Shown here one piece after another: positions 1 to 64,000 of a stretch of DNA of 64,000 nt. Numbering within the stretch: position 1 is the first letter of the stretch; the number at the start of each line of letters is the position of its first letter. Origin of the DNA: Acidobacteriota bacterium (lineage in GTDB: Bacteria; Acidobacteriota; Vicinamibacteria; Vicinamibacterales; Vicinamibacteraceae); contig JADLFL010000001.1 in NCBI GenBank assembly GCA_020845575.1, forward strand, positions 1-64,000. Direction: 5' to 3'. The notes beneath the pieces were generated by a model. That model was not told the DNA's origin. It searched no databases and saw only the letters and a list, made by a program, of their open reading frames with translations. The translations under genes were made by a program, and so were the position numbers.

Positions 1-6
1 CATGGC

Positions 7-3162
<3,156 letters not shown>

Positions 3163-3199
3163 CGGATCGGAGAGATGATACTGCGCTGGAGCCCATTGC

Positions 3200-4393
3200 A
3201 TGCGACACGTTCGTTCGGACTTCGCCCTGCTGCCGATCGTGCTGGCAGCCGCCCTCGGAGGCGCCTGCGGGTCCTCCACTGACTCGCCCCCTCCTGTTGT
3301 CCAGGCGCCGGCACCGGTCGACGCGCGCACCACGCTCTCGATGACTCGATCGCCCTTCGGGACCCTGCCAGACGGTCAAGCCGTCGAGGCCTTCATCTTC
3401 AGCAATGGCCGCGGCGTGGAGGTCACGGCCATCACCTACGGCGGCATCATCACGTCGCTGAAGGTGCCCGACCGTACAGGTACTCCGGGCGACATCGTCC
3501 TCGGCTACGACGCGCTGCAGGGCTATCTCGACCAGTCGCCCTTTCTCGGCACCATCGTCGGGCGCTACGGCAATCGGATCGCGAAGGGCCGGTTCACGCT
3601 CGATGGCCACACGTATTCGCTGCCGATCAACAACGGCGCGAATCATCTGCACGGCGGACCGCAGGGTTTCGACAAGAAGGTGTGGGCCGCGGAGCCGTTC
3701 GAGCGGGAAGACGGCGTCGGCGTGGTGTTCCGGCTCGCGAGCCCGGACGGCGACATGGGCTACCCCGGCACGCTCCAGGCCATCGTCACCTACACGCTCA
3801 CGCGCGACAACGCGCTGCGCTTCGACTACGAGGCGACCACGGACAAGGCGACGCCCGTGAACCTGACGCAGCACACCTACTTCAACCTGGCGGGTGCCGG
3901 CAATGGCGACATCCTCGGGCATGAGATCGCGATCCGCGCCGATCGCTACACGCCGGTCGACAAGGGCCTGATCCCGACGGGTGAACTGGCCAGCGTGGAG
4001 GGCACGCCCTTCGACTTCCGATCGTCGACGGCGATCGGCGCACGTATCGATGCCGACCACGCGCAGATCGCCTTCGGCGGGGGCTACGACCACAACATGG
4101 TCTTCACGCGTACGGGCGATGGGCTCGAACAGGTCATCTCGGTGTACGAACCGACGACAGGCCGGACGATGAGCGTGGCGACGACGCAGCCCGGCACGCA
4201 GTTCTACACGGGTAACTTCCTCGACGGCACGATCACCGGCAAGGGCGGCAGGGTCTATGCGCGGCGTTCGGGCTTCTGCCTGGAAACCCAGCATTTCCCT
4301 GATTCGCCGAACAAACCGGCGTTCCCGTCCACCATCCTGCGTCCCGGAGAGACGTATCGCTCGAGCACGACCTACACGTTCGGGACGAAGTGA
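3200..4393 (+). CDS. galM: Aldose 1-epimerase (galactose mutarotase), exported
   Basis: A 397-residue member of the galactose mutarotase family, which interconverts alpha and beta anomers of hexoses. Family motifs visible are NGANHLHGG (first active-site His), NLTQHTYFNLAG (second His) and the C-terminal region FCLETQHFPDSPNKP with the catalytic Glu. Length fits exported mutarotases. Unlike the cytosolic E. coli enzyme it has an N-terminal hydrophobic segment ending in Cys23, an imperfect lipobox (Leu at -4), so it is probably a lipoprotein or periplasmic. The gene is divergent from the PSCyt1-DUF1549 gene with only 37 bp between start codons; a shared control region is plausible, as both could act on exogenous sugars. 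Confidence 0.93.
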   Translation: MRHVRSDFALLPIVLAAALGGACGSSTDSPPPVVQAPAPVDARTTLSMTRSPFGTLPDGQAVEAFIFSNGRGVEVTAITYGGIITSLKVPDRTGTPGDIVLGYDALQGYLDQSPFLGTIVGRYGNRIAKGRFTLDGHTYSLPINNGANHLHGGPQGFDKKVWAAEPFEREDGVGVVFRLASPDGDMGYPGTLQAIVTYTLTRDNALRFDYEATTDKATPVNLTQHTYFNLAGAGNGDILGHEIAIRADRYTPVDKGLIPTGELASVEGTPFDFRSSTAIGARIDADHAQIAFGGGYDHNMVFTRTGDGLEQVISVYEPTTGRTMSVATTQPGTQFYTGNFLDGTITGKGGRVYARRSGFCLETQHFPDSPNKPAFPSTILRPGETYRSSTTYTFGTK

Positions 4394-4407
4394 GACGGCA
4401 TCTCTGT

Positions 4408-4428
4408 CCGCCGGATGAAATCCGGCGG
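4408..4428 (+). terminator. Perfect 9-bp hairpin with GAA triloop after galM
   Basis: CCGCCGGAT, GAA, ATCCGGCGG forms a perfect 9-bp stem 15 nt after the galM stop. No clear U-tract follows, so it may be an interspersed palindrome used as a terminator or mRNA end. A related GAA-triloop hairpin lies at 26422-26436. Confidence 0.55.
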
Positions 4429-4562
4429 CAACACCTCTCCGACGGACCATCGCCGTGCGGCTGCCGGACCTTCCCCTACCTCTCGGAAGACGCCCGCGCG
4501 CCTCGGTTGTTCTGTTGGGCGTTCCACGGCGTTGTGGAGATGGAGTTGATGAGACCGTCTCG

Positions 4563-5156
4563 ATGCTGAACGTCATCGCCGAGTCGGGACCCGCGTCCAA
4601 CGATCCGGCCCTCGTGGCGAGGATTCGTGCCGGGGATCCCGATGCCGAGGCCGAGCTGGCCCACCGGTTCGGTCCGCGCATGCGTGCGCTGTGCCTGGCA
4701 CGGACGAGGCGGCCCGACCTGGCCAGCGATCTCGCGCAGGATGCGATGATCGCCCTCCTGCTGGAACTGCGGCGCGGCGGCCTGCGCGAACCGTCGGCCC
4801 TGGCCGCGTTCGCGGCGGGCATTGCCCGCAACATCGTCAGGTCCGAGCATCGGGCGTCGACGAGGCACGACGTGCGTCCGCTCGAAACGGAGGTGGTGCA
4901 GGGCTCCACCGAGGAGAGCGACGTGCGCCGGCTCGACGTCGAACGCGCCCTCGACCGCCTGCCGCCCGCCGATCAGCAGGTGCTCCGGCTCATCCTCGTC
5001 GAGGGGTGCAAGCCGGCTGACCTGGCCGTGCGGCTCGCCATCTCCCCGGAAGCGGCGCGCGCCAGGAAGCTGCGGGCGCAGCGCCGGCTGATGGAGGTGT
5101 TCGGTCCACCCCCTCCGTCACGTTCTTCTGCACCGCAGCCACATATGCTGCGATGA
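4563..5156 (+). CDS. ECF-type sigma-70 family RNA polymerase sigma factor
   Basis: A 197-residue extracytoplasmic-function sigma factor. Region 2 is seen around residues 35-75 (RMRALCLARTRRPDLASDLAQDAM). Region 4 is near the C-terminus (LDRLPPADQQVLRLI, then an HTH in KPADLAVRLAISPEAARARK). The ATG at 4563 gives the usual ECF N-terminus; the frame is open back to a GTG at 4455, so a longer form cannot be excluded, and no strong Shine-Dalgarno was found. Its stop overlaps the start of the next gene by 4 nt (ATGA). That neighbour is a zinc-finger anti-sigma-like protein, so the pair probably forms a sigma/anti-sigma switch. Confidence 0.9.
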   Translation: MLNVIAESGPASNDPALVARIRAGDPDAEAELAHRFGPRMRALCLARTRRPDLASDLAQDAMIALLLELRRGGLREPSALAAFAAGIARNIVRSEHRASTRHDVRPLETEVVQGSTEESDVRRLDVERALDRLPPADQQVLRLILVEGCKPADLAVRLAISPEAARARKLRAQRRLMEVFGPPPPSRSSAPQPHMLR

Positions 5157-5995
5157 CCCCCTGCAGCCGCTACCTGGACGAGGATGAGGTGCTCCGCTAT
5201 GTCGCCGGCGACATGGACGACGGCGAGCTGAGCGTCTTCGAGGACCACCTCTTCGCCTGCGATGCATGCCTGGCGCGCGTGGAGCGCTATCAGGCCGCGC
5301 AGCAGGTGCTGGCCAGACGCGCGCCGCTCGAAGGGCCGGTCATCGTCGCCGCATCCAACGAGGTGGCGGTGCCCGTCCCCTCGCGCGGACTGCCGTGGTG
5401 GGCGCTCGGCGCCGTGGCGGCGGGCCTGGTTGTCACGGCGATCGGCGTGGCGACATGGAACCGGCCACCCGCGTCGCTGGTGGTGTCTGTCGAGCGGGTC
5501 GCGGAGCGATCGCCTGCACCCGAGCCGGCCGAGCCGACATCGCCGGCGCATGCATCGAGCTCGCATGCCCTCCAGGTGGCGGTCCTGGCGATGGTGATGC
5601 CGCCGCCCTACCTCACGCTCACTACGCGCGGGGCGTCAGACGAAGCGGCGCGCTTCGCGCAGGGCATGGAGGCCTACACGAAGGCCGACTGGACGACGGC
5701 CGCGCGGTTGCTGGGGGAGGTCGCTACGGCGGAGGCGCGGTTCTACGAAGGCATCGCGGACCTGATGCGCGGCGAAGCGGCCACCGCCGCCGCCACGCTC
5801 GAACGCGCCCGCGCGAGCGGCGTGCAGCCCTACGCCCGCGAGAGCGTCTTTTATATCGGCAAGGCCGCGCTCCAGCAGGGCGACATCCCCCACGCCCGCC
5901 AGGCCTTCGCCACCGCTCGAGACACCGGTGCCACCACCGCCCGCGACGCAACGCGGCTGATCGCTGCACTGGACGAGCTCAGCGCAGCACACTGA
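5153..5995 (+). CDS. Zinc-finger anti-sigma-like membrane protein with periplasmic TPR-like region
   Basis: A 280-residue protein. Its N-terminus has the zinc-binding anti-sigma signature H32-x3-C36-x2-C39 (HLFACDAC). One transmembrane segment follows at about residues 80-102 (PWWALGAVAAGLVVTAIGVA), then a proline-rich linker. The periplasmic C-terminal half looks like TPR helices (FYEGIADLMRGEAATAAATL and YIGKAALQQGDIPHARQAF). The start overlaps the sigma gene stop as ATGA, implying translational coupling. Inferred role: hold the ECF factor inactive at the membrane until a periplasmic signal arrives through the TPR region. The stop codon is the first part of the 5992-6178 inverted repeat, shared with the convergent CHAT gene. 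Confidence 0.87.
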   Translation: MTPCSRYLDEDEVLRYVAGDMDDGELSVFEDHLFACDACLARVERYQAAQQVLARRAPLEGPVIVAASNEVAVPVPSRGLPWWALGAVAAGLVVTAIGVATWNRPPASLVVSVERVAERSPAPEPAEPTSPAHASSSHALQVAVLAMVMPPPYLTLTTRGASDEAARFAQGMEAYTKADWTTAARLLGEVATAEARFYEGIADLMRGEAATAAATLERARASGVQPYARESVFYIGKAALQQGDIPHARQAFATARDTGATTARDATRLIAALDELSAAH

Positions 5996-6178
5996 GAAAA
6001 GTCCGAAGTCCAAAGTCAAAAGTCCAAGGACAGCGAAAAAGCGGAAAGCATCAAGAGGAAAACCGAAAAGGAAGAGGCCGGAAAGGTGGCGACACCGACC
6101 TTGACCTTGTACCTTCCGTCCCTTGCCCCTTTTTCACTGTCTTTGGCCTTTTGACTTTGGACTTTGGACTTTTCTCAG
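5992..6178. repeat. Long inverted repeat between convergent genes, built of AAAGTCC heptamers
   Basis: The left arm (about 5992-6045) reads CTGAGAAAAGTCC followed by AAGTCC/AAAGTC units. The reverse complement of the right arm (about 6125-6178) starts with the same CTGAGAAAAGTCC and runs in near-identity for about 45-50 bp. Each arm contains the stop codon of the adjacent gene (sigma/anti-sigma operon on the left, CHAT gene on the right). It would fold as a large hairpin in transcripts from either side. A bidirectional terminator or a MITE-like insertion are both possible. Confidence 0.8.
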
Positions 6179-8733
6179 GGTACTCCCACTGCTATGTATC
6201 CGGCCCACAGCAGCGGTGACGCCGGCAGTTTGACCGCCTGTGTGCCGACGCGCATGGTGATGGTGCCGGCTCTGAGGGCCCGGAGGGTGCGGAGTTGGGC
6301 GGTGCGGAGGGCGTCGCTCACACGTGGGGTCGTGGCACGCGCGGCGTAGAACGCGTCCATCACGCGCAGGCCGGCCACGTCTGGCATCTCCCACGTGGTG
6401 GCGACGATCGAGCGTGCGCCGGCGGCGAGGAAGCTGCGGGTGAAGCCGAGCGTGCCTTCGTCCGTCACGCGGCCCAGCGCCGTGCCGCACGCGCTCAGCA
6501 CCACCGTCGCGCCATCGAGTGAGAGTGTCCGTACTTCCTCCGCCGTCAGCAACCCATCGTCGGCGTCGCCGCCCGCGCCGCGTGCGAGCAGCAGGTAGGA
6601 CGGTGCGGTGGCTTCCTCGGCCACGCGCGCGTGCGTGGCCACGTGCAGCCATCCGTAGGAGGAGACGTTCTTGCGCAGCGCGGCTTCGGTGGCGGTCGCT
6701 CCCACCGACAGGGACGCACCGTCCTTGAATCGCCGCGCCACGCGCCTGGCCTCCTCACGTGCGTGGGGCAGCGGTGGTGGCAGCTGCACGCCGGCGCGGC
6801 GTGGCAGCGGCGCGGGATCGCCGAACACCAGCGCGCGTCCCGGAGACGCCGGGCCGGGACGCTGCAGCGCTTCGCGCAGCACCGCGAGCGACGGCGTGTA
6901 GTGGAGCGTGTAGCGCTCGACGAGATGGCGGCGTCGCGCGTCGAGCAGGCCGGCGAAGGGCAGGTGCAGCAGTGGACCGTGCGGCACGATCGTCAGGCGG
7001 GCGTCGGCCAGTGTGGGCAGATGCGCTTCGATCGGCGCGATCACGGCGCGATAGAGGCTTCGCCAGGCCTGCAGGTCAGGTCCACCCAGCAGTGCGGCGT
7101 TGATCGCGCCCTGCACGTTGCCCGATCCCGCCGCGACCTGCACGAGCTGACGCAGCGCGCGCTCGCCGACATCCAGGCGCCGGCCATGGACGGCGTCACG
7201 CGTGACGACCCACACGAACGTCGACGCACGGTCCACCCAGAAGACGATGAGCGTGGAGTCCAGATCGCGTGCCAAGGCCTGCATGTCGGCCACGCGTGGT
7301 GGCGCCTGCGCACCCTCGTCCGCGCGGCCGTGCTGCATCAGGTCGAGCAGCGCGCGCGCCCGGGCCTGTTCGGCCAGGTCGAGTGCCGCGCGAACGTCGC
7401 CGCGCCGCATCGCGACGTCGATCGACACGGCGAACACGCCCTGGTGCAGGTCGCCGAAGCCGCGTCGCGCGGCGTCGCCCGCGAGCACCCGTGCACGCGC
7501 GTCCTCGATCAGCCTGACGGCCTCGTCCACGTCGCGCTGCGCCACGTCCAGTTCGCCCATCGGCGCCTTCAGCATGGCGCGGGTGACGAGGTACGAGACC
7601 CTGTCGTCGAAGGTCTGCGACGGAACGGCCGCGAGCGATTCGTCGAGGCGGGCGAGCGCTTCGTCGTACCGCCCGAGTTCGCCGAGTGCCGAGGCGATCT
7701 GGCGGAGCCTCGTAGCGCGCAGGAACGGGCTCTTCTCGCGAGGCAGCACGGCCTGCAGTTCGCGCAATCCTGCATCGACGCGGCCTGCCGCGAGCAGTGA
7801 TCCTCCGAGGTTGCCCTGGAGGAATACCTCGTAGCGCTCGAGCGATCGCTCGCGCGCCGTGGCCAGCGCCGACCTGTAGAGCCGTTCGGCCCTCGCGAAT
7901 CGCCCCAGCCTGTCGTACGTGACAGCTTGCGCGTTGAGGCTCTGGAGCATCGAGGGGATGTCGCCGTCGGCGTCCTGTTGGCGCGCGGCGCGTTCGTAGT
8001 ACTCGAGCGCGGCGAGCAGTTGCCCGTGGGCGCGCTGCACGCGACCGAGGCTCACGAGCACGCGCCCCGTACTGTTCTGCTGATCGGCACCTTCGTAGCA
8101 GGCAAGTGCGGCCTGGAGCGATTCGTGGGCCTCGACGTAGTGGGCGGTGTTGAACTGCTCGTCGCCCATGGCGTGCCACAGGCTGCACGCGACGGGGAAC
8201 CTGTCGCCGGGCTCCAGCAGGCGCGTCGCGCGATCGAGCATCACGACTCGTTCGTCAGTGCCTCGGAGGGCCGCGAGGGCCTGCGAATACGCCCAGAGAA
8301 CGGACTCGCGACTGACGCCTGGCAGGCGGGCCAGTTCGTCCACGGCGGTGGTGGCATCGGTGGCCGCAACGGCTGGCTCGCCGTCGAGGGCGCGGATGCG
8401 GCTGACGAGGAGCGTGCCTTCGAGTTCGCGCTGGCGGAGACCGCGCTGTTGCGCCAGGTCCTGCATCGCGGCGAGCAGCGCGCGCGCGTCGGCGAACTGC
8501 TCGGCGTCGATCGCCGTCGCCGCCGCGAGGCGCAGGGCCATGGCGGCCGTGTCGTACTCGCCCGCCGCGACGGCATCGTCACGCAGGGCGCGCGCCAGCG
8601 CGATGGCCTCGTCGGCCGACGCCGTCGTCTGGACGCGAAGCTGCTCGAGGCGCTCGGCCAGCGAGAGAGGAGACTGCGCGGAGGCGACGAGCACCGACAG
8701 GCACCACGCCAGGAACACGATCGGGGCGCGCAT
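6175..8733 (-). CDS. CHAT domain protein with N-terminal TPR repeats, exported
   Basis: An 852-residue protein. A signal peptide (residues 1-19, ending in VASAQ) is followed by about 450 residues of TPR-like helices and a C-terminal CHAT (caspase HetF associated with TPR) domain. The CHAT signatures are LHLPFAGLLD, GWLHVATHARV with the candidate catalytic His, VVLSACGTALG with the candidate catalytic Cys, and FLAAGARSIVATTWEMPD. Both dyad residues are present, so protease activity is plausible. The signal peptide suggests a periplasmic rather than cytosolic location, unlike CHAT proteases of defence systems. It is convergent with the ECF sigma/anti-sigma pair; TPR-CHAT proteins are recurrently found beside ECF genes in other phyla, so it may belong to the same response (inference). 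Confidence 0.92.
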   Translation of the reverse strand: MRAPIVFLAWCLSVLVASAQSPLSLAERLEQLRVQTTASADEAIALARALRDDAVAAGEYDTAAMALRLAAATAIDAEQFADARALLAAMQDLAQQRGLRQRELEGTLLVSRIRALDGEPAVAATDATTAVDELARLPGVSRESVLWAYSQALAALRGTDERVVMLDRATRLLEPGDRFPVACSLWHAMGDEQFNTAHYVEAHESLQAALACYEGADQQNSTGRVLVSLGRVQRAHGQLLAALEYYERAARQQDADGDIPSMLQSLNAQAVTYDRLGRFARAERLYRSALATARERSLERYEVFLQGNLGGSLLAAGRVDAGLRELQAVLPREKSPFLRATRLRQIASALGELGRYDEALARLDESLAAVPSQTFDDRVSYLVTRAMLKAPMGELDVAQRDVDEAVRLIEDARARVLAGDAARRGFGDLHQGVFAVSIDVAMRRGDVRAALDLAEQARARALLDLMQHGRADEGAQAPPRVADMQALARDLDSTLIVFWVDRASTFVWVVTRDAVHGRRLDVGERALRQLVQVAAGSGNVQGAINAALLGGPDLQAWRSLYRAVIAPIEAHLPTLADARLTIVPHGPLLHLPFAGLLDARRRHLVERYTLHYTPSLAVLREALQRPGPASPGRALVFGDPAPLPRRAGVQLPPPLPHAREEARRVARRFKDGASLSVGATATEAALRKNVSSYGWLHVATHARVAEEATAPSYLLLARGAGGDADDGLLTAEEVRTLSLDGATVVLSACGTALGRVTDEGTLGFTRSFLAAGARSIVATTWEMPDVAGLRVMDAFYAARATTPRVSDALRTAQLRTLRALRAGTITMRVGTQAVKLPASPLLWAGYIAVGVP

Positions 8734-9007
8734 CGACGACTCGACTATAGCGGATGACGACGACGGGCCGGGCTTCCGCCTTCGCCCTCCGGGCTGCGGC
8801 GCGACAGGCGCCGGCCCTACCTTCGACGGGCAGCCTGGTCGGCCCTACCCATTGCGGTGGTAGGTAGGGTCGGCCCTCCGGGCCCGACCCGTCGTGGGTG
8901 ACTCACGCGTTCGTGAGCTTGATGCGCGACGCGGGGAGGTCGCACACTCTCTGCATTTCGCGTGTGCATCGAGGCCTGATCTCCGGCCTCCATCTGAGGA
9001 GAGTCTG
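8734..9007. other. Intergenic region with palindromic elements
   Basis: No gene seen. It holds GC-rich palindromes, the clearest at 8867-8890: GGGTCGGCCC paired with GGGCCCGACCC, a 10-bp stem with one bulged base and a TCC loop. These look like interspersed intergenic palindromes. The last bases (AGGAG at 8997-9001) are the Shine-Dalgarno for the broken gene that follows. Confidence 0.6.
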
Positions 9008-9717
9008 ATGATGGTGTTCGTCAGAACGGCTCTTGTCGTGTGACGACCGAGACGGGCGAACCTGCGGAGCGCGTCAGCGTTCGGGCGGTGCGGCTGTTGC
9101 GCCAGGGGAGCGGCGAGATCCGCGCGGCCGGCATGTCGTCGCCCGATCAGACGGACGATCTCGGCCAGTTCACGTTCACGATCCCCGGCCGCGGCCGCGT
9201 GCAGGCCGATCTGACATTCGAGATCACGGGCCTGCGCGGCGAGCAGACGATCAGCGTTGGCAACATGCCCGACGGCTGGTGGGTCAGGGACGTGCGCGTC
9301 GGCGGGCAGTCGGCGCTCGAGGGCTACGACTTCGGCCACGGCCGCACCTTCACAGGCCTGGAGATCGTGGTCAGCACGCAGCCGACGGGCGTGGCCGGCA
9401 CCGTCACCATGCCGACGGGCATCACGGCCGCCGACTGCGCCGTGATCGTCTTCCCGCAAGACGAAGCGCTCTGGGAGCACCGGACAGGACGTCAACAGGA
9501 CGGGAAACGAGTCGTCAGGCCCGCGCTCGACGGAACGTTCCGCATCACGGGCCTGCGTCCGGGTACGTATTACGCGATGGCGGTCTCGGCGGCGCAGGCT
9601 GATTCCGAGGTCATCTGGGATCCTGACCAGTTGCGCGAGCTGACAGGTCGCGCACGGACGGTCGACGTCCCCGACGGCGGCCTCGCGACGCTGACACTGC
9701 CGCTCGTCGCGCGATGA
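9008..9717 (+). pseudogene. Truncated, frameshifted carboxypeptidase-regulatory-like protein remnant
   Basis: A strong AGGAG sits 6 nt before ATG at 9008. This ATG opens a signal-peptide-like start (MMVFVRTALVV) that hits TGA at 9041 after 11 codons. The frame from GTG at 9040 then runs 225 residues and matches the C-terminal part of large acidobacterial proteins with beta-sandwich carboxypeptidase-regulatory-like repeats. The match includes the stretches GWWVRDVRVGGQSALEGYD, ADCAVIVFPQDEALW and DGTFRITGLRPGTYYAMAV and the region through VIWDPDQLRELTGRARTVDV. Such proteins normally have several hundred more residues at the N-terminus, so an internal deletion appears to have joined the start region to the tail out of frame. 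Translation from GTG 9040 as a short protein is possible but has no ribosome site of its own. Confidence 0.65.
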
Positions 9718-9746
9718 CCCCATGAGCCGATGCCCGCGGACTTCGC

Positions 9747-10424
9747 TTACTGGCGGCGTCCGGATCGCACGATGCCGCCCGGATCGGACCTCGTCTCGAC
9801 ATCGGCCGTAGCTGGAGGAGCGAAGAGCTCGGCGTTCGGCTCTTCTCTCCGGATATCGAAGTAACGCTGCCGGGTTCCAGTGACGGGATCGTCGTCAACA
9901 CGCACGGTGAAGAAATTCAGATCAGGAGACAGCCACGCCTGCCGGCCCGACGCGCTGATCTGCTTTCGCAGCTCGAGTCCTTCGAACGTCATCGTGTCGG
10001 CTTGCATCCCGGCACGGTTCTCCGAGATACGCGGCGGCAGCCAGCCTGTTTCAGGAAGCTCCATCGGGCGAGACTGCCACTGCCACGTGCCATCCGGCTG
10101 CCGCTTGCCTTCGTACCACAGCGACTGTGGAATGTTCTTGATGCTGATGTACGTGACGTCCGGTTTCCCCTGATCCCATCGCTCGGATCCGTTGCTGTCC
10201 CGGTAGAGCGTGCCCTCCGCGTGGAACTGCTTGCGCTCGTTGTCGATCACACCCTCGGCGATGAAAGCCGTCCACGTGCGCGGCGATGCGATCTCCTGAC
10301 CCTCGTTCGTCGGCTGCGCTTCCATGCGCGTGTAGGTGCGTGACATGCCCCAGCCGACGGCGACAGGCGCCAACAGTGCAACGGACGCGAGCACCGCAAG
10401 AGCCACTCGTGACGTTCGGACCAC
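9747..10424 (-). CDS. Secreted or membrane-anchored protein of unknown function
   Basis: A 225-residue protein that I cannot assign to a named family. The GTG at 10424 is chosen because a perfect AGGAGG (complement of 10431-10436) lies 6 nt upstream; in-frame ATGs further up (10469, 10451) have none. An N-terminal signal/anchor (MVRTSRVALAVLASVALL) is followed by a soluble domain rich in Trp, Asp and Gln (ISIKNIPQSLWYEGK, NFFTVRVDDDPVTGTRQRYFDI). The wording of repeats such as FHAEGTLYRDSNGSERWDQ resembles small exported acidobacterial proteins of unknown role (weak recollection). It lies 57 bp downstream of the interrupted Cys-rich gene, same strand, so the two may be co-transcribed. Confidence 0.72.
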   Translation of the reverse strand: MVRTSRVALAVLASVALLAPVAVGWGMSRTYTRMEAQPTNEGQEIASPRTWTAFIAEGVIDNERKQFHAEGTLYRDSNGSERWDQGKPDVTYISIKNIPQSLWYEGKRQPDGTWQWQSRPMELPETGWLPPRISENRAGMQADTMTFEGLELRKQISASGRQAWLSPDLNFFTVRVDDDPVTGTRQRYFDIRREEPNAELFAPPATADVETRSDPGGIVRSGRRQ

Positions 10425-10481
10425 GTTCCACCTCCTGGTCGACAATCTCATGCTGTGTGCGATAGGCAATGACAGGGCACA

Positions 10482-10832
10482 TCACGCAATGCAAAAACTC
10501 GCGCTGTTCTCATGGCACAGTGAGGTGCACTCTGAGCCCGAGTAGTACCAACTCGAGAGAACAGCATCGCGACAGCCGAACGTTTCTTGACCCCCACCGA
10601 GAGGGCAGCACACGCAGAACCACGTATTGCAGTAGTAGTTCGCGAACACGGTTCTGCATGATTCGCAGATGTTGTCACAGTTGTCAGGTGGACAATTGCC
10701 CACGGGACAGGATCCGTAGCATCCTCCGCCAGGCTGAGCGAGGACTGTCCGCGTGGCTCAGAACGTGAGAGAAACAACTAGGACGAAGTACAGCACATAC
10801 GCGACGGCGAATGAGCGACGGCGAATCGTCAT
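10482..10832 (-). pseudogene. Cysteine-rich secreted protein gene interrupted by an in-frame TGA
   Basis: A good Shine-Dalgarno (GGAGG, 6 nt spacing) precedes ATG 10832, which opens a signal peptide (MTIRRRSFAVAYVLYFVLVV). Codon 25 is TGA (10758-10760). The same frame then continues for 91 codons to 10482, passing VLAQPGGGCYGSC, a plausible signal cleavage region, and a tail with 14 cysteines in about 80 residues (for example NCPPDNCDNICESC and YYCNTWFCVCC). Signal peptide and Cys-rich tail in one frame indicate a single ancestral gene of about 116 codons. Most likely a nonsense mutation; stop readthrough or a sequencing error are alternatives. A shorter product from GTG 10703 would lack the signal peptide and a ribosome site. 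Confidence 0.6.
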
Positions 10833-11052
10833 TGGGTGCCTCCGGTTACCGCAATCCACGTCGGATTGGTGAAGGCTACGCCTGCCTCCAGTCGGCGTCA
10901 AGCGCGTCAACTCACTCTGACGCCGTGTCGGCCTCTGCTCAGTCAAAGGGATGTCCTTGACGACGGGGTGATCATCCCGCCAGCGTTGGTAACGCGATGA
11001 GGCTTGAGCCGATTCGGTCGCGGATTGCGCCTTCCGTCACAGGAGCGTGCAC

Positions 11053-11745
11053 ATGTCCGCATCGACGGCCACCACTTCATCCGCCTCGCACACCCGCCAG
11101 AACCACAGCGCGCTGGCCTCGCTCGAAACGCGCGTCCTGGTCTGGATCGCCAGACGCCTGCCGCGCCTCGTCTCGCCCGATCACCTGACGCTGCTCGGAC
11201 TGGCGTCGATGATCGGCGTTGGCGCGGCCTTCGCGGCGTCGGCGCACGATGCACGCGTGCTGTATCTCGTTCCCGTTCTGCTCGCGCTGAACTGGTTCGG
11301 CGACAGCCTCGACGGCACGCTCGCACGCGTGCGCGACAGACAGCGACCGCGCTACGGCTACTACGTCGATCACGTCGTCGACGTCGTGGGGGCCATTGCG
11401 CTCTTCACGGGGCTGGCGTGGTCAGGTGCCATGCAGCCCCTGGTCGCGATGGCGCTGCTCGTGGCGTACGTCGCCGTGATGGCGGAGGTATTCCTGGCCA
11501 CGCACGTCACGCGCGTGTTCAGGCTGACGTCGTTCCGCTTCGGCCCCACGGAACTGCGGATCGTGCTGGCCGTTGGCGCAATCGCGCTCATCGGCCGTCC
11601 GCTTGTGCGTGTGCCCGGTGTCGGCCCCGTGCCGCTCTTCGACGTCGGCGGCATCGTCGCCATTGCCGGACTTGCGGCGGCATTCCTCGTCTCGGCGTGG
11701 CGTACGGCCACCGCGCTGGCGCGTGAGGAGCGCCTGCCGTCATGA
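11053..11745 (+). CDS. CDP-alcohol phosphatidyltransferase family membrane protein
   Basis: A 230-residue integral membrane enzyme with several hydrophobic helices. The CDP-alcohol phosphotransferase signature DGx2ARx8Gx3Dx3D is present as DSLDGTLARVRDRQRPRYG followed by YYVDHVVD (about residues 78-105), with all acidic residues intact. The family transfers a phospho-alcohol head from CDP-diacylglycerol or a CDP-polyol during phospholipid synthesis; the substrate cannot be told from sequence. ATG 11053 is preferred over GTG 11047 because AGGAG at 11041-11045 is 7 nt from the ATG. It is coupled to the next gene by an ATGA overlap. Confidence 0.9.
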   Translation: MSASTATTSSASHTRQNHSALASLETRVLVWIARRLPRLVSPDHLTLLGLASMIGVGAAFAASAHDARVLYLVPVLLALNWFGDSLDGTLARVRDRQRPRYGYYVDHVVDVVGAIALFTGLAWSGAMQPLVAMALLVAYVAVMAEVFLATHVTRVFRLTSFRFGPTELRIVLAVGAIALIGRPLVRVPGVGPVPLFDVGGIVAIAGLAAAFLVSAWRTATALAREERLPS

Positions 11746-12902
11746 CGGGCAGGGCCACGCGCTTTGTCGCTGTCGGCACCGTGGGGTTCTTCCTCCAGAT
11801 GGCCGCTGCCGCGATCCTCCTGTGCTTCGGCGTGCGCCCCGTGTTGGCCACGGTGCTCGCCATCGAGGCGGCGATCCTGAGCAATCATGCGATGCACCGC
11901 CGCTGGACGTGGCGCGACAGATCGACGCGGCGTCCGTGGACGACCACGCTGCGGCGCGCGCACGTAGGAGCGGGTGCGACGTCGCTGATCGTCGGCGCGG
12001 GCACCGTGCTCCTGCTCGCCGATCGCGTGGCGCCGATGGCGGCGCAGGTGCTCGCGGTACTGCTGTGTGCGGCAGCCAACTACTGGCTCGCCGATCGGTG
12101 GATTTTCGCGACGTCTGGAGCCGGCCGTCGTGGCGCATGGCTGCTGCCCGTCTGCCTGCTCGGGATGCCATCGCTCGCGCTGGCCGACGGGCCGTCGCGC
12201 GAAGCGATTGCGTCATGGGATCGTTACGTGTCTGTGCTCGAACGCGCTCGCGAACGAGACGATGCGGCGGGCGTGCCGGCATGGGCGACAGACGATGATC
12301 GGGGCGGTGTGCGCGTACGGCGCGCGCTCGCGGGTGGTGCGATCGATGTCACGCGTCGCCGCATCGAGAGCGTGGCCGTCGACGATGCGACCATCGAGCA
12401 CTGGCAGGGCAGCGTGCTCCTCCGTGGTGCGACGCTGGAGCAGGTGTCGAAGCGCCTGCGTCATCCGGAGCGCTTTCCACGGCCTCGCGACGTGATGGCG
12501 CTGCGTGTGAGTCACTGGAACGAAGACGGCCACGAACTGTTCCTGCGCATCAGGCGGTCCTGGCTGGTGTCGGCCACCTACGACACGTGGCACGCCGTGC
12601 GTCACAGGACGCGATCGACCACGCGCGTCGACAGCACCAGCGTCGCGACGCGGATCGACGAAGTGCGAGATGCCGGCACCGCGACGGAGCGTAGGGCGTC
12701 GCCGGCCGACGAGCGCGGCTTCCTCTGGCGGATGCAGTCGTCATGGCGCTTCGCCGCGGTACCCGAAGGCGTGATCGTCACATGCGAGTCCATCACCCTG
12801 AGCCGTCCCGTCCCCACAGGCCTCGGCCCCATCGCCCGCCCCATCGTCACCCGCATCGCACGTGAATCGATGACGACGGCGATCGCTTCTTGGAGGTCGT
12901 GA
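11742..12902 (+). CDS. GtrA-like membrane domain fused to a START-like periplasmic domain
   Basis: A 386-residue protein of unusual build. Residues 1-120 contain four hydrophobic segments and resemble GtrA-family proteins (opening RFVAVGTVGFFLQMAAAAIL, later NYWLADRWIFA), linked to polyprenyl-phosphate-sugar flipping. Residues 130-150 form a signal-peptide-like fifth segment (WLLPVCLLGMPSLALADG). The remaining 235 residues look like a START/SRPBCC-type lipid-binding domain (VLLRGATLEQVSKRLRHPE, DGHELFLRIRRSWLVSATYD). The translational overlap with the CDP-alcohol phosphatidyltransferase suggests a shared role in making and moving a lipid or lipid-linked product. The domain assignments are from pattern recognition; the second half is the less certain. 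Confidence 0.78.
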   Translation: MTGRATRFVAVGTVGFFLQMAAAAILLCFGVRPVLATVLAIEAAILSNHAMHRRWTWRDRSTRRPWTTTLRRAHVGAGATSLIVGAGTVLLLADRVAPMAAQVLAVLLCAAANYWLADRWIFATSGAGRRGAWLLPVCLLGMPSLALADGPSREAIASWDRYVSVLERARERDDAAGVPAWATDDDRGGVRVRRALAGGAIDVTRRRIESVAVDDATIEHWQGSVLLRGATLEQVSKRLRHPERFPRPRDVMALRVSHWNEDGHELFLRIRRSWLVSATYDTWHAVRHRTRSTTRVDSTSVATRIDEVRDAGTATERRASPADERGFLWRMQSSWRFAAVPEGVIVTCESITLSRPVPTGLGPIARPIVTRIARESMTTAIASWRS

Positions 12903-12928
12903 GCACCGGTCTCGCCCTATGGGTGTAG

Positions 12929-12949
12929 GGGCACCCCTTGTGGGTGCCC
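12929..12949. repeat. Interspersed hairpin GGGCACCC-CTTGT-GGGTGCCC
   Basis: A perfect 8-bp stem with loop CTTGT sits between the convergent GtrA-fusion and crcB genes. An identical element occurs at 41884-41904, preceded in both by GTAGG. This marks a dispersed repeat family that may act as a transcription end. Confidence 0.75.
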
Positions 12950-12958
12950 GGCCCGACG

Positions 12959-13333
12959 TCAGAGCGTGCGGCCGACGGCCTGGCCCGCCCAGACGGCGGC
13001 GAGGCCCGCGAGGAGGCTGAGGGCGACGTTGGCGAGTGCCGCGGTGAGGTGGCCGCGTTCGATGAGGGAGAGCGTCTCGAACTCGAACGTCGAGAAGGTG
13101 GTGTAGGCGCCGAGCACGCCGACGGCGCCGAACGCGCGCCAGACCGGGCTCACGTCCGGCCGCGATTCAAGGACACCCGACAGCAGGCCGAGTATCAGAC
13201 AGCCGGAGATGTTGACGATGATGGTGCCCAGGGGGAGTGTGGACGGCCAGCGACTGTGAATCGTCGTGGCGACTGTCGCCCGCGCGACGGCCCCGATCGC
13301 ACCACCGACGGCGACCAACCACAGGGAGCGCAT
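12959..13333 (-). CDS. crcB: Fluoride ion transporter CrcB (Fluc)
   Basis: A 124-residue four-helix membrane protein, the normal length for the Fluc/CrcB family, which works as a dimer to expel fluoride. Motifs visible: GGAIGAVARATV near the N-terminus, PLGTIIVNISGC with the family Asn, and GAYTTFSTFEFE, a slight variant of the usual GGxTTFSTF. The ATG at 13333 matches the family start; the longer frame upstream overlaps the divergent peptidase. No fluoride riboswitch could be recognised in the 79 bp between this gene and the divergent S41 peptidase. No second crcB is adjacent. Confidence 0.92.
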   Translation of the reverse strand: MRSLWLVAVGGAIGAVARATVATTIHSRWPSTLPLGTIIVNISGCLILGLLSGVLESRPDVSPVWRAFGAVGVLGAYTTFSTFEFETLSLIERGHLTAALANVALSLLAGLAAVWAGQAVGRTL

Positions 13334-13412
13334 ACCGGGCATGATATCGCTCGTGCTACGCTCCGATACTGCGCGCCGCGTGCCAGCCGTCGCGTACGGG
13401 AGTGTCTTCGTC

Positions 13413-14723
13413 ATGCGTCGTTTCGCTCTTGTCGCCACGGCCGTCGCCGCCGCGTTCGCGGCGCTGGTACCCGCCTCTGGTGCGCAGACGCTCACCAACT
13501 GCTCCACGCTCGGGCAGAACCGCTACGTCCATGACGTGATGCGGACGTTCTACTACTGGGACACCCAGCTGCCGACGATCAACGTCACCAGCTACAGCTC
13601 GCCGGAGCAGGTGCTCGAAGCGCTGCGCTACATGCCGCTCGATTCACACTTCAGCTACATCGGCGCGCGGCAGGCCGAAGAGGCCTTCTATTCGGACAGC
13701 CAGTTCATCGGCTTCGGATTCAGCCACGAGTACGACGGTCTCGGCTTGCGCATGCTGCAGGTGTTCCCCGACAGCCCGGCATCTGACGTCGGACTGCGTC
13801 GCGGGGATCGCATCACGTGGATCGCGCAGCAGCGCGTCACCACGCTCCTCATGGCCGGCGGACTCGCGGCGGCGCTGGGACCCTCGACCGAGGGCGTCAC
13901 CGTGGAGATCCGCTACGAGCGGCCCGACGGCACCTCCGTCGACGCGACGATGGTCAAGCGGCCGGTGACGATTCCGACGGTATCGGTGCTCGAGGTCAAC
14001 GAGGTGGACGGGAAGAAGGTCGGCTACCTGTTCTTCCGCAACTTCGTCACGCCATCGCACGCGGCGCTCGACGAGGCGTTCGGCGCGCTGCGCGAGGCAG
14101 GCGCCACGGAACTGGTGCTCGACCTGCGATACAACGGCGGAGGACTGGTGGCCGTCGCGCAGCACCTGGCGAGCCTCATCGGCGGCCGCCGCACCGAAGG
14201 ACAGGTGTTCGCCGAGTACTTCCACAACACGCGCAACGCGTTCCGCAACGAGATCACCAGGTTCGACGTGCGTGAGCACGCGCTGCCACTCGACAGGATC
14301 GTGGTGATCACGACTGGCGCTTCGGCGTCGGCGAGCGAGCTCGTGATCAACGCGCTGCGCCCGTTCATCCCCGTCGTCACCGTCGGCCAGGCCACGTACG
14401 GCAAGCCCGTCGGACAGTACGGCTTCACGATGTGTGACCAGGTCGTGTACCCGGTGGCCTTCTCGCTGAGGAACGCACTCGGACAGGGCGACTTCTTCGG
14501 TGGCATCGCCGCCGACTGCCCGGCGCTCGACGACCCCGCGCACCAGCTCGGCGATCCCGAAGAGGCGTCGCTCGCCGAGGCGCTCACCGTGGTTCGCACG
14601 GGTGCGTGCTCGCCCGTGCCCGAGGAGACTGCCGCCGGCACGCTCGAACGCACGCGTCGCGCGAGAGTGGCCGACGAACTGCCACGGCCGCGCGGCTTCG
14701 ATCTCCTCGTCGGCGCGCACTGA
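13413..14723 (+). CDS. S41 family C-terminal-processing-type peptidase, secreted
   Basis: A 436-residue protein with a signal peptide (cleavage near PASGAQ). After a helical N-terminal domain comes a PDZ-like domain (SPASDVGLRRGDRITWI, about residues 125-190). The S41 protease core follows: KVGYLFFRNFV, ELVLDLRYNGGGLV, and TTGASASASELVINAL with the nucleophilic Ser. The general-base Lys is in ATYGKPVGQYGF. The Ser/Lys dyad is intact, so it should be an active periplasmic or secreted protease. Several Cys residues near both ends (NCSTLGQN, MCDQVV, ADCPALDD) could form disulphides, as expected outside the cytosol. It stands alone, divergent from crcB and convergent with the CLC gene. Confidence 0.9.
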   Translation: MRRFALVATAVAAAFAALVPASGAQTLTNCSTLGQNRYVHDVMRTFYYWDTQLPTINVTSYSSPEQVLEALRYMPLDSHFSYIGARQAEEAFYSDSQFIGFGFSHEYDGLGLRMLQVFPDSPASDVGLRRGDRITWIAQQRVTTLLMAGGLAAALGPSTEGVTVEIRYERPDGTSVDATMVKRPVTIPTVSVLEVNEVDGKKVGYLFFRNFVTPSHAALDEAFGALREAGATELVLDLRYNGGGLVAVAQHLASLIGGRRTEGQVFAEYFHNTRNAFRNEITRFDVREHALPLDRIVVITTGASASASELVINALRPFIPVVTVGQATYGKPVGQYGFTMCDQVVYPVAFSLRNALGQGDFFGGIAADCPALDDPAHQLGDPEEASLAEALTVVRTGACSPVPEETAAGTLERTRRARVADELPRPRGFDLLVGAH

Positions 14724-14738
14724 CGATGCACCGTTCAC

Positions 14739-16433
14739 TTACGTCAGCCCGTACGCGTTCCTGACGTCCTCCCTGGTGATCACGCCGAGGAGTCGATCCG
14801 GATCCAGGCGCGAGACGACGGGGACCGCCGGTGCACGGGCGAGCAAACGCAGCGCGACGTCGAGCAGTTCGTCCGGATACGCCGGAGAGACGTGTGCCAC
14901 GTCGGCGTGCGTGGCGAGCGGTTCGTTCGCTGCGCTCGCGGCGGCCACACGTTCGAGCGTCCCACGCGTGGCGACGGCCCATCGATCGTCGGGGAGCGCG
15001 ATGACAACGGTGGTAGTGCGTGGTGTGGCTGCCGTGAGCGCGGTTGTGGCCGTCGTGTCGCCGCGGAGCACCAGGATCGTGTCTTCCGTCACCGGCTGCA
15101 GCGCGTCTTCCACATGAAGCGGTTCGTCGGCACGAGCCAGGCGCGCGGAGGGCAGGGTCGCGCCCTCGTGTTCGGCCACCAGATCCAGGATTGACGTGCG
15201 CTGGAACTGCCGCGCGATGAGGAAGCCGAGCGTGGACGTCACCATCGCCGGCAGGATCGCCGCCGACGTGCCGCTCAACTCGAACGTCATGAACACCGCC
15301 GTCATGGGCGCGCGGAATACGCCGGCGAAGACGCCCGCCATCCCGGCCAGCGCCAGCATGCTCTGCGACGTGGGCACCATCGGCAGGAGCGCGGGCGCGA
15401 GTCCGCCGAACGCGCCGCCGAGCATCACGCCGAGGAACAGCGTCGGCGCGAAGAGTCCGCCCGGCGTGCCCACGGCGAACGCCAGTACCGCCACGCACAG
15501 CTTGGCCAGCGCCAGCCACGCCATCGTCTGCCACGGGTACTGGAGATTCAGCGCGGCGTCCATCGGACGATAGCCCGTGCCGAGTACTTCTGGCGCGGCG
15601 AGCGACACGGCGCCGACCACGAACCCGGCGAGCAACGGCCCGACGGCCACCGGCAGCCGGAACGCGCCGAGCCTGTAGCGCACCAGTGCCGCACCGCGCA
15701 CGTAGAGCGTGGCGAAGAGGCCGGCAGCCACGCCGAGCGCCACGTATGCCAGCGCTTCGAGCGGCGTGCCGATGCTCGCCACATCGGGCACGCGGAACAG
15801 CGGACTCTCACCGAGGAACATCCGCGTGGTCACCACAGACGCCACGGCCGCCAGGACGATGGAACCCATGACGGCCGTGTCCCATCCGGCCATGACTTCT
15901 TCCATCACGAAGAGTACGCCCGTGATCGGCGTGTTGAAGGCGGCGGCGATGCCGGCGGCGGCGCCCACCGGCGCGATCATCCGCATGGTCCTCCGCGTGA
16001 GCGCGAACGTCCTCCCCAGCCGCGACGCGATGCCAGCACCCATCAACAGCGCGGGATCCTCTGGACCGAGCGGCGTGCCCGTGCCGATCGACAGCACGCA
16101 TGCCACGAACTTTCCGGGAACCGCAGAGAACGGAATGTGACCATCCGACGCATAGAGCGCCGCCTTCGCACGCACGATGCCGCTGCCGGCGCCCGCGCGC
16201 ACGACGTAGACGACGCAGGCCGCGAGCGCCGCGCCGAGGCCAGGCACGAGCACGCGCATCACCACGCTCTGCGCCGCGTCGCGCACGTACCAGTCGACCA
16301 GTTCGATGGCCGTGTGGAAGCACACGACGAGCAATCCCGTGCAGACGCCGATCAGGACCGACAGCAGCAGGAAGCGCTGCGCTTCGGCCAGGCGCCACGG
16401 CGTGTCCGTTGGAGAGCCTGCCTCATTGCGCAT
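14739..16433 (-). CDS. CLC-type chloride channel/antiporter with C-terminal CBS domains
   Basis: A 564-residue protein with about ten hydrophobic segments. CLC signatures are present: GTGTPLGPEDPALLMGAG (gating-Glu region, in the GPEDP form), GVLFVMEEVMAG, and GTPGGLFAPTLFLG. The last 150 residues hold two CBS modules (ending LDPDRLLGVITREDVRN), which usually bind adenine nucleotides and regulate the channel. Its ATG at 16433 overlaps the upstream TPR gene by 11 nt, so both are probably translated from one mRNA. Whether it is a channel or a Cl-/H+ antiporter cannot be decided here. Confidence 0.93.
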   Translation of the reverse strand: MRNEAGSPTDTPWRLAEAQRFLLLSVLIGVCTGLLVVCFHTAIELVDWYVRDAAQSVVMRVLVPGLGAALAACVVYVVRAGAGSGIVRAKAALYASDGHIPFSAVPGKFVACVLSIGTGTPLGPEDPALLMGAGIASRLGRTFALTRRTMRMIAPVGAAAGIAAAFNTPITGVLFVMEEVMAGWDTAVMGSIVLAAVASVVTTRMFLGESPLFRVPDVASIGTPLEALAYVALGVAAGLFATLYVRGAALVRYRLGAFRLPVAVGPLLAGFVVGAVSLAAPEVLGTGYRPMDAALNLQYPWQTMAWLALAKLCVAVLAFAVGTPGGLFAPTLFLGVMLGGAFGGLAPALLPMVPTSQSMLALAGMAGVFAGVFRAPMTAVFMTFELSGTSAAILPAMVTSTLGFLIARQFQRTSILDLVAEHEGATLPSARLARADEPLHVEDALQPVTEDTILVLRGDTTATTALTAATPRTTTVVIALPDDRWAVATRGTLERVAAASAANEPLATHADVAHVSPAYPDELLDVALRLLARAPAVPVVSRLDPDRLLGVITREDVRNAYGLT

Positions 16434-17553
16434 CGCGGTGCTCCCCGATCAGGCGGCCGAGCACCAGGCCGATGGCATCCGTGTCTGTCGGCGCCGGACA
16501 GCGCTCGCGCAGCCGGCGGGCGAGCGCTTCGAGCAGGGCATACCCGGCGTCGGCGTCGGCCCTGGGCTGACCAAGCCAGCGGCGTGCCGCGACAGGCAGC
16601 GTGACCGGACCACCTGCGGTTCCCGCCGCATCGCAGGATTCGAGGCGATTGCTCGCCTCGGCGAGCAATCGCCTGGTGCGGCGCGTTCGCTCCGCGCCCG
16701 AGAGTCGTGGCAGGGACGGATCGATCGACAGGACACTTGCCGCGAGATCGCGCGCGGCGCGCGCGGCCGCGTCCTGCGCATCGCGCGCGAGCGCCCGCCG
16801 CGCGATGTCGTACGCGGCGGCGGCATTGCCACGCCGCACTTCCGCCATGGCGAGACGCGCAGGGGCATCGCCGGGATCGGCGAAGCGCTCCATCGCGCTG
16901 CGGAGCACGCGCGCGGCCTCGTCCACCGACCCGATCGCCAGCAGGCGATCGGCGGCGTGCATCTGCAGGGTACGGTCGCCGGGGAACGCCGCGGAGAGTT
17001 CCAGCAGTGCGGCGCGGAGGCGCGCGGTGTCGCCTGTCTCCTCGTACAGCGCCACCAACTCGAGGCGTGCCTGCTGGCGTCCCGCGAAGCGATCGGGTGC
17101 CCATCGACCGAAGATCGCCTTGTAGTACGCCGACTCGGCCTCCGTGTTCGCGCCGGTCGTACGAAGGATGCGTGCGAGCACGAGGTTGGCCTCGCCGTCC
17201 ACCGGTGCCTGCCGGAGCACCTCGTTCACGTAAGGGAGTGCTTCTCTGTCGTGCCCGCCGGCGACGAGGGCTCGCGCCAGCGCGAGTCGATGATCGGCGC
17301 GATCGGGCTCGAGCCCGACCGCCTCACGCAACGCGGAGGCCGCCGCCTCCGGATGGCCGTCCGCGAGCGCGCGTTCACCGGCGCCGGCCGCGCGCGCGAC
17401 CCGACGCGTGCGCTGGTCGTGCGCCGTCCGCGTCAGCACCGACGCCGCTACCCACAGGAGGAGGACCAGTACGAGGACGGTCGCGAGTCGCGCCGCCGGG
17501 ACGACCTGTGCAACGCGACCCCGGGAGATCGCGCGAATGGGGAACTGAGGCAC
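16423..17553 (-). CDS. Membrane-anchored TPR protein
   Basis: A 376-residue protein with one transmembrane segment at about residues 22-41 (LATVLVLVLLLWVAASVL), followed by TPR-like helices (ALREAVGLEPDRADHRLALA, EALPYVNEVLRQAPVDGEANL and later copies). It probably acts as a periplasm-facing scaffold; no catalytic motif is seen. Start codon is GTG. It overlaps the CLC gene and lies 40 bp downstream of the nucleoside hydrolase-like gene, forming the middle of a four-gene same-strand cluster. Confidence 0.8.
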   Translation of the reverse strand: MPQFPIRAISRGRVAQVVPAARLATVLVLVLLLWVAASVLTRTAHDQRTRRVARAAGAGERALADGHPEAAASALREAVGLEPDRADHRLALARALVAGGHDREALPYVNEVLRQAPVDGEANLVLARILRTTGANTEAESAYYKAIFGRWAPDRFAGRQQARLELVALYEETGDTARLRAALLELSAAFPGDRTLQMHAADRLLAIGSVDEAARVLRSAMERFADPGDAPARLAMAEVRRGNAAAAYDIARRALARDAQDAAARAARDLAASVLSIDPSLPRLSGAERTRRTRRLLAEASNRLESCDAAGTAGGPVTLPVAARRWLGQPRADADAGYALLEALARRLRERCPAPTDTDAIGLVLGRLIGEHRDAQ

Positions 17554-17593
17554 GCGGAGTCCGAACGCCCCCTTACGATATCAGCCCGGCACG

Positions 17594-18559
17594 TCAGTGG
17601 CGGGCTGCCGATGCCGCGAGCGCATCGGCGATGATGCGATTCTTCGCCTCGGCGTCCGCCGTGTGGCACCACGTGACGGGGCGACTTCCCGGCGCTGTCG
17701 TGCTCGAAACGAGCAGGCGCGCCGTGGCGGGCGAGTCGCCGCTGAGCCGTGCAGTCGCCGACTCACAGCGCAGGTGGCCGGGATGGGCGGCGACGTCGAC
17801 GGCCGCCATCGCACCCACGGCCAACGTCGATGCGCCGTGCTGCTCGGTTTGCGCATGGAGCCAGAGACCCGCGGACGGCGTGATGAGCCGTACGGCCCCG
17901 CTGCCCGTGTCGAGGCGGTCGAGATCCGATCGGTCCAAGCCGATCGCGGCACCGAGCGCGGGAGCGATGAGTGTGATGGGCACCGCACTGTCGAGCACGA
18001 TGCGCAGGCTCTCGACGTCGGCCGTCACGTTCACATCGTCGAGCGGTGTCTGGCCGATCGCGTCGGCCGACTGGCCAGCGACGAGGATCAGCCGCTCGAT
18101 GCGACTGGCGAGCGTGCCGTCGCGTCGCAGCGTCGACGCCAGGGTGGTTGCCGGGCCGGCCGCGACGATCGTGAGTGGCGTGGCGGTGAGCGCTTCGCGC
18201 AGCAACTCGGTGGCTTCGGTCGGGGCGGCGCGTTCTTCCGGACTCGACGGTCCGCGCCACGGCCGTAACAGGCCCGTGTCGAGACGCTTCAGCAACTCCT
18301 GCGCGGCGGGGAAGCCCCGGACTAGCGGGACGTTGCCGTAGGTGATCGACACGCCCCGCACAGCGAGCTGGCCGGAGCCGAACGCCTGCACCAGCGCGAA
18401 CGCATCGGCGGGGTTGCGTGGAGGATCGCCGAACGACGGACTGACGTCGAGCCACACGGCCGTGCGGCCGTCCGTGCGCGCCGGCGTGTCGCGTCGACAG
18501 CCGACGCTCGAGGCAGATGCCATGAGCGCGAGCAACAGGATCGCCGGCAGTCGGATCAC
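17594..18559 (-). CDS. Nucleoside hydrolase-like lipoprotein with altered active site
   Basis: A 321-residue protein with a lipoprotein signal (lipobox SVGC, Cys21). The fold pattern follows the inosine-uridine nucleoside hydrolase family: VRGVSITYGNVPLVRG, PLTIVAAGPATTLAS and LDDVNVTADVESLRIVL, which parallels the family's NxxxDPEAA region. The normally invariant Ca2+-binding DTDxGxDDA motif is replaced by a stretch beginning WLDVSPSFG and ending PADAFAL, with only scattered Asp residues. Activity is therefore doubtful, and it may only bind a ligand outside the cytoplasm. GTG start, overlapping the kinase-like gene stop by 4 nt (GTGA). Confidence 0.75.
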   Translation of the reverse strand: MIRLPAILLLALMASASSVGCRRDTPARTDGRTAVWLDVSPSFGDPPRNPADAFALVQAFGSGQLAVRGVSITYGNVPLVRGFPAAQELLKRLDTGLLRPWRGPSSPEERAAPTEATELLREALTATPLTIVAAGPATTLASTLRRDGTLASRIERLILVAGQSADAIGQTPLDDVNVTADVESLRIVLDSAVPITLIAPALGAAIGLDRSDLDRLDTGSGAVRLITPSAGLWLHAQTEQHGASTLAVGAMAAVDVAAHPGHLRCESATARLSGDSPATARLLVSSTTAPGSRPVTWCHTADAEAKNRIIADALAASAARH

Positions 18560-19569
18560 AGCGGCAACTCCACGGTGGCCCGGCCGCCGAGCAGTCGAGC
18601 GGCGTAGTCGAGTTCTGCTTCCAGGCGCGCCGGAGCGACATCGCCAGGTACCGGCAGGGCGCCGAGCCTGCCGCGAATCAGTTCCAGTCCCACGCAGGCG
18701 CTCACGTCGGCCATATCGATCGGAGTGGCGCGGCGATAGCGCTGCAGCACGTCGCTGATGATGGCGTGCGGTTGCGCGGCAAGCAGCAGGTGCGCGACGA
18801 AGAAGCCGAGATCGAAGGCGGCGGGTCCCGCCGTGGCGTATGCCGGTGCCAGGATGTGCAGGCCGTGCGCCGACGGCATCCAGCGCGCGGGACGGAAGTC
18901 GCCGTGCAGCAGCACGCCGCGCCCTTCCAGGTACCGCCCGCCGAGATCCCGCATCGTCGCGCGCACGTGGACGTCCGTGCGAATCGCGTCGACCTGGCGA
19001 TGCAGGCGCGGATGCGTGCCGGCGAGCGTGTCGATGCGCGGCGCATCCATCGGGTGTTCGAAGCGATCGGCGTGCCGCGCGAGCCTGACGCCGTCGCCGC
19101 GGAGCGCGCCGAGTCGGTCGGCGTGGACCGAGATGCCGTGCAGCGCGACGAGATAGGCCGTGAGGTCGTCGACTTCATCGGACGAGAGGAGGCGCCCGAC
19201 GTACAGATCCGTGAGTGCCCGCGCGGTGCCGAGATCCTGCAGCGCGATGATGTGATCGCTCCGGTCCACGCCGAGACACAGCGGCATGCGCTCGGTGATC
19301 GCCGACCACGGCTGGATCAGGCTGTAGAACTCGCCCTCGACAGCCAGGCGATCGGCGGGAGACATCACATGCCTGCCGTCGGCGTGCGTGATGGCGTCAG
19401 GCTGGCGCAGCACCCGCGTCGCGCCTGCGTTCGTCGTCACGCGCACCGTCGTCGCCGTCCGCCCGCCACCGAGCCGCACCCGATCGACGAGAAATGCGCC
19501 GGGCGGGATCCATCCCCGGATGCGAAGGAACCGCGTCAGCGAATCGAGCGACGTCGTGGACAGCACCAC
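18556..19569 (-). CDS. Methylthioribose kinase/APH-like protein with degraded catalytic motifs
   Basis: A 337-residue protein of the aminoglycoside phosphotransferase/5-methylthioribose kinase fold. The C-terminal lobe matches MtnK-like proteins in LLHGDFRPARW and GPAAFDLGFFVAHLLLA, whose counterpart in MtnK is a GPxxFDxG region. However, the metal-binding DPEFA step before this is ILAPAYATAG here, so the key Asp and Glu are missing. The HGD loop is kept, although the residues after it differ. This suggests a pseudokinase. The start is a GTG at 19569 (or 19566), without a clear ribosome site. It is translationally coupled to the nucleoside hydrolase-like lipoprotein, so two purine/methylthioribose-related folds with impaired active sites are paired. 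Confidence 0.75.
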   Translation of the reverse strand: MVLSTTSLDSLTRFLRIRGWIPPGAFLVDRVRLGGGRTATTVRVTTNAGATRVLRQPDAITHADGRHVMSPADRLAVEGEFYSLIQPWSAITERMPLCLGVDRSDHIIALQDLGTARALTDLYVGRLLSSDEVDDLTAYLVALHGISVHADRLGALRGDGVRLARHADRFEHPMDAPRIDTLAGTHPRLHRQVDAIRTDVHVRATMRDLGGRYLEGRGVLLHGDFRPARWMPSAHGLHILAPAYATAGPAAFDLGFFVAHLLLAAQPHAIISDVLQRYRRATPIDMADVSACVGLELIRGRLGALPVPGDVAPARLEAELDYAARLLGGRATVELPL

Positions 19570-19634
19570 TGGCGAATCATAGTAGCTGCCTGCCGCATTC
19601 CCGGCATTGCGGCATTGTGAGTATCCTGTCTCGC

Positions 19635-19847
19635 ATGGCGACCAGGACGATCGAGATTGCCGGCATGTCGTGCGGGCATTGCGTGAAGGCGGTGACGCTG
19701 GCGTTGCAGGACGTGTCGGGCGTCGACGTGAAGGACGTGCGCGTCGGCAGCGCGGTGATCGACGTGGACGCATCGGTGACGCCGGAAGCGCTCGCCCAGG
19801 CGATCGACGAGGCCGGCTTCACGCTGACCTCGTCGACCGAGACCTGA
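19635..19847 (+). CDS. Heavy-metal-associated (HMA) copper-chaperone-like protein
   Basis: A 70-residue single HMA domain with the metal-binding motif GMSCGHC (Cys13 and Cys16) and the usual beta-alpha-beta-beta-alpha-beta length. It would carry Cu(I) or a similar soft metal in the cytosol. ATG 19635 gives the standard CopZ-type N-terminus. No copper ATPase is adjacent in the window; it is divergent from the kinase-like gene by about 65 bp. Confidence 0.88.
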   Translation: MATRTIEIAGMSCGHCVKAVTLALQDVSGVDVKDVRVGSAVIDVDASVTPEALAQAIDEAGFTLTSSTET

Positions 19848-19999
19848 CGAGTGCCGCGAATCGGCCGACAGCCACCCTCACGATTCAGTATGGGACCCGC
19901 AGGGGTGCCCGCGGCCACCCTCTCCGCTGCTACACGGCTACGGAGGGCAGGCAAGGGCCGCCCCTACGCACATGCCCCTGGCGTGGATGGGTGCGCCTG
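19848..19999. other. Intergenic region with small palindromes
   Basis: No gene seen between the convergent HMA and Old Yellow Enzyme genes. It contains AGGGCCGCCCCTACGCAC (19954-19971), which also occurs at 34872-34889, there as a GTAGGG-CCGC-CCCTAC hairpin. Dispersed intergenic palindrome. Confidence 0.5.
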
Positions 20000-21130
20000 T
20001 CACACGGTGGCGGGCGTGGCGGTGAGGTCGTCGAGCGTTCTGACGCGGCCGTCGTGGAAGGGGTAGTCGACGTAGCCGACGTCGGTGCCGCCGTAGAACG
20101 TCTCGCGAACGGGCGTGTTCAGCGGCTGGCCGTCGCGCGTGCGGGCCACGAAGTCGGGCGTGCAGAGGAACGGCACGCCGAAAGCCACCAGGTCGGCCTC
20201 GCCGCGTGCGATGACGCGCTCGGCGGCGTCGGCCGTGTAGCCGGCGTTCGCGATCACCACGCCGTCGAAGACCTCACGCGCGATCGCGGTCATCGGGCGC
20301 ACCGCGTCGATGTCGTCGCTCGCCGGCGCTTCCAGCAGGTGCAGGTACATCACGCCACGCGCGTCGAGCTGCTCGGCCACGTACCGGGTGAGCGCTGCCG
20401 GATCGCTGTCGGACATGCTGTTGTACGGATTGGTCGGCGAGATGCGGACCCCGACGCGCGACGCACCGATCGCCGCGCTCGTCGCGTCGACGATCTCGAG
20501 CAGGAAGCGCGCGCGATTGGCGATCGAACCGCCGTAGTCGTCGGTGCGGTGGTTGGAGCCATCGCGCAGGAACTGGTCGATGAGGTATCCGTTGGCGGCG
20601 TGAAGCTCGATGCCATCGAAGCCTGCCGCGATGGCGTTGCGCGCGGCCTGGGCGAAATCCCCGACGATCGCGCGGATCTCCTGCACGTCGAGCGCGCGCG
20701 GAGTGGGCATCGCGCGCGGGCCGTCGTAGGTGATGACCTCGCCATCGGCCGCAATCGCCGACGCGCTCACCGGCGTGGATCCATCAGGACGCATGCTCGG
20801 GTGAGAGACGCGGCCCGTGTGCCACAACTGCACGACGATGCGGCCGCCGGCGGCGTGGACGGCCTCGGTCACCTGACGCCAGCCGGCGATCTGTTCCGGC
20901 GAGTAGATGCCAGGCGTGAACACGTACCCGGCGGCGGAGTCGGAGACCTGCGTCGCCTCGGTGATGACCAGGCCGGCCGACGCGCGCTGCGCGTAGTACA
21001 ACGCGGCGTGCGGTCCCGGCGCGAGAGACGGAAGCGCGCGGTTACGCGTCATCGCTGCCATCACGAAACGCTGCGGCAGGGCGAGGTGGCCGACTGTGGC
21101 GGGGGCGAAAAGGTGCGGGTGGCTGCTCAT
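20000..21130 (-). CDS. nemA: Old Yellow Enzyme family alkene reductase (NemA-like)
   Basis: A 376-residue FMN-dependent NADPH oxidoreductase of the OYE class, which reduces activated C=C bonds, nitro compounds and other electrophiles. Motifs: NRALPSLAPGPHAALYYAQRA, VVQLWHTGRVSH, and HAANGYLIDQFLRDGSNHR with the His-x-x-Asn substrate ligands, followed by DDYGGS. ATG 21130 is selected because GGAG lies 6 nt upstream and it gives the normal N-terminus; an in-frame ATG at 21169 would add 13 unusual residues. It is downstream of a MarR-family gene on the same strand, a common arrangement in which the regulator senses electrophiles and controls the reductase. Confidence 0.92.
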   Translation of the reverse strand: MSSHPHLFAPATVGHLALPQRFVMAAMTRNRALPSLAPGPHAALYYAQRASAGLVITEATQVSDSAAGYVFTPGIYSPEQIAGWRQVTEAVHAAGGRIVVQLWHTGRVSHPSMRPDGSTPVSASAIAADGEVITYDGPRAMPTPRALDVQEIRAIVGDFAQAARNAIAAGFDGIELHAANGYLIDQFLRDGSNHRTDDYGGSIANRARFLLEIVDATSAAIGASRVGVRISPTNPYNSMSDSDPAALTRYVAEQLDARGVMYLHLLEAPASDDIDAVRPMTAIAREVFDGVVIANAGYTADAAERVIARGEADLVAFGVPFLCTPDFVARTRDGQPLNTPVRETFYGGTDVGYVDYPFHDGRVRTLDDLTATPATV

Positions 21131-21167
21131 GGTGGGCTCCGTATGTTGCTGCGATGTTGCGTCAGAC

Positions 21168-21190
21168 ATGGTCTATAGGAAGATTGTCTA
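21168..21190. promoter_or_regulatory. Possible MarR operator: repeated TGGTCTA/TTGTCTA boxes
   Basis: ATGGTCTA at 21168-21175 and ATTGTCTA at 21183-21190 are two near-identical octamers 15 bp apart, just upstream of the OYE gene. ATTGTCTA recurs at 21683-21690, just upstream of the marR-like gene. Shared boxes before both regulator and target suggest a binding site (inference). Confidence 0.4.
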
Positions 21191-21220
21191 GTGATGAATT
21201 ATTGGGGCTGAAAAAAAGAC

Positions 21221-21676
21221 TCACGACGTGACCGTGTGTTCGCTCGCGACGAACCGGTGCACCAGGTCCGTCATGAGGGCGCGCTCCGTGCTGCTCAGGC
21301 TGCGCAGGATGCGTTCTTCTTCGGCGCCCAGGATCTCGCCCGCCCGCGCGAAGGCCGCGCGGCCGGCGGCGGTCGGCTCGGCGAGGACCGCGCGGCGGTC
21401 CTGCGGGTCGTCCACGCGACGCACGAGCCCGTCGGCTTCGAGGCGATCGGTGAGCTGGGTCATGTTGGAGCGGACGCACTTCTGGAACTGCGCGATCGCG
21501 CTCAGCGGCAGCGGGCGCTGCGCCTCGACGAGGCACCGCAGCACGCCTACCTTGGCGAGCGACAACTGCAGCGGTGCCAGCGCCTGTTCGAGCCTGGCTT
21601 CGAGCGTGCGCGCCGCGGCGATCAACGCCGCCGACACCGGGCACGGATGGCCCTTGCAGCTCGACACTTCATTCAT
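21221..21676 (-). CDS. MarR family transcriptional regulator
   Basis: A 151-residue winged-helix repressor. The recognition region is LPLSAIAQFQKCVRSNMTQLTDRLEADGLV, followed by the wing DDPQDRRAVLAEPTAAGRAAF, typical of MarR. Start ATG 21676 fits the family; the frame extends further upstream but without homology. Three Cys residues (Cys7, Cys12 and one at the start of the recognition region, KCVRSN) could act as thiol sensors of electrophiles, which suits its neighbour, an Old Yellow Enzyme. The gene precedes the reductase by about 90 bp on the same strand. ATTGTCTA at 21683-21690 overlaps its own promoter region, pointing to autoregulation. Confidence 0.88.
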   Translation of the reverse strand: MNEVSSCKGHPCPVSAALIAAARTLEARLEQALAPLQLSLAKVGVLRCLVEAQRPLPLSAIAQFQKCVRSNMTQLTDRLEADGLVRRVDDPQDRRAVLAEPTAAGRAAFARAGEILGAEEERILRSLSSTERALMTDLVHRFVASEHTVTS

Positions 21677-21682
21677 GCCTGT

Positions 21683-21690
21683 ATTGTCTA
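21683..21690. promoter_or_regulatory. ATTGTCTA box before marR-like gene
   Basis: Same octamer as at 21183-21190 upstream of the OYE gene, located 7 nt before the regulator's start codon. Candidate autoregulatory site. Confidence 0.35.
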
Positions 21691-21775
21691 TGTGTCCGGA
21701 CGATCTGTCAAGTGCGATGGAAGAGCCAGTGGCTGAATGAAGCCTTGGCTCTTCCACTGTTGCGGGAGTGAACCG

Positions 21776-23242
21776 CTACTCCGTCTTCGCGAGGGGCTTC
21801 AGTTCCCAGCCCTTGCGGTATTCGCGGGTGAGGAGCTTGTCGGCGTCCTTGTCGTTCACGAACGTCTCGGACTTGCCGTCGAACTGGAGTTGGCGGCCCG
21901 TGCGGTACGCGATGTTGGCGAGGTGGGGGAGGGCCGACGAGAGGTGGCCTTCCAGGGCGTCGCACGTCAGCACCTTCGGGTCGTTGGCGCGGATGGCGTC
22001 GACGAAGTTCTGGTAGTGCGGCGTCTCGATGCTGAAGAGCACGAGCGGATCGCTGCCGCCGGACTCGGGCGGCGCCTCGGACCCGGGGCCCTTCTCGGTC
22101 TTCGTCTTGCCCTTGTAGGACTGCCACTTGCGACCGTCGCCGTCGACCCACATCCAGCCGTCTGACCCGTAGAACAGGTTGCCGATGGTGACGCCGCCCT
22201 CCTCGTTGGTGGCCTCGCCGCGCGTGGCGAACTCCATCACCGTGCCGTCGCCGTACTCGAAGAACGACGTCTGGACGTCTGGCGTCTCCTGCGCCGAGGG
22301 CGCACCGAAGTAGCCGCCCACGGAACTGATCTTCACCGGGTGCTCCATCTTGCCGAGCCCCCAGCGCGCGATGTCGAACTGGTGCGGTCCCTGGTTGCCC
22401 GTGTCGCCGTTGCCGTACGACCAGTTCCAGTGCCAGTTGTAGTGGAAGCGGTTGACGTTGAACGGCGTCTTTGCCGCCGGACCGAGCCACAGGTCGTAGT
22501 CGACCTTGGAGAGATACGCGGCGTCCCAGTTCGGCTCGGGGCGCGCTTCGGCGTTCATGCGGAACGTCTGCCCGGCGCCGAGCGGGCCGTCGGGGTACTT
22601 CCCGATCGACGGACGCGGCTTGAAGCACAGACCGCGCGCCATGTAGACCTTGCCGATGCCGCCGTCCTTCAGGAACTGGATGGCCTGGCGTACCGCGGGC
22701 CGGCTGCGGTTCATCGTGCCGACCTGCACGATCTTGCCGTACTTCTTCTGCGCCTCGACTTCCTGCCGGCCTTCCCAGATCGTGTAACTGGATGGTTTCT
22801 CGACGTAGACGTGCTTGCCTGCCTGCAGCGCCATCACGGTCATGAGGGCGTGCCAGTGGTTCGGCGTGGCGATGATGACGCCGTCGATGTCCTTGTCGTC
22901 GAGCACGCGCCGGAAGTCCTGCACGAAGTTCGGCTTGAACGTGGCGACCTCGGCCAGGGCCTTGTCGTTGACGCGCTCGGCCTCGAGGTTGAGGTCGATG
23001 TCGGCGAGCGTCTTGATCTCGACGTTCTTCAGCTTCGCGAAGCCGCGCTTCAGTCCGTTGCCCTGGCCGCGCACGCCGATGCTCGCGAACACGAGCTTGT
23101 CGCTGGCGCCCTGGATGCGTGTCGCGGCTCTCGCCGTCGACGGAACGAGATGGCTGCCCGCGGCCACCACGGCCGCGCTCACGCCGAGCCGCGACGCGAA
23201 CTCCCGCCGCGACATGCCCTTGCCTGTCTCTTGATCTGCCAC
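21776..23242 (-). CDS. Gfo/Idh/MocA family oxidoreductase with Tat signal
   Basis: A 488-residue NAD(P)-dependent oxidoreductase of the Gfo/Idh/MocA superfamily, acting on sugars or glycosides. The N-terminus has a twin-arginine signal (MSRREFASRLG), so it is exported folded to the periplasm. The fold signatures are VFASIGVRGQGNGLKR, DGVIIATPNHWHALM and AGKHVYVEKPSSYTIWEG with the EKP motif. GTG 23242 is supported by AGGAGG 5 nt upstream. Stand-alone gene, so its substrate cannot be inferred from neighbours; Planctomycetes and Acidobacteria carry many such Tat-exported members. Confidence 0.93.
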   Translation of the reverse strand: MADQETGKGMSRREFASRLGVSAAVVAAGSHLVPSTARAATRIQGASDKLVFASIGVRGQGNGLKRGFAKLKNVEIKTLADIDLNLEAERVNDKALAEVATFKPNFVQDFRRVLDDKDIDGVIIATPNHWHALMTVMALQAGKHVYVEKPSSYTIWEGRQEVEAQKKYGKIVQVGTMNRSRPAVRQAIQFLKDGGIGKVYMARGLCFKPRPSIGKYPDGPLGAGQTFRMNAEARPEPNWDAAYLSKVDYDLWLGPAAKTPFNVNRFHYNWHWNWSYGNGDTGNQGPHQFDIARWGLGKMEHPVKISSVGGYFGAPSAQETPDVQTSFFEYGDGTVMEFATRGEATNEEGGVTIGNLFYGSDGWMWVDGDGRKWQSYKGKTKTEKGPGSEAPPESGGSDPLVLFSIETPHYQNFVDAIRANDPKVLTCDALEGHLSSALPHLANIAYRTGRQLQFDGKSETFVNDKDADKLLTREYRKGWELKPLAKTE

Positions 23243-23276
23243 GTTGGCCTCCTGTCGGGGCCAGGCGGGTCGCGCC

Positions 23277-23900
23277 TCACCCGAACGATCCGGTGTTCCG
23301 AAACCCGAAGTCTACCACCGCGGTCTGCCATTCGCGCACGGCCTGGATGGGATAGAGCAGCATGAGGATGTTCAGCGTCAGGTTGTCGCGGATCAGGTAG
23401 CCGACGATGAGCTCCATCGCGACGGCGGCCACCACGATGACCCACACGGGGAGGCGGGCGGCGAGCACGAAGCCGGCGACCATGGCCGCGATGTCGCTGA
23501 GCGAGTTGATCACGCTGTCGCCGTAGTAGTCGAGCGCGATCGTGGCCTCGCGATAGCGGTTGATGACCATGTCGGTGTTCTCGAGGACCTCCCACGCGCC
23601 CTCGACGGCCACCGCCGCCGCCAGCCGCAGGCCGATCGGCCACCGCCGCCCCACCAACCAGAACAGACCGTAGAACAGGAATCCGGGGATGATGTGCGAG
23701 AACGTGTACCAGTCGGTGAGGTGCTGCGAGTTGCCGGCACTCTGCACCTGCCCGTGCCAGAGCGAGACGTAGCCACACTGGCAGATGGGCAGCCGGCCCA
23801 TGAAGAGCAGGATCAATCCGGCTGCGGCCATCAACGCCCCGACGAGCGCGATGGACCTGGGGGTGGTCAGGGAGTCGAAGGAGGAGCGCACGGGGGACAC
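23277..23900 (-). CDS. DUF2585 (UPF0314) family membrane protein
   Basis: A 207-residue membrane protein recognisable by the family core: [15 protein letters not shown] followed by [17 protein letters not shown]. Four to five hydrophobic segments follow, with [16 protein letters not shown] conserved between them and [15 protein letters not shown] later. Function of the family is unknown. The start is one of two GTG codons (23900 or 23891); upstream the frame runs through the heptamer repeat array and would encode only LPVAGCR-type repeats, which I do not regard as coding. It lies just downstream of the Gfo/Idh gene's promoter side and is divergent from the nitrilase gene. Confidence 0.85.
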
Positions 23901-23903
23901 TTT

Positions 23904-24047
23904 AACGGCAACCGGCAACCGGCAACCGGCGACCGGCGACCGGCAACGGGCAACCGGCAACCGGCAACCGGCAACCGGCAACCGGCAACCGGCAGACCGG
24001 CAACCGGCAACCGGCAACCGGCAAACCGGCAACCGGCAAACCGGTAG
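23904..24047. repeat. CCGGCAA heptamer tandem array (about 20 copies)
   Basis: About 140 bp of a 7-bp unit (CCGGCAA) with occasional variants (CCGGCGA, GGGCAAC) and a few 8-bp units. It fills the gap between the divergent DUF2585 and nitrilase genes, ending close to both start regions. It is the longest member of a repeat family seen at several other gene boundaries in this window. Confidence 0.95.
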
Positions 24048-24085
24048 GATGTCCGAAGGCCGGTGGTCCCGGGTCCAGGACCAGC

Positions 24086-24931
24086 ATGAGCGACTCAACC
24101 ATGACAGATGCGATTCGCGTGGGCGTGGGGCAGATGCATCCGGTGCCGTTCGATGTGGAGGCCAATCTGGCCACCATCGGGTGTCTGGTTCGAGCAGCCG
24201 CCGGGCACGGCGCGCAGTTGCTGGTGCTGCCGGAAACCGCGACCACCGGGTACTTCATCGCCGACCGGCTCGGCGAGCTCGCCGAACCCGACGACGGTCC
24301 GACGGCGACGCACCTGTCCGCCCTCGCCCGCGAGGCGCGCCTGCATCTGGTCTGCGGCATGGCGCTCGCCGAGGAGGGCCGGTTCTACGACGCGCAGCTC
24401 CTGTTCGGTCCGGATGGGAGTCGACTGGCGACCTATCGCAAGGCGCACCTGTTTGCCGCCGAGCGCCGATGGTATGCGGCGGGCGACACGCCGGTGGTGG
24501 TCGACACCGCGCTGGGGCGTCTGGGTCTGACGGTCTGCTACGACCTGATCTTCCCCGAGTACATCAGGGCGCTGACCGCGCGTGGCGCCGAGCTCGTGAT
24601 CAACAGCACCAACTGGATCGCCGACGACTGGCAGCGTGCGACGTGGGACTGGAACGGCCCGATGGTCGAGGCGCTGGCGCGCACGCGCGCGCTGGAGAAC
24701 GGCATCTTCCTCGCGATGGCCAACTGCATCGGTCAGGAGTTGCACTTCACCTCGCTCGGGCACTCGGCGATCGTCGCGCCGTCCGGCCAGCTGCTCGCGT
24801 CTGCCGGCACCGTCGTCGACCGTGTCATCGTCGCCGACATCGTGCGCCACAGCGCCGATCTCACGCGCTGGCGGGAGATCGCCACATACCGCCCCGATCG
24901 CCGACCGGAGCTGTACGGGGGCGAGGCGTAG
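24086..24931 (+). CDS. Carbon-nitrogen hydrolase (nitrilase superfamily)
   Basis: A 281-residue cytosolic amidase-type enzyme. The Glu-Lys-Cys triad is intact: Glu50 in [10 protein letters not shown], Lys119 in TYRKAHLF, and Cys151 in [14 protein letters not shown]. Length is normal for the superfamily, which hydrolyses C-N bonds in amides, nitriles or carbamoyl groups; the branch cannot be fixed by eye. ATG 24086 is the likely start, with ATG 24101 as an alternative. Its upstream region consists of the CCGGCAA array. Confidence 0.91.
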
Positions 24932-25001
24932 GCGCCTCTCCCGAAGTTGTCTGGCGTTCCGCACGCCCGCTCCGGATTCCTGGCATCCATTACACTGTCA
25001 C

Positions 25002-26372
25002 GTGCCATTCGCTCATTTCGGACTGCATCCCAGCTTCACGCGCGCGCTCAAGGAACTCGGCTTCACCCGACCCACGCCGATTCAGACAGATGCCATCCCG
25101 CCCGCGCTTGCCGGACGTGACGTGCTCGCCTGCGCGGCGACGGGCAGCGGCAAGACCGCCGCGTTCATCCTGCCCATCCTCCAGAAGCTGATCGACAAGC
25201 CGCGCGGGACCACGCGCGCGCTCGTGCTGACCCCCACGCGCGAACTGGCGGCGCAGATTCTCGAAGACCTGAACAACTTCGCGGTCCACACGCCCATCAG
25301 CGCAGCCGCCGTCTTCGGCGGGGTGGGCATGGGGCCGCAGGAGCACGCGTTCCGCCGCGGCGTCGACGTCATCATCGCGACGCCCGGTCGTCTGCTCGAT
25401 CACTTCCGCGCGCCGTACGCGAAGCTTCCCGGGCTCGAGTTCCTCGTCCTCGACGAGGCGGACCGGATGCTCGACATGGGCTTCCTGCCCGACATCCGCC
25501 GCGTGCTCAAGCACGTCCCCGCCGCGCGACAGACCCTGTTCTTCAGCGCGACGATGCCGGCGCCAATCGTGGCGTTGACGCGTGAGCTGCTGCGCGATCC
25601 CGCGACGATCAACCTCGCCCGCCAGGCCGCGCCGGCGGTCGGCATCACGCAGGCGGTCTATCCCGTCCCGCAGGACCTCAAGGGCGCGCTGCTGGCCACG
25701 CTGCTCGAGCGCGGCGTGATGACGCAGGCGCTCGTCTTCACGCGCACGAAGCACCGCGCCGATCGCCTCACCGCGTATCTCGAGAAGCAGGGCGTGAAAG
25801 CCGCGCGCATCCACGGCAATCGATCGCAGGCGCAGCGCACGCTGGCGCTCGCCGGATTCAAGAATGGCGAGTTCCCCGTGCTCGTGGCCACCGATATCGC
25901 CGCGCGGGGCATCGACGTCTCCGACCTCGGTCACGTGGTGAACTTCGACGTGCCCGTCGCGGCGGAGGACTACATCCATCGCGTCGGGCGCACGGGCCGC
26001 GCGGAAGCGACAGGTGAGGCGTTCACGTTCGTCTCGCGCGAAGAGGAAGGCGAGTGGCAACAGATCGAGAAGGTCGTGGGCAAGCGCCTGCCTCGCGTGC
26101 AGCTGCCTGACTTCGACTACAAGGCCGTTCCCGACACGCGTCTCGAGATTCCGCTGGCCGAGCGCATCGCCGCGATCAGGAAACGCAAGGCCGAGGAGCG
26201 CGCCCGCGCGCAGGCCAAGGCCGCGGCGCGCGCCGCTCGCCTGCCCGGCAGCGTCCGTGGCAACGCGACGGGTCCTGTCATCAAGCCGGGCAGTGGCCGC
26301 GGCGGGCGCAGCCACGCCCCTGCCATGCACGCGCGTCCCCACGGCGCGGATCGCCCGAAGCGCGGGCGATAG
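25002..26372 (+). CDS. DEAD-box RNA helicase (RhlE-like)
   Basis: A 456-residue ATP-dependent RNA helicase. Motifs in order: Q motif (PTPIQTDAIPPAL), Walker A ATGSGKTAAF, PTRELAAQ, TPGRLLDHF, DEADRMLDMGF, SATMP, then domain 2 with TDIAARGIDV and HRVGRTGR. A basic, low-complexity C-terminal tail of about 60 residues (KRKAEERARAQAKAAARAAR) probably aids RNA binding, as in RhlE proteins. The start is a GTG at 25002, just before the first conserved Phe; a long in-frame extension upstream overlaps the nitrilase gene and is not conserved in type. Role: ribosome assembly or mRNA turnover. Confidence 0.94.
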   Translation: MPFAHFGLHPSFTRALKELGFTRPTPIQTDAIPPALAGRDVLACAATGSGKTAAFILPILQKLIDKPRGTTRALVLTPTRELAAQILEDLNNFAVHTPISAAAVFGGVGMGPQEHAFRRGVDVIIATPGRLLDHFRAPYAKLPGLEFLVLDEADRMLDMGFLPDIRRVLKHVPAARQTLFFSATMPAPIVALTRELLRDPATINLARQAAPAVGITQAVYPVPQDLKGALLATLLERGVMTQALVFTRTKHRADRLTAYLEKQGVKAARIHGNRSQAQRTLALAGFKNGEFPVLVATDIAARGIDVSDLGHVVNFDVPVAAEDYIHRVGRTGRAEATGEAFTFVSREEEGEWQQIEKVVGKRLPRVQLPDFDYKAVPDTRLEIPLAERIAAIRKRKAEERARAQAKAAARAARLPGSVRGNATGPVIKPGSGRGGRSHAPAMHARPHGADRPKRGR

Positions 26373-26419
26373 CCATCGCCGGGTGTCAACAGCATTCCAA
26401 TTCGCGGAACGCTGAGAGT

Positions 26420-26440
26420 GGCGACCTGAAAGGTCGGCCA
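26420..26440 (+). terminator. Hairpin CGACCT-GAA-AGGTCG after helicase gene
   Basis: A perfect 6-bp stem with GAA triloop at 26422-26436, followed about 20 nt later by a T-rich stretch (CTTACCTCTTTTT). Probable transcription end for the helicase gene; the same triloop type is seen at 4408-4428. Confidence 0.5.
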
Positions 26441-26555
26441 TTTAGCATTCGCTTACCTCTTTTTCGGCCCGGCCGTGAGTACCAGATTTGCATAGGCAAG
26501 CCATGAAGGGCGTGCGCGGCGGTTACCGTCTGACGACCAGAGGAGAGAACTGATC

Positions 26556-26882
26556 ATGAAACGAATGGCCTTCGGAGCGGTGCTTGCCGCCTTCATCACG
26601 CTGCCGGCGTGGGTGAGCGCTCAGGACATCGAGAAGGGCAAGACGGTGTACGCGGCCAACAAGTGCCAGACCTGCCATCAGATCGACGGCAAGGGCAACA
26701 AGCGCTTTCCACTCGATGGCGTGGGCGCGAAGCTCTCCGCAGACGACATCAGCAAGTGGATCACCGCGCCGGCCGAGATGGAAGCCAAACTGGCCGAAAA
26801 GCCGAAGGTTCGGATGAAGCCATACAAGCTCGCCGATGCCGACCTCAAGGCGCTCGTCAGCTACATGCAGAGCTTGAAGTAG
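26556..26882 (+). CDS. Small periplasmic c-type cytochrome
   Basis: A 108-residue monohaem cytochrome c with signal peptide (cleavage near WVSAQD). The haem motif is CQTCH at residues 37-41 and a likely axial Met is in KVRMKPYKL, followed by the C-terminal helix DLKALVSYMQSL. The ATG at 26556 is preceded by AGGAGAG. It starts a four-gene operon with the NapC/NirT-like, decahaem and outer-membrane barrel genes, so it probably shuttles electrons in the periplasm for that pathway. A 16-codon ORF, MKGVRGGYRLTTRGEN (26503-26553), ends 2 nt before it. Confidence 0.93.
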   Translation: MKRMAFGAVLAAFITLPAWVSAQDIEKGKTVYAANKCQTCHQIDGKGNKRFPLDGVGAKLSADDISKWITAPAEMEAKLAEKPKVRMKPYKLADADLKALVSYMQSLK

Positions 26883-26888
26883 GCCATC

Positions 26889-28289
26889 GTGATCGATAGC
26901 CGGCCCCTCCTGCCACGCGCGCTCACCGCGCATCCCGTGGCCGCCCTCGGCACCGCGCTCACCACGGTGAGCGCGGGCCTGTTCCTGCTTTCCCTGCTCG
27001 CCGAGGCCCTGGGCTGGCTGCAGAACCCGTACATCGGGTTGCTGACCTTCATCGCGCTGCCCGCGTTTTTCATCATGGGCCTGCTGCTGATCCCCATCGG
27101 GGCGTGGCGGGCGCGCCGGCGTGCGAGTCGCGGGTTGCCGGAGTTGCAGTGGCCGACACTCGATCTTCGCGACGCACGCGTACGCGGCTGGATGCTCCTG
27201 CTGGCCGTCGCCACAGTGCTGAACACACTCATCGTCAGCGCGGCGGGCATGCAGGCCGTGCACTACATGGACTCGCCGTCCTTCTGTGGCCAGGTGTGCC
27301 ACACGCAGATGGATCCGCACTTCGTGCAGTGGCAACTGGGCCCGGCGCACACGAAGGTCGCCTGCGCGAGCTGCCATATCGGTCCCGGTCCCGAGGGGTT
27401 CGTGCTCGCGAAAGCGCGCGGAACGTCGCAGCTGATCCAGGTGATCACCGGGACGTATCCCACGCCCGTGCCGACGCCCGTCGCCCATCGCCCCGACGCG
27501 AACGTGACATGCGGCTCCTGCCACGACGCGAAGCGGTGGATCGGCGAACGGACGCGTGACTACACCGAGATCGGCGATGACGAGGCCAACACGCCGTCGA
27601 CGACGCTGATGACGCTGCTGGTGGGCGGGACGAGACCCGATGGGAGCGCGTCCGGCATCCACTGGCACGCCACGCCTGGCCTCGAAATCGAGTACATCGC
27701 CACCGATGCGAGTCGCGGAAAAATTCCGTGGGTCCGCGTGAAATTCCCCACGGGTGACATCAAGGAATTCAGTGTCGAGGGCTTCGATCCGGCGTCGGGT
27801 GGCGAGCGCCGGCGCATGGATTGTGCCGATTGCCATAACAAGGTGGCGCATCCGTTCGCGCCAAGTGCCGAGCGCGCCGTCGACCGTGCGTTTGTCGACG
27901 GCCGCCTCGATGCGCGCCTGCCGTACCTGCGCCGCGAGGCCGTGCGACTGCTCACTGCCGAGTACGCCTCCGAGGACGAGGCGCGCGCGGCGATCACGTC
28001 GGGCCTTGCCGAGTTCTACGCCGGTGAGGGGGACGGTGCGAGTGCCGGCCCCGTGGACCAGAAGGGCGTGGCGGTTGCCGGGCGCACACTGGCCGACATC
28101 CACGCGGCCAACGTGCATCCCGCGATGCGCGTGACGTTCGGGACGTACACCAGCTTCCTCGGCCACACAGACGCCGACGGCTGTTTCAGATGCCACGATG
28201 ACGAGCACACGGCCAAGGACGGCTCGGTCATCACCCAGGAATGCGAGTCCTGCCACAGGGAAGTGGAGCAGCCTCCTGCGACCCCCTGA
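26889..28289 (+). CDS. NapC/NirT-like multihaem membrane cytochrome
   Basis: A 466-residue protein with about three hydrophobic segments in the first 125 residues, followed by a periplasmic multihaem domain. Five CxxCH sites are visible (CASCH, CGSCH, CADCH, CFRCH, CESCH) plus one CX3CH site, FCGQVCHTQM, at the position of the first NapC-type haem. The NapC/NrfH-type segment HTKVACASCHIGPGPEGF follows it. Such proteins oxidise quinol in the inner membrane and pass electrons to periplasmic cytochromes. The start is GTG at 26889, 6 nt after the small cytochrome. Context with decahaem MtrA-like and MtrB-like genes suggests it is the quinol-linked entry point, as CymA is in Shewanella (inference). 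Confidence 0.9.
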   Translation: MIDSRPLLPRALTAHPVAALGTALTTVSAGLFLLSLLAEALGWLQNPYIGLLTFIALPAFFIMGLLLIPIGAWRARRRASRGLPELQWPTLDLRDARVRGWMLLLAVATVLNTLIVSAAGMQAVHYMDSPSFCGQVCHTQMDPHFVQWQLGPAHTKVACASCHIGPGPEGFVLAKARGTSQLIQVITGTYPTPVPTPVAHRPDANVTCGSCHDAKRWIGERTRDYTEIGDDEANTPSTTLMTLLVGGTRPDGSASGIHWHATPGLEIEYIATDASRGKIPWVRVKFPTGDIKEFSVEGFDPASGGERRRMDCADCHNKVAHPFAPSAERAVDRAFVDGRLDARLPYLRREAVRLLTAEYASEDEARAAITSGLAEFYAGEGDGASAGPVDQKGVAVAGRTLADIHAANVHPAMRVTFGTYTSFLGHTDADGCFRCHDDEHTAKDGSVITQECESCHREVEQPPATP

Positions 28290-28349
28290 TCGCACCAGCA
28301 ACGGCGTTCGTTCGTGGCAAGCCGCGAACGCAGGTGAGAGGTGGACGAG

Positions 28350-29423
28350 ATGAAGCGAGCAGTAACAGCGTGGACGGGCATCCTGGCCGCCTTCGCCATG
28401 TGGATGGTCGTGACCGTCGTGTCGATCGACGCGCGCGGCGGTGGCCGACAGGACCGTGCCGAACAGGAAGGCCTCGTCAAGCCGCAGCCGCGTGCCGCGA
28501 CACAGCCGGCGCCCATGCCGCCGGCCACGCCCGCGCACGCGTCATTGACGTCGGCGGGCACCGGCACCTTCGTCACGACTGACGCGTCGGGACAGCCCGC
28601 GGCAGGCTTCGCGGGCGATGCCGTGTGCCTCGAGTGTCACGAGGACAAGGGCGCGATCAGCGCCACGCCGCACGGTCGTGCGAAGAACCCGCGCTCGCCC
28701 ATGGCGCAGGCCAGCGGCAGCTGCGAGAGCTGCCACGGCCCTGGCCAGGCGCACGCCGACGATCAGGACACGGGTCCCATCCTGCGTTTCGGCGACGCGA
28801 ACGCCGACGCGCGCACGGCCAACGAGACGTGTCTCTCGTGCCACACACGCGGGGCGCACGCCCTCTGGGAGGGCAGCGCGCACGACAGCCGCAACCTCGC
28901 GTGCGCGTCGTGCCACAGCGTCCACGCGCCGAAGTCGTTCGAGCACCAGCTCAAGACCGAGACGCAGAGCGAACTGTGCCAGACCTGCCACCAGCAGCAG
29001 GCCGCCAAGATGCGGCGCGCCTCGCACATGCCGATCACCGAGGGCAAGATGGAGTGCTCGACGTGCCACGAACCGCACGGCGCCACCAACGTCAAGCTGC
29101 TCAAGGTCGGCAACTGGCTGAACGAGAGTTGCATCAGCTGCCACACCGAGAAGCGGGGACCGTTCCTGCACGAGCACGCCGCCGTGCGCGACAACTGCAC
29201 GAGCTGTCACGATCCGCACGGCTCGCCGCACGAGCGCATGCTGGTCGCCAAGCTGCCGATGCTGTGCCAGCGCTGCCACAACCACGCGCGGCATCCGGCG
29301 ACGATCTACGACCAGACCCAGCTCACGGGCCGGAGCAACAGGATGCTGTCGCGCGGGTGCATCAACTGCCACTCCGCCATCCACGGCAGCAACCATCCGG
29401 CGGGCGTCACGCTGCTTCGCTAG
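28350..29423 (+). CDS. Decahaem c-type cytochrome, MtrA/DmsE family
   Basis: A 357-residue periplasmic cytochrome with a signal anchor and exactly ten CxxCH motifs: CLECH, CESCH, CLSCH, CASCH, CQTCH, CSTCH, CISCH, CTSCH, CQRCH, CINCH. The paired spacing and the ends (CSTCHEPHG, CTSCHDPHG, CINCHSAIHGSNHP) are typical of MtrA, PioA and DmsE. Members of this family insert into an outer-membrane barrel and carry electrons across it. ATG 28350 is chosen over the in-frame GTG at 28341 because of the preceding GAGAGG. The next gene, 11 nt later, encodes the matching barrel. A proline- and alanine-rich stretch of about 40 residues lies between signal and haem domain. Confidence 0.95.
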   Translation: MKRAVTAWTGILAAFAMWMVVTVVSIDARGGGRQDRAEQEGLVKPQPRAATQPAPMPPATPAHASLTSAGTGTFVTTDASGQPAAGFAGDAVCLECHEDKGAISATPHGRAKNPRSPMAQASGSCESCHGPGQAHADDQDTGPILRFGDANADARTANETCLSCHTRGAHALWEGSAHDSRNLACASCHSVHAPKSFEHQLKTETQSELCQTCHQQQAAKMRRASHMPITEGKMECSTCHEPHGATNVKLLKVGNWLNESCISCHTEKRGPFLHEHAAVRDNCTSCHDPHGSPHERMLVAKLPMLCQRCHNHARHPATIYDQTQLTGRSNRMLSRGCINCHSAIHGSNHPAGVTLLR

Positions 29424-29434
29424 GGAGAACGATC

Positions 29435-31594
29435 ATGACCACACGTACGCTTGCCGTCGGTCTGCTCGGTGTCCTGCTCGTGGTGCCGGCCGCCGCACAG
29501 ACCCCCATCGGCCAGCCTCCCGCCAGTGACGCGGAGTCGGCCGCGGTCCTCGATCCGAATCTGCGGTCGGTGGATTTCGGCGTCAGGCTCAGCGACGTCG
29601 ACGGCGACAAGGCCCGCTTCAATCGCTACGCCGACAGGCGCACCGGCGCCATGCTCCAGGGCGTGCGCTGGACTTCGGAGACAGACGCGCGGATCTGGCG
29701 CCTGGAGGCCGACAACGTCGGCTATCGCGATCAGCGCTTCGCCGCGAGCCTGGAGCAGTTCGGCCGCTTCAAGGGCTGGTTCCAGTACAACCAGATTCCG
29801 TACGAGCAGTCGTACACCACGCGCACGCCGTTCACGGTGGCCGGCCCCACGCGCGTCACGGTGGACGATGGGCTGCAGACGTCGATTCAGGCAGGTCAGG
29901 CGACGCTCAATCCGGCGGTCGACGCGTACGCCAGCCCGTTCCGCCTGCGTACCACGCGCGACGTCAGCACGGTTGGCGCCCAGTACCAGGTGAACCGCGA
30001 CACCGACATCGCGTTCGCGGTGACGTCGACGGGCAGGAAGGGCCATCAGCCTGTTGGCGCGAGTTTCGGCATGGCGTCGACCTTCGAGGTGCCCGCGCCG
30101 ATCGACCAGCGCAACAACGAAGTGGCGGCCAACATCGAGTGGTCCACGAAGAAGGCGATGTTCCGCGCCGGGTACGACGGCTCATGGTTCACCAGCCGGA
30201 CCGAGTCGCTCCAGTTCGACAATCCGCTCCGCATCACCGACACGGCCACGGCGACGTCGGTCGGACGGCTTGCGCGCTGGCCGTCGAGCACGATGCACAC
30301 GGTGTCGGCCACGGGCTCCATCGCCCTGCCAGGCAAGAGCCGCGCGCTCGCGTACGTCGGCCGCTCGGCGATGACGAGCGACGTGGATCTGCTGCCGTGG
30401 ACGATCAATCCGGCGATCACGCAGCCCGCGCTCGAGCGCACGTCGGTGAGCGGCGAAGCCGCCGTGACCACCGTGCTGCTGCGGTACACCGCGCGTCCCA
30501 CGCGCTGGTCCTGGTTCAACGCGAGCTTCCGCTCGTACGACATGGACAACAGGACCGCACCGTTCCACTACGACCAGAAGGTGAGCTACGACACCACGCT
30601 CGTGAACTCGCCGGGCGCGGCATCGCACCCGTACTCGTTCAACCGGCAGACGGCGGAGGTCGACGCGTCGTTCACGCCATGGCGTAACGGCGCGTTCCGC
30701 GTGGGCTACGTGCGCGAGGACATCGATCGCACGCACCGCATCTACGACACGACGGTCGAGGACACGGTCCGTCTCGGATACGACTGGACGTCGAACAGGT
30801 ATGTGACGCTGCGCGCCAGCTACCAGCACCAGCAGCGCCGCGGCAGGGGACTCGACACGGATCTGCTCGCCTCCTACAGCGAGCAGTCCGACATGCGTCA
30901 CGCCGATATCAGCAATCGCGACCGCGACGTCACGCAGTTCGTGATCACCTTCATCCCGCGCGGCGATCTGTCGCTCAACGTGACGGGCTCGATCGGCACC
31001 GACGATCGTCCCGACGGCGTGTTCGGCCTGCGGAGCCAGGACTTCTCGACGGTCGGGTTCGGCGTGGACTACTCGCCGAGCGCCGCGTTCGGCATCGGCG
31101 CGAACTACCTGTACGAGACGTTCTCGTCGCTCGAGACGAGCCGCACCGCCAACCCGCTGCCGGATCCGGGCTTCAACGATCCCCGCCGCAACTGGAGCGA
31201 CGACATCGACGAGAAGGTCCACACCTTCAACGCGTACATCGAAGCACCCAAGGTGGCGGGCAAGGTCGACCTCGGCCTGACCTACGACTACACGAAGGCC
31301 GACACGTCGTGGACCTACTCGCTGCCTGCCGACAGCACGCTGCCCGCCGTCTCGCAGCTCCGGCCGGTGTTCAACGACTGGACGCAGGTGCGCTTCACAT
31401 CGTCGTACTGGCTGAAGCGCAACCTGTCGCTCGGCCTCGTGTACCTGTACGACAGGTTCGACGTGAACGACTGGGCCCTCGGCACGCAGGCCCTCGACCG
31501 TCTCGCACAGAGCAACACGTTCCTGCTGATGGGATACGGCTGGGAGAGATACACCGCGAACACGGTGTGGCTGAAGGCCACGTATCTCTGGTAG
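29435..31594 (+). CDS. MtrB/PioB family outer-membrane beta-barrel
   Basis: A 719-residue protein with signal peptide (cleavage near PAAAQT) and many short amphipathic beta-strands. It ends in an aromatic residue (LKATYLW), as expected of outer-membrane barrels. The N-terminal region LRSVDFGVRLSDVDGDKARFNRYADRR and the following strands resemble MtrB/PioB decahaem-associated proteins. AGGGAG lies 7 nt before ATG 29435. It directly follows the decahaem cytochrome, so the two should form an outer-membrane electron conduit. No extracellular MtrC/OmcA-type multihaem gene follows in the window, making this a PioAB/MtoAB-like arrangement. The N-terminal CxxC pair of Shewanella MtrB is absent. Confidence 0.9.
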   Translation: MTTRTLAVGLLGVLLVVPAAAQTPIGQPPASDAESAAVLDPNLRSVDFGVRLSDVDGDKARFNRYADRRTGAMLQGVRWTSETDARIWRLEADNVGYRDQRFAASLEQFGRFKGWFQYNQIPYEQSYTTRTPFTVAGPTRVTVDDGLQTSIQAGQATLNPAVDAYASPFRLRTTRDVSTVGAQYQVNRDTDIAFAVTSTGRKGHQPVGASFGMASTFEVPAPIDQRNNEVAANIEWSTKKAMFRAGYDGSWFTSRTESLQFDNPLRITDTATATSVGRLARWPSSTMHTVSATGSIALPGKSRALAYVGRSAMTSDVDLLPWTINPAITQPALERTSVSGEAAVTTVLLRYTARPTRWSWFNASFRSYDMDNRTAPFHYDQKVSYDTTLVNSPGAASHPYSFNRQTAEVDASFTPWRNGAFRVGYVREDIDRTHRIYDTTVEDTVRLGYDWTSNRYVTLRASYQHQQRRGRGLDTDLLASYSEQSDMRHADISNRDRDVTQFVITFIPRGDLSLNVTGSIGTDDRPDGVFGLRSQDFSTVGFGVDYSPSAAFGIGANYLYETFSSLETSRTANPLPDPGFNDPRRNWSDDIDEKVHTFNAYIEAPKVAGKVDLGLTYDYTKADTSWTYSLPADSTLPAVSQLRPVFNDWTQVRFTSSYWLKRNLSLGLVYLYDRFDVNDWALGTQALDRLAQSNTFLLMGYGWERYTANTVWLKATYLW

Positions 31595-31597
31595 ATC

Positions 31598-31772
31598 GGC
31601 AACCGGCAACCGGCAACCGGCAACCGGCAACCGGCAACCGGTCAGGGGCCGCGGCGTCTTCGATGTCCGCGGCCCTTCGTCATTCATCATTCGTCATTCG
31701 GCATTGTCTGCATTCGGCCTTCACGAGATCTCGCACCGGTTGCCCGTTGCCGGGTTGCCGGTTGCCGGGTTG
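31598..31772. repeat. Composite heptamer repeats: inverted CCGGCAA arrays flanking CATTCGT units
   Basis: Right after the barrel gene, CCGGCAA units run at 31598-31641. About 40 bp later come CATTCAT/CATTCGT/CATTCGG units (about 31680-31715). Then GGTTGCC units, the reverse complement of the first array, lie at 31735-31772. The two outer arrays could pair into a long hairpin at the end of the electron-transfer operon. Confidence 0.9.
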
Positions 31773-31793
31773 AACTCTGTCATCCTGTTGCGC

Positions 31794-32717
31794 ATGACGA
31801 TGACTCAGGTGCTGCTGGTTGGTGGCGTGGCCGTGGTCGCGGCGCTGTCGGTGCTGTATGCGGCGCCGGCGGCGCCGCGGACGCCGTGGGTGGTGGCGCA
31901 TAGAGGCGCGTCGGCGTACGCGCCCGAGAACACCGTGCCGGCCTTCACGCGGGCAGCCGAGCAGGGCGCGACGTTCGTGGAGATCGACCTGCAGCGCACG
32001 CGCGACGGCGCGCTCGTGGTGTTGCACGACTCGACGCTCGAACGCACGACGGACGTCGAGGACGTCTTCCCCGATCGCGCGCGCGTCGTGACCGTGAGAG
32101 GTGAGGCGCGACGGCAGTGGCCGCTCGCCGACTTCACGCTCGACGAGATCAGACGACTCGACGCGGGACGCTGGTTCGACGCGCGCTTCGCGGGCACGCG
32201 CATCCCGACCTTCGGCGAGGCCATCGCCGCCGTGCGCGGACGGACGGGCCTGTTCATCGAGCTGAAGGCGCCCGACCAGTACCCGGGCATCGAGCGCGAG
32301 ATGATCGCGGAGCTGAAGGCGGCCGGACTCGATCAGCCGTGGGCCGATCCGCGTACGCCGGTACTGCTGCAGTCGTTCACGGTGAGCAGCCTGCGACTGC
32401 TCGCGACGGACCTGCGGACGCCGCTCCCGATTCACCTGCTGTTCGGGCCTGCCGACGCGGCGCGCTGGACGTCGGCAGAGGGACTTGCCGAGGCGCGTAC
32501 GTTCGCCACGGGCCTGAGTCCAGACAAGCAGGTGATCCGCACCGACCCCACGCTCATCGCTCGAGCGCGTGCGCTCGGCATGCCCGTCACCCCGTACACT
32601 TTCCGCGCGTCGGCGGTCGGCACGTTCGCCGACGTGACGGCGGAGATCCAGGCCGCCCTCGCGCAAGGCGTCGACGGCGTCATCACGGACAACCCGGACA
32701 AAGCCGGACCACGGTGA
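31794..32717 (+). CDS. Glycerophosphodiester phosphodiesterase
   Basis: A 307-residue GDPD-family enzyme with an N-terminal hydrophobic segment (VLLVGGVAVVAALSVLYA), so exported or membrane-anchored. It hydrolyses glycerophosphodiesters to glycerol-3-phosphate and an alcohol. Key residues are seen in VVAHRGASAYAPENT (catalytic His and Glu), EIDLQRTRDGALVVLHD (metal ligands and second His), and LFIELKAPD; the C-terminus DGVITDNPD is typical. The ATG at 31794 lies 22 nt past the heptamer array. Confidence 0.94.
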   Translation: MTMTQVLLVGGVAVVAALSVLYAAPAAPRTPWVVAHRGASAYAPENTVPAFTRAAEQGATFVEIDLQRTRDGALVVLHDSTLERTTDVEDVFPDRARVVTVRGEARRQWPLADFTLDEIRRLDAGRWFDARFAGTRIPTFGEAIAAVRGRTGLFIELKAPDQYPGIEREMIAELKAAGLDQPWADPRTPVLLQSFTVSSLRLLATDLRTPLPIHLLFGPADAARWTSAEGLAEARTFATGLSPDKQVIRTDPTLIARARALGMPVTPYTFRASAVGTFADVTAEIQAALAQGVDGVITDNPDKAGPR

Positions 32718-32720
32718 GGT

Positions 32721-32757
32721 GGAGACCGGCAACCGGCAAAGGGCAACCGGCAACCGT
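32721..32757. repeat. CCGGCAA-type heptamer array (about five units)
   Basis: Starts 4 nt after the GDPD stop: ACCGGCAACCGGCAAAGGGC and similar units. Same family as 23904-24047. The rest of this gap (to 32852) holds a GC-rich palindromic stretch around 32757-32785 and no gene. Confidence 0.85.
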
Positions 32758-32852
32758 TCGGTCGGGCGGGCCCGGCCCGAAGGTCGCCCCACATCTGCTG
32801 ATGGAGCGAACGTCGCGCCATAGCGCGAAGCGCGCCGGCGGAAACCCGTTCG

Positions 32853-33659
32853 TCAGCGGACGAGGACGTATTCGCCGCGGTCGGCGTCGCGGCGGAAGTC
32901 CACGGCTTGGTAGCCGTTGGCGAAGAGCGCCTGGAACTGCGCGCGCGTCTTCATGCGCCAGTCGAGCGCGATGTCCGGGGCCTCCTGCAGCATCGTCGAG
33001 AAGCGGGACGGAATCGGCACGCGGACGACGTCATCGTCGGGCAGCGTCGATGCGGGTTCGTAGCCGTGCCAGCCGTCGCGTTCGAGCATGACGCCCGCCG
33101 GCGACCCCGCTTCCGTCGTGGCGCGTGCCTGCCGCGGCGATCGCACGGGCACGCCGTCGGCGTCGATCGACCAGTTGATGATGAAGCGATCCGTCGGTGC
33201 GCCGCGATGCAGCGTGCTCGACGAATCACCGTATACGTGCTCGCCGTATTCCGACACCACGCCGCCAAGCTTGACCAGATTGAGGTACGCGTTGAGGCTC
33301 TGGAGCGGATCGTAGGTCCACTGGATCTCGCTGTAACCGCGCGCCGCCACGCGTCGCGCCTGTTCGAGTTTCAGGCGCGTGCCGAGTCCAGAGCTGCGCA
33401 ACGCGTCGTCGACGCCGGTCATGTGCGACCAGTGCACGCGCCGGCCGTGGCGATCGCCGGGGACCGACAGCGCGAAGCCGCAGATGTCCTCGTCGGTGAA
33501 CGCGCCGAGCAGCAGCGCACCCGACTTGACGAGCGCCACGAGCAGCAGCACCGGGCTGACGTCCACATCGTCGAGCCGCCAGACGCGCCGCTCCATCTCC
33601 TGCACGAGACGGATGTCGTCCACGCTGGTCAGCTCACGAAAATCGACGTCTGTACTCAT
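32853..33659 (-). CDS. GNAT-family N-acetyl/succinyltransferase (COG3375-like)
   Basis: A 268-residue acyl-CoA-dependent N-acyltransferase of the GNAT fold. Seen are FRELTSVDDIRLVQEMERRVW near the start, and GFALSVPGDRHGRRVHWSHM then RSSGLGTRLKLEQARRVAARG, the acyl-CoA binding loop. EIQWTYDPLQSLNAYLNLVKLGG is characteristic of the COG3375 group. In Geobacillus-type clusters this group, together with N-succinylamino-acid racemase and an M20 hydrolase, succinylates D-amino acids. All three are neighbours here: the racemase gene is divergent with only 27 bp between start codons. Succinyl-CoA as donor is therefore inferred from context. Confidence 0.82.
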   Translation of the reverse strand: MSTDVDFRELTSVDDIRLVQEMERRVWRLDDVDVSPVLLLVALVKSGALLLGAFTDEDICGFALSVPGDRHGRRVHWSHMTGVDDALRSSGLGTRLKLEQARRVAARGYSEIQWTYDPLQSLNAYLNLVKLGGVVSEYGEHVYGDSSSTLHRGAPTDRFIINWSIDADGVPVRSPRQARATTEAGSPAGVMLERDGWHGYEPASTLPDDDVVRVPIPSRFSTMLQEAPDIALDWRMKTRAQFQALFANGYQAVDFRRDADRGEYVLVR

Positions 33660-33686
33660 GCTCGCGCGCACCTGTAGGATTCTCGC

Positions 33687-34853
33687 ATGTCGAATGCCGA
33701 CGCCCACGCGCGTCCCCGCGATCTCACGGCTGCCGCCCCCCTGCGCCTGACGGCGATCGAACTCCGGTTCATCGAGCTCTCCCTCGTGCGGCCGTTCGTC
33801 ACAAGCTTCGGCCGCACAGACTCGCGCATCGTCCCGCTGCTCCGCATGCAGGCCGATGGCGTGGAGGGATGGGGCGAGGTGGTGGCCGATCGCGAGCCAC
33901 TCTTCAGTTCCGAGACCGTGTCGACGGCGAAGCATGTGCTCGTCGACTGCTTCATCCCCGCGCTGCTCCAGACATCGCTGTCGTCGGTCGAGGACGTGGC
34001 GGGCGCGCTGCGGCACTTCAAGGGGCACCGGATGGCGAAGGCCGGCCTCGAACTCGCGTTCATGGATCTCGCGGCGCGGACGCGCGGCGTCTCGATCGCC
34101 GAAGCGATTGGTGGCGTCCGCGATCGCGTGGCCGTCGGCGTGAGCCTCGGCATCGAGCCGGCCGTCCCGGCGCTCGTCGATCAGGTGCTGCGGCACGTGG
34201 CGCAGGGCTACCAGCGCATCAAGCTGAAGATCCGGCCGGGATGGGATGTCGACGTGGTGCGCACCGTGCGTGAGGCGTACCCGGAAGGGTGGCTGTCTGT
34301 GGACGCCAACACCGCGTACACGCTCGCGCAGGCCGATCACCTGCGGGAGCTCGATGCGTTCGACCTGCTGATGATCGAGCAGCCGCTCGCGCCCGACGAC
34401 ATGGTCGATCACGCAGTACTGCAGAAGATGCTGCGCACGGACATCTGCCTGGACGAGACGATCGTCCACACGCGCGCGGCGGCGCATGCGCTCGCCATGG
34501 GCAGCTGCCGGTTGATCAACATCAAGATCGGGCGCGTGGGCGGGTACACCGAGGCGCTCGGGATCCACGATGTGTGTCAGGCGCACGGTGCGCCGGTGTG
34601 GTGCGGCGGCATGCTGGAGAGCGGCATCGGCCGCGCGCACAACCTCGCGCTGGCGAGCCTGCCGAACTTCACGCTGCCCGGCGACATCTCCGCCAGCAAG
34701 CGCTACTGGACGCGCGACATCACCGAGCGCCCGTTCGAAGTCGACGCCGACGGCACGGTCGCCGTCCCACAGGGCCCCGGCATCGGCGTCGCGATCGACG
34801 AGGACTTCCTCGACACGATCACCGTCGAACGCCTGGTTTTCACCGGCAACTGA
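33687..34853 (+). CDS. Enolase-superfamily N-succinylamino acid racemase / o-succinylbenzoate synthase
   Basis: A 388-residue member of the OSBS/NSAR branch of the enolase superfamily. Catalytic pieces: RIKLKIRPG (KxK acid-base lysine), SVDANTAYT (Asp ligand), LMIEQPLAPDD (Glu ligand), CLDETIV (Asp ligand) and INIKIGRVGG (second catalytic Lys). The C-terminal half CGGMLESGIGRAHNLALASL is typical. Such enzymes can make o-succinylbenzoate for menaquinone or racemise N-succinylamino acids, often both. No other men genes are nearby, whereas a COG3375 acyltransferase and an M20 peptidase flank it, so racemase activity in D- to L-amino acid conversion is the better guess. Confidence 0.9.
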   Translation: MSNADAHARPRDLTAAAPLRLTAIELRFIELSLVRPFVTSFGRTDSRIVPLLRMQADGVEGWGEVVADREPLFSSETVSTAKHVLVDCFIPALLQTSLSSVEDVAGALRHFKGHRMAKAGLELAFMDLAARTRGVSIAEAIGGVRDRVAVGVSLGIEPAVPALVDQVLRHVAQGYQRIKLKIRPGWDVDVVRTVREAYPEGWLSVDANTAYTLAQADHLRELDAFDLLMIEQPLAPDDMVDHAVLQKMLRTDICLDETIVHTRAAAHALAMGSCRLINIKIGRVGGYTEALGIHDVCQAHGAPVWCGGMLESGIGRAHNLALASLPNFTLPGDISASKRYWTRDITERPFEVDADGTVAVPQGPGIGVAIDEDFLDTITVERLVFTGN

Positions 34854-34869
34854 CGCATCTCCCGAATAT

Positions 34870-34885
34870 GTAGGGCCGCCCCTAC
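34870..34885. repeat. Interspersed palindrome GTAGGG-CCGC-CCCTAC
   Basis: A 6-bp stem between the convergent racemase and M20 genes. Part of it also occurs at 19954-19971. Possible transcription end. Confidence 0.5.
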
Positions 34886-34907
34886 GCACGCTATTCCGAC
34901 TACACGA

Positions 34908-36077
34908 CTATTCGTCGAGGGCGAGGAGGATGGCGGCGGCGAGGGCGGCGCGGTCGGTGAGCGACTCGATCACCACGTGTTCGTGGCGCGCGTGCGCGCC
35001 GTCGCCGTCGGCGCCGAGGCCGTCGAGCGTGGGGATACCGAGAGCGGCGGTGAAGTTGCCGTCGGACGCCCCACCCGTCGATCCTTCGGCAACGTCGATG
35101 CCCATCGACGCGCCGGCGTGGCGCGCGAGTTCGTAGAGCGCGCGCGATTGCGGCCCGCGTTCCATCGGCGGTCTGTCGAACCCGCCGTGACGCGTGAGCA
35201 CGACGCGCGGGTCGTGCGCGCGCAGCGCGTCCCACGCCGCTTCGATGCGCGCCTGTTCTGCCCGTTCCGACACGCGCACGTCGACCTCGATGCTCGCGTG
35301 TTCGGCGATGACGTTGGTACGCGTGCCGCCGCTGATGACGCCCGTGTTGATGGTGGTGCCGCGCGCCGGGTCTTCGAGTGCCTGGAGCGCAAGCACCTGT
35401 CGCGCGATCTCCGTGACCGCCGACGCACCATCCTGCGGCGCCACGCCCGCGTGCGCCGCCACGCCGTGCGCGTCGAGCCGGAACGTGCCGATCCCCTTGC
35501 GCGCCGTCTTGAGCACGCCGCCCGGCAGCGACGGTTCGAACACGAGCACGGCGATACTTTCCCGCGCCGCCGCCTCGATCGCCGCGCGCGATGCCACGCT
35601 GCCGACTTCCTCGTCGCTCGTGAACAGGATGTCGACGCCGATCGTTCGCAGGTGCGGCGCCGCGAGCGCCGCCGCCAGCCCCGCGATCACGAGCCCTGCC
35701 TTCATGTCGAACGTGCCGGGACCATACAGACGCCCGTCGCGAATCTCCACCGGCATGGTCGCCAGCGTCCCGACAGGCCAGACCGTGTCGAAGTGCCCCA
35801 GCAGCAGCACACGCCTGCCGTCCGAGCGAAGCGAGGCGGCAGCCATGAGCGAGCGTGAGAACTCGCCGCCAGGCGAGTCCTGATGCGAGTCGAATGGCGC
35901 TGCACTACACTCGCGTAACATCCCCATCACGGCATCCGCGCACCGCGCTAGCGCCGCATCGTCGCCACTCGGCGACTCGATGCGCGCGAGCGCGGTGATT
36001 GCGTCGACCATCCAGTCCTGCCGCGCGCGCGCTTCCGCGCGCAACGCCTGCCCGTCGAATCTGATCATGTCCGTCAT
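34908..36077 (-). CDS. M20 family metallopeptidase (CPG2/desuccinylase-like)
   Basis: A 389-residue zinc hydrolase of the M20 family. Metal-site motifs: LLGHFDTVWP (His and catalytic Asp), YGPGTFDMKAGL (bridging Asp), FTSDEEVGS (catalytic and ligand Glu), LVFEPS, and ARHEHVV near the C-terminus (final His). A dimerisation domain lies between (about residues 185-290, DAHGVAAHAGVAP). It most resembles glutamate carboxypeptidase/N-acyl amino acid deacylases. Beside the racemase and GNAT genes it is the expected N-succinyl-L-amino acid hydrolase that releases the L-amino acid (inference). ATG 36077 is the likely start; ATG 36068 is also in frame. Confidence 0.9.
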   Translation of the reverse strand: MTDMIRFDGQALRAEARARQDWMVDAITALARIESPSGDDAALARCADAVMGMLRECSAAPFDSHQDSPGGEFSRSLMAAASLRSDGRRVLLLGHFDTVWPVGTLATMPVEIRDGRLYGPGTFDMKAGLVIAGLAAALAAPHLRTIGVDILFTSDEEVGSVASRAAIEAAARESIAVLVFEPSLPGGVLKTARKGIGTFRLDAHGVAAHAGVAPQDGASAVTEIARQVLALQALEDPARGTTINTGVISGGTRTNVIAEHASIEVDVRVSERAEQARIEAAWDALRAHDPRVVLTRHGGFDRPPMERGPQSRALYELARHAGASMGIDVAEGSTGGASDGNFTAALGIPTLDGLGADGDGAHARHEHVVIESLTDRAALAAAILLALDE

Positions 36078-36089
36078 GTCGTCGCTTGC

Positions 36090-36122
36090 TGAATTCCGCT
36101 GCCCGCTGCCCGCTGCCCGGGT
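36090..36122. repeat. GCTGCCC heptamer array
   Basis: Three to four GCTGCCC units just upstream of the M20 gene and downstream of the amidohydrolase gene. This is a variant unit of the same 7-bp family (CCGGCAA becomes CGGGCAG when read on the other strand). Confidence 0.8.
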
Positions 36123-36130
36123 GCATGTTG

Positions 36131-37564
36131 TCAGCGTGTGCCGAGCCGCGCGATGTCCACCTGCTGCCCAGCGGCCATGACCATCCTGACGTGGCGGATG
36201 GCGCGGATGTCGTCGGCAGGATTTCCGTCGACGACGAGGAGGTCCGCTGCCGCACCCTGACGGATCGCACCGAGATCCGTGCCGCCGACGCCGAGGAATG
36301 CCGCCGCATTGGTGGTGCCCGCCGTCAGCGCCTGCGCGGGTGTGAGTCCGCTCTCCACCAGCAGTTCGAGTTCGCGCCATGGCGCTTCGCCGCGGCCGGC
36401 GTGTGGCACCTCCGTGTGTCCGCCCATCACGATGCGCGCACCGTTGTCGTGCAGCCGCCGCACGAGCGCCTGCATGCGCGCGAACCCTTCCGCGCGTCGC
36501 GCTGCCGAAAGAGTAGAGCCCGCCGGCACGGCGTCTGTCGGTCGTCGCTCGAAGACTGCGAGCGTCGCGTCGACGAACGGGCGCGTGCGTGCCACGACTG
36601 CATAGAGCCGTTTCGCATCCGGTCCGTCGAGATCGATCTCGGCGAAGAGCGCGTAGCGACCGTCGCGGCGCGCACCGTTGTCGGCGAGGACGGCCTGGCG
36701 GTAGCGTTCGGCCTGCATCGGCGAGGCGATCGCCGTGCCGAATGACGTGATGTGCTCGATGCCCGTCATCCCGGCGTCGAGCAGGTCGCGCGCGTCGAGG
36801 ATCTCCAGATGCGCGGTGCTCGGCACACCGCGCGTCCGGCACGTGTCGATGACGGCGAGCGCACTGGCGAGCGACAGGCGGAAGTAGATCTTGATCGCCG
36901 TCGCACCGCCGTCGATCGCGCGCTCCACCTGTCGGCGCGCTTCCTGCGGGTCGCGTGCGACGACCGCGTCGGCGGGATACGCGGGTCGCTCGCCGTCGAT
37001 GTGCGGGCCGGTGAGGAAGAGCCGCGGACCGGGCAGTCGCTCGTCGGCGATGAGGCGCCGGAGAGGCTCGTGTACTTCGAGCCACTCACCCGGATCGCGG
37101 AACGCCGTGATCCCGTGCGCGAGCTGCCGCAACGCCATCGCCGGGTCTTCCTCGATATGGAAGTGGCAGTCGATGAGGCCGGGCAGGATGGTGCCCCCGT
37201 CGATCCGCGTGACGGACGCGCCGTCCGGGATCGGCACATGACCGACCGCGCCAGCGGCAACGATGCGTCCGTCGAGCACGACGACCCGCGCGCCGTTGTC
37301 GGTGATGAGACGCGTCCCGTCGAACAACCGCCGCGCCTCGATCGCCACGCGCCCCGGCGCCGCCGCTTGCCCCGCCCACGCACCACGCGTGCCGACAACA
37401 GCCCCCGCCGCCGCGAGCCCCCACCTCAGAATCGCGCGTCGTGACGGCCCGGTGCCGGGCCGTGCATCGCACTGCCGTCCGGTGCCCGGTGCCCGCTGCC
37501 CGGTACCCGGCTGTGCCTTCCCCGGTTGCCGGTTGCCCGTTGCCGGTTGCCGGTCCCCCCTCAC
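36131..37564 (-). CDS. Amidohydrolase family protein with Tat signal and repeat-coded N-terminal extension
   Basis: A 477-residue metal-dependent amidohydrolase of the imidazolonepropionase/urease-like class. Visible motifs are [16 protein letters not shown] (HxH metal site), [13 protein letters not shown] (Lys region), [18 protein letters not shown] and [17 protein letters not shown] twin-arginine signal SRRAILRWG begins at residue 41. The only usable start in frame is GTG 37564, which overlaps the MFS stop as GTGA, the coupling used repeatedly in this window. The first 40 residues (for example [11 protein letters not shown]) are then encoded by heptamer repeat DNA. Substrate unknown; coupling to an MFS transporter suggests uptake and hydrolysis of the same small molecule. 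Confidence 0.83.
37466..37556. repeat. Heptamer array within the start of the amidohydrolase gene
   Basis: Units GTGCCCG, CTGCCCG and GTACCCG, followed by GGTTGCC units, occupy the junction between the MFS and amidohydrolase genes. If the amidohydrolase begins at GTG 37564 the array is translated as its N-terminal tail. Confidence 0.85.
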
Positions 37565-38844
37565 ACCTCCCTCACCAACCCCGCCCGTGTGGCGGCCGTG
37601 TTGCGGACGAGCGTGAGCATGGCGAGCAGCGCGAACCATGGAACGATGCTGGCACCGATCATCACGGGAGTGAAGGAGTACTCGTCGGCCATCCAGCCCG
37701 TGAGGTAGATCGCGGCGATCGTCCCGAGGCCGGCGCCGGTGCCGCCCAAGCCGCTCACGGACGCCACTGACGCGGAATCGTAGAGGTCGGCCGGCAGGTT
37801 GAGCACGACTGTCGAGAACGCCGCGTAGGCGAACGTGGAGACGGCGAAGCACGCGATGATCGCGGGCAGCGACACGACCCACAGCGTCGGCACGAGCATG
37901 GTCATGCCGATGGCGCCCATCACGCCGATCGCCTTGCGCGCCGCGCCAACGGACCAGCCGCGCGCGATGAGGCGGCTCGACACGCCGCCACCGAAGAAGT
38001 TGCCCGCGTCGGCGGCAAGGAACGGCACCCAGAACGCGAGCAGCCCTTCCTCGATGCTGAAGCCACGGCTTACGAGATAGATGGCGAACCAGTCGGTGAT
38101 GAAGAACCACACCGGATCCGTGAAGGTCTTCGAGAGCACGTAGCCCCACGTCTGCGGCAGCCTGATCAGCGTGCGATAGGGGAGCGCCGTGCCCGTTGCG
38201 TGCTCGGCGGCGTCGAGTGCCTTGTCGCGCCGCAGCATCTCGCGTTCCTCATCGGTGATGAGCGGGTGCGCGTCGGGCTTGCGGTAGAGCAGGAGGAACA
38301 GCGCGAGCCAGACGAAGCCGAGGGCGCCCGTGATGATGAACGCCGGCCGCCAGCTCCCGAACGCCGCGTAGAGCGACAGCACCAGCCACGGTGCGATGGC
38401 GGCGCCCACCGACGAGCCGCTGTCGAAGAGCGCGACGGCCCAACCGGACTCGCGTCGGGGGAACCACTCGGAGACGGCCTTGGTCGCACCGGGCCAGTTG
38501 GCGGCTTCGCCGAGACCCAGCAGGAAGCGCGCGCCCATGAACGACCCCAGGCCCGTCGCCATCGATGTGGCCATCGCCGCCACGGAGTACCACGCCACGC
38601 CGAACGCCAGGCCGTTGCGGGTGCCCAGCTTGTCGATCACGCGCCCCGCGATCGTCTGGCCGACGGCGTAGGCGACGCGAAACGCGATGAGCACGCGGGC
38701 GAAGTCGGCGTTGCTCCACTCGTAGAGGCGCTTGAGCTCCGGTGCGAGCACGGCCAGCGTCTGCCTGTCGATGTAGTTGATGACCGTCGACAGGAACAAC
38801 AGTCCGCCGATGTACCACCGCAGCCCGCGTACACGACGCGCCAT
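37561..38844 (-). CDS. MFS transporter (ACS/ExuT-like)
   Basis: A 427-residue twelve-helix major facilitator. The first helix region [20 protein letters not shown] and the loop [16 protein letters not shown] fit the anion:cation symporter branch (hexuronate, tartrate and other organic acid transporters). [26 protein letters not shown] is also typical of that branch. AGGAGA precedes the ATG. The stop overlaps the amidohydrolase start (GTGA). Substrate probably an organic acid or sugar acid. Confidence 0.92.
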
Positions 38845-38962
38845 GCCGTCTCCTCGCGATGAACCACCTCCGCCCGGGCGCGCGGGCCTCGCGGACGCAC
38901 GGCACGGCCGTTTGCAGAAAACGCGTGAAGCTTAGCGCACGGCTCGGGTAATCTGCTCGGTC

Positions 38963-40648
38963 ATGGCCGCTCGTCGTCCCCCTCGTCGTGTCCTGGTCAC
39001 CCGCGCGCTGCTCGCGCTGGTGATGTCCGCACTCGTCGTCGCCATGCCCGGCGCGCAGGCGCCGCGCACCGCGGCGACCGCCGCAGCGCGCGCCGGCGAT
39101 CAGCCTGTGAAGCTCGTGTTGCTCGTGGCCGTCGACCAGTTCAGGGCCGACTACCTCACGCGCTTCGGCGCGCCGCGTGCCGGCCTGCGCACGCTGGTGA
39201 CGCGCGGCGCCGTGTTCACCAACGCGTACCTCGAGCACGGACACACGGTGACGGCCGTCGGCCACTCGACGATGCTCACGGGCGCGACTCCGTCGGTGAG
39301 CGGCATCATCGCGAACTCGTGGTACGAGCGATCGACGAAGGGTAATGTCGAGAGCGTCACCGACGCCACCGTCCGCATCGTCGGCGGCGAGGGGTCGGCG
39401 CCGGGCGTGTCGCCGCGTCGCCTGCTCGTGACGACGCTCGGCGATCAGCTGAAGCTGGCATCACCGGCGGCACCGGGCTCGTCCGAGGCGCCGCGGGTGA
39501 TCGGCATCTCGATCAAGGACCGGAGCGCGATCCTGCCGTCGGGGCACGCGGCGGACGCGGCGTACTTCGTGCGCAACGGCAAGTTCGTCACCAGTTCCTA
39601 CTATCGCGACGCGCTGCCCGCGTGGGTGGAGGCCGTCAACGCGAAGGACCTGATCGGGAGCCAGGCAGGGAAGCGGTGGGAGTTCGAGGGGGGCGTCCAC
39701 GAGTATCCGGCCGAGCCGGGCTCACGCCTGACGACGGACGTGCTGACGGGGCCCGTCGGCAACGAACTGGTGCTCGCGATGGCCGCCGGGGCGCTCGAGC
39801 ACGAGCGACTCGGGCAGCGCGGCGTGACGGACGTCCTCACGGTGAGCTTCTCGGCCAACGACTCGGTCGGTCACAAGTACGGGCCCGAGTCTCCGGAGGT
39901 CCGCGACATGACGGCGCAGGTCGATCGGCAGATCCAGCGTCTCTTCGACGAGATCGAGAAACGCGTCGGCCTTGCGAACGTGCTTGTCGCCTTCACGGCC
40001 GATCACGGCGCGCTGCCGCTGCCCGAAGCCATCACGGCGCTGCGCATCCCCGGGGGCCGGTTCAAGGCGCAACTCGTGCAGGATGCCGTCGAGGCGGCGC
40101 TCGACGCGCGATTCGGCCAGGCCACGTGGGTCGAGAGCATGTCGCTGCCGCAGATCTACCTGAATCACGCGTTGCTCGCCGAGAAGAAGATCGAGCCGGT
40201 GCTGGCGCGTCGCGTGGCGGCCGAGGCGGCGGCCACCGTGCCGCACGTCGCGCGCACCTATACGCGTGACGCGATCGTCAACGGGCAGATGGAAGGCGAC
40301 CACATCTCCGAACTCGTCGTCCGTGCGTACCATCGCGAGCGGTCCGGCGATCTGTTCGTGGTGCTCGAGCCGAACTGGACGACGGCCACGACCGGGACGT
40401 CGCACGGCACCCCGTACGGATACGACGCGCACATCCCGCTCATCATCATGGGCCCGGGCGTGAAGCCCGGCACGTACCCGCGCAACGTGGCGCTCAACGA
40501 TCTCGCGCCGACACTGGCGACGGTGCTCGGCGTCGAGCCGCCCAATGGATCGCAGGGGCACGCGATTGCCGACGCGATTCGCGGGGGCGCGCGCGCGGTG
40601 TTGCCGCTGCCGGCCAAGAAGCCCGCGGCGCACGCCGGCACGCCGTGA
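38963..40648 (+). CDS. Alkaline phosphatase superfamily protein (PafA-like), exported
   Basis: A 561-residue enzyme with signal peptide (cleavage near PGAQA). It matches the type I phosphodiesterase/alkaline phosphatase group. KLVLLVAVDQFRADYLTRFG carries the first metal Asp, and HGHTVTAVGHSTMLTGATP carries the Thr/Ser nucleophile region. The remaining metal ligands are in FSANDSVGHKYGPES, AFTADHGALPLPE and TSHGTPYGYDAHIPLI. Probably a periplasmic phosphomonoesterase for phosphate scavenging. The stop overlaps the arfB start (GTGA). Confidence 0.9.
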   Translation: MAARRPPRRVLVTRALLALVMSALVVAMPGAQAPRTAATAAARAGDQPVKLVLLVAVDQFRADYLTRFGAPRAGLRTLVTRGAVFTNAYLEHGHTVTAVGHSTMLTGATPSVSGIIANSWYERSTKGNVESVTDATVRIVGGEGSAPGVSPRRLLVTTLGDQLKLASPAAPGSSEAPRVIGISIKDRSAILPSGHAADAAYFVRNGKFVTSSYYRDALPAWVEAVNAKDLIGSQAGKRWEFEGGVHEYPAEPGSRLTTDVLTGPVGNELVLAMAAGALEHERLGQRGVTDVLTVSFSANDSVGHKYGPESPEVRDMTAQVDRQIQRLFDEIEKRVGLANVLVAFTADHGALPLPEAITALRIPGGRFKAQLVQDAVEAALDARFGQATWVESMSLPQIYLNHALLAEKKIEPVLARRVAAEAAATVPHVARTYTRDAIVNGQMEGDHISELVVRAYHRERSGDLFVVLEPNWTTATTGTSHGTPYGYDAHIPLIIMGPGVKPGTYPRNVALNDLAPTLATVLGVEPPNGSQGHAIADAIRGGARAVLPLPAKKPAAHAGTP

Positions 40649-41064
40649 TTCGCGTCTCCGACGCGATCGTCCTGCACGAACGCGAGCTCGAAGAGCGCTT
40701 CGTCCGCGCGTCCGGGCCCGGCGGGCAGAACGTCAACAAGGTCTCGACGGCCGTGCAGTTGCGCGTGGACGTCTCGTCCACCACGCTCCCGGCTGCTGTC
40801 AAGGCGCGCCTCATCAGGCTCGCGGGCACGCGCGTGACGGGCGAGGGCGTGCTCGTCATCGAAGCGCGCGAGTACCGCACGCAGGCGCAGAATCGCGTCG
40901 CCGCGCGCGAGCGGCTCGCCGCGCTGCTGGAGCAGGCCGCCACGCCGCCGCGCCCGCGCCACGAGACGCGCCCCACGCGCGCGTCGAAGGTGCGGCGCCT
41001 CGAAGACAAACAGAAGCGCGGCGACGTCAAGCGCGCCCGCCGCTCCCGCGACGACGACCCGTAG
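40645..41064 (+). CDS. arfB: Alternative ribosome-rescue factor ArfB (YaeJ-type)
   Basis: A 139-residue peptidyl-tRNA hydrolase that frees stalled ribosomes. The GGQ motif is at residues 26-28 in ASGPGGQNVNKV, and the C-terminal tail is strongly basic (KVRRLEDKQKRG and KRARRSR), as needed to enter the empty mRNA channel. No codon-recognition domain, so not a release factor. The start is a GTG that overlaps the upstream phosphatase gene by 4 nt. Confidence 0.94.
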   Translation: MIRVSDAIVLHERELEERFVRASGPGGQNVNKVSTAVQLRVDVSSTTLPAAVKARLIRLAGTRVTGEGVLVIEAREYRTQAQNRVAARERLAALLEQAATPPRPRHETRPTRASKVRRLEDKQKRGDVKRARRSRDDDP

Positions 41065-41118
41065 GGCCGAGGCCGCCGGAACGCCCGACCTCCTGCACGG
41101 CATCGGAGGTATGCTGAC

Positions 41119-41622
41119 GTGGTGTTCGCGTTTGGCGACGTCCTTCGACTGCTGGAGCGTCTGAAGACGGAAGGCGTGGTCGTGGACTACGCGATTGCGG
41201 GTGCCATGGCCGCCAACTTCTGGGACGAGGCCGTGGCGACACAGGATCTCGACGTCGTGGTGATCGTTTCCGAGTCCGACTCGCCGCTCGATCCGTTGCG
41301 CCCGATCTTCGACCGTCTCCCGGAGGCCGCGTACCCGCGCAGGGGGGAGCACATCGAGATCGCAGGCGTACCGGTACAGTTCCTTCCCGCGTGGAATGCG
41401 CGTGTCGCGACTGCCGTGCGCGACGCACACGAAGGACCGTACGATCCGGAAGACGGTGATGGCCCGCGTCTCAGAGTGATGACGCCCACTCATCTCGCGG
41501 CGATCTGGCTGGCCGACGCAAGTGCGCTGACCCCGCGTCGACGCGAGCGAATCGCACGGTTTCGCGAAGCCGCTCTGATCGATGAGGCCCTGCTGCAGCG
41601 GCTACTGCCGGACCACGCATGA
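41119..41622 (+). CDS. Nucleotidyltransferase-fold protein (AbiEii/MNT-like)
   Basis: A 167-residue protein with a minimal nucleotidyltransferase pattern: VDYAIAGAMAANFW followed by TQDLDVVVIV, in which Asp43 and Asp45 would bind metal. A third acidic candidate is harder to place. GGAGGT 8 nt upstream supports the GTG at 41119. Its stop overlaps the next small gene (ATGA). NTase plus small-partner pairs are often toxin-antitoxin modules, or small adenylyl-/nucleotidyl-modifying systems; that role is inferred from architecture only. Confidence 0.78.
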   Translation: MVFAFGDVLRLLERLKTEGVVVDYAIAGAMAANFWDEAVATQDLDVVVIVSESDSPLDPLRPIFDRLPEAAYPRRGEHIEIAGVPVQFLPAWNARVATAVRDAHEGPYDPEDGDGPRLRVMTPTHLAAIWLADASALTPRRRERIARFREAALIDEALLQRLLPDHA

Positions 41623-41804
41623 CCGATGCCCGACGATACTTCGACGCGAAAGCGGTCTGGCATGCCGAGCAGCGGCGGCTGGCGCCGAAAGAGAAGGTGG
41701 CGATCGTGCTGAAGCTGCAGCAGCGTGAAGTGGAGTTGAACCGCGCCCGCGCCGCTGCCGGACGACCGACACGACCGATGGTCGTCTGGAACGTCAAGCC
41801 GTAG
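41619..41804 (+). CDS. Small partner protein of the nucleotidyltransferase
   Basis: A 61-residue charged helical protein (AVWHAEQRRLAPKEKVAIVL, LQQREVELNRARAAAGRP). I recall similar short proteins following nucleotidyltransferases elsewhere, but the family has no name I can give. The start overlaps the NTase stop by 4 nt, so the two products are made together and probably bind each other. Confidence 0.7.
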   Translation: MTDARRYFDAKAVWHAEQRRLAPKEKVAIVLKLQQREVELNRARAAAGRPTRPMVVWNVKP

Positions 41805-41883
41805 CGGGAATGCCGCGATGCCAGGGGCAATGACACCAGGCGCGTCGTGGGACCGTTCGCACGCACCTCTCCCGTAGATGTAG

Positions 41884-41904
41884 GGGCACCCCTTGTGGGT
41901 GCCC
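41884..41904. repeat. Interspersed hairpin GGGCACCC-CTTGT-GGGTGCCC
   Basis: Identical in stem and loop to 12929-12949. Sits between the convergent small-partner gene and the permease pseudogene. Confidence 0.75.
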
Positions 41905-41926
41905 GGTGCCGTAGCGCGAAGACAGA

Positions 41927-42300
41927 TCAGTCGTTGCGGAGGGCGATCAGTGGGTCGACTGACGCTGCGCGGCGTGCGGGAGGCCGGCGGCGACGAGGGC
42001 GGTGGCGGCGAGGGTAGCCAGCGCCAGGGCGAACACACCGGCGTCGTGCGCGGGGACTTCGGACAGGAACGCTTCGATCGCCGCGCCGAAGAACCACGCG
42101 CCGATGAGGCCGATCGCGAGGCCTGCCGTCACGAGCACGCCGGCACGGTCGAGGATCATGGCGAGGATGCTGCGCGGTGCGGCACCGAGTGCCATGCGCA
42201 GGCCGATCTCGCGTGTGTGCTGCGCCACCGCGTAACTCACCACGCCATACAGGCCGATCGCCGCGATGAGCAAGCCCACGCCACGGTCGGTCAGGTTATC
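41927..42300 (-). pseudogene. C-terminal remnant of an ADOP/MacB-type FtsX permease, frameshifted
   Basis: About 115 codons match the last part of large ABC-type permeases of the acidobacterial ADOP family: IGLYGVVSYAVAQHTREIGL, RMALGAAPRSILAMIL. The first frame then stops at 41947 in a non-homologous tail. A different frame over the same bases reads PARRAASVDPLIALRND and ends at TGA 41927-41929, the canonical C-terminus of this family. So a frameshift has occurred near 41985. More than 700 upstream residues are missing, and the break is at the heptamer repeats 42301-42336. Confidence 0.85.
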
Positions 42301-42336
42301 CGGTGCCCGGTGCCCGTCATTCATCATTCGTCATTA
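42301..42336. repeat. Composite heptamer repeat (GTGCCCG and CATTCGT units)
   Basis: CGGTGCCCGGTGCCCG is followed directly by TCATTCATCATTCGTCATT. Both unit types are the ones seen at 31598-31772. It marks the truncated 5' edge of the permease pseudogene and touches the 3' end of the amidohydrolase gene. Confidence 0.85.
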
Positions 42337-43524
42337 CCGCGGCAGCCCCGGTGTCACGCGGAGCGCGTTGGCGTAGTAGACCTTCTTCAGCACCGCGTCT
42401 GGGAGTTCCATGCCGTACAGCTTCCAGAAGGCGTGGTAGTTGCGGTAGTAGTCGAAGTACTCGTCGCCGGTTTCGAAGACGCGCCAGTAGTACGGGTACT
42501 CGCGCGGCGCGTAGGCGTCCTTGCCGAACAGGATGCGGTCCTGGTACTTGATGAAGAACGCGCGCGCCGACCGCGGGGCGCGGCCGAATTCGTAAAGGAC
42601 GGCTGACACTTCGAGCACCATGTTCGGCAGCGCGTCGAGCGCGGCGGCGGCGCGCTTCAGGTCGTGGCCGTAGTAGCCGAAGTGCGCGGCGATGTACCGC
42701 GTCTTCGGATTGGCGGCGAACATCCGCTCGCGTTCGCCGATGAGATCCTCGAACGACGGCTGTCCCGGCGCGTTGTTGCGGCGGCTCGGGAAGAGCGCCA
42801 GTTCCAGCCACCGCTCGTTGCGGTAGTCCATCGGCGCGAAGAACTCCATGGGTTCCGCCGTGTGGATCAACACGGGGATGTCGAGCCGCGCGCAGGCCTG
42901 CCACACCGGGTTCAGCACCGGGTCGTCGAGCTTCAGGCGGCTGCCATCGCTGCGGCGCGTGGTGAGCCCGAGGTTCTTGAAGATCTTCAGGCCGATCGCG
43001 CCGTTGCGGACCGAAGCCTCGAGATCGGCCACCGCCTTCCCGGCCCAGCCCGGCGCGTCGGCGCCGTCCCAGTTCACGTTGGCGAACACGCGGAAACGAT
43101 CGGGATAGGCGCTCGCCTTGATGAAGTCCGTCTTCTGCTTGATGGCGTCCGGACTCGCGCCGCCGCTGAGGTTCACGAGCACGCGCACGTTCAGCGCGTC
43201 GAGCTCGCCGATCAGGCGTTCGATGTTCTCGGCTGTCGGCCCCGTGTGACTGTGGATGTCGACGACAGGGAACTTCGCCCTGGGCACCAGGTGCGTCTCT
43301 GTCACCAGCGTCGAGCGTGGACGGTAGTCGAGGATGCTCGGCGCCGGCAGTTCCGGCGCCTGGCATCGTCCGGCGCGCACTTCCGTCGTGCCTGGTGGAC
43401 ACTGCCCGTTGGCGTCAGGCGCGGTTGCGGATCCGCCGCCGCGAGGCTGTGCGACGACGCCGAGCGTGACGGCGATGATGGCGAGCGCGATGAAGCCGAC
43501 GAGGGGAGAGCGGTCCGTGGCCAT
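42334..43524 (-). CDS. Amidohydrolase 2 (TIM-barrel) family protein, exported or anchored
   Basis: A 396-residue protein. An N-terminal hydrophobic segment (VGFIALAIIAVTLGVVA) is followed by a Cys-containing linker (GQCPPGTTEVRAGRCQAP) and a COG2159-type amidohydrolase domain. The domain shows FPVVDIHSHTGP with the HxH metal motif, GLKIFKNLGL, PVLIHTAEPM, TRYIAAHFGYYGHD, and ILFGKDAYAP with the terminal Asp. Such enzymes hydrolyse or decarboxylate small cyclic compounds; substrate not inferable. Confidence 0.88.
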   Translation of the reverse strand: MATDRSPLVGFIALAIIAVTLGVVAQPRGGGSATAPDANGQCPPGTTEVRAGRCQAPELPAPSILDYRPRSTLVTETHLVPRAKFPVVDIHSHTGPTAENIERLIGELDALNVRVLVNLSGGASPDAIKQKTDFIKASAYPDRFRVFANVNWDGADAPGWAGKAVADLEASVRNGAIGLKIFKNLGLTTRRSDGSRLKLDDPVLNPVWQACARLDIPVLIHTAEPMEFFAPMDYRNERWLELALFPSRRNNAPGQPSFEDLIGERERMFAANPKTRYIAAHFGYYGHDLKRAAAALDALPNMVLEVSAVLYEFGRAPRSARAFFIKYQDRILFGKDAYAPREYPYYWRVFETGDEYFDYYRNYHAFWKLYGMELPDAVLKKVYYANALRVTPGLPR

Positions 43525-43613
43525 GGGCAGACTCTACCCCGGCTGTCGTCCCGCGGCGAACGGGTGACGCGCATTCGTCCCGGATCCGTGGCGCCACCCG
43601 CGCGGATGTGCGT

Positions 43614-43705
43614 ATGCTTGAGCTTCACTGGACCCACATGCACGACCACTGGTCCGACGTCCGCCGCATCTTCCTGGAAGCCTCCGAGCGCGACGGAGGC
43701 GCGTC

Positions 43706-43709
<4 letters not shown>
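43614..43709 (+). CDS. Possible 31-residue leader peptide coupled to ECF sigma gene
   Basis: ATG 43614 opens MLELHWTHMHDHW followed by SDVRRIFLEASERDGGAS and a stop that overlaps the sigma factor's GTG as GTGA. The phrase HWSDVRRIFLEASE resembles the first residues of acidobacterial Ser/Thr kinases that often accompany this sigma type, so it could be a kinase remnant. It could instead be a small coupled leader. No ribosome site stands out. Confidence 0.4.
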
Positions 43710-44281
<572 letters not shown>

Positions 44282-44291
44282 CGTCCTCCCG

Positions 44292-44310
44292 GCGGGGACC
44301 GTGGCCCCGC
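44292..44310 (+). terminator. Hairpin GCGGGG-ACCGTGG-CCCCGC after sigma gene
   Basis: A 6-bp GC stem with 7-nt loop begins 10 nt after the sigma factor stop, followed by TCCTTCCTCGTTT. Possible terminator or attenuator between the sigma gene and the giant-protein genes. Confidence 0.4.
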
Positions 44311-44347
44311 TCCTTCCTCGTTTGCGCATTGTCTAGTTGAAGAACTC

Positions 44348-44361
44348 GCTCATCCATGAGC
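44348..44361. promoter_or_regulatory. Palindrome GCTCATCCATGAGC before the HTH gene
   Basis: A perfect 6+2+6 palindrome 14 nt upstream of ATG 44376, in a stretch of lower GC than its surroundings. Candidate operator for the adjacent HTH protein or for the downstream giant operon. Confidence 0.35.
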
Positions 44362-44375
44362 TCTTCGGTGGACAA

Positions 44376-44999
44376 ATGTCATTTGATGCGAAGACAAACG
44401 ATAGCGATCGGCGCGCCCACGTAGTTGCGGCGGGTGAGCCGACTCACCAATTGAACGCGCAGGGACGCCTGCGCGGCACCGAAGCGGACCGCGCGCGGCT
44501 CCAGGCGTGGGCGCGTTCCACGACGGCGCCGCACAGGCTCGTCCTGCGCAGCCAGATCGTCCTGCATCTGCTCGATGGGCGCAGTCAGGTGAGCGTGGCG
44601 CGTCTGCTCGGCGTGTCGCGCGACACCGTGTGCCGCTGGGAGCGTCGCTTCGCTGTCGAGGGGGTCGACGCCCTTCGACACGACAGGCCCGGACGCGGTC
44701 GTCGTCCGGGACGCAACGCCACGCATGTCGCCCGCGTGGTCGAGGCCCTGCGCACGTCGCCGACGGGCTCGTGGAGCGTGCGCCGACTCGCCGCGCACGT
44801 GGGCATCAGCGCCGCGTCGGTGCAGCGCATCTGGCGCGACGTCGAGCGCCGCGGCGCGCAGTCGGAGTCGCTGTCAGGACAAATCGTGAGTCGCGACACC
44901 CGCGCGGTGGCGTCGCTCGCTGGCAAGGACCTTGCCTCTCGCGGTCGTGATCTCGTGCGTCGCTCCACCGTGTCTCAGGAAGAGTCCCCATGTCGATGA
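44376..44999 (+). CDS. DNA-binding protein with IS630-like tandem HTH domains, no transposase core
   Basis: A 207-residue protein. The middle carries two helix-turn-helix units like the N-terminal half of IS630 transposases: SVARLLGVSRDTVCRWERRF followed by EGVDALRHDRPGRGRRPG, then SVRRLAAHVGISAASVQRIW. The DDE catalytic domain that should follow is absent; instead there is an unrelated 45-residue tail (ending STVSQEESPCR) that overlaps the next gene by 10 nt. It looks like a domesticated regulator. ATG 44376 is preferred; a TTG at 44337 would add 13 residues. Position ahead of the giant-protein genes suggests it regulates them. Confidence 0.75.
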   Translation: MSFDAKTNDSDRRAHVVAAGEPTHQLNAQGRLRGTEADRARLQAWARSTTAPHRLVLRSQIVLHLLDGRSQVSVARLLGVSRDTVCRWERRFAVEGVDALRHDRPGRGRRPGRNATHVARVVEALRTSPTGSWSVRRLAAHVGISAASVQRIWRDVERRGAQSESLSGQIVSRDTRAVASLAGKDLASRGRDLVRRSTVSQEESPCR

Positions 45000-45586
45000 T
45001 TCACCGCTTTCTCGTCGGTTCATTTGCCGCACTGGCGCTGCTCGTCACCAGTTCCACGGCCTTCGCCGCGCCCATCTTCGTGGGGCAGTTGTCGGGAGAT
45101 GACTATCCCACCGGCCTGCAGTTGACGGTGTGGAACTTCTCGGCGTCCTGGCCCGACTCAGGGGACGTGTTCGAGGACCTGAAACTCGAGGTGAGGGGCC
45201 AGAACGGCGACGTGTTGGCGGAGTACGACAGGTTGCATCTCGACGTCGACGATTTCTGGAGTCCAGATTTCGAGCCCGGTGCGGTCGTCGTGGCTTTCGG
45301 ACAGGCCCATACGGTCGCGCTGTCTCTGACGTTCAGAGGCCAACTGCTCTCAGCGTCGTTGTTCGCCTGCGCGCTCGACGCCCAGGACGCCGAAGGGTGC
45401 TTTGTAGAGGTGGACATGGTCGACGAGGTGTGGCGACTGGCTGGCGCGTCGATCATGTACACCCCCACTCCCACGCCCACGCCGATCCCGGAATCGCCGG
45501 CGTTCCTGCTTCACGCCGCGTCGGCAGTCAGCGCACTCGCAGCCGTACGTCTGCGCCGCCGCCGGCGTACTACGCACACCTCCTGA
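44990..45586 (+). CDS. Small exported protein with PEP-CTERM-like C-terminal sorting signal
   Basis: A 198-residue protein with signal peptide (cleavage near TAFAAP). The body is a beta-rich domain of unknown family (QLTVWNFSASWPDSGDVFED, HTVALSLTFRGQLLSASL) with two Cys. The C-terminus is TPTPTPTPIPESPAF, a hydrophobic helix, and an Arg cluster (RLRRRRR). This is the tripartite layout of PEP-CTERM/exosortase substrates, although the motif reads PES rather than PEP. It is likely processed and released or anchored at the surface. It sits 46 bp before the first giant gene and probably shares its mRNA. Confidence 0.75.
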   Translation: MSMIHRFLVGSFAALALLVTSSTAFAAPIFVGQLSGDDYPTGLQLTVWNFSASWPDSGDVFEDLKLEVRGQNGDVLAEYDRLHLDVDDFWSPDFEPGAVVVAFGQAHTVALSLTFRGQLLSASLFACALDAQDAEGCFVEVDMVDEVWRLAGASIMYTPTPTPTPIPESPAFLLHAASAVSALAAVRLRRRRRTTHTS

Positions 45587-45632
45587 CGTCTCCCTCCATC
45601 CAACCGCTCCGCCCACGCCGCATCCGCTCGAC

Positions 45633-48600
45633 ATGAGACACAAGGGACTGACCGCCGCCATCCTGCTGTTCCTCGCGAGCCTCGCGGGGGCCGGCCATCA
45701 GGTGCGCCTTCAGGCGGGCGCACTGACGCTTGTCGATCCTGGCCGCGTGTCGGCCGGCGTGCTGGTCAATCTGACAGGTACGGGGTTCGCGACAACGGCA
45801 ACGGCCAACGACGTCACGTTCACGCCGGCGGGCGGCAATGCGGTGACCGTGCGCGCGTCAGCCATCGCGACGGTCAACGCGGCGCAGGGCATTCGCCGCC
45901 TGTCCGTCGCCGTTCCGGCGCTCCCGCTGGGGCAGGCGTCCATCCGCGTACGCAACACGACGACCGGTGAAGAGAGCACCGCGGCGTCGGTCTCGATCGT
46001 CAGCATCACGCCGTCGGTCACCACGCTCCAGCAGGGTGAGTCGCGCGAGATCGTTGTCACGGGCTCGCCCGCCGCCGGGTTCACGTCGGGCGCTCGCGTG
46101 GCGCTTGGTGCGGGCATCACCGTCGGCGCGGTGACCGTCGCGTCGCCGACGAGCCTTGTCGTGCAGGTGTCCGTCGCGCAGAACGCGGCGCTCGGCGTGC
46201 GCAGTCTCGACGTCACGTCGCCAGGCGTCCTCGCGCGGGACAGGAGCATCAGCGTTGTCGCGCCATCGGCCACCAACGCGGCGCCGACGGTGAACGCCGG
46301 ATCCGATCAGGCCGTCACGTTGCCCGCGGCCGCCACGTTGAACGGCACCGCGAACGACGATGGGCTGCCGGCCGGCAGCACGCTGGCGTTGCAGTGGTCG
46401 CAGGTGAGTGGGCCTGGCACCACGACGTTCGGCGCGCCGACGAGCGCGAGCACGTCCGCGACATTCTCGGCAGCCGGCACGTACGTATTGCGTCTCACGG
46501 CGAGCGACGGGGAGCTCAGCGCGAACAGCACGGTGACCGTCACCGTCACCGCGGCTCCGCCGGAGAACGCGGCGCCCACGGTCGATGCCGGCGCCGACCA
46601 GGCGGTGACGCTGCCCGCTGCTGCCACGTTGAACGGCTCCGCAAACGACGATGGGCTGCCGGCCGGGAGCACGTTGGCGTTGCAGTGGTCGCAGGTGAGC
46701 GGGCCTGGCACCACGACGTTCGGCGCGCCGACGAGCGCGAGCACGTCCGCGACATTCTCGACAGTCGGGACTTACGTATTACGTCTCACCGCGAGCGACG
46801 GCCTGCTGAGCGCGAGCGACACGGTGACGGTCACCGTTGCGGAACAGGGCGGCGGGGGCGTCGATCCGACGCCCGCCAACCGCGCACCGGCTGTCGACGC
46901 CGGCGTCGATCGCGTCGTGACGCTGCCCGCCGGCGTCACGCTCGACGCGCAGGTGACCGACGACGGCTACCCGGCACCGTCCGCGTTGCAGATCACCTGG
47001 GAGCAACTGTCAGGCCCGGCGCTGGCGACGTTCGCCACGCCGACCCAGGCATCGACGGGGGTGTTCTTCCCGAACGCCGGCGTCTACGTGCTGCGCGTCA
47101 ATGCGAGCGATGGTGACCTCTCGTCGTCAGACGAAGTGCGCGTCACCGTCAATCCGGCCCCGCAACCCGCGAACGCCGCGCCGGTCGTCACGGCCGGCGC
47201 GGCAGCCACCATCGTCCTGCCCTCGCCGATGGCGCTGAGCGCCACGGTGACCGACGACGGCAGGCCGGCGCCCGCGCGCATCGTCGTCACCTGGAGTCAG
47301 GTGAGCGGTCCCGGCGTTGCGGTGATCGCCGATCGCGGCAGCGCGATGACGAGCGCGACGACCACCGTGGCCGGCACGTACGTCTTCCGCGTGACGGCCG
47401 ACGACGGGGCGCTCGCCGGATCGGCGGAGATGACGGTGGTCGTGCAGCCGGAGCCGCCGCCCGTCAACGCGCCGCCGACGATCAGCGTGGCGGGCGATGC
47501 CCGCGTGACGCTGCCCAGCGCCGCGATGCTGCGCGCGACGGTCGCCGACGATGGCCGTCCGACGGCGGCGCCGCCGGCCGTGTCGTGGTCGAAGGTGACC
47601 GGACCCGGCGTGGCGGTGTTCGCCTCGCCGGCCGCCGCCTCATCGGCCGTGACGTTCTCGCAGGCAGGTACTTACGTATTGCGCGCGACGGCCAGCGACG
47701 GCCTGCTGTCGGCCAGCGCCGACGTCACCGTCATCGTCGACGCCGCGCCACCCACCAACACGATGCCGCGCGTCGACGCGGGCCCCGACGTGCGTGCGGT
47801 GATGGGCACGCCGCTGCCGCTCGTCGGTCAGGTGCAGGACGATGGCCTGCCGAGCGGGTCGTCGCTCTCGACGCAGTGGTCGATGGCGATCGGCCCGTCG
47901 ACGGTGTCGTTCGCCGCCGCGGGCAGTCTCGCCACGACGGCCACCTTCGGCATGCCTGGCCGCTACGTGATCGAACTCGTCGCGAGCGATGGTGAGCTCG
48001 TCGGCAGCGACACGCTCGTCGTGAACGTCGTGCCCGCGGAGGGCGACGACCTGCTGGCGCCCGTCATCACGCTCGACGGCCCGACGCGCGCGCTGCCAGG
48101 CACAGAGGTGCGCGTCACGGCGCGCGTGTCCGATGACGTGGGCGTCACGCGCGTGACGTTCGTCGTCGATGGCGAGCCGCGCGATCCCCAGACGACAGCG
48201 CCGTTCGCCACGCTCGTGCGCCTGCCGGACGTGGCGGCGCCGGGGCAGATCGTGCGCGTACGCGCGACGGCCGAGGACGCGGTCGGACACGTCAGCGCCG
48301 ACGAACTGGCGATCGCGATCGCCTCGACGCCCGACGTCACGCCTCCGGAGCTCGATCTGCGCACGCCCGAGGCCACGCGGCCCGGCGACACGGTGACGGC
48401 GCTCGCCCTCGCCTCCGACGAATCAGGGATCGCGCAGGTCGAGTTCTTCGTCGACGAAGTGTCGGTGGGTGTCGACACCGATGCCCCGTACGAGTGGGCG
48501 TACGCGGTGCCGGTGTCGAGACCGGCGGGCCCGCTGGCCGTCCGCGCGGACGCCGTCGACAACGCGGGCAATCGCGCGTCGGTCACGCGCGTCGTGCAGG

Positions 48601-51600
48601 TGACGGCCGACGCCGATACCACCGCGCCGACGGTGTCGGTGTTCGCGCCCGCGACAGCGTTCGGTGGCGCGACGGTGCAGGTCGAAGCCGTGGTCACCGA
48701 TCCGGGCGGCGTCGCTGGCGTCACGTTCTCGGTCGCGGGGCTGACGATCGACGATCTGCGCAAGGCGCCGTGGAGCGTGCCGGTGTCCGTTCCCGATCTG
48801 CCTGTCGGCACCACGCTGCAGGTCACCGCCGTCGCGCGTGACTTCTCCGGCAATACCGGCAGTGCCTCGGCGACGATCACGATTGTCGATCGGCCGATCA
48901 CGGGCGTCGGGCTCGTCACCGGACGCGTGTTCGACGATCGCTCGGGCCTGCCGCTGGCGGGCGCGCGCGTGGCGATCACTTCTGGTGTACCCGGTGGCCC
49001 CGTCTCGTTCAGGCGCGACATCATCAGCGACGCCGCGGGCCGCTATCAGGTGGACACGCCGGCGGGCGCGGTGCGCGTGGTCGTCCAGTTGGACGGCTAC
49101 GTGCAGACGACGCGTATGGTCGATGTCGCGGCTGGTGCCATCGCGTCTGTCTTCGACGCGCGCCTCACGCCGCGCGGCACGGCCGTCCCCGTCACGTCGG
49201 CGGCGGGTGGCGCGCTGACGTCGGGCGCACATCGGCTCGACGTGGCCGCCGGGGCCGTCGTCGGATCGGCGGCGCTGACGCTCGCGCACGTGTCGGGTCA
49301 GGGACTCACGGCCCATCTGCCCGCCGGATGGACGCCTGTGGCCGCGGCGCACGTCGGGCCCGACGCGCAGGCGTTCGTGCTGCCCGTGTCGCTGTCGATG
49401 CCGCTCGACGTGGCGGTGCCCGCCGGACGCACGCCCGCGCTCGTGCAGTGGGACGCTGTTGCGGAGCAGTGGCGTGTCGTGGCCGATGCCGTCGCCGTGG
49501 CATCCGGTCGTATCGAGCACGGCGTCACGCGCGGTGGCCAGTACGTGGTCGTGCTCGCCGACGCGCTGCCGCTGGTGCCACCCGCCGCGGTGACAGGGGC
49601 GTGGCTCGCCGGCGTACCGCGGCCGGAACCGAGCGACAGCGTCACGAGCGCCGTGACGCCGGATCCGCGCGTGCTCTTCGCATCGCCAGACGCGCGATCG
49701 ATGGTGACGGGCACCGTCACGTCGGTCGCGCCGGTGACCAGCGGCCTGTTCCTGCACGCGGCGCTCGACGAGACGTATGCGTTCGTCGACGGCGAGCGGT
49801 GGCGGCCCGTGGGTCGATTGCAGGACGTGGTGCTCTATCAGCGCCCGGCGGCGCCTCTCACGTCGGAAGCGACGGTGCCAGTCGGACCGTCGCGCGCGTT
49901 CGATCCGCTCTCGCTCCAGCGCGGCGTCATCAGCGTCGAACTGCGCATCCCGATCGCGCTCACCGGCGGCAGCATCGTCGGCAGCGGTGGCGGGACGGTG
50001 CAGGGAGACGATGAAGTCGAACTGGCGATTCCGGCCGGCGCCGTCGATGCCGCCACGCAGATGGCCGTGCGCCGCGTGCCCGTCGAGTCGCTCGGCCTGA
50101 CGCTGCCCATCGGCGTGACGGCGCTCGACGCGATCGACGTGCTCGTGACGAGCCTCACGCAGCCGGCCAGCCTGAGCCTGCCCGTGCCCGCGGGGCTGAC
50201 CGACGCCACGCGCGTCGTCGTCGCGCGCCTCACGGAGATCAACGGACGATCGGTCTACCAACTCGCGGGTCTTGCCGCCGTTGTCGGCGGCCGCGTGCAG
50301 GTGGTGCTCGAGGCCGGCGGACAGCCGACCGGACTGCCCGGGATCCGCGCCGCCGGCACGTACGTCCTGCTCCAGGCACCGAGTCCGCTCGGCTTTGCCG
50401 CCGGTCGCGTTGTCGATCCGGTTGGTGCGGCGGTGGTCGGCGCCGTCGTGACGCCGAGCACGCTGCCCGTGGTGTCGGTCTCGACGGCGGCAGGCGCGTA
50501 CTTCGTCGCGGCGCCGAATGGCGCGGTCGTCGTGGCCGCGGCTGACGAACAGCGCGGCGATCGCGGTGAGCGGCCGGCGTTCCTGCCATCGCAGACGGTG
50601 ACGCCGCTCACGCTCACGATCGTGCCCGTTCCGCCGCAGATCACGGCGGTGCGTCCGGCCGGCGACGCGCGTGGCGTGCTCGTCGACGACCCGGTGACCG
50701 TCACGTTCTCCGAGCCGATCGCCGCGAGCAGCGTGACGGGCGCCGTCCGTCTCGTGGGTCCTGGCGACGTCGACGTGCCGTTCACCACGGCGCTCACGCG
50801 GGGCGGCACGGTGCTCGAAGTGCGTTCGGTTGCCGCGTTCGAGACGGCGTCGCGCTACGTCCTCACCGTCTCGACGGCCATCACCGACCTGGCGGGACAC
50901 GCGCTCCAGTCGGCGCTGACGAGTGCGTTCAGGACCGTGGATCTGTCGGGTCCGGAGGTGCCGCCGCCGGGCACCGTCACCGCGTCGGTCCCCGACGCCG
51001 GTGGTCGCGTCACGGTGACCGGTGCGCCGGGCACGGCGGTCCCCGGCACGCGCGTGTTCGTGGAGAACATGACGCGCGGCACGAGCGCGCTCGCGCTCAC
51101 GACAGCCGACGGCAGCTTCGCGACGGGTCTCGTCGCGTCGGTCACCGATGTCCTGCGCGTCCGCATCGTGGACGAGGACGAGCACGCGACGATCGTGGCG
51201 ATCGAGACGATGCGGCAGCAGAACCCCGACGGGTCGGTGTCGCAGGCGGTGTCGGCGGCGGGTGGCGTTGTCGAAGGACCGGAAGGCACGCGCGCGTCGA
51301 TCAAGCCGGGCACGTTCCCCGCGGGGACCGTCGTGACGATGAAGGCCGTGCCCGTGGCCGACTTCCCGCGGCAGTTGTCCGAGGCCGAGCGCGTGAACTT
51401 CAGCCTGGAGAAGGCGATCAGCCTCGACTTCGACGGCGCGACGCCGGCGCACTACGTGGACGTCTCGTGGCCCGCGGGGCCGGAGGACAAGCCGACCGAT
51501 CAGTGGGTGCTCACCGAGTCGATCTTCGTCAACGGCGAATGGGCGATGAACGTGACCGACACGGTGAAGTACCGCGACGGTCGCCTGACCACCGCGTCGC

Positions 51601-54600
51601 CGCCGTGCCCGGGCGTGACGGCCGCCGCCGTGTACGGCCTGCTCAAGTCGACGGTGCCGTACGGCCTGAACTACGCGCAGATGTATGCCGACGGCCGCTA
51701 CAAGCTGAAGATGTCGATGGAGGTCTTCCAGAGCGCGCCCATCGCGATTCCCTACTCGGCATTCAGCGTCGAGTTGCCGAAGGTCGTCTGCTTCCCGGCG
51801 TTCGTCGGGCGCATGTCGATCACGCCGAACACGACGCGGGTCACTGTGCCGGGTGATGCCCTGCGGCCGGCGGACACGGCTCTGGAGGTGGAACTGAAGG
51901 GCCGATCCGCGCCGCTGCGGTTCGAGCGTCGCGTCGCCCCGTTTCACCTGCGCGTTCACGGCTTCAGGAACGATGCGTTCACCGTGTATGCCATCGGGCC
52001 CGAGGATCCGACCGGGACCAAGGTGCACGCGACGCGCTATGACAACGAGCGTTCGTTCATCGATGTGAACGAGGCCGACAAGCAGACGATGGACTTTCGC
52101 TTCGAGTCGTCGGGTGTCGCCTCGCCCGTCACGCTCGTTGTCGATCCCGACATCATCAGCAAGCCCGTGACGGCGTTCAAGGTCGTGGCCGTCAGAGCGA
52201 ACGCATCCCTGGTCGCGCTGGTGGACGACCAGAAGATGACGGTCAACGTGCCGGGCGCGGTCGCTGACGTCGTCGCCGTCAAGGCGGTGACGCCCCATGA
52301 CTACCTCGGCCTGGTGGACTTCGACCTGCGCCGCGATGTGCCGTTCATGACATTCCAGGCGGTTGGTCCCGGAAACCTGGTGCTGCGTGCATCGCCCGGC
52401 ACCATCGATCCTCCGCGCGAGGAGATGGGCGGCGTCTCTGGACCCGCGAGGACCCGCCTCTACCTGGCGTCCGACGAGGATGGGTTCGGAGGCATTGACA
52501 TTCCCTCTCAGGCGATCGTGCAGGGTGGCCTGGAGTTCCCGTTCGACGGACCAGAAGGCGCCACGTACAGAGTCGTCACCGAGTACGACACGCGACCCCC
52601 CTATGCGGTCGAGCTCCCGACCGTGAAGTACGTACTGCGGAACGTCAACACGGGGCAGATCCTGAAGACGATCTTCGGCCAGGCACCGCCGCGTGACGAA
52701 CCCGTCGAACTACCGCCCCTGACCGACGACGACGTCAGTCCCACGCTGCTGTCCGCGCCGTCGAGGATGGACACGTTCGACCCAGCAGGTCTGCTGACAT
52801 TCACGTTCTCGGAGTCGATGAACGTCGAGAGCGTCCGCAAGGCGATCGCGGTGATGTCGGGCGACGAGAAGGTCGCCGGGCAGGTCCGGATCTCGGACCA
52901 GAACCGGGTGGCCACGTTCGTGCCCGATGTGCCGTTGGACCTCGACAGGCGGTACACGGTCACGGTGAGCGGGGCACTGGACCTGGCCGGTAACACGCTC
53001 GCCGAGCCTGCGACGTTTCTCGTCAACACGTTCCAGCCGCGGTCGCTGTCGTTGCCCGACGCGGAGGAGACACCGACGGGCCTCTTCAAGGACACGGCCT
53101 GGTTGTTTCGCGACGACGGCACGCAGCGGAAACGACATCTCTTCGCCGTCCTTGGCGGCTCGCGGGACAACGTGCGGTGGCTGGACGGGACCGACCCGGC
53201 ACGCCCGGTGTCGCGGGGGCTGAACACGGGGACGGAGAGTCTGCAGCGGATCGCGGCCATCGACACGGATCGGTTGCCGGCACTCGGGGCTGGCAGGCAG
53301 ATGCTGCTGGCCACGACGTACTTCAACGTCAATCGCAGCGGGGTCCAGTTCTTCCGCGCTTCCGAGCCGGGTTCTCTCGACTACATGGGGGGCATGACCC
53401 TTTCGAACAGCCTGGTCGACGTGGCCGGATACGCACGCGGTGTGGTGCTGCACGAAGTGAGCTATGGCGTGGTGGCGATGGTCGCCGTGGAGAACCACGG
53501 TGTGATGGCTCTCGGCGTGACCGATGCCATCGCCGGTAGCGGGCGTGTGCGGACCACCTATCCGATGCTGCGCGTCAAGGACATCGCTCGATACAGGGAC
53601 GGCGTAGTCGCTGTCGGTTGGGATTCCGACAACAAGGGCAAGCTCGTGGTGCTCGGAGAGTCGCTCAACGAACTCGCCGTTGGTCCGACCCCCGCGTTCG
53701 AGTCGCTGAGGCCAACTGTCGTCACGGTGGGAGAGGGCGTGCACATCGACCTCAATCGTGACGGCGAGCAGCAGGCAGACGAACGGATGGACATCGCCGT
53801 CGTCGGCACGCAGCAGTCGATCGTGGTCGTGCGGATCTCCAAGGCCAACGGCGAGCCCGACGCGTACCGATTCATGGACGTATCGGTCGACGGCGTCGTC
53901 AAGCAGATCGAGATCGACCAGGAGCGTTCGCGCGCGATTGCGCTCGTCGACTCGGGATCCGGTACGTTCCTCAAGATCGTCGACCTCGCTCGCGGGGAGA
54001 TCGACCCTCCCGACGGCCAAGCGGATCCGCGGATCATCTACAGCCGCTCGTATCCACAGGGTGCCAACGGGCTGCGCCTGGACCGTGACACGGGACTTCT
54101 GTACATCTCGACGCCCTCCACGCTCGATACATGGCTCGTCGCCGATCGCTGCTGCGATCTCGGTGTCGAGTTGACCGCCGACCTCGACAAGAAGGCGCGC
54201 GGCGTCGTCTCCGGCAGTCTCGGAGACGTCCTCGCGAAGGAACTGTCGGCCATCAAGCGCGGCGTGGTGCTCGGACTCGCGCGTGCGGAACAGACGTGCC
54301 CTGGGTTCGACGTGAGCAAGTTGCGCCTGATCGAGTCAGGCAGTTCGGCATGTCTCTGGGCCGCCGATCCCGTACGTGCCTGCGGATCCAACTACCAGCC
54401 GCTCGTGAGCGATCACGACATCTCCACGTTCATGCCGGACGAGTGGTACCAGACGCAGGTCCCCGATCCGAACTGGGACGGCGAAGGCGAGCGGGCCTCG
54501 GTGTTGCTGGCCGGGTGCGTGGTGGCGGGCCTGAGCGACCCGTTCATCGATCCGATCACCGAGCAGCCTCGGGCGGTCGGCGATACCGGCGTCGTCTTCA

Positions 54601-57600
54601 AGGACATCTCGTTCATCCCCAACTTCTCAAGAGACCTCGAGAACATGGAGTACCGCCTCGAGCGCACCATCCAGGGACTACCCGGCGACGCCGACAACGA
54701 CCTGGCGATGGGCCGTCAGTTGCTCGCGATGAAGCACCTGACGGAGGCATACGGCGTGGACCTACGGGGGACCGAGGGCTACAAGCCCGCGTACGCCGCG
54801 GTGATGGTGGACGAGGCCGAGTTCGAAGCCAGGTTCCGCCGGTTCCGCGAGGTGACACGCATCTCCGAAGCCGAAGGGTACGAGTGGGGCGTGCTGATGG
54901 AGTTCATGCTCGCCAAGGCCAAGGTGTACCTGCGCTTCCGCGGCGCGAGCGACGAGCGTTCCACCTTCCACGATCTCTGGGTGAAGCAGTACCACACGGC
55001 GGCGAAGGCGGGAATCCGCGCTGCGGCCGCGCGCATCGTGGCGCATGCGCCGTCTCGCGACATCTTCCTCAGGCTGCGCCGCGAGGAAGGCAACGAGGCC
55101 GACGGCCTGAAAGTGTTCCGCAAGGACGCCTGTCTCATCTACCAGAGGTCCGTGCGTCCGTCCGAGTGGCCATCGAAACCGTGTGGCTCGATGGAGGAGT
55201 ACGTCGCCGCGACGGCGGTGCGTGCCATGGCGACGGGGCTCTTCACGGAAGCGGAGGTACTGCAGATCAATGAGTTCTATCGGGTGAAGGCCGACGAGCA
55301 GCCGATCGTCACCGAGCGCGAAGCCGACAAGTTCATCGCTGACGTGGACCTCTTCGTGGGCCTCACGAAGGTCCGGACGTGGCCCGTGTACCAGACGGCC
55401 GTTGCTGGCGATCCGCGTGCCTCGGAACGAGAGGCCAATCGTGTGTATGCCGAAGGGAACGGTCCAGGTGGTCGGGCCGCGTCGGGCGGACGCATCGTGG
55501 AGGTGCTCCGCAACACCAAGGTCACCGTAGCTCCGAAGGTCTACAACCGCGGCTTCATGAGCGCACCGGACGTGTACCTGCGCGCGTACGTCGCACCTCC
55601 GGGTGGGGACGGGGCACTCGGGTGCGTGGGCGAGGACAGTGAGGGAGACGATCCCGACCCCATGCTTCGCGACAGGTGCCGAATGGCGCTGAATCTCCCT
55701 GGCGGTTCGCTCATGTTCCCCGCGTATCGCCACGCGACGACGGGCAAGTACATGCCGGTGCCGACGAGCCGATCCATCGACGCGTTTCCGATCAAGGTAG
55801 ACCAGCGTGCGTGGGGACAGAGAGGGTACATCGCCTTCACGCTCGACCTCCCTGAGCGGTCCGCCAATGAGGCCGATCGCACCAACAACGTGGCGGGTGC
55901 GTTCTACTACATCCTCAATGCCTTCGGCGTTCCGCCGGACCTGCCCGCAAACGTGCCCACGCACGTGAACCCGTCGCTGCTCGCGCCGGATCCGTACTGC
56001 CTCGCGGCGCCGCAGTTGACTGTCACGCAGTCTGTCGTGCTCGACGGACAGGAGCACACCAGCCCCGTGTCGGCATATCTCGGGGCGAGCTACACGCTGC
56101 GCGTCGCCGTGACGAACACGGGCGGCACGCCAGTCGACAACGTCCTCGCCGGTACGTCGCTCAAGGGCAACTACGTCAGCGTCGGAGGGATCGCTCCGGG
56201 CGCCACCAAGGTGCGAGACGTGCCGATGCTGATGCCGTCCGAGCCGGCGAATCTGGAGTCGGTCGCGACGGCGATGGCGCCGGAGATGGGCATCTCGACG
56301 GCGTCGATACTCAGGATTGGCGCGCGGTGCGAGCCGATGATCGCCGAGCTGGAGCCCAACCCGAATCCGCTCGTCTCCAGGGTGAAGATGGGCGGCCGTG
56401 CGGTGCGTCACTACATGGCGCTCCATCCGACCACGCTGGCGCCACTCCCGAACGTAGCTGTGACGTTCGTGGGCGACGGCGGCACGAGCCTCGACGGGTA
56501 CACGTTCGTGTCCGACGAGAAGGGCCTGTTCACGACCGTCGTGGCGTCGAGCAAGAACCCGATCGCGGGGATTGCCATCCCCGCGCGGAACGAGACGCGT
56601 CTGGAGACGTGGACACTCGCGTCCGTCAACGGACGGGCGCCGGTGTGCAACGCCGAGAAGACGTTCTCCGTGCAGTCGCTGGGGACGTTCCCCTACCAGC
56701 CCAGTATCGAGGCGGGGGCGGCCATCAGCGTCGGCCTCAAGGTCTTCGGCAAGGGGCTGTCGGCCGACTTCGGTGGCGCGTACCGTGTCGAACTGCCGTC
56801 GACACCGCTGAACCTGGATCCGGCCGGAGCCGGTCGGACGACGATCGAGCCGCCGGTCGAGAACATTCAGGGCGTCACCTGGGAGCGCAAGGCGGAGGTC
56901 GGCATCAGTGGCGATCTCGGCTGGGAAGGGGTTTCGGCCTCCAGCGAGTTCAATGGTGCCCAGTGGCAGGCCAAGGGGCTGTCGTTGAAGGCCAGCGGCA
57001 AGGCGTCGGCCACGCAGGCGTACCGCTACCACTTCGCCGCCAATCCTGCGAACTTCGGCACGATGGGCCTGGACTGGCCGTTCCTCGTGTTGTTGTTCCC
57101 CAACATGTCGGAGGCTGACGCATCCCAACTCAACTCCCTCTTCAATTTCGGCACCGACCAGTACATGAAGAAGGCGCTCGAGCAGGAGATGGGCCAGCTC
57201 TTCGATCCGGAGAAGGCCTACCGCGAGTACCGGAATGCACGCGTCGCAGGTCTCGCGCTGAGCGCGGAAGCGGTAGCCGAGGGCTTCAACGGAACGATCG
57301 ATTTCGTGGACAAGTCGAGCGGCCCCAAGGGCGAGGAGAACAAGACGTCTCCGTTCTTCAGCGAGCAGGCGGGCGGCACCGCCTCGGCCTCCGTGGCATA
57401 CGAGAAGTTCGAGCACCTGATCCCGGGGCGGGTTGTCGACGAGGACGTGCCGACTGACCTCGTCCACACCATCGACATCCAGGGCAAGTACGACTGGAAG
57501 TCCAGCTACACCACGAGCCTCGAGAAGGCCAAGGGCGAGATCGACGGGAGTGGCGCGCCGGATGTCGCCAAGGAAAAAGTCGTCGACTACCTGAAGTGGG

Positions 57601-59105
57601 TGGAGAGCCGGCTGTCCAACAGCGAGACGGGGGCTTTCGACGGTGGCATCCGCTTCCGCGTGTTCGCTCGACCCCGCGAAGGCCGGTATCGGCTCTACAG
57701 GCTCGAGGTCGGGTTCAAGACCACCAAGACGTTCGGCTACATCGCGGATCCCGACACGCCTTCGGCCGACACCGACGATCAGTACCGTCTCAACTTCGTC
57801 GTCGAAGACAAGGACGGCAAGGACGGGACGGCCGCTGACGACCAGGTCGAACAGGCGCTGTGGCGCGTCATCGGCAAGACGGGCGCCTTCGTGCAACTGC
57901 TGTCCGATGCCGAGAAGAAACGCACCAACGACTTCCTGAACGGTCTCGGCTGGAACGTCAATCTGCTGGCCGAACAGCCGTCTGTCTTCTCGGCGCAGGA
58001 CCTGTACGACAACTTGATCGCGTTCGTCCGCGCGTTGTTCGACGTTTCCGAAGTGGCCACACCGGCGACCAAGACCTACTTCTACGAGGAGGTACGTCGT
58101 GGCAAGGGTGAGACCACGGACCTCGGGGTCGGCGCGCGTGCGGCGAAGATCGGCTTCTCCGTCTCACCGCTCAATCTGGAGTACGTGACCACGCACGACA
58201 GCGCGCGGGGCGTCATCGTCGGCGGGAAGGGATACCTGCTTGAGGACTACTCCGGCATCCGTGTGAATCCGCCGGACGGCGGCGCGATTCTCTCGACGAT
58301 CATCGCCAGCCGGCTCGATCAGGTCTATCAGGGCTTGGGAGAGCTGCTCCGTAAGGGCTGGGAGGAGACCCCCGAAGGACAACGGAAGAGCACCATGGCG
58401 GAAGTCCGCGCCAGCAACTCCATCGACGCGAGGCTGATGCGGGTGTTCTCGATCGGCGTCGAGCCGGTCCCGGCACCGTCGCGGCCCGCGCCCTACAGGT
58501 CCAACGCCGACGCCTATCCGGCCGGCAAGCCTCACTACGGTGTGGGCGACGTCTACGTCGTGCAACCCACCGCGCCGCTGTCCGGTCCGGTGACGCTCTC
58601 GTTCACGTACGACGACGCCGAAGTGGCAGGCATCGACGAGAGCACCCTGCGGCTCTATCAGTTGACAGGTGCGCAGGAGTGGACCCCGGTACCCGCGACG
58701 ATCGACCTCGCGGCCAATCGCGTGACGGCGTCGGTGACGCCGCCGGGTGCGTACACGCTCGCGCCGCGCATGCCGGCCGGTGCCATCACCTGGAGAGTTC
58801 TCGCCTGGAACAGTGGTTCCACCAGCACGACCATCACGCTGGAGGGCACGGGCGTCAAGACGAACGACGGCAGTGCTCTCGCGCCGGGCACGTTGATACA
58901 CGTGCAACTCACCGACGTGGACGAAACGACAGCCACGTTCGGCACCGCCGACGCGTCGCCCCAGCCGGGCCACCAGGTCCTCGCCGACGCGAACGGCCGC
59001 TTCCAGGTGGTGGTGACGGTCCCCGGCACGGACAAGTGGCTCGGCGTGCGCGGGTTCTCCGACATCGGCACGGCACTGGGGACGGCGAAGGTGGTGCGGC
59101 CATGA
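45633..59105 (+). CDS. Giant secreted multidomain protein (4490 residues)
   Basis: A signal peptide (residues 1-21) is followed by a beta-sandwich mosaic: two IPT/TIG-like domains (about 30-210), six PKD/Ig-like repeats of 97-104 residues (215-805) and three bacterial Ig-like domains (806-1090; VTFVVDGEPRDP, VEFFVDEVSVGVD). A carboxypeptidase-regulatory-like domain (1093-1180; GRVFDDRSGLPLAGARVAI) and ZU5-like stretches with IPAGAV follow. Two SbsA/Big_5 domains lie at about 1668-1770 and 2370-2470. A probable beta-propeller (2475-2830) includes an EF-hand-like DLNRDGEQQADERMD. Then come an unassigned helical region (2850-3250) and a CARDB-like domain near 3461. The last 900 residues are not recognised. 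No sortase or T9SS signal is seen. Probably a cell-surface or released adhesin-like protein; its stop overlaps the next gene (ATGA). Confidence 0.92.
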   Translation: MRHKGLTAAILLFLASLAGAGHQVRLQAGALTLVDPGRVSAGVLVNLTGTGFATTATANDVTFTPAGGNAVTVRASAIATVNAAQGIRRLSVAVPALPLGQASIRVRNTTTGEESTAASVSIVSITPSVTTLQQGESREIVVTGSPAAGFTSGARVALGAGITVGAVTVASPTSLVVQVSVAQNAALGVRSLDVTSPGVLARDRSISVVAPSATNAAPTVNAGSDQAVTLPAAATLNGTANDDGLPAGSTLALQWSQVSGPGTTTFGAPTSASTSATFSAAGTYVLRLTASDGELSANSTVTVTVTAAPPENAAPTVDAGADQAVTLPAAATLNGSANDDGLPAGSTLALQWSQVSGPGTTTFGAPTSASTSATFSTVGTYVLRLTASDGLLSASDTVTVTVAEQGGGGVDPTPANRAPAVDAGVDRVVTLPAGVTLDAQVTDDGYPAPSALQITWEQLSGPALATFATPTQASTGVFFPNAGVYVLRVNASDGDLSSSDEVRVTVNPAPQPANAAPVVTAGAAATIVLPSPMALSATVTDDGRPAPARIVVTWSQVSGPGVAVIADRGSAMTSATTTVAGTYVFRVTADDGALAGSAEMTVVVQPEPPPVNAPPTISVAGDARVTLPSAAMLRATVADDGRPTAAPPAVSWSKVTGPGVAVFASPAAASSAVTFSQAGTYVLRATASDGLLSASADVTVIVDAAPPTNTMPRVDAGPDVRAVMGTPLPLVGQVQDDGLPSGSSLSTQWSMAIGPSTVSFAAAGSLATTATFGMPGRYVIELVASDGELVGSDTLVVNVVPAEGDDLLAPVITLDGPTRALPGTEVRVTARVSDDVGVTRVTFVVDGEPRDPQTTAPFATLVRLPDVAAPGQIVRVRATAEDAVGHVSADELAIAIASTPDVTPPELDLRTPEATRPGDTVTALALASDESGIAQVEFFVDEVSVGVDTDAPYEWAYAVPVSRPAGPLAVRADAVDNAGNRASVTRVVQVTADADTTAPTVSVFAPATAFGGATVQVEAVVTDPGGVAGVTFSVAGLTIDDLRKAPWSVPVSVPDLPVGTTLQVTAVARDFSGNTGSASATITIVDRPITGVGLVTGRVFDDRSGLPLAGARVAITSGVPGGPVSFRRDIISDAAGRYQVDTPAGAVRVVVQLDGYVQTTRMVDVAAGAIASVFDARLTPRGTAVPVTSAAGGALTSGAHRLDVAAGAVVGSAALTLAHVSGQGLTAHLPAGWTPVAAAHVGPDAQAFVLPVSLSMPLDVAVPAGRTPALVQWDAVAEQWRVVADAVAVASGRIEHGVTRGGQYVVVLADALPLVPPAAVTGAWLAGVPRPEPSDSVTSAVTPDPRVLFASPDARSMVTGTVTSVAPVTSGLFLHAALDETYAFVDGERWRPVGRLQDVVLYQRPAAPLTSEATVPVGPSRAFDPLSLQRGVISVELRIPIALTGGSIVGSGGGTVQGDDEVELAIPAGAVDAATQMAVRRVPVESLGLTLPIGVTALDAIDVLVTSLTQPASLSLPVPAGLTDATRVVVARLTEINGRSVYQLAGLAAVVGGRVQVVLEAGGQPTGLPGIRAAGTYVLLQAPSPLGFAAGRVVDPVGAAVVGAVVTPSTLPVVSVSTAAGAYFVAAPNGAVVVAAADEQRGDRGERPAFLPSQTVTPLTLTIVPVPPQITAVRPAGDARGVLVDDPVTVTFSEPIAASSVTGAVRLVGPGDVDVPFTTALTRGGTVLEVRSVAAFETASRYVLTVSTAITDLAGHALQSALTSAFRTVDLSGPEVPPPGTVTASVPDAGGRVTVTGAPGTAVPGTRVFVENMTRGTSALALTTADGSFATGLVASVTDVLRVRIVDEDEHATIVAIETMRQQNPDGSVSQAVSAAGGVVEGPEGTRASIKPGTFPAGTVVTMKAVPVADFPRQLSEAERVNFSLEKAISLDFDGATPAHYVDVSWPAGPEDKPTDQWVLTESIFVNGEWAMNVTDTVKYRDGRLTTASPPCPGVTAAAVYGLLKSTVPYGLNYAQMYADGRYKLKMSMEVFQSAPIAIPYSAFSVELPKVVCFPAFVGRMSITPNTTRVTVPGDALRPADTALEVELKGRSAPLRFERRVAPFHLRVHGFRNDAFTVYAIGPEDPTGTKVHATRYDNERSFIDVNEADKQTMDFRFESSGVASPVTLVVDPDIISKPVTAFKVVAVRANASLVALVDDQKMTVNVPGAVADVVAVKAVTPHDYLGLVDFDLRRDVPFMTFQAVGPGNLVLRASPGTIDPPREEMGGVSGPARTRLYLASDEDGFGGIDIPSQAIVQGGLEFPFDGPEGATYRVVTEYDTRPPYAVELPTVKYVLRNVNTGQILKTIFGQAPPRDEPVELPPLTDDDVSPTLLSAPSRMDTFDPAGLLTFTFSESMNVESVRKAIAVMSGDEKVAGQVRISDQNRVATFVPDVPLDLDRRYTVTVSGALDLAGNTLAEPATFLVNTFQPRSLSLPDAEETPTGLFKDTAWLFRDDGTQRKRHLFAVLGGSRDNVRWLDGTDPARPVSRGLNTGTESLQRIAAIDTDRLPALGAGRQMLLATTYFNVNRSGVQFFRASEPGSLDYMGGMTLSNSLVDVAGYARGVVLHEVSYGVVAMVAVENHGVMALGVTDAIAGSGRVRTTYPMLRVKDIARYRDGVVAVGWDSDNKGKLVVLGESLNELAVGPTPAFESLRPTVVTVGEGVHIDLNRDGEQQADERMDIAVVGTQQSIVVVRISKANGEPDAYRFMDVSVDGVVKQIEIDQERSRAIALVDSGSGTFLKIVDLARGEIDPPDGQADPRIIYSRSYPQGANGLRLDRDTGLLYISTPSTLDTWLVADRCCDLGVELTADLDKKARGVVSGSLGDVLAKELSAIKRGVVLGLARAEQTCPGFDVSKLRLIESGSSACLWAADPVRACGSNYQPLVSDHDISTFMPDEWYQTQVPDPNWDGEGERASVLLAGCVVAGLSDPFIDPITEQPRAVGDTGVVFKDISFIPNFSRDLENMEYRLERTIQGLPGDADNDLAMGRQLLAMKHLTEAYGVDLRGTEGYKPAYAAVMVDEAEFEARFRRFREVTRISEAEGYEWGVLMEFMLAKAKVYLRFRGASDERSTFHDLWVKQYHTAAKAGIRAAAARIVAHAPSRDIFLRLRREEGNEADGLKVFRKDACLIYQRSVRPSEWPSKPCGSMEEYVAATAVRAMATGLFTEAEVLQINEFYRVKADEQPIVTEREADKFIADVDLFVGLTKVRTWPVYQTAVAGDPRASEREANRVYAEGNGPGGRAASGGRIVEVLRNTKVTVAPKVYNRGFMSAPDVYLRAYVAPPGGDGALGCVGEDSEGDDPDPMLRDRCRMALNLPGGSLMFPAYRHATTGKYMPVPTSRSIDAFPIKVDQRAWGQRGYIAFTLDLPERSANEADRTNNVAGAFYYILNAFGVPPDLPANVPTHVNPSLLAPDPYCLAAPQLTVTQSVVLDGQEHTSPVSAYLGASYTLRVAVTNTGGTPVDNVLAGTSLKGNYVSVGGIAPGATKVRDVPMLMPSEPANLESVATAMAPEMGISTASILRIGARCEPMIAELEPNPNPLVSRVKMGGRAVRHYMALHPTTLAPLPNVAVTFVGDGGTSLDGYTFVSDEKGLFTTVVASSKNPIAGIAIPARNETRLETWTLASVNGRAPVCNAEKTFSVQSLGTFPYQPSIEAGAAISVGLKVFGKGLSADFGGAYRVELPSTPLNLDPAGAGRTTIEPPVENIQGVTWERKAEVGISGDLGWEGVSASSEFNGAQWQAKGLSLKASGKASATQAYRYHFAANPANFGTMGLDWPFLVLLFPNMSEADASQLNSLFNFGTDQYMKKALEQEMGQLFDPEKAYREYRNARVAGLALSAEAVAEGFNGTIDFVDKSSGPKGEENKTSPFFSEQAGGTASASVAYEKFEHLIPGRVVDEDVPTDLVHTIDIQGKYDWKSSYTTSLEKAKGEIDGSGAPDVAKEKVVDYLKWVESRLSNSETGAFDGGIRFRVFARPREGRYRLYRLEVGFKTTKTFGYIADPDTPSADTDDQYRLNFVVEDKDGKDGTAADDQVEQALWRVIGKTGAFVQLLSDAEKKRTNDFLNGLGWNVNLLAEQPSVFSAQDLYDNLIAFVRALFDVSEVATPATKTYFYEEVRRGKGETTDLGVGARAAKIGFSVSPLNLEYVTTHDSARGVIVGGKGYLLEDYSGIRVNPPDGGAILSTIIASRLDQVYQGLGELLRKGWEETPEGQRKSTMAEVRASNSIDARLMRVFSIGVEPVPAPSRPAPYRSNADAYPAGKPHYGVGDVYVVQPTAPLSGPVTLSFTYDDAEVAGIDESTLRLYQLTGAQEWTPVPATIDLAANRVTASVTPPGAYTLAPRMPAGAITWRVLAWNSGSTSTTITLEGTGVKTNDGSALAPGTLIHVQLTDVDETTATFGTADASPQPGHQVLADANGRFQVVVTVPGTDKWLGVRGFSDIGTALGTAKVVRP
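46275..48050 (+). repeat. Six tandem PKD/Ig-like repeats inside the giant gene
   Basis: Units begin at 46275, 46566, 46878, 47172, 47466 and 47757 (291-312 bp each). Units 1 and 2 are nearly identical at the DNA level over about 220 bp (for example the coding stretches for NDDGLPAGSTLALQWSQVSG and GAPTSASTSATFS), implying a recent duplication. Units 3-6 are diverged. Confidence 0.9.
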
Positions 59106-62100
59106 GGATGCCGATGCGTCGGTTCCCCGGTGCGCGTCCCGGTGGCTGGTGGACGAGCGCGCTCGCGCTCGTCCTGGCCGCGCTGCCGTCGCTCGCGTTG
59201 GCCCAGACACCCGGGCGCGTGCTCTCGCGCGCCGAGATCGAGGTCTACGGGCTCATGCTCCGCGTGAGCCCCGAGACGCAGACGGTGCCGAAGGACTACG
59301 CGACGATCGTGTCGGCGTACCTCCAGGTGCCCGAGGGATCCGATCCCGCGTCGGTGCCCGCGTTCGCGCCCGGCGCCGAGGTCCACGCCACGCTGCGCGG
59401 ACCGGGCCTCGCGTCGCCGCGCGCGCTCGTCACGCCGCTCGGCACGCCATTCGACATCCCGGCCCTCAACCGCGCCGGCACCTACACGCTCGACGACATC
59501 CGCCTGGTCGTCAACGGCGAGGTGCTGCTCTACGGCGTGCCCGATCGTGCACGCCTCGACGTGATCGATCAGCTCCTCGTGACGTCGGTCACCGCACGGC
59601 CCCTCACCGCGGACGAGATCCGCGAGAAAGGCATCGTCTTCGATCGATCCAGCTTCCAGGCCTACGACTTCACCGCGGCGTTCGCCATCGAAGACGGCTC
59701 GCTCATCGACATCAGGTTCCCCGTGGTGCTGCCGACGCTGCTGGCGTACGACGCGGAGACCCGGCTCAACCTCCTCGACGTCGACGTGCCGCAACTGCGC
59801 ACGGTGCAGACGCTCATTCCCGACACGCTCAAGATCCAGGCGCGCATCCCCAATCTCAGCGTCGTCGGCTTCACGCTGCGCCTCGACGAGACGGCAGAGT
59901 CGCAGTCGCTCGTCATGCCGGCGATTCCCGGCGTGATCGTCATCCCGGGCGACATCGGGTTCCTCAACCAGTTCTTCAGCGTCACGCTGATGGTCGGCAA
60001 CGTCGCGCCCGAGGGTTCCAGTCTCGCCGTGCGCGATCTGCGCGCGACGATCTCGCTGCCCGCGGGCATCGACCGCGTCGTGGGATCGGCGGACGATCCG
60101 CTGCGCCTCGCCACCACGGCCGCCGGTGTCCAGGCCGAACGCCCTGTGCTGCAGGCCGGTCCCGACGGCAAGGTGGGCACGGCGGACGACATCCTCGTGC
60201 TCGGACCCGGGCAGACGGGCACCGCCGAGTTCCTCGTCGAGGGCCTGCGCGAAGGCACGCACGTGATCGAGATGGAGCTCGCGGGCACGCTCGACGGCCT
60301 GCCCATCGGTCCGGCACCGGTACGCGGCCGCGCCGCGGGCGCGGTGCTCGTGCGCAACCCGGCGTTCACGCTCACCTTCACGCACCCCGACGTGGTCAAC
60401 GCGGGCGAGCCCTACACGCTCGACGTCACGGTGACCAACACGTCGAACGCGCCGGCCAACTTCATCAGCCTCAACCTGTTCGGCAGCAACGTCAGCGGCG
60501 CCACGCTCACCTCGGATCCGAGCCAGGCCATCGAGCACCTCGCGCCTGGCGATTCGGCGACCGTCACCTACGGCCTCGTGGCGCAGCGCACGGGCACCGT
60601 CACCGCCGCCACGCTCGACAGCCACGAAAACGTCAGCGGACGCTTTCTCTTCAAGACGGGCATCGGCGAGTTCGGCGTCCCGCTGTCGCCCGATTCGCTC
60701 GTGCTTCCGCAGGAAGCCAACGGCCTGCCCGCGGCGCTGCGCGAAGCGACGGTCGGCCTGCTCGGCAGGGCGTGGGCGGTTGCCACGGCGCCGGTGGCCG
60801 CCATCCCACCGGACCTGACGCGCTTCTCGAAGCAGGTGGTGCTCGACCGCGGCGTGCAGGCCGCCACGACGGGCCTGCGCATCTCGCTCGGCGAACCCGC
60901 GGCGCGCGCCGTGGCGGATCTGTGGCTCGACGTGCTCGGCAACGAGTTCACGCAGCTCTCGAGCCGCGTGCCCGCCGGCGACACGTCGGGTCTTCTCGCA
61001 TTGCTCGAGCGCGACGTCAACGGATTCGACCTCGTGCGCCGGCGGTCCTTCCGCGGCGCACGTTTCGGTGAAGTCGTCGGTGATCTGATCGGCGCCGGCG
61101 AATCGATCGGCGCGCCATGGCACGCCGCGCTCGCCAGCCAGTTCACGTCGCGTCCCGGTCACGTCTCCGTGCTCCTCAGCGGCCCCGGCGCGGCACACGT
61201 CGACGGCGTGCTCGTCGATCCGGCGGGCCTCCGCACCGGTCGCGGAGACGATGGCACGACGCTGCTGGAGATCCCGTCGGCCGACGCCATCGTGCTGCGC
61301 GACGGCAGCGGCATCGTCGTCGGCCGTCTCTTCGCGGTCGCCGTCCCGCAGGCAGGCACATACGACCTGCGCCTGAGCCGCGCGGCGGGCGCCGCGGCGG
61401 ACGAGGCCGTCGACGTGTCGATCGTGGTGCCCACGACGACGGGGCAACTCCGATTCGCCGCCACGACGGGTGTGCTGCCGGGCGAGATCGTCGAGCCCGA
61501 CGCGGCGGCCGACGTGACCACGCGCGTGCGCGTGATCGGCGCGTCCGGTGCCGCGACGCGCGCGGTGACGTGGACGCCTGTTGCCGATCCCCCGCCGACG
61601 GTCGTCGCCGTCCGCCAGATCGCCTCGGCCGATCTCACCGGCTGCTCGGGTGCGGAGTTCCCGGGCCGCCAGTATTCGACGGGGCGCGTGATCGCCGTGC
61701 TCTTCAGCGAGCAGGTGACGCCCGAGAGCGTGCAGGACGGCTTGTCGGCCGGCATCACGGCGTTCGAAGTGGGCGGCACGCGCGTGACAGGCGTGGCGTT
61801 GCAGCCGGGCCGGCGCATGGCCTACCTCGCCCTGCGCGAGGGCATCGGGCCGTTCGAACCCCGATCGCTCACCGTGGTCGACGTGCGCGACGCGACGGGC
61901 CAGTCGACGGGGACGGTGCAGGTGCCGATCGAGATCACGGTGGGCAACGAGGCCGGCGTGGTGTTCGGCCAGGTCCGCAACGCCGAAGGTCAGGCGCTCC
62001 CGTTCACCACCGTGCGCCTGTTCTACGAGTTCCAGTGCGGAGGTCAGCCGACGGTCAGCGGCGTGCTCGAAGACATCGCCGACGCCGAAGGGCGCTACCA

Positions 62101-64000
62101 GTTCGACTACGTCCTCACCGCCCCCCAGGCGCTGCGCATCGTCGCGCTCGATCCCGAGTCGGGCGACACGCGCCGCCTCGCGTTCTCGCTCGCGCGCGCG
62201 GGCCAGCGCATGCAGGCCGATCTCGTGTTCGTGGGGCGCGGCACGATCGTGGGCCGCACGCTCGCCGAGGACGGCGTCACGCCGCTCGCCAACACGCAGC
62301 TGCGCATCACGAGCCTCACCGATCAGTCGCAGTACGGTGGGCAGTCTGACGCGACGGGCGCCTTCGCGCTGTCGCGGCTGCCCGTGGGCAACCTCCTCAT
62401 CGAGGCCGTCAACGTCGCGCGCGGCGCGCGCGTGTTCCTCTCGGCCACCATTCCCTTCGCGGGCAGCACGACAACGAGAGACATCGTGCTGCTCGACGTG
62501 CGCGAAGCCCCACCCGTTGGCCTGGGCCGCGTGACGGGGCGCGTGGTGCGCGCCGATGGCGTGACGGCGGCACCGGGCCTGCCGGTGGTGGCGTACTACC
62601 AGAACGGGTCGAAGCCGGGCGTGAAGTGTCCCAATCCACCGGGACAGTACGAACCATCCGAATGCGCGGTGGCGAGTACCACGAGCGACAGCGACGGCCG
62701 CTTCGACTTCCCGGGCGTGCCTGCCGGCACGCTGCGTCTCGACACGTTCGACAACGGCGGCCTCCAGCAGGGCGGCGTGCGCGTGTCGCTGCAGACCACC
62801 GCCGAACAGCAGGTCACGATCCTGCTCGGCGGCGGGTTCGGGACCGTGCGCGGCGTGGTCGTGGATGCGTCCGGTGTCCCGGTGACGGACGCGGTCGTGG
62901 GCGGAGGTCTATCGCTCGTGACCGTGAACCCGGCCGACGGCACGTTCACGCTGCCCGACGTCCCCGTGGGGCGCCGCGAGATCGTCGCGGTGAGCGAATC
63001 GATCCGCGGTGAAGGGCGCATGACCATCGATCTCCCGCTTGCGGGCGACGAGGTGTTCGCGCGCGTGGTGCTGTCGGCAACCGGCGCCGTCGCGGGCGTG
63101 GTGCGCGATCGCACGGGCGTGCCGCAGGCAGGCGCGAACGTGTGGGTCTTCCAGGACTGCTTCAACGACGACCAGGAAGAGAGCATCTGCGTGCTGGGCG
63201 AGACGCAGACCGACGCCGCGGGTGCGTATCGCATCAACGGCCTCGGCGTGGGCACGTACCACCTCTCGGCGTTCCGTCCGGATCGTCGCGACGGCAACAT
63301 TCTCACGTTCGCGATTCGCTTCGATCGACAGACGGTGATCGCCGACGTGACATATCGCGGCGGCACGGGCACCGTGACGGGCCGCGTGCTGCGCGCCGAG
63401 CAGTGCGACACGCCGCCCTGCGCCGACACGCCGCTGCCGGCGCGCGTCGGCATCTCCGGCGATCGACTCGTGATGGCCGGCGGCGTGATCCCCGTGCGGT
63501 TCGAGTGGGTGCAGAACTTCGCCATCAGGGACAACGATCCGGGGACCGGTGCGTTCACGTTCACCAACGTGTTCGTCGGGCCGTTCACCGTCCGCGCCGC
63601 GGGACTCTTCAGTCCCGAACCCGTCGCGGGCGATGGCGTGATCACGGCGCCTGGCGCGACGGCCGAAGTCGATCTGCGCCTGCAGGCCACGAGCCGCGTG
63701 ACGGGCGTGGTGCTCGAGCCCGATGGCGTCGAGCCCGTGCGCTCGCGCCAGATCGCGCTGAAGTTCCAGTCCAACGCGACCATCGTCGTGTGTACCGAGG
63801 ACAAGACCACCGGCGAGTCCGAGTGCAAGACGCTGCCGCAGGGCATCCAGGAAGCGTTCGCCACGACCGACACCGACGGCCGGTTCTCGTTCCCGATCGT
63901 CAATCCGGGTCCGTTCACGATCACCGCCACCGACGCCGCGCTCGGACGCACCGCCACGCTGCGCGGCAACGTGCGCCCCGGCGAGACGGCCGACATGCAG
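59102..64000 (+). CDS. Second giant secreted protein with carboxypeptidase-regulatory-like repeats (partial, runs off window)
   Basis: ATG 59102 overlaps the previous stop as ATGA and the frame stays open for 1633 codons to the window edge. A signal peptide (cleavage near LALAQT) is followed by about 400 residues with repeated beta-strand pairs. A conserved-repeat-type (DUF11/CARDB-like) domain has NAGEPYTLDVTVTNTSNAPA. A middle region has an SbsA-like piece (GRVIAVLFSEQVTPESVQDG). From about residue 950 onward come at least six carboxypeptidase-regulatory-like domains (GVVFGQVRNAEGQALPFTT, GRVVRADGVTAAPGLPVVAY, GTVRGVVVDASGVPVTDAVV, GAVAGVVRDRTGVPQAGANV). A Ca-binding-like GPDGKVGTADD lies near residue 358. 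It is a likely partner of the 4490-residue protein. Confidence 0.88.
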   Translation, partial: MRMPMRRFPGARPGGWWTSALALVLAALPSLALAQTPGRVLSRAEIEVYGLMLRVSPETQTVPKDYATIVSAYLQVPEGSDPASVPAFAPGAEVHATLRGPGLASPRALVTPLGTPFDIPALNRAGTYTLDDIRLVVNGEVLLYGVPDRARLDVIDQLLVTSVTARPLTADEIREKGIVFDRSSFQAYDFTAAFAIEDGSLIDIRFPVVLPTLLAYDAETRLNLLDVDVPQLRTVQTLIPDTLKIQARIPNLSVVGFTLRLDETAESQSLVMPAIPGVIVIPGDIGFLNQFFSVTLMVGNVAPEGSSLAVRDLRATISLPAGIDRVVGSADDPLRLATTAAGVQAERPVLQAGPDGKVGTADDILVLGPGQTGTAEFLVEGLREGTHVIEMELAGTLDGLPIGPAPVRGRAAGAVLVRNPAFTLTFTHPDVVNAGEPYTLDVTVTNTSNAPANFISLNLFGSNVSGATLTSDPSQAIEHLAPGDSATVTYGLVAQRTGTVTAATLDSHENVSGRFLFKTGIGEFGVPLSPDSLVLPQEANGLPAALREATVGLLGRAWAVATAPVAAIPPDLTRFSKQVVLDRGVQAATTGLRISLGEPAARAVADLWLDVLGNEFTQLSSRVPAGDTSGLLALLERDVNGFDLVRRRSFRGARFGEVVGDLIGAGESIGAPWHAALASQFTSRPGHVSVLLSGPGAAHVDGVLVDPAGLRTGRGDDGTTLLEIPSADAIVLRDGSGIVVGRLFAVAVPQAGTYDLRLSRAAGAAADEAVDVSIVVPTTTGQLRFAATTGVLPGEIVEPDAAADVTTRVRVIGASGAATRAVTWTPVADPPPTVVAVRQIASADLTGCSGAEFPGRQYSTGRVIAVLFSEQVTPESVQDGLSAGITAFEVGGTRVTGVALQPGRRMAYLALREGIGPFEPRSLTVVDVRDATGQSTGTVQVPIEITVGNEAGVVFGQVRNAEGQALPFTTVRLFYEFQCGGQPTVSGVLEDIADAEGRYQFDYVLTAPQALRIVALDPESGDTRRLAFSLARAGQRMQADLVFVGRGTIVGRTLAEDGVTPLANTQLRITSLTDQSQYGGQSDATGAFALSRLPVGNLLIEAVNVARGARVFLSATIPFAGSTTTRDIVLLDVREAPPVGLGRVTGRVVRADGVTAAPGLPVVAYYQNGSKPGVKCPNPPGQYEPSECAVASTTSDSDGRFDFPGVPAGTLRLDTFDNGGLQQGGVRVSLQTTAEQQVTILLGGGFGTVRGVVVDASGVPVTDAVVGGGLSLVTVNPADGTFTLPDVPVGRREIVAVSESIRGEGRMTIDLPLAGDEVFARVVLSATGAVAGVVRDRTGVPQAGANVWVFQDCFNDDQEESICVLGETQTDAAGAYRINGLGVGTYHLSAFRPDRRDGNILTFAIRFDRQTVIADVTYRGGTGTVTGRVLRAEQCDTPPCADTPLPARVGISGDRLVMAGGVIPVRFEWVQNFAIRDNDPGTGAFTFTNVFVGPFTVRAAGLFSPEPVAGDGVITAPGATAEVDLRLQATSRVTGVVLEPDGVEPVRSRQIALKFQSNATIVVCTEDKTTGESECKTLPQGIQEAFATTDTDGRFSFPIVNPGPFTITATDAALGRTATLRGNVRPGETADMQ

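What the first reader, a model, noticed from the sequence alone, without database searches (positions are those of the whole stretch)
26556..31594. Complete inner-to-outer membrane electron conduit (NapC-like, decahaem MtrA-like, MtrB/PioB-like)
Four contiguous same-strand genes encode a small cytochrome c, a quinol-oxidising NapC/NirT-type multihaem protein, a ten-haem MtrA/DmsE cytochrome and its barrel. Such sets support extracellular electron transfer or iron oxidation. In a probable Vicinamibacteria genome, better known as soil aerobes, this is notable. No MtrC-type surface cytochrome is adjacent.
Basis: partly seen in the sequence, partly recalled or inferred. Interest (0 to 1): 0.7.

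Follow-up and report, generated by a model that had tools for sequence, protein, structure and literature searches.

The report
ImcH-linked electron conduit in soil Luteitalea
A soil bacterium of the genus Luteitalea carries a four-gene set predicted to wire its inner membrane to the outside of the cell through a ten-haem protein threaded in an outer-membrane pore; the parts are known, but they are coupled to a Geobacter-type (ImcH) rather than a Shewanella-type (CymA/NapC) inner-membrane protein and lack the usual surface cytochrome, which can be tested in two cultured relatives.

Summary
At 26556-31594 (+) lie a monohaem class I cytochrome c, a three-helix hexahaem inner-membrane cytochrome, a decahaem MtrA homologue and an MtrB/PioB barrel, spaced like an operon. 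One point changes: gene 2 is not an ordinary NapC/NirT protein. It has ImcH architecture (three N-terminal helices, CX3CH first, five CX2CH at the positions seen in Geomonas/Geobacter ImcH, 35-36% identical, lacking only the last haem). A 2018 survey found no mtrAB beside imcH; here the pairing recurs across Vicinamibacterales in several gene orders, which argues for functional linkage. A 2026 metagenome paper mentions ImcH- or NapC-like proteins beside decahaem-porin pairs, so the pairing is not wholly new. The MtrB model matches solved MtrB at TM 0.80-0.88. MtrA falls in a supported, almost entirely barrel-linked Acidobacteriota clade. No OmcA/MtrC-family protein passes the cut-off in the 96%-complete genome. 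Two same-genus genomes match Luteitalea pratensis and strain TBR-22 in exact length and carry the set at the same place. Best reading: quinol to ImcH, periplasmic cytochrome, MtrAB, then an extracellular acceptor directly. Direction and substrate are inferred. A plausible, testable variant of a known system, not a new kind.

The parts
26556..26882 (+). Monohaem class I cytochrome c (108 aa) with signal peptide; CQTCH at 37-41, probable axial Met87 (RMKPY). Proposed periplasmic shuttle (MtoD-like position).
   Evidence: PF00034 1.8e-13; conserved beside imcH/mtrAB in Vicinamibacterales; axial Met by sequence reading only
26889..28289 (+). ImcH-type inner-membrane quinol:cytochrome oxidoreductase, 466 aa, GTG start, 3 TM helices (19-37, 49-67, 98-116), haem motifs CX3CH at 133 and CX2CH at 159, 208, 312, 432, 452
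   Evidence: single copy in the genome
28350..29423 (+). MtrA-type decahaem cytochrome c (357 aa from ATG 28350; GTG 28341 also possible), N-terminal export signal, Pro/Ala-rich linker, 10 CXXCH, 11 further invariant His (enough for ten bis-His haems)
   Evidence: TIGR03508 254 bits; 6r2q_A E=3e-58; A2 alignment
29435..31594 (+). MtrB/PioB-type outer-membrane beta-barrel (719 aa, signal peptide, no Cys)
   Evidence: PF11854 290 bits; AlphaFold2 pLDDT 82.6, pTM 0.77; Foldseek 6r2q_B E=6e-35, TM 0.80/0.88

Best explanation
It is an MtrC-less MtrAB outer-membrane electron conduit coupled in one operon to an ImcH-type quinol oxidase and a monohaem periplasmic cytochrome. Proposed path: (1) the ImcH-type protein in the inner membrane oxidises (mena)quinol and passes electrons through its six periplasmic haems [motifs and helices shown, activity inferred]; (2) the monohaem cytochrome carries them across the periplasm [inferred from linkage]; (3) the decahaem MtrA, inserted in the MtrB barrel, carries them through the outer membrane [homology and barrel model shown, conduction inferred]; (4) with no OmcA/MtrC-family surface cytochrome detected, electrons leave at the exposed MtrA tip to an extracellular acceptor such as chelated Fe(III), Mn(IV), humic quinones or a shuttle [inferred]. 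It would serve as an alternative electron sink when O2 is short, in an otherwise oxygen-respiring heterotroph.
For: Families and copy number. Structure: 56, 64. ImcH layout identical to Geomonas/Geobacter ImcH bar the seventh haem: 31, 70, with the ImcH definition from PMC6295460. Recurrent linkage of c1, imcH, mtrA and mtrB in several gene orders: 23, 54; ImcH tree 87. MtrA in a supported, mostly barrel-linked clade: 55, 65. No MtrC: 14, 16. MtrAB alone can move electrons across the outer membrane and reduce Fe(III) in Shewanella (PMC4245776). Haem-copper oxidases present, RuBisCO absent: 61, 62.
Against: No expression, redox or growth data. I found no report of a Luteitalea isolate reducing iron, and PMC5900883 saw mtrA/mtrB in L. 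pratensis but judged the operon incomplete. A His/Met monohaem cytochrome is usually high-potential (general knowledge), which fits inward flow at least as well. The ImcH-type model is low-confidence (pLDDT 57). The genome is 96% complete, so a surface cytochrome could be missing from the assembly.
Confidence: 0.62

Rival explanations
1. The same conduit runs inward: MtrA takes electrons from extracellular Fe(II), Mn(II), reduced humics or neighbours, passes them to the monohaem cytochrome and on to an oxidase (or to quinone through the ImcH-type protein), as in the Mto/Pio systems.
For: Gene content (decahaem, barrel, monohaem cytochrome, inner-membrane quinone protein, no MtrC) parallels mtoABD-cymA; PMC10654088 describes that operon and PMC4245776 notes that Fe(II)-oxidation mtr clusters lack mtrC; haem-copper oxidases present; class I monohaem cytochrome.
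Against: ImcH homologues are so far tied only to quinol oxidation (PMC6295460); no RuBisCO in this genome or two complete relatives, so autotrophic iron oxidation by that route is unlikely; other carbon-fixation routes were not tested.
Confidence: 0.22
2. DmsE/DmsF-like: the MtrAB pair feeds a surface terminal reductase (DMSO-type or other) encoded elsewhere rather than minerals.
For: Best NCBIfam name is 'DmsE family', although that model spans the decahaem family widely.
Against: Adjacent genes scanned are a nitrilase-type hydrolase, a DEAD helicase and a phosphodiesterase, not a reductase. Molybdopterin enzymes genome-wide were not searched.
Confidence: 0.08
3. A relict or rarely used cluster without respiratory importance.
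For: One genome of the genus (G003) shows no match, but it is a fragmented draft.
Against: All four genes intact, ten haem motifs and distal histidines invariant, same genomic site in three genomes and the site cut by a contig end in a fourth, linkage kept across the order.
Confidence: 0.08

Closest known systems
MtrCAB / CymA of Shewanella
   Same: Decahaem MtrA in MtrB barrel (6r2q_A E=3e-58; 6r2q_B TM 0.80/0.88), fed from quinol by an inner-membrane multihaem protein
   Different: No MtrC/OmcA; inner-membrane partner is ImcH-type, not tetrahaem CymA; MtrB has no Cys at all; extra monohaem cytochrome in the operon
MtoAB-MtoD-CymA (Sideroxydans) and PioABC (Rhodopseudomonas)
   Same: MtrAB pair without surface cytochrome; MtoD is likewise a monohaem periplasmic cytochrome (established knowledge)
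   Different: CymA or HiPIP PioC replaced by an ImcH-type protein; host has no RuBisCO; MtoA/PioA sequences not available here for a tree
ImcH of Geobacter
   Same: Three N-terminal helices, atypical CX3CH first, CX2CH at matching positions, 35-36% identity over about residues 17-461
   Different: Lacks the C-terminal seventh haem; encoded next to mtrAB, which the 2018 survey of ImcH (PMC6295460) did not find for any imcH
Group 2 porin-cytochrome complexes of karst MAGs (PMC13264449, 2026)
   Same: Small decahaem cytochrome beside a 25-36 strand porin, with an ImcH- or NapC/NirT-like inner-membrane cytochrome in six of eight; Acidobacteriota among the hosts of its porin-cytochrome complexes
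   Different: Its text does not separate ImcH from NapC/NirT per cluster, and the passages read do not treat Luteitalea or the spread of the pairing in the order

Membership tests
MtrA/DmsE decahaem family | Ten CXXCH and score over TIGR03508 cut-off | tested here: met
   10 motifs; 254.4 vs 192.2 bits
MtrA/DmsE decahaem family | Ten further conserved His for bis-His haems | tested here: met
   11 non-motif His invariant in 19 sequences; nine align with His of S. baltica MtrA and, read by eye, a tenth (226) lies one residue off a His
MtrA/DmsE decahaem family | Groups with barrel-linked MtrA rather than lone soluble cytochromes | tested here: met
   28-row clade, 99/96, with mtrB adjacent
MtrB/PioB barrel | Pfam PF11854 over cut-off and MtrB fold | tested here: met
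   290 bits; TM 0.80/0.88 to 6r2q_B
MtrB/PioB barrel | NCBIfam TIGR03509 over cut-off | tested here: not met
   235 vs 240.05 bits, near full-length match; a narrow miss of one curated model
ImcH | Three N-terminal transmembrane helices | tested here: met
   Hydropathy segments 19-37, 49-67, 98-116; same helices in a low-confidence model
ImcH | Atypical CX3CH next to the membrane domain plus 5-9 CX2CH | tested here: met
   CGQVCH at 133 then five CX2CH; definition from PMC6295460
ImcH | Quinol oxidation supporting extracellular electron transfer | not testable with these tools
   needs biochemistry
NapC/NirT/CymA | Pfam PF03264 over cut-off; short tetrahaem with one helix | tested here: not met
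   23.8 vs 24.1 bits; 466 aa, three helices, six haem motifs
MtrCAB system | MtrC/OmcA surface decahaem cytochrome | tested here: not met
   No OmcA/MtrC family match over cut-off in the genome; best is MtrA itself; haem-pair census shows only an ActA-like and an 8-haem TPR protein besides

The most novel reading that the evidence does not exclude
The ImcH-type protein works bidirectionally or as a quinone reductase here, so that aerobic soil Vicinamibacterales take up electrons from extracellular Fe(II), Mn(II) or reduced humics through MtrAB, a role not reported for ImcH in the survey read.
Probability: 0.15. Interest if true: 0.7.

Novelty: new variant of a known kind. Interest (0 to 1): 0.42.

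Why it matters
Vicinamibacteria are common soil bacteria and are generally regarded as aerobes. A conserved inner-to-outer-membrane electron path in this order, including genomes that match two cultured Luteitalea, would make extracellular respiration a plausible trait of ordinary soil Acidobacteriota and would show that the Geobacter quinol oxidase ImcH and the Shewanella-type MtrAB conduit are combined in nature. It also questions the reading that L. pratensis has no usable set because its mtr operon is incomplete.

Tried and rejected
Folding the ImcH-type protein gave pLDDT 57, pTM 0.34, so it was not used for a fold search. A plasmid search for named MtrA relatives gave one hit, Photobacterium, not used. 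Absence in two same-genus drafts looked like patchiness, but in G004 the contig ends inside the first gene of the set, and G003 also lacks the neighbouring helicase at the limit used, so absence is not shown. Acidobacteriaceae ImcH loci carry a decahaem protein and a large ORF, but that ORF has no Pfam match where checked, so they were not counted as MtrAB. The RuBisCO search was negative.

Full report
What is there. Four same-strand genes occupy 26556-31594 with gaps of 6, 51-60 and 11 bp. Gene 1 is a 108-aa class I cytochrome c with one haem motif. Gene 2 is a 466-aa multihaem protein. Gene 3 has exactly ten CXXCH and scores 254 bits against the DmsE/MtrA decahaem model (cut-off 192); it aligns to MtrA of the solved Mtr complex 6r2q at E=3e-58. 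Gene 4 is an MtrB/PioB barrel by Pfam (290 bits), just short of the NCBIfam MtrB cut-off (235 vs 240). Its AlphaFold2 model (pLDDT 82.6) matches 6r2q_B at E=6e-35, TM 0.80 by query and 0.88 by target, with the next match at TM about 0.42. ATG 28350 is the likelier MtrA start, since the Luteitalea relatives begin there in the alignment.

Gene 2 is ImcH-type. It has three N-terminal hydrophobic helices, a CX3CH first haem motif and five CX2CH. PMC6295460 describes ImcH by three N-terminal helices, an atypical CX3CH and five to nine CX2CH. Geomonas, Geobacter and Oryzomonas proteins fetched by name align at 35-36% identity over about residues 17-461 and, in Geomonas, carry motifs at 132, 157, 206, 312, 429, 449 and 487 against 133, 159, 208, 312, 432 and 452 here (L128): the same layout without the last haem. 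The Pfam NapC model scores under its cut-off.

Haem ligands. Across 19 MtrA sequences all ten motif histidines and eleven others are invariant; nine of the eleven align with histidines in S. baltica MtrA and a tenth, read by eye, lies one residue from one. Ten bis-His haems, as in MtrA, are therefore possible.

Who owns it. The genome is 4.57 Mb, 95.8% complete. Two same-genus genomes are 7,480,314 and 6,468,984 bp, the exact lengths published for Luteitalea pratensis HEG_-6_39 (PMC4882960) and Luteitalea sp. TBR-22 (PMC8852301). That identity is inferred from length. Both carry the set just downstream of the same DEAD helicase; the gene after it in the window also follows directly in the TBR-22 match, and lies several kb further on in the L. 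pratensis match. In a third relative (G004) the contig ends inside gene 1 at the same place.

Spread and linkage. An MtrB match at E<=1e-5 occurs in 66 of 149 related genomes and a decahaem match at E<=1e-40 in 122 of 297 Acidobacteriota. In the fetched stretches 16 ImcH genes lie within 6 kb of both mtrA and mtrB. Orders differ: c1-imcH-mtrA-mtrB (window, L053, L054, L057, L058, L060, L069, L083), mtrA-mtrB-c1-imcH (L064, L070, L072), versions with an added 9- or 11-haem cytochrome (L062, L086, L259), and imcH on the other strand (L255). Keeping the members while changing their order is good evidence that they act together. Fifteen of the 16 lie in one supported set of 23 ImcH proteins (SH-aLRT 100, quick tree); some of the other eight lie on short contigs. 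PMC6295460 reported no mtrAB beside imcH; PMC13264449 (2026) reports ImcH- or NapC/NirT-like cytochromes in six of eight decahaem-porin clusters.

Placement of MtrA. In trees of 81 and 78 sequences the window protein lies with Luteitalea and then in a 28-row Acidobacteriota clade (99/96), all labelled as having mtrB adjacent, apart from the Proteobacterial group that holds MtrCAB clusters and S. baltica MtrA (83/70).

No surface cytochrome found. A genome search with the OmcA/MtrC model found nothing over the cut-off, the best hit being MtrA itself; the TBR-22 match has a five-haem half-OmcA-like ORF elsewhere, also under the cut-off (189.9 vs 209.3 bits). A haem-pair census of this genome found, outside the cluster, only an ActA-like five-haem protein and an eight-haem TPR protein; proteins with unusually spaced haems could escape it. 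PMC4245776 states that MtrAB alone can reduce extracellular Fe(III) in Shewanella and conduct in liposomes, so lack of MtrC does not exclude function. This bears on PMC5900883, which saw mtrA/mtrB in L. pratensis and judged the Shewanella-like route absent because the operon was not complete.

Mechanism and direction. Shown: gene content, homology, barrel fold, linkage. Inferred: quinol oxidation by the ImcH-type protein, shuttling by the monohaem cytochrome, export through MtrAB. Outward flow is favoured because ImcH is known only from reducers and RuBisCO is absent; inward flow remains open because a class I monohaem cytochrome and missing MtrC resemble Mto. The genome has several haem-copper oxidase matches, so the conduit would be an addition to oxygen respiration.

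Verdict. Real, conserved, a variant of the MtrAB conduit with an unusual inner-membrane partner; moderately interesting because it is testable in cultured strains.

Noticed in passing
31597-31641, 23906-24044, 31736-31772, 32725-32756, 37479-37554: Short tandem arrays of 7-base units (mostly CGGCAAC or its complement) in several places, one directly after the mtrB stop.
   Followed up: no
45633-59105 (+): A 4490-aa ORF with PKD, bacterial Ig-like and carboxypeptidase-regulatory domains and a 291-bp internal repeat at 46275-46837; looks like a giant surface protein.
   Followed up: partly
L078:4925, L080:4633, L255:6111, L259:2859 (11 haems); L062:14354, L086:432 (9 haems): Periplasmic-looking 345-459 aa cytochromes with 9 or 11 haems near imcH, several of them near mtrAB too, in other Vicinamibacterales or Acidobacteria; absent beside the Luteitalea set; no lipobox seen. 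Possible extra carrier.
   Followed up: partly
L084, L087, L088, L089, L093, L095-L099, L101, L105, L119, L120: In Acidobacteriaceae-type loci an ImcH gene lies a few kb from a decahaem MtrA-like gene; the large ORF after it was checked in three of them (L084, L096, L097) and has no Pfam match: perhaps a divergent barrel.
   Followed up: partly
L055:9047-10969 (-) in G002: A five-haem protein matching the MtrC/MtrF domain II/IV model (103 bits) in the genome matching TBR-22, about 0.3 Mb from its mtrAB.
   Followed up: partly
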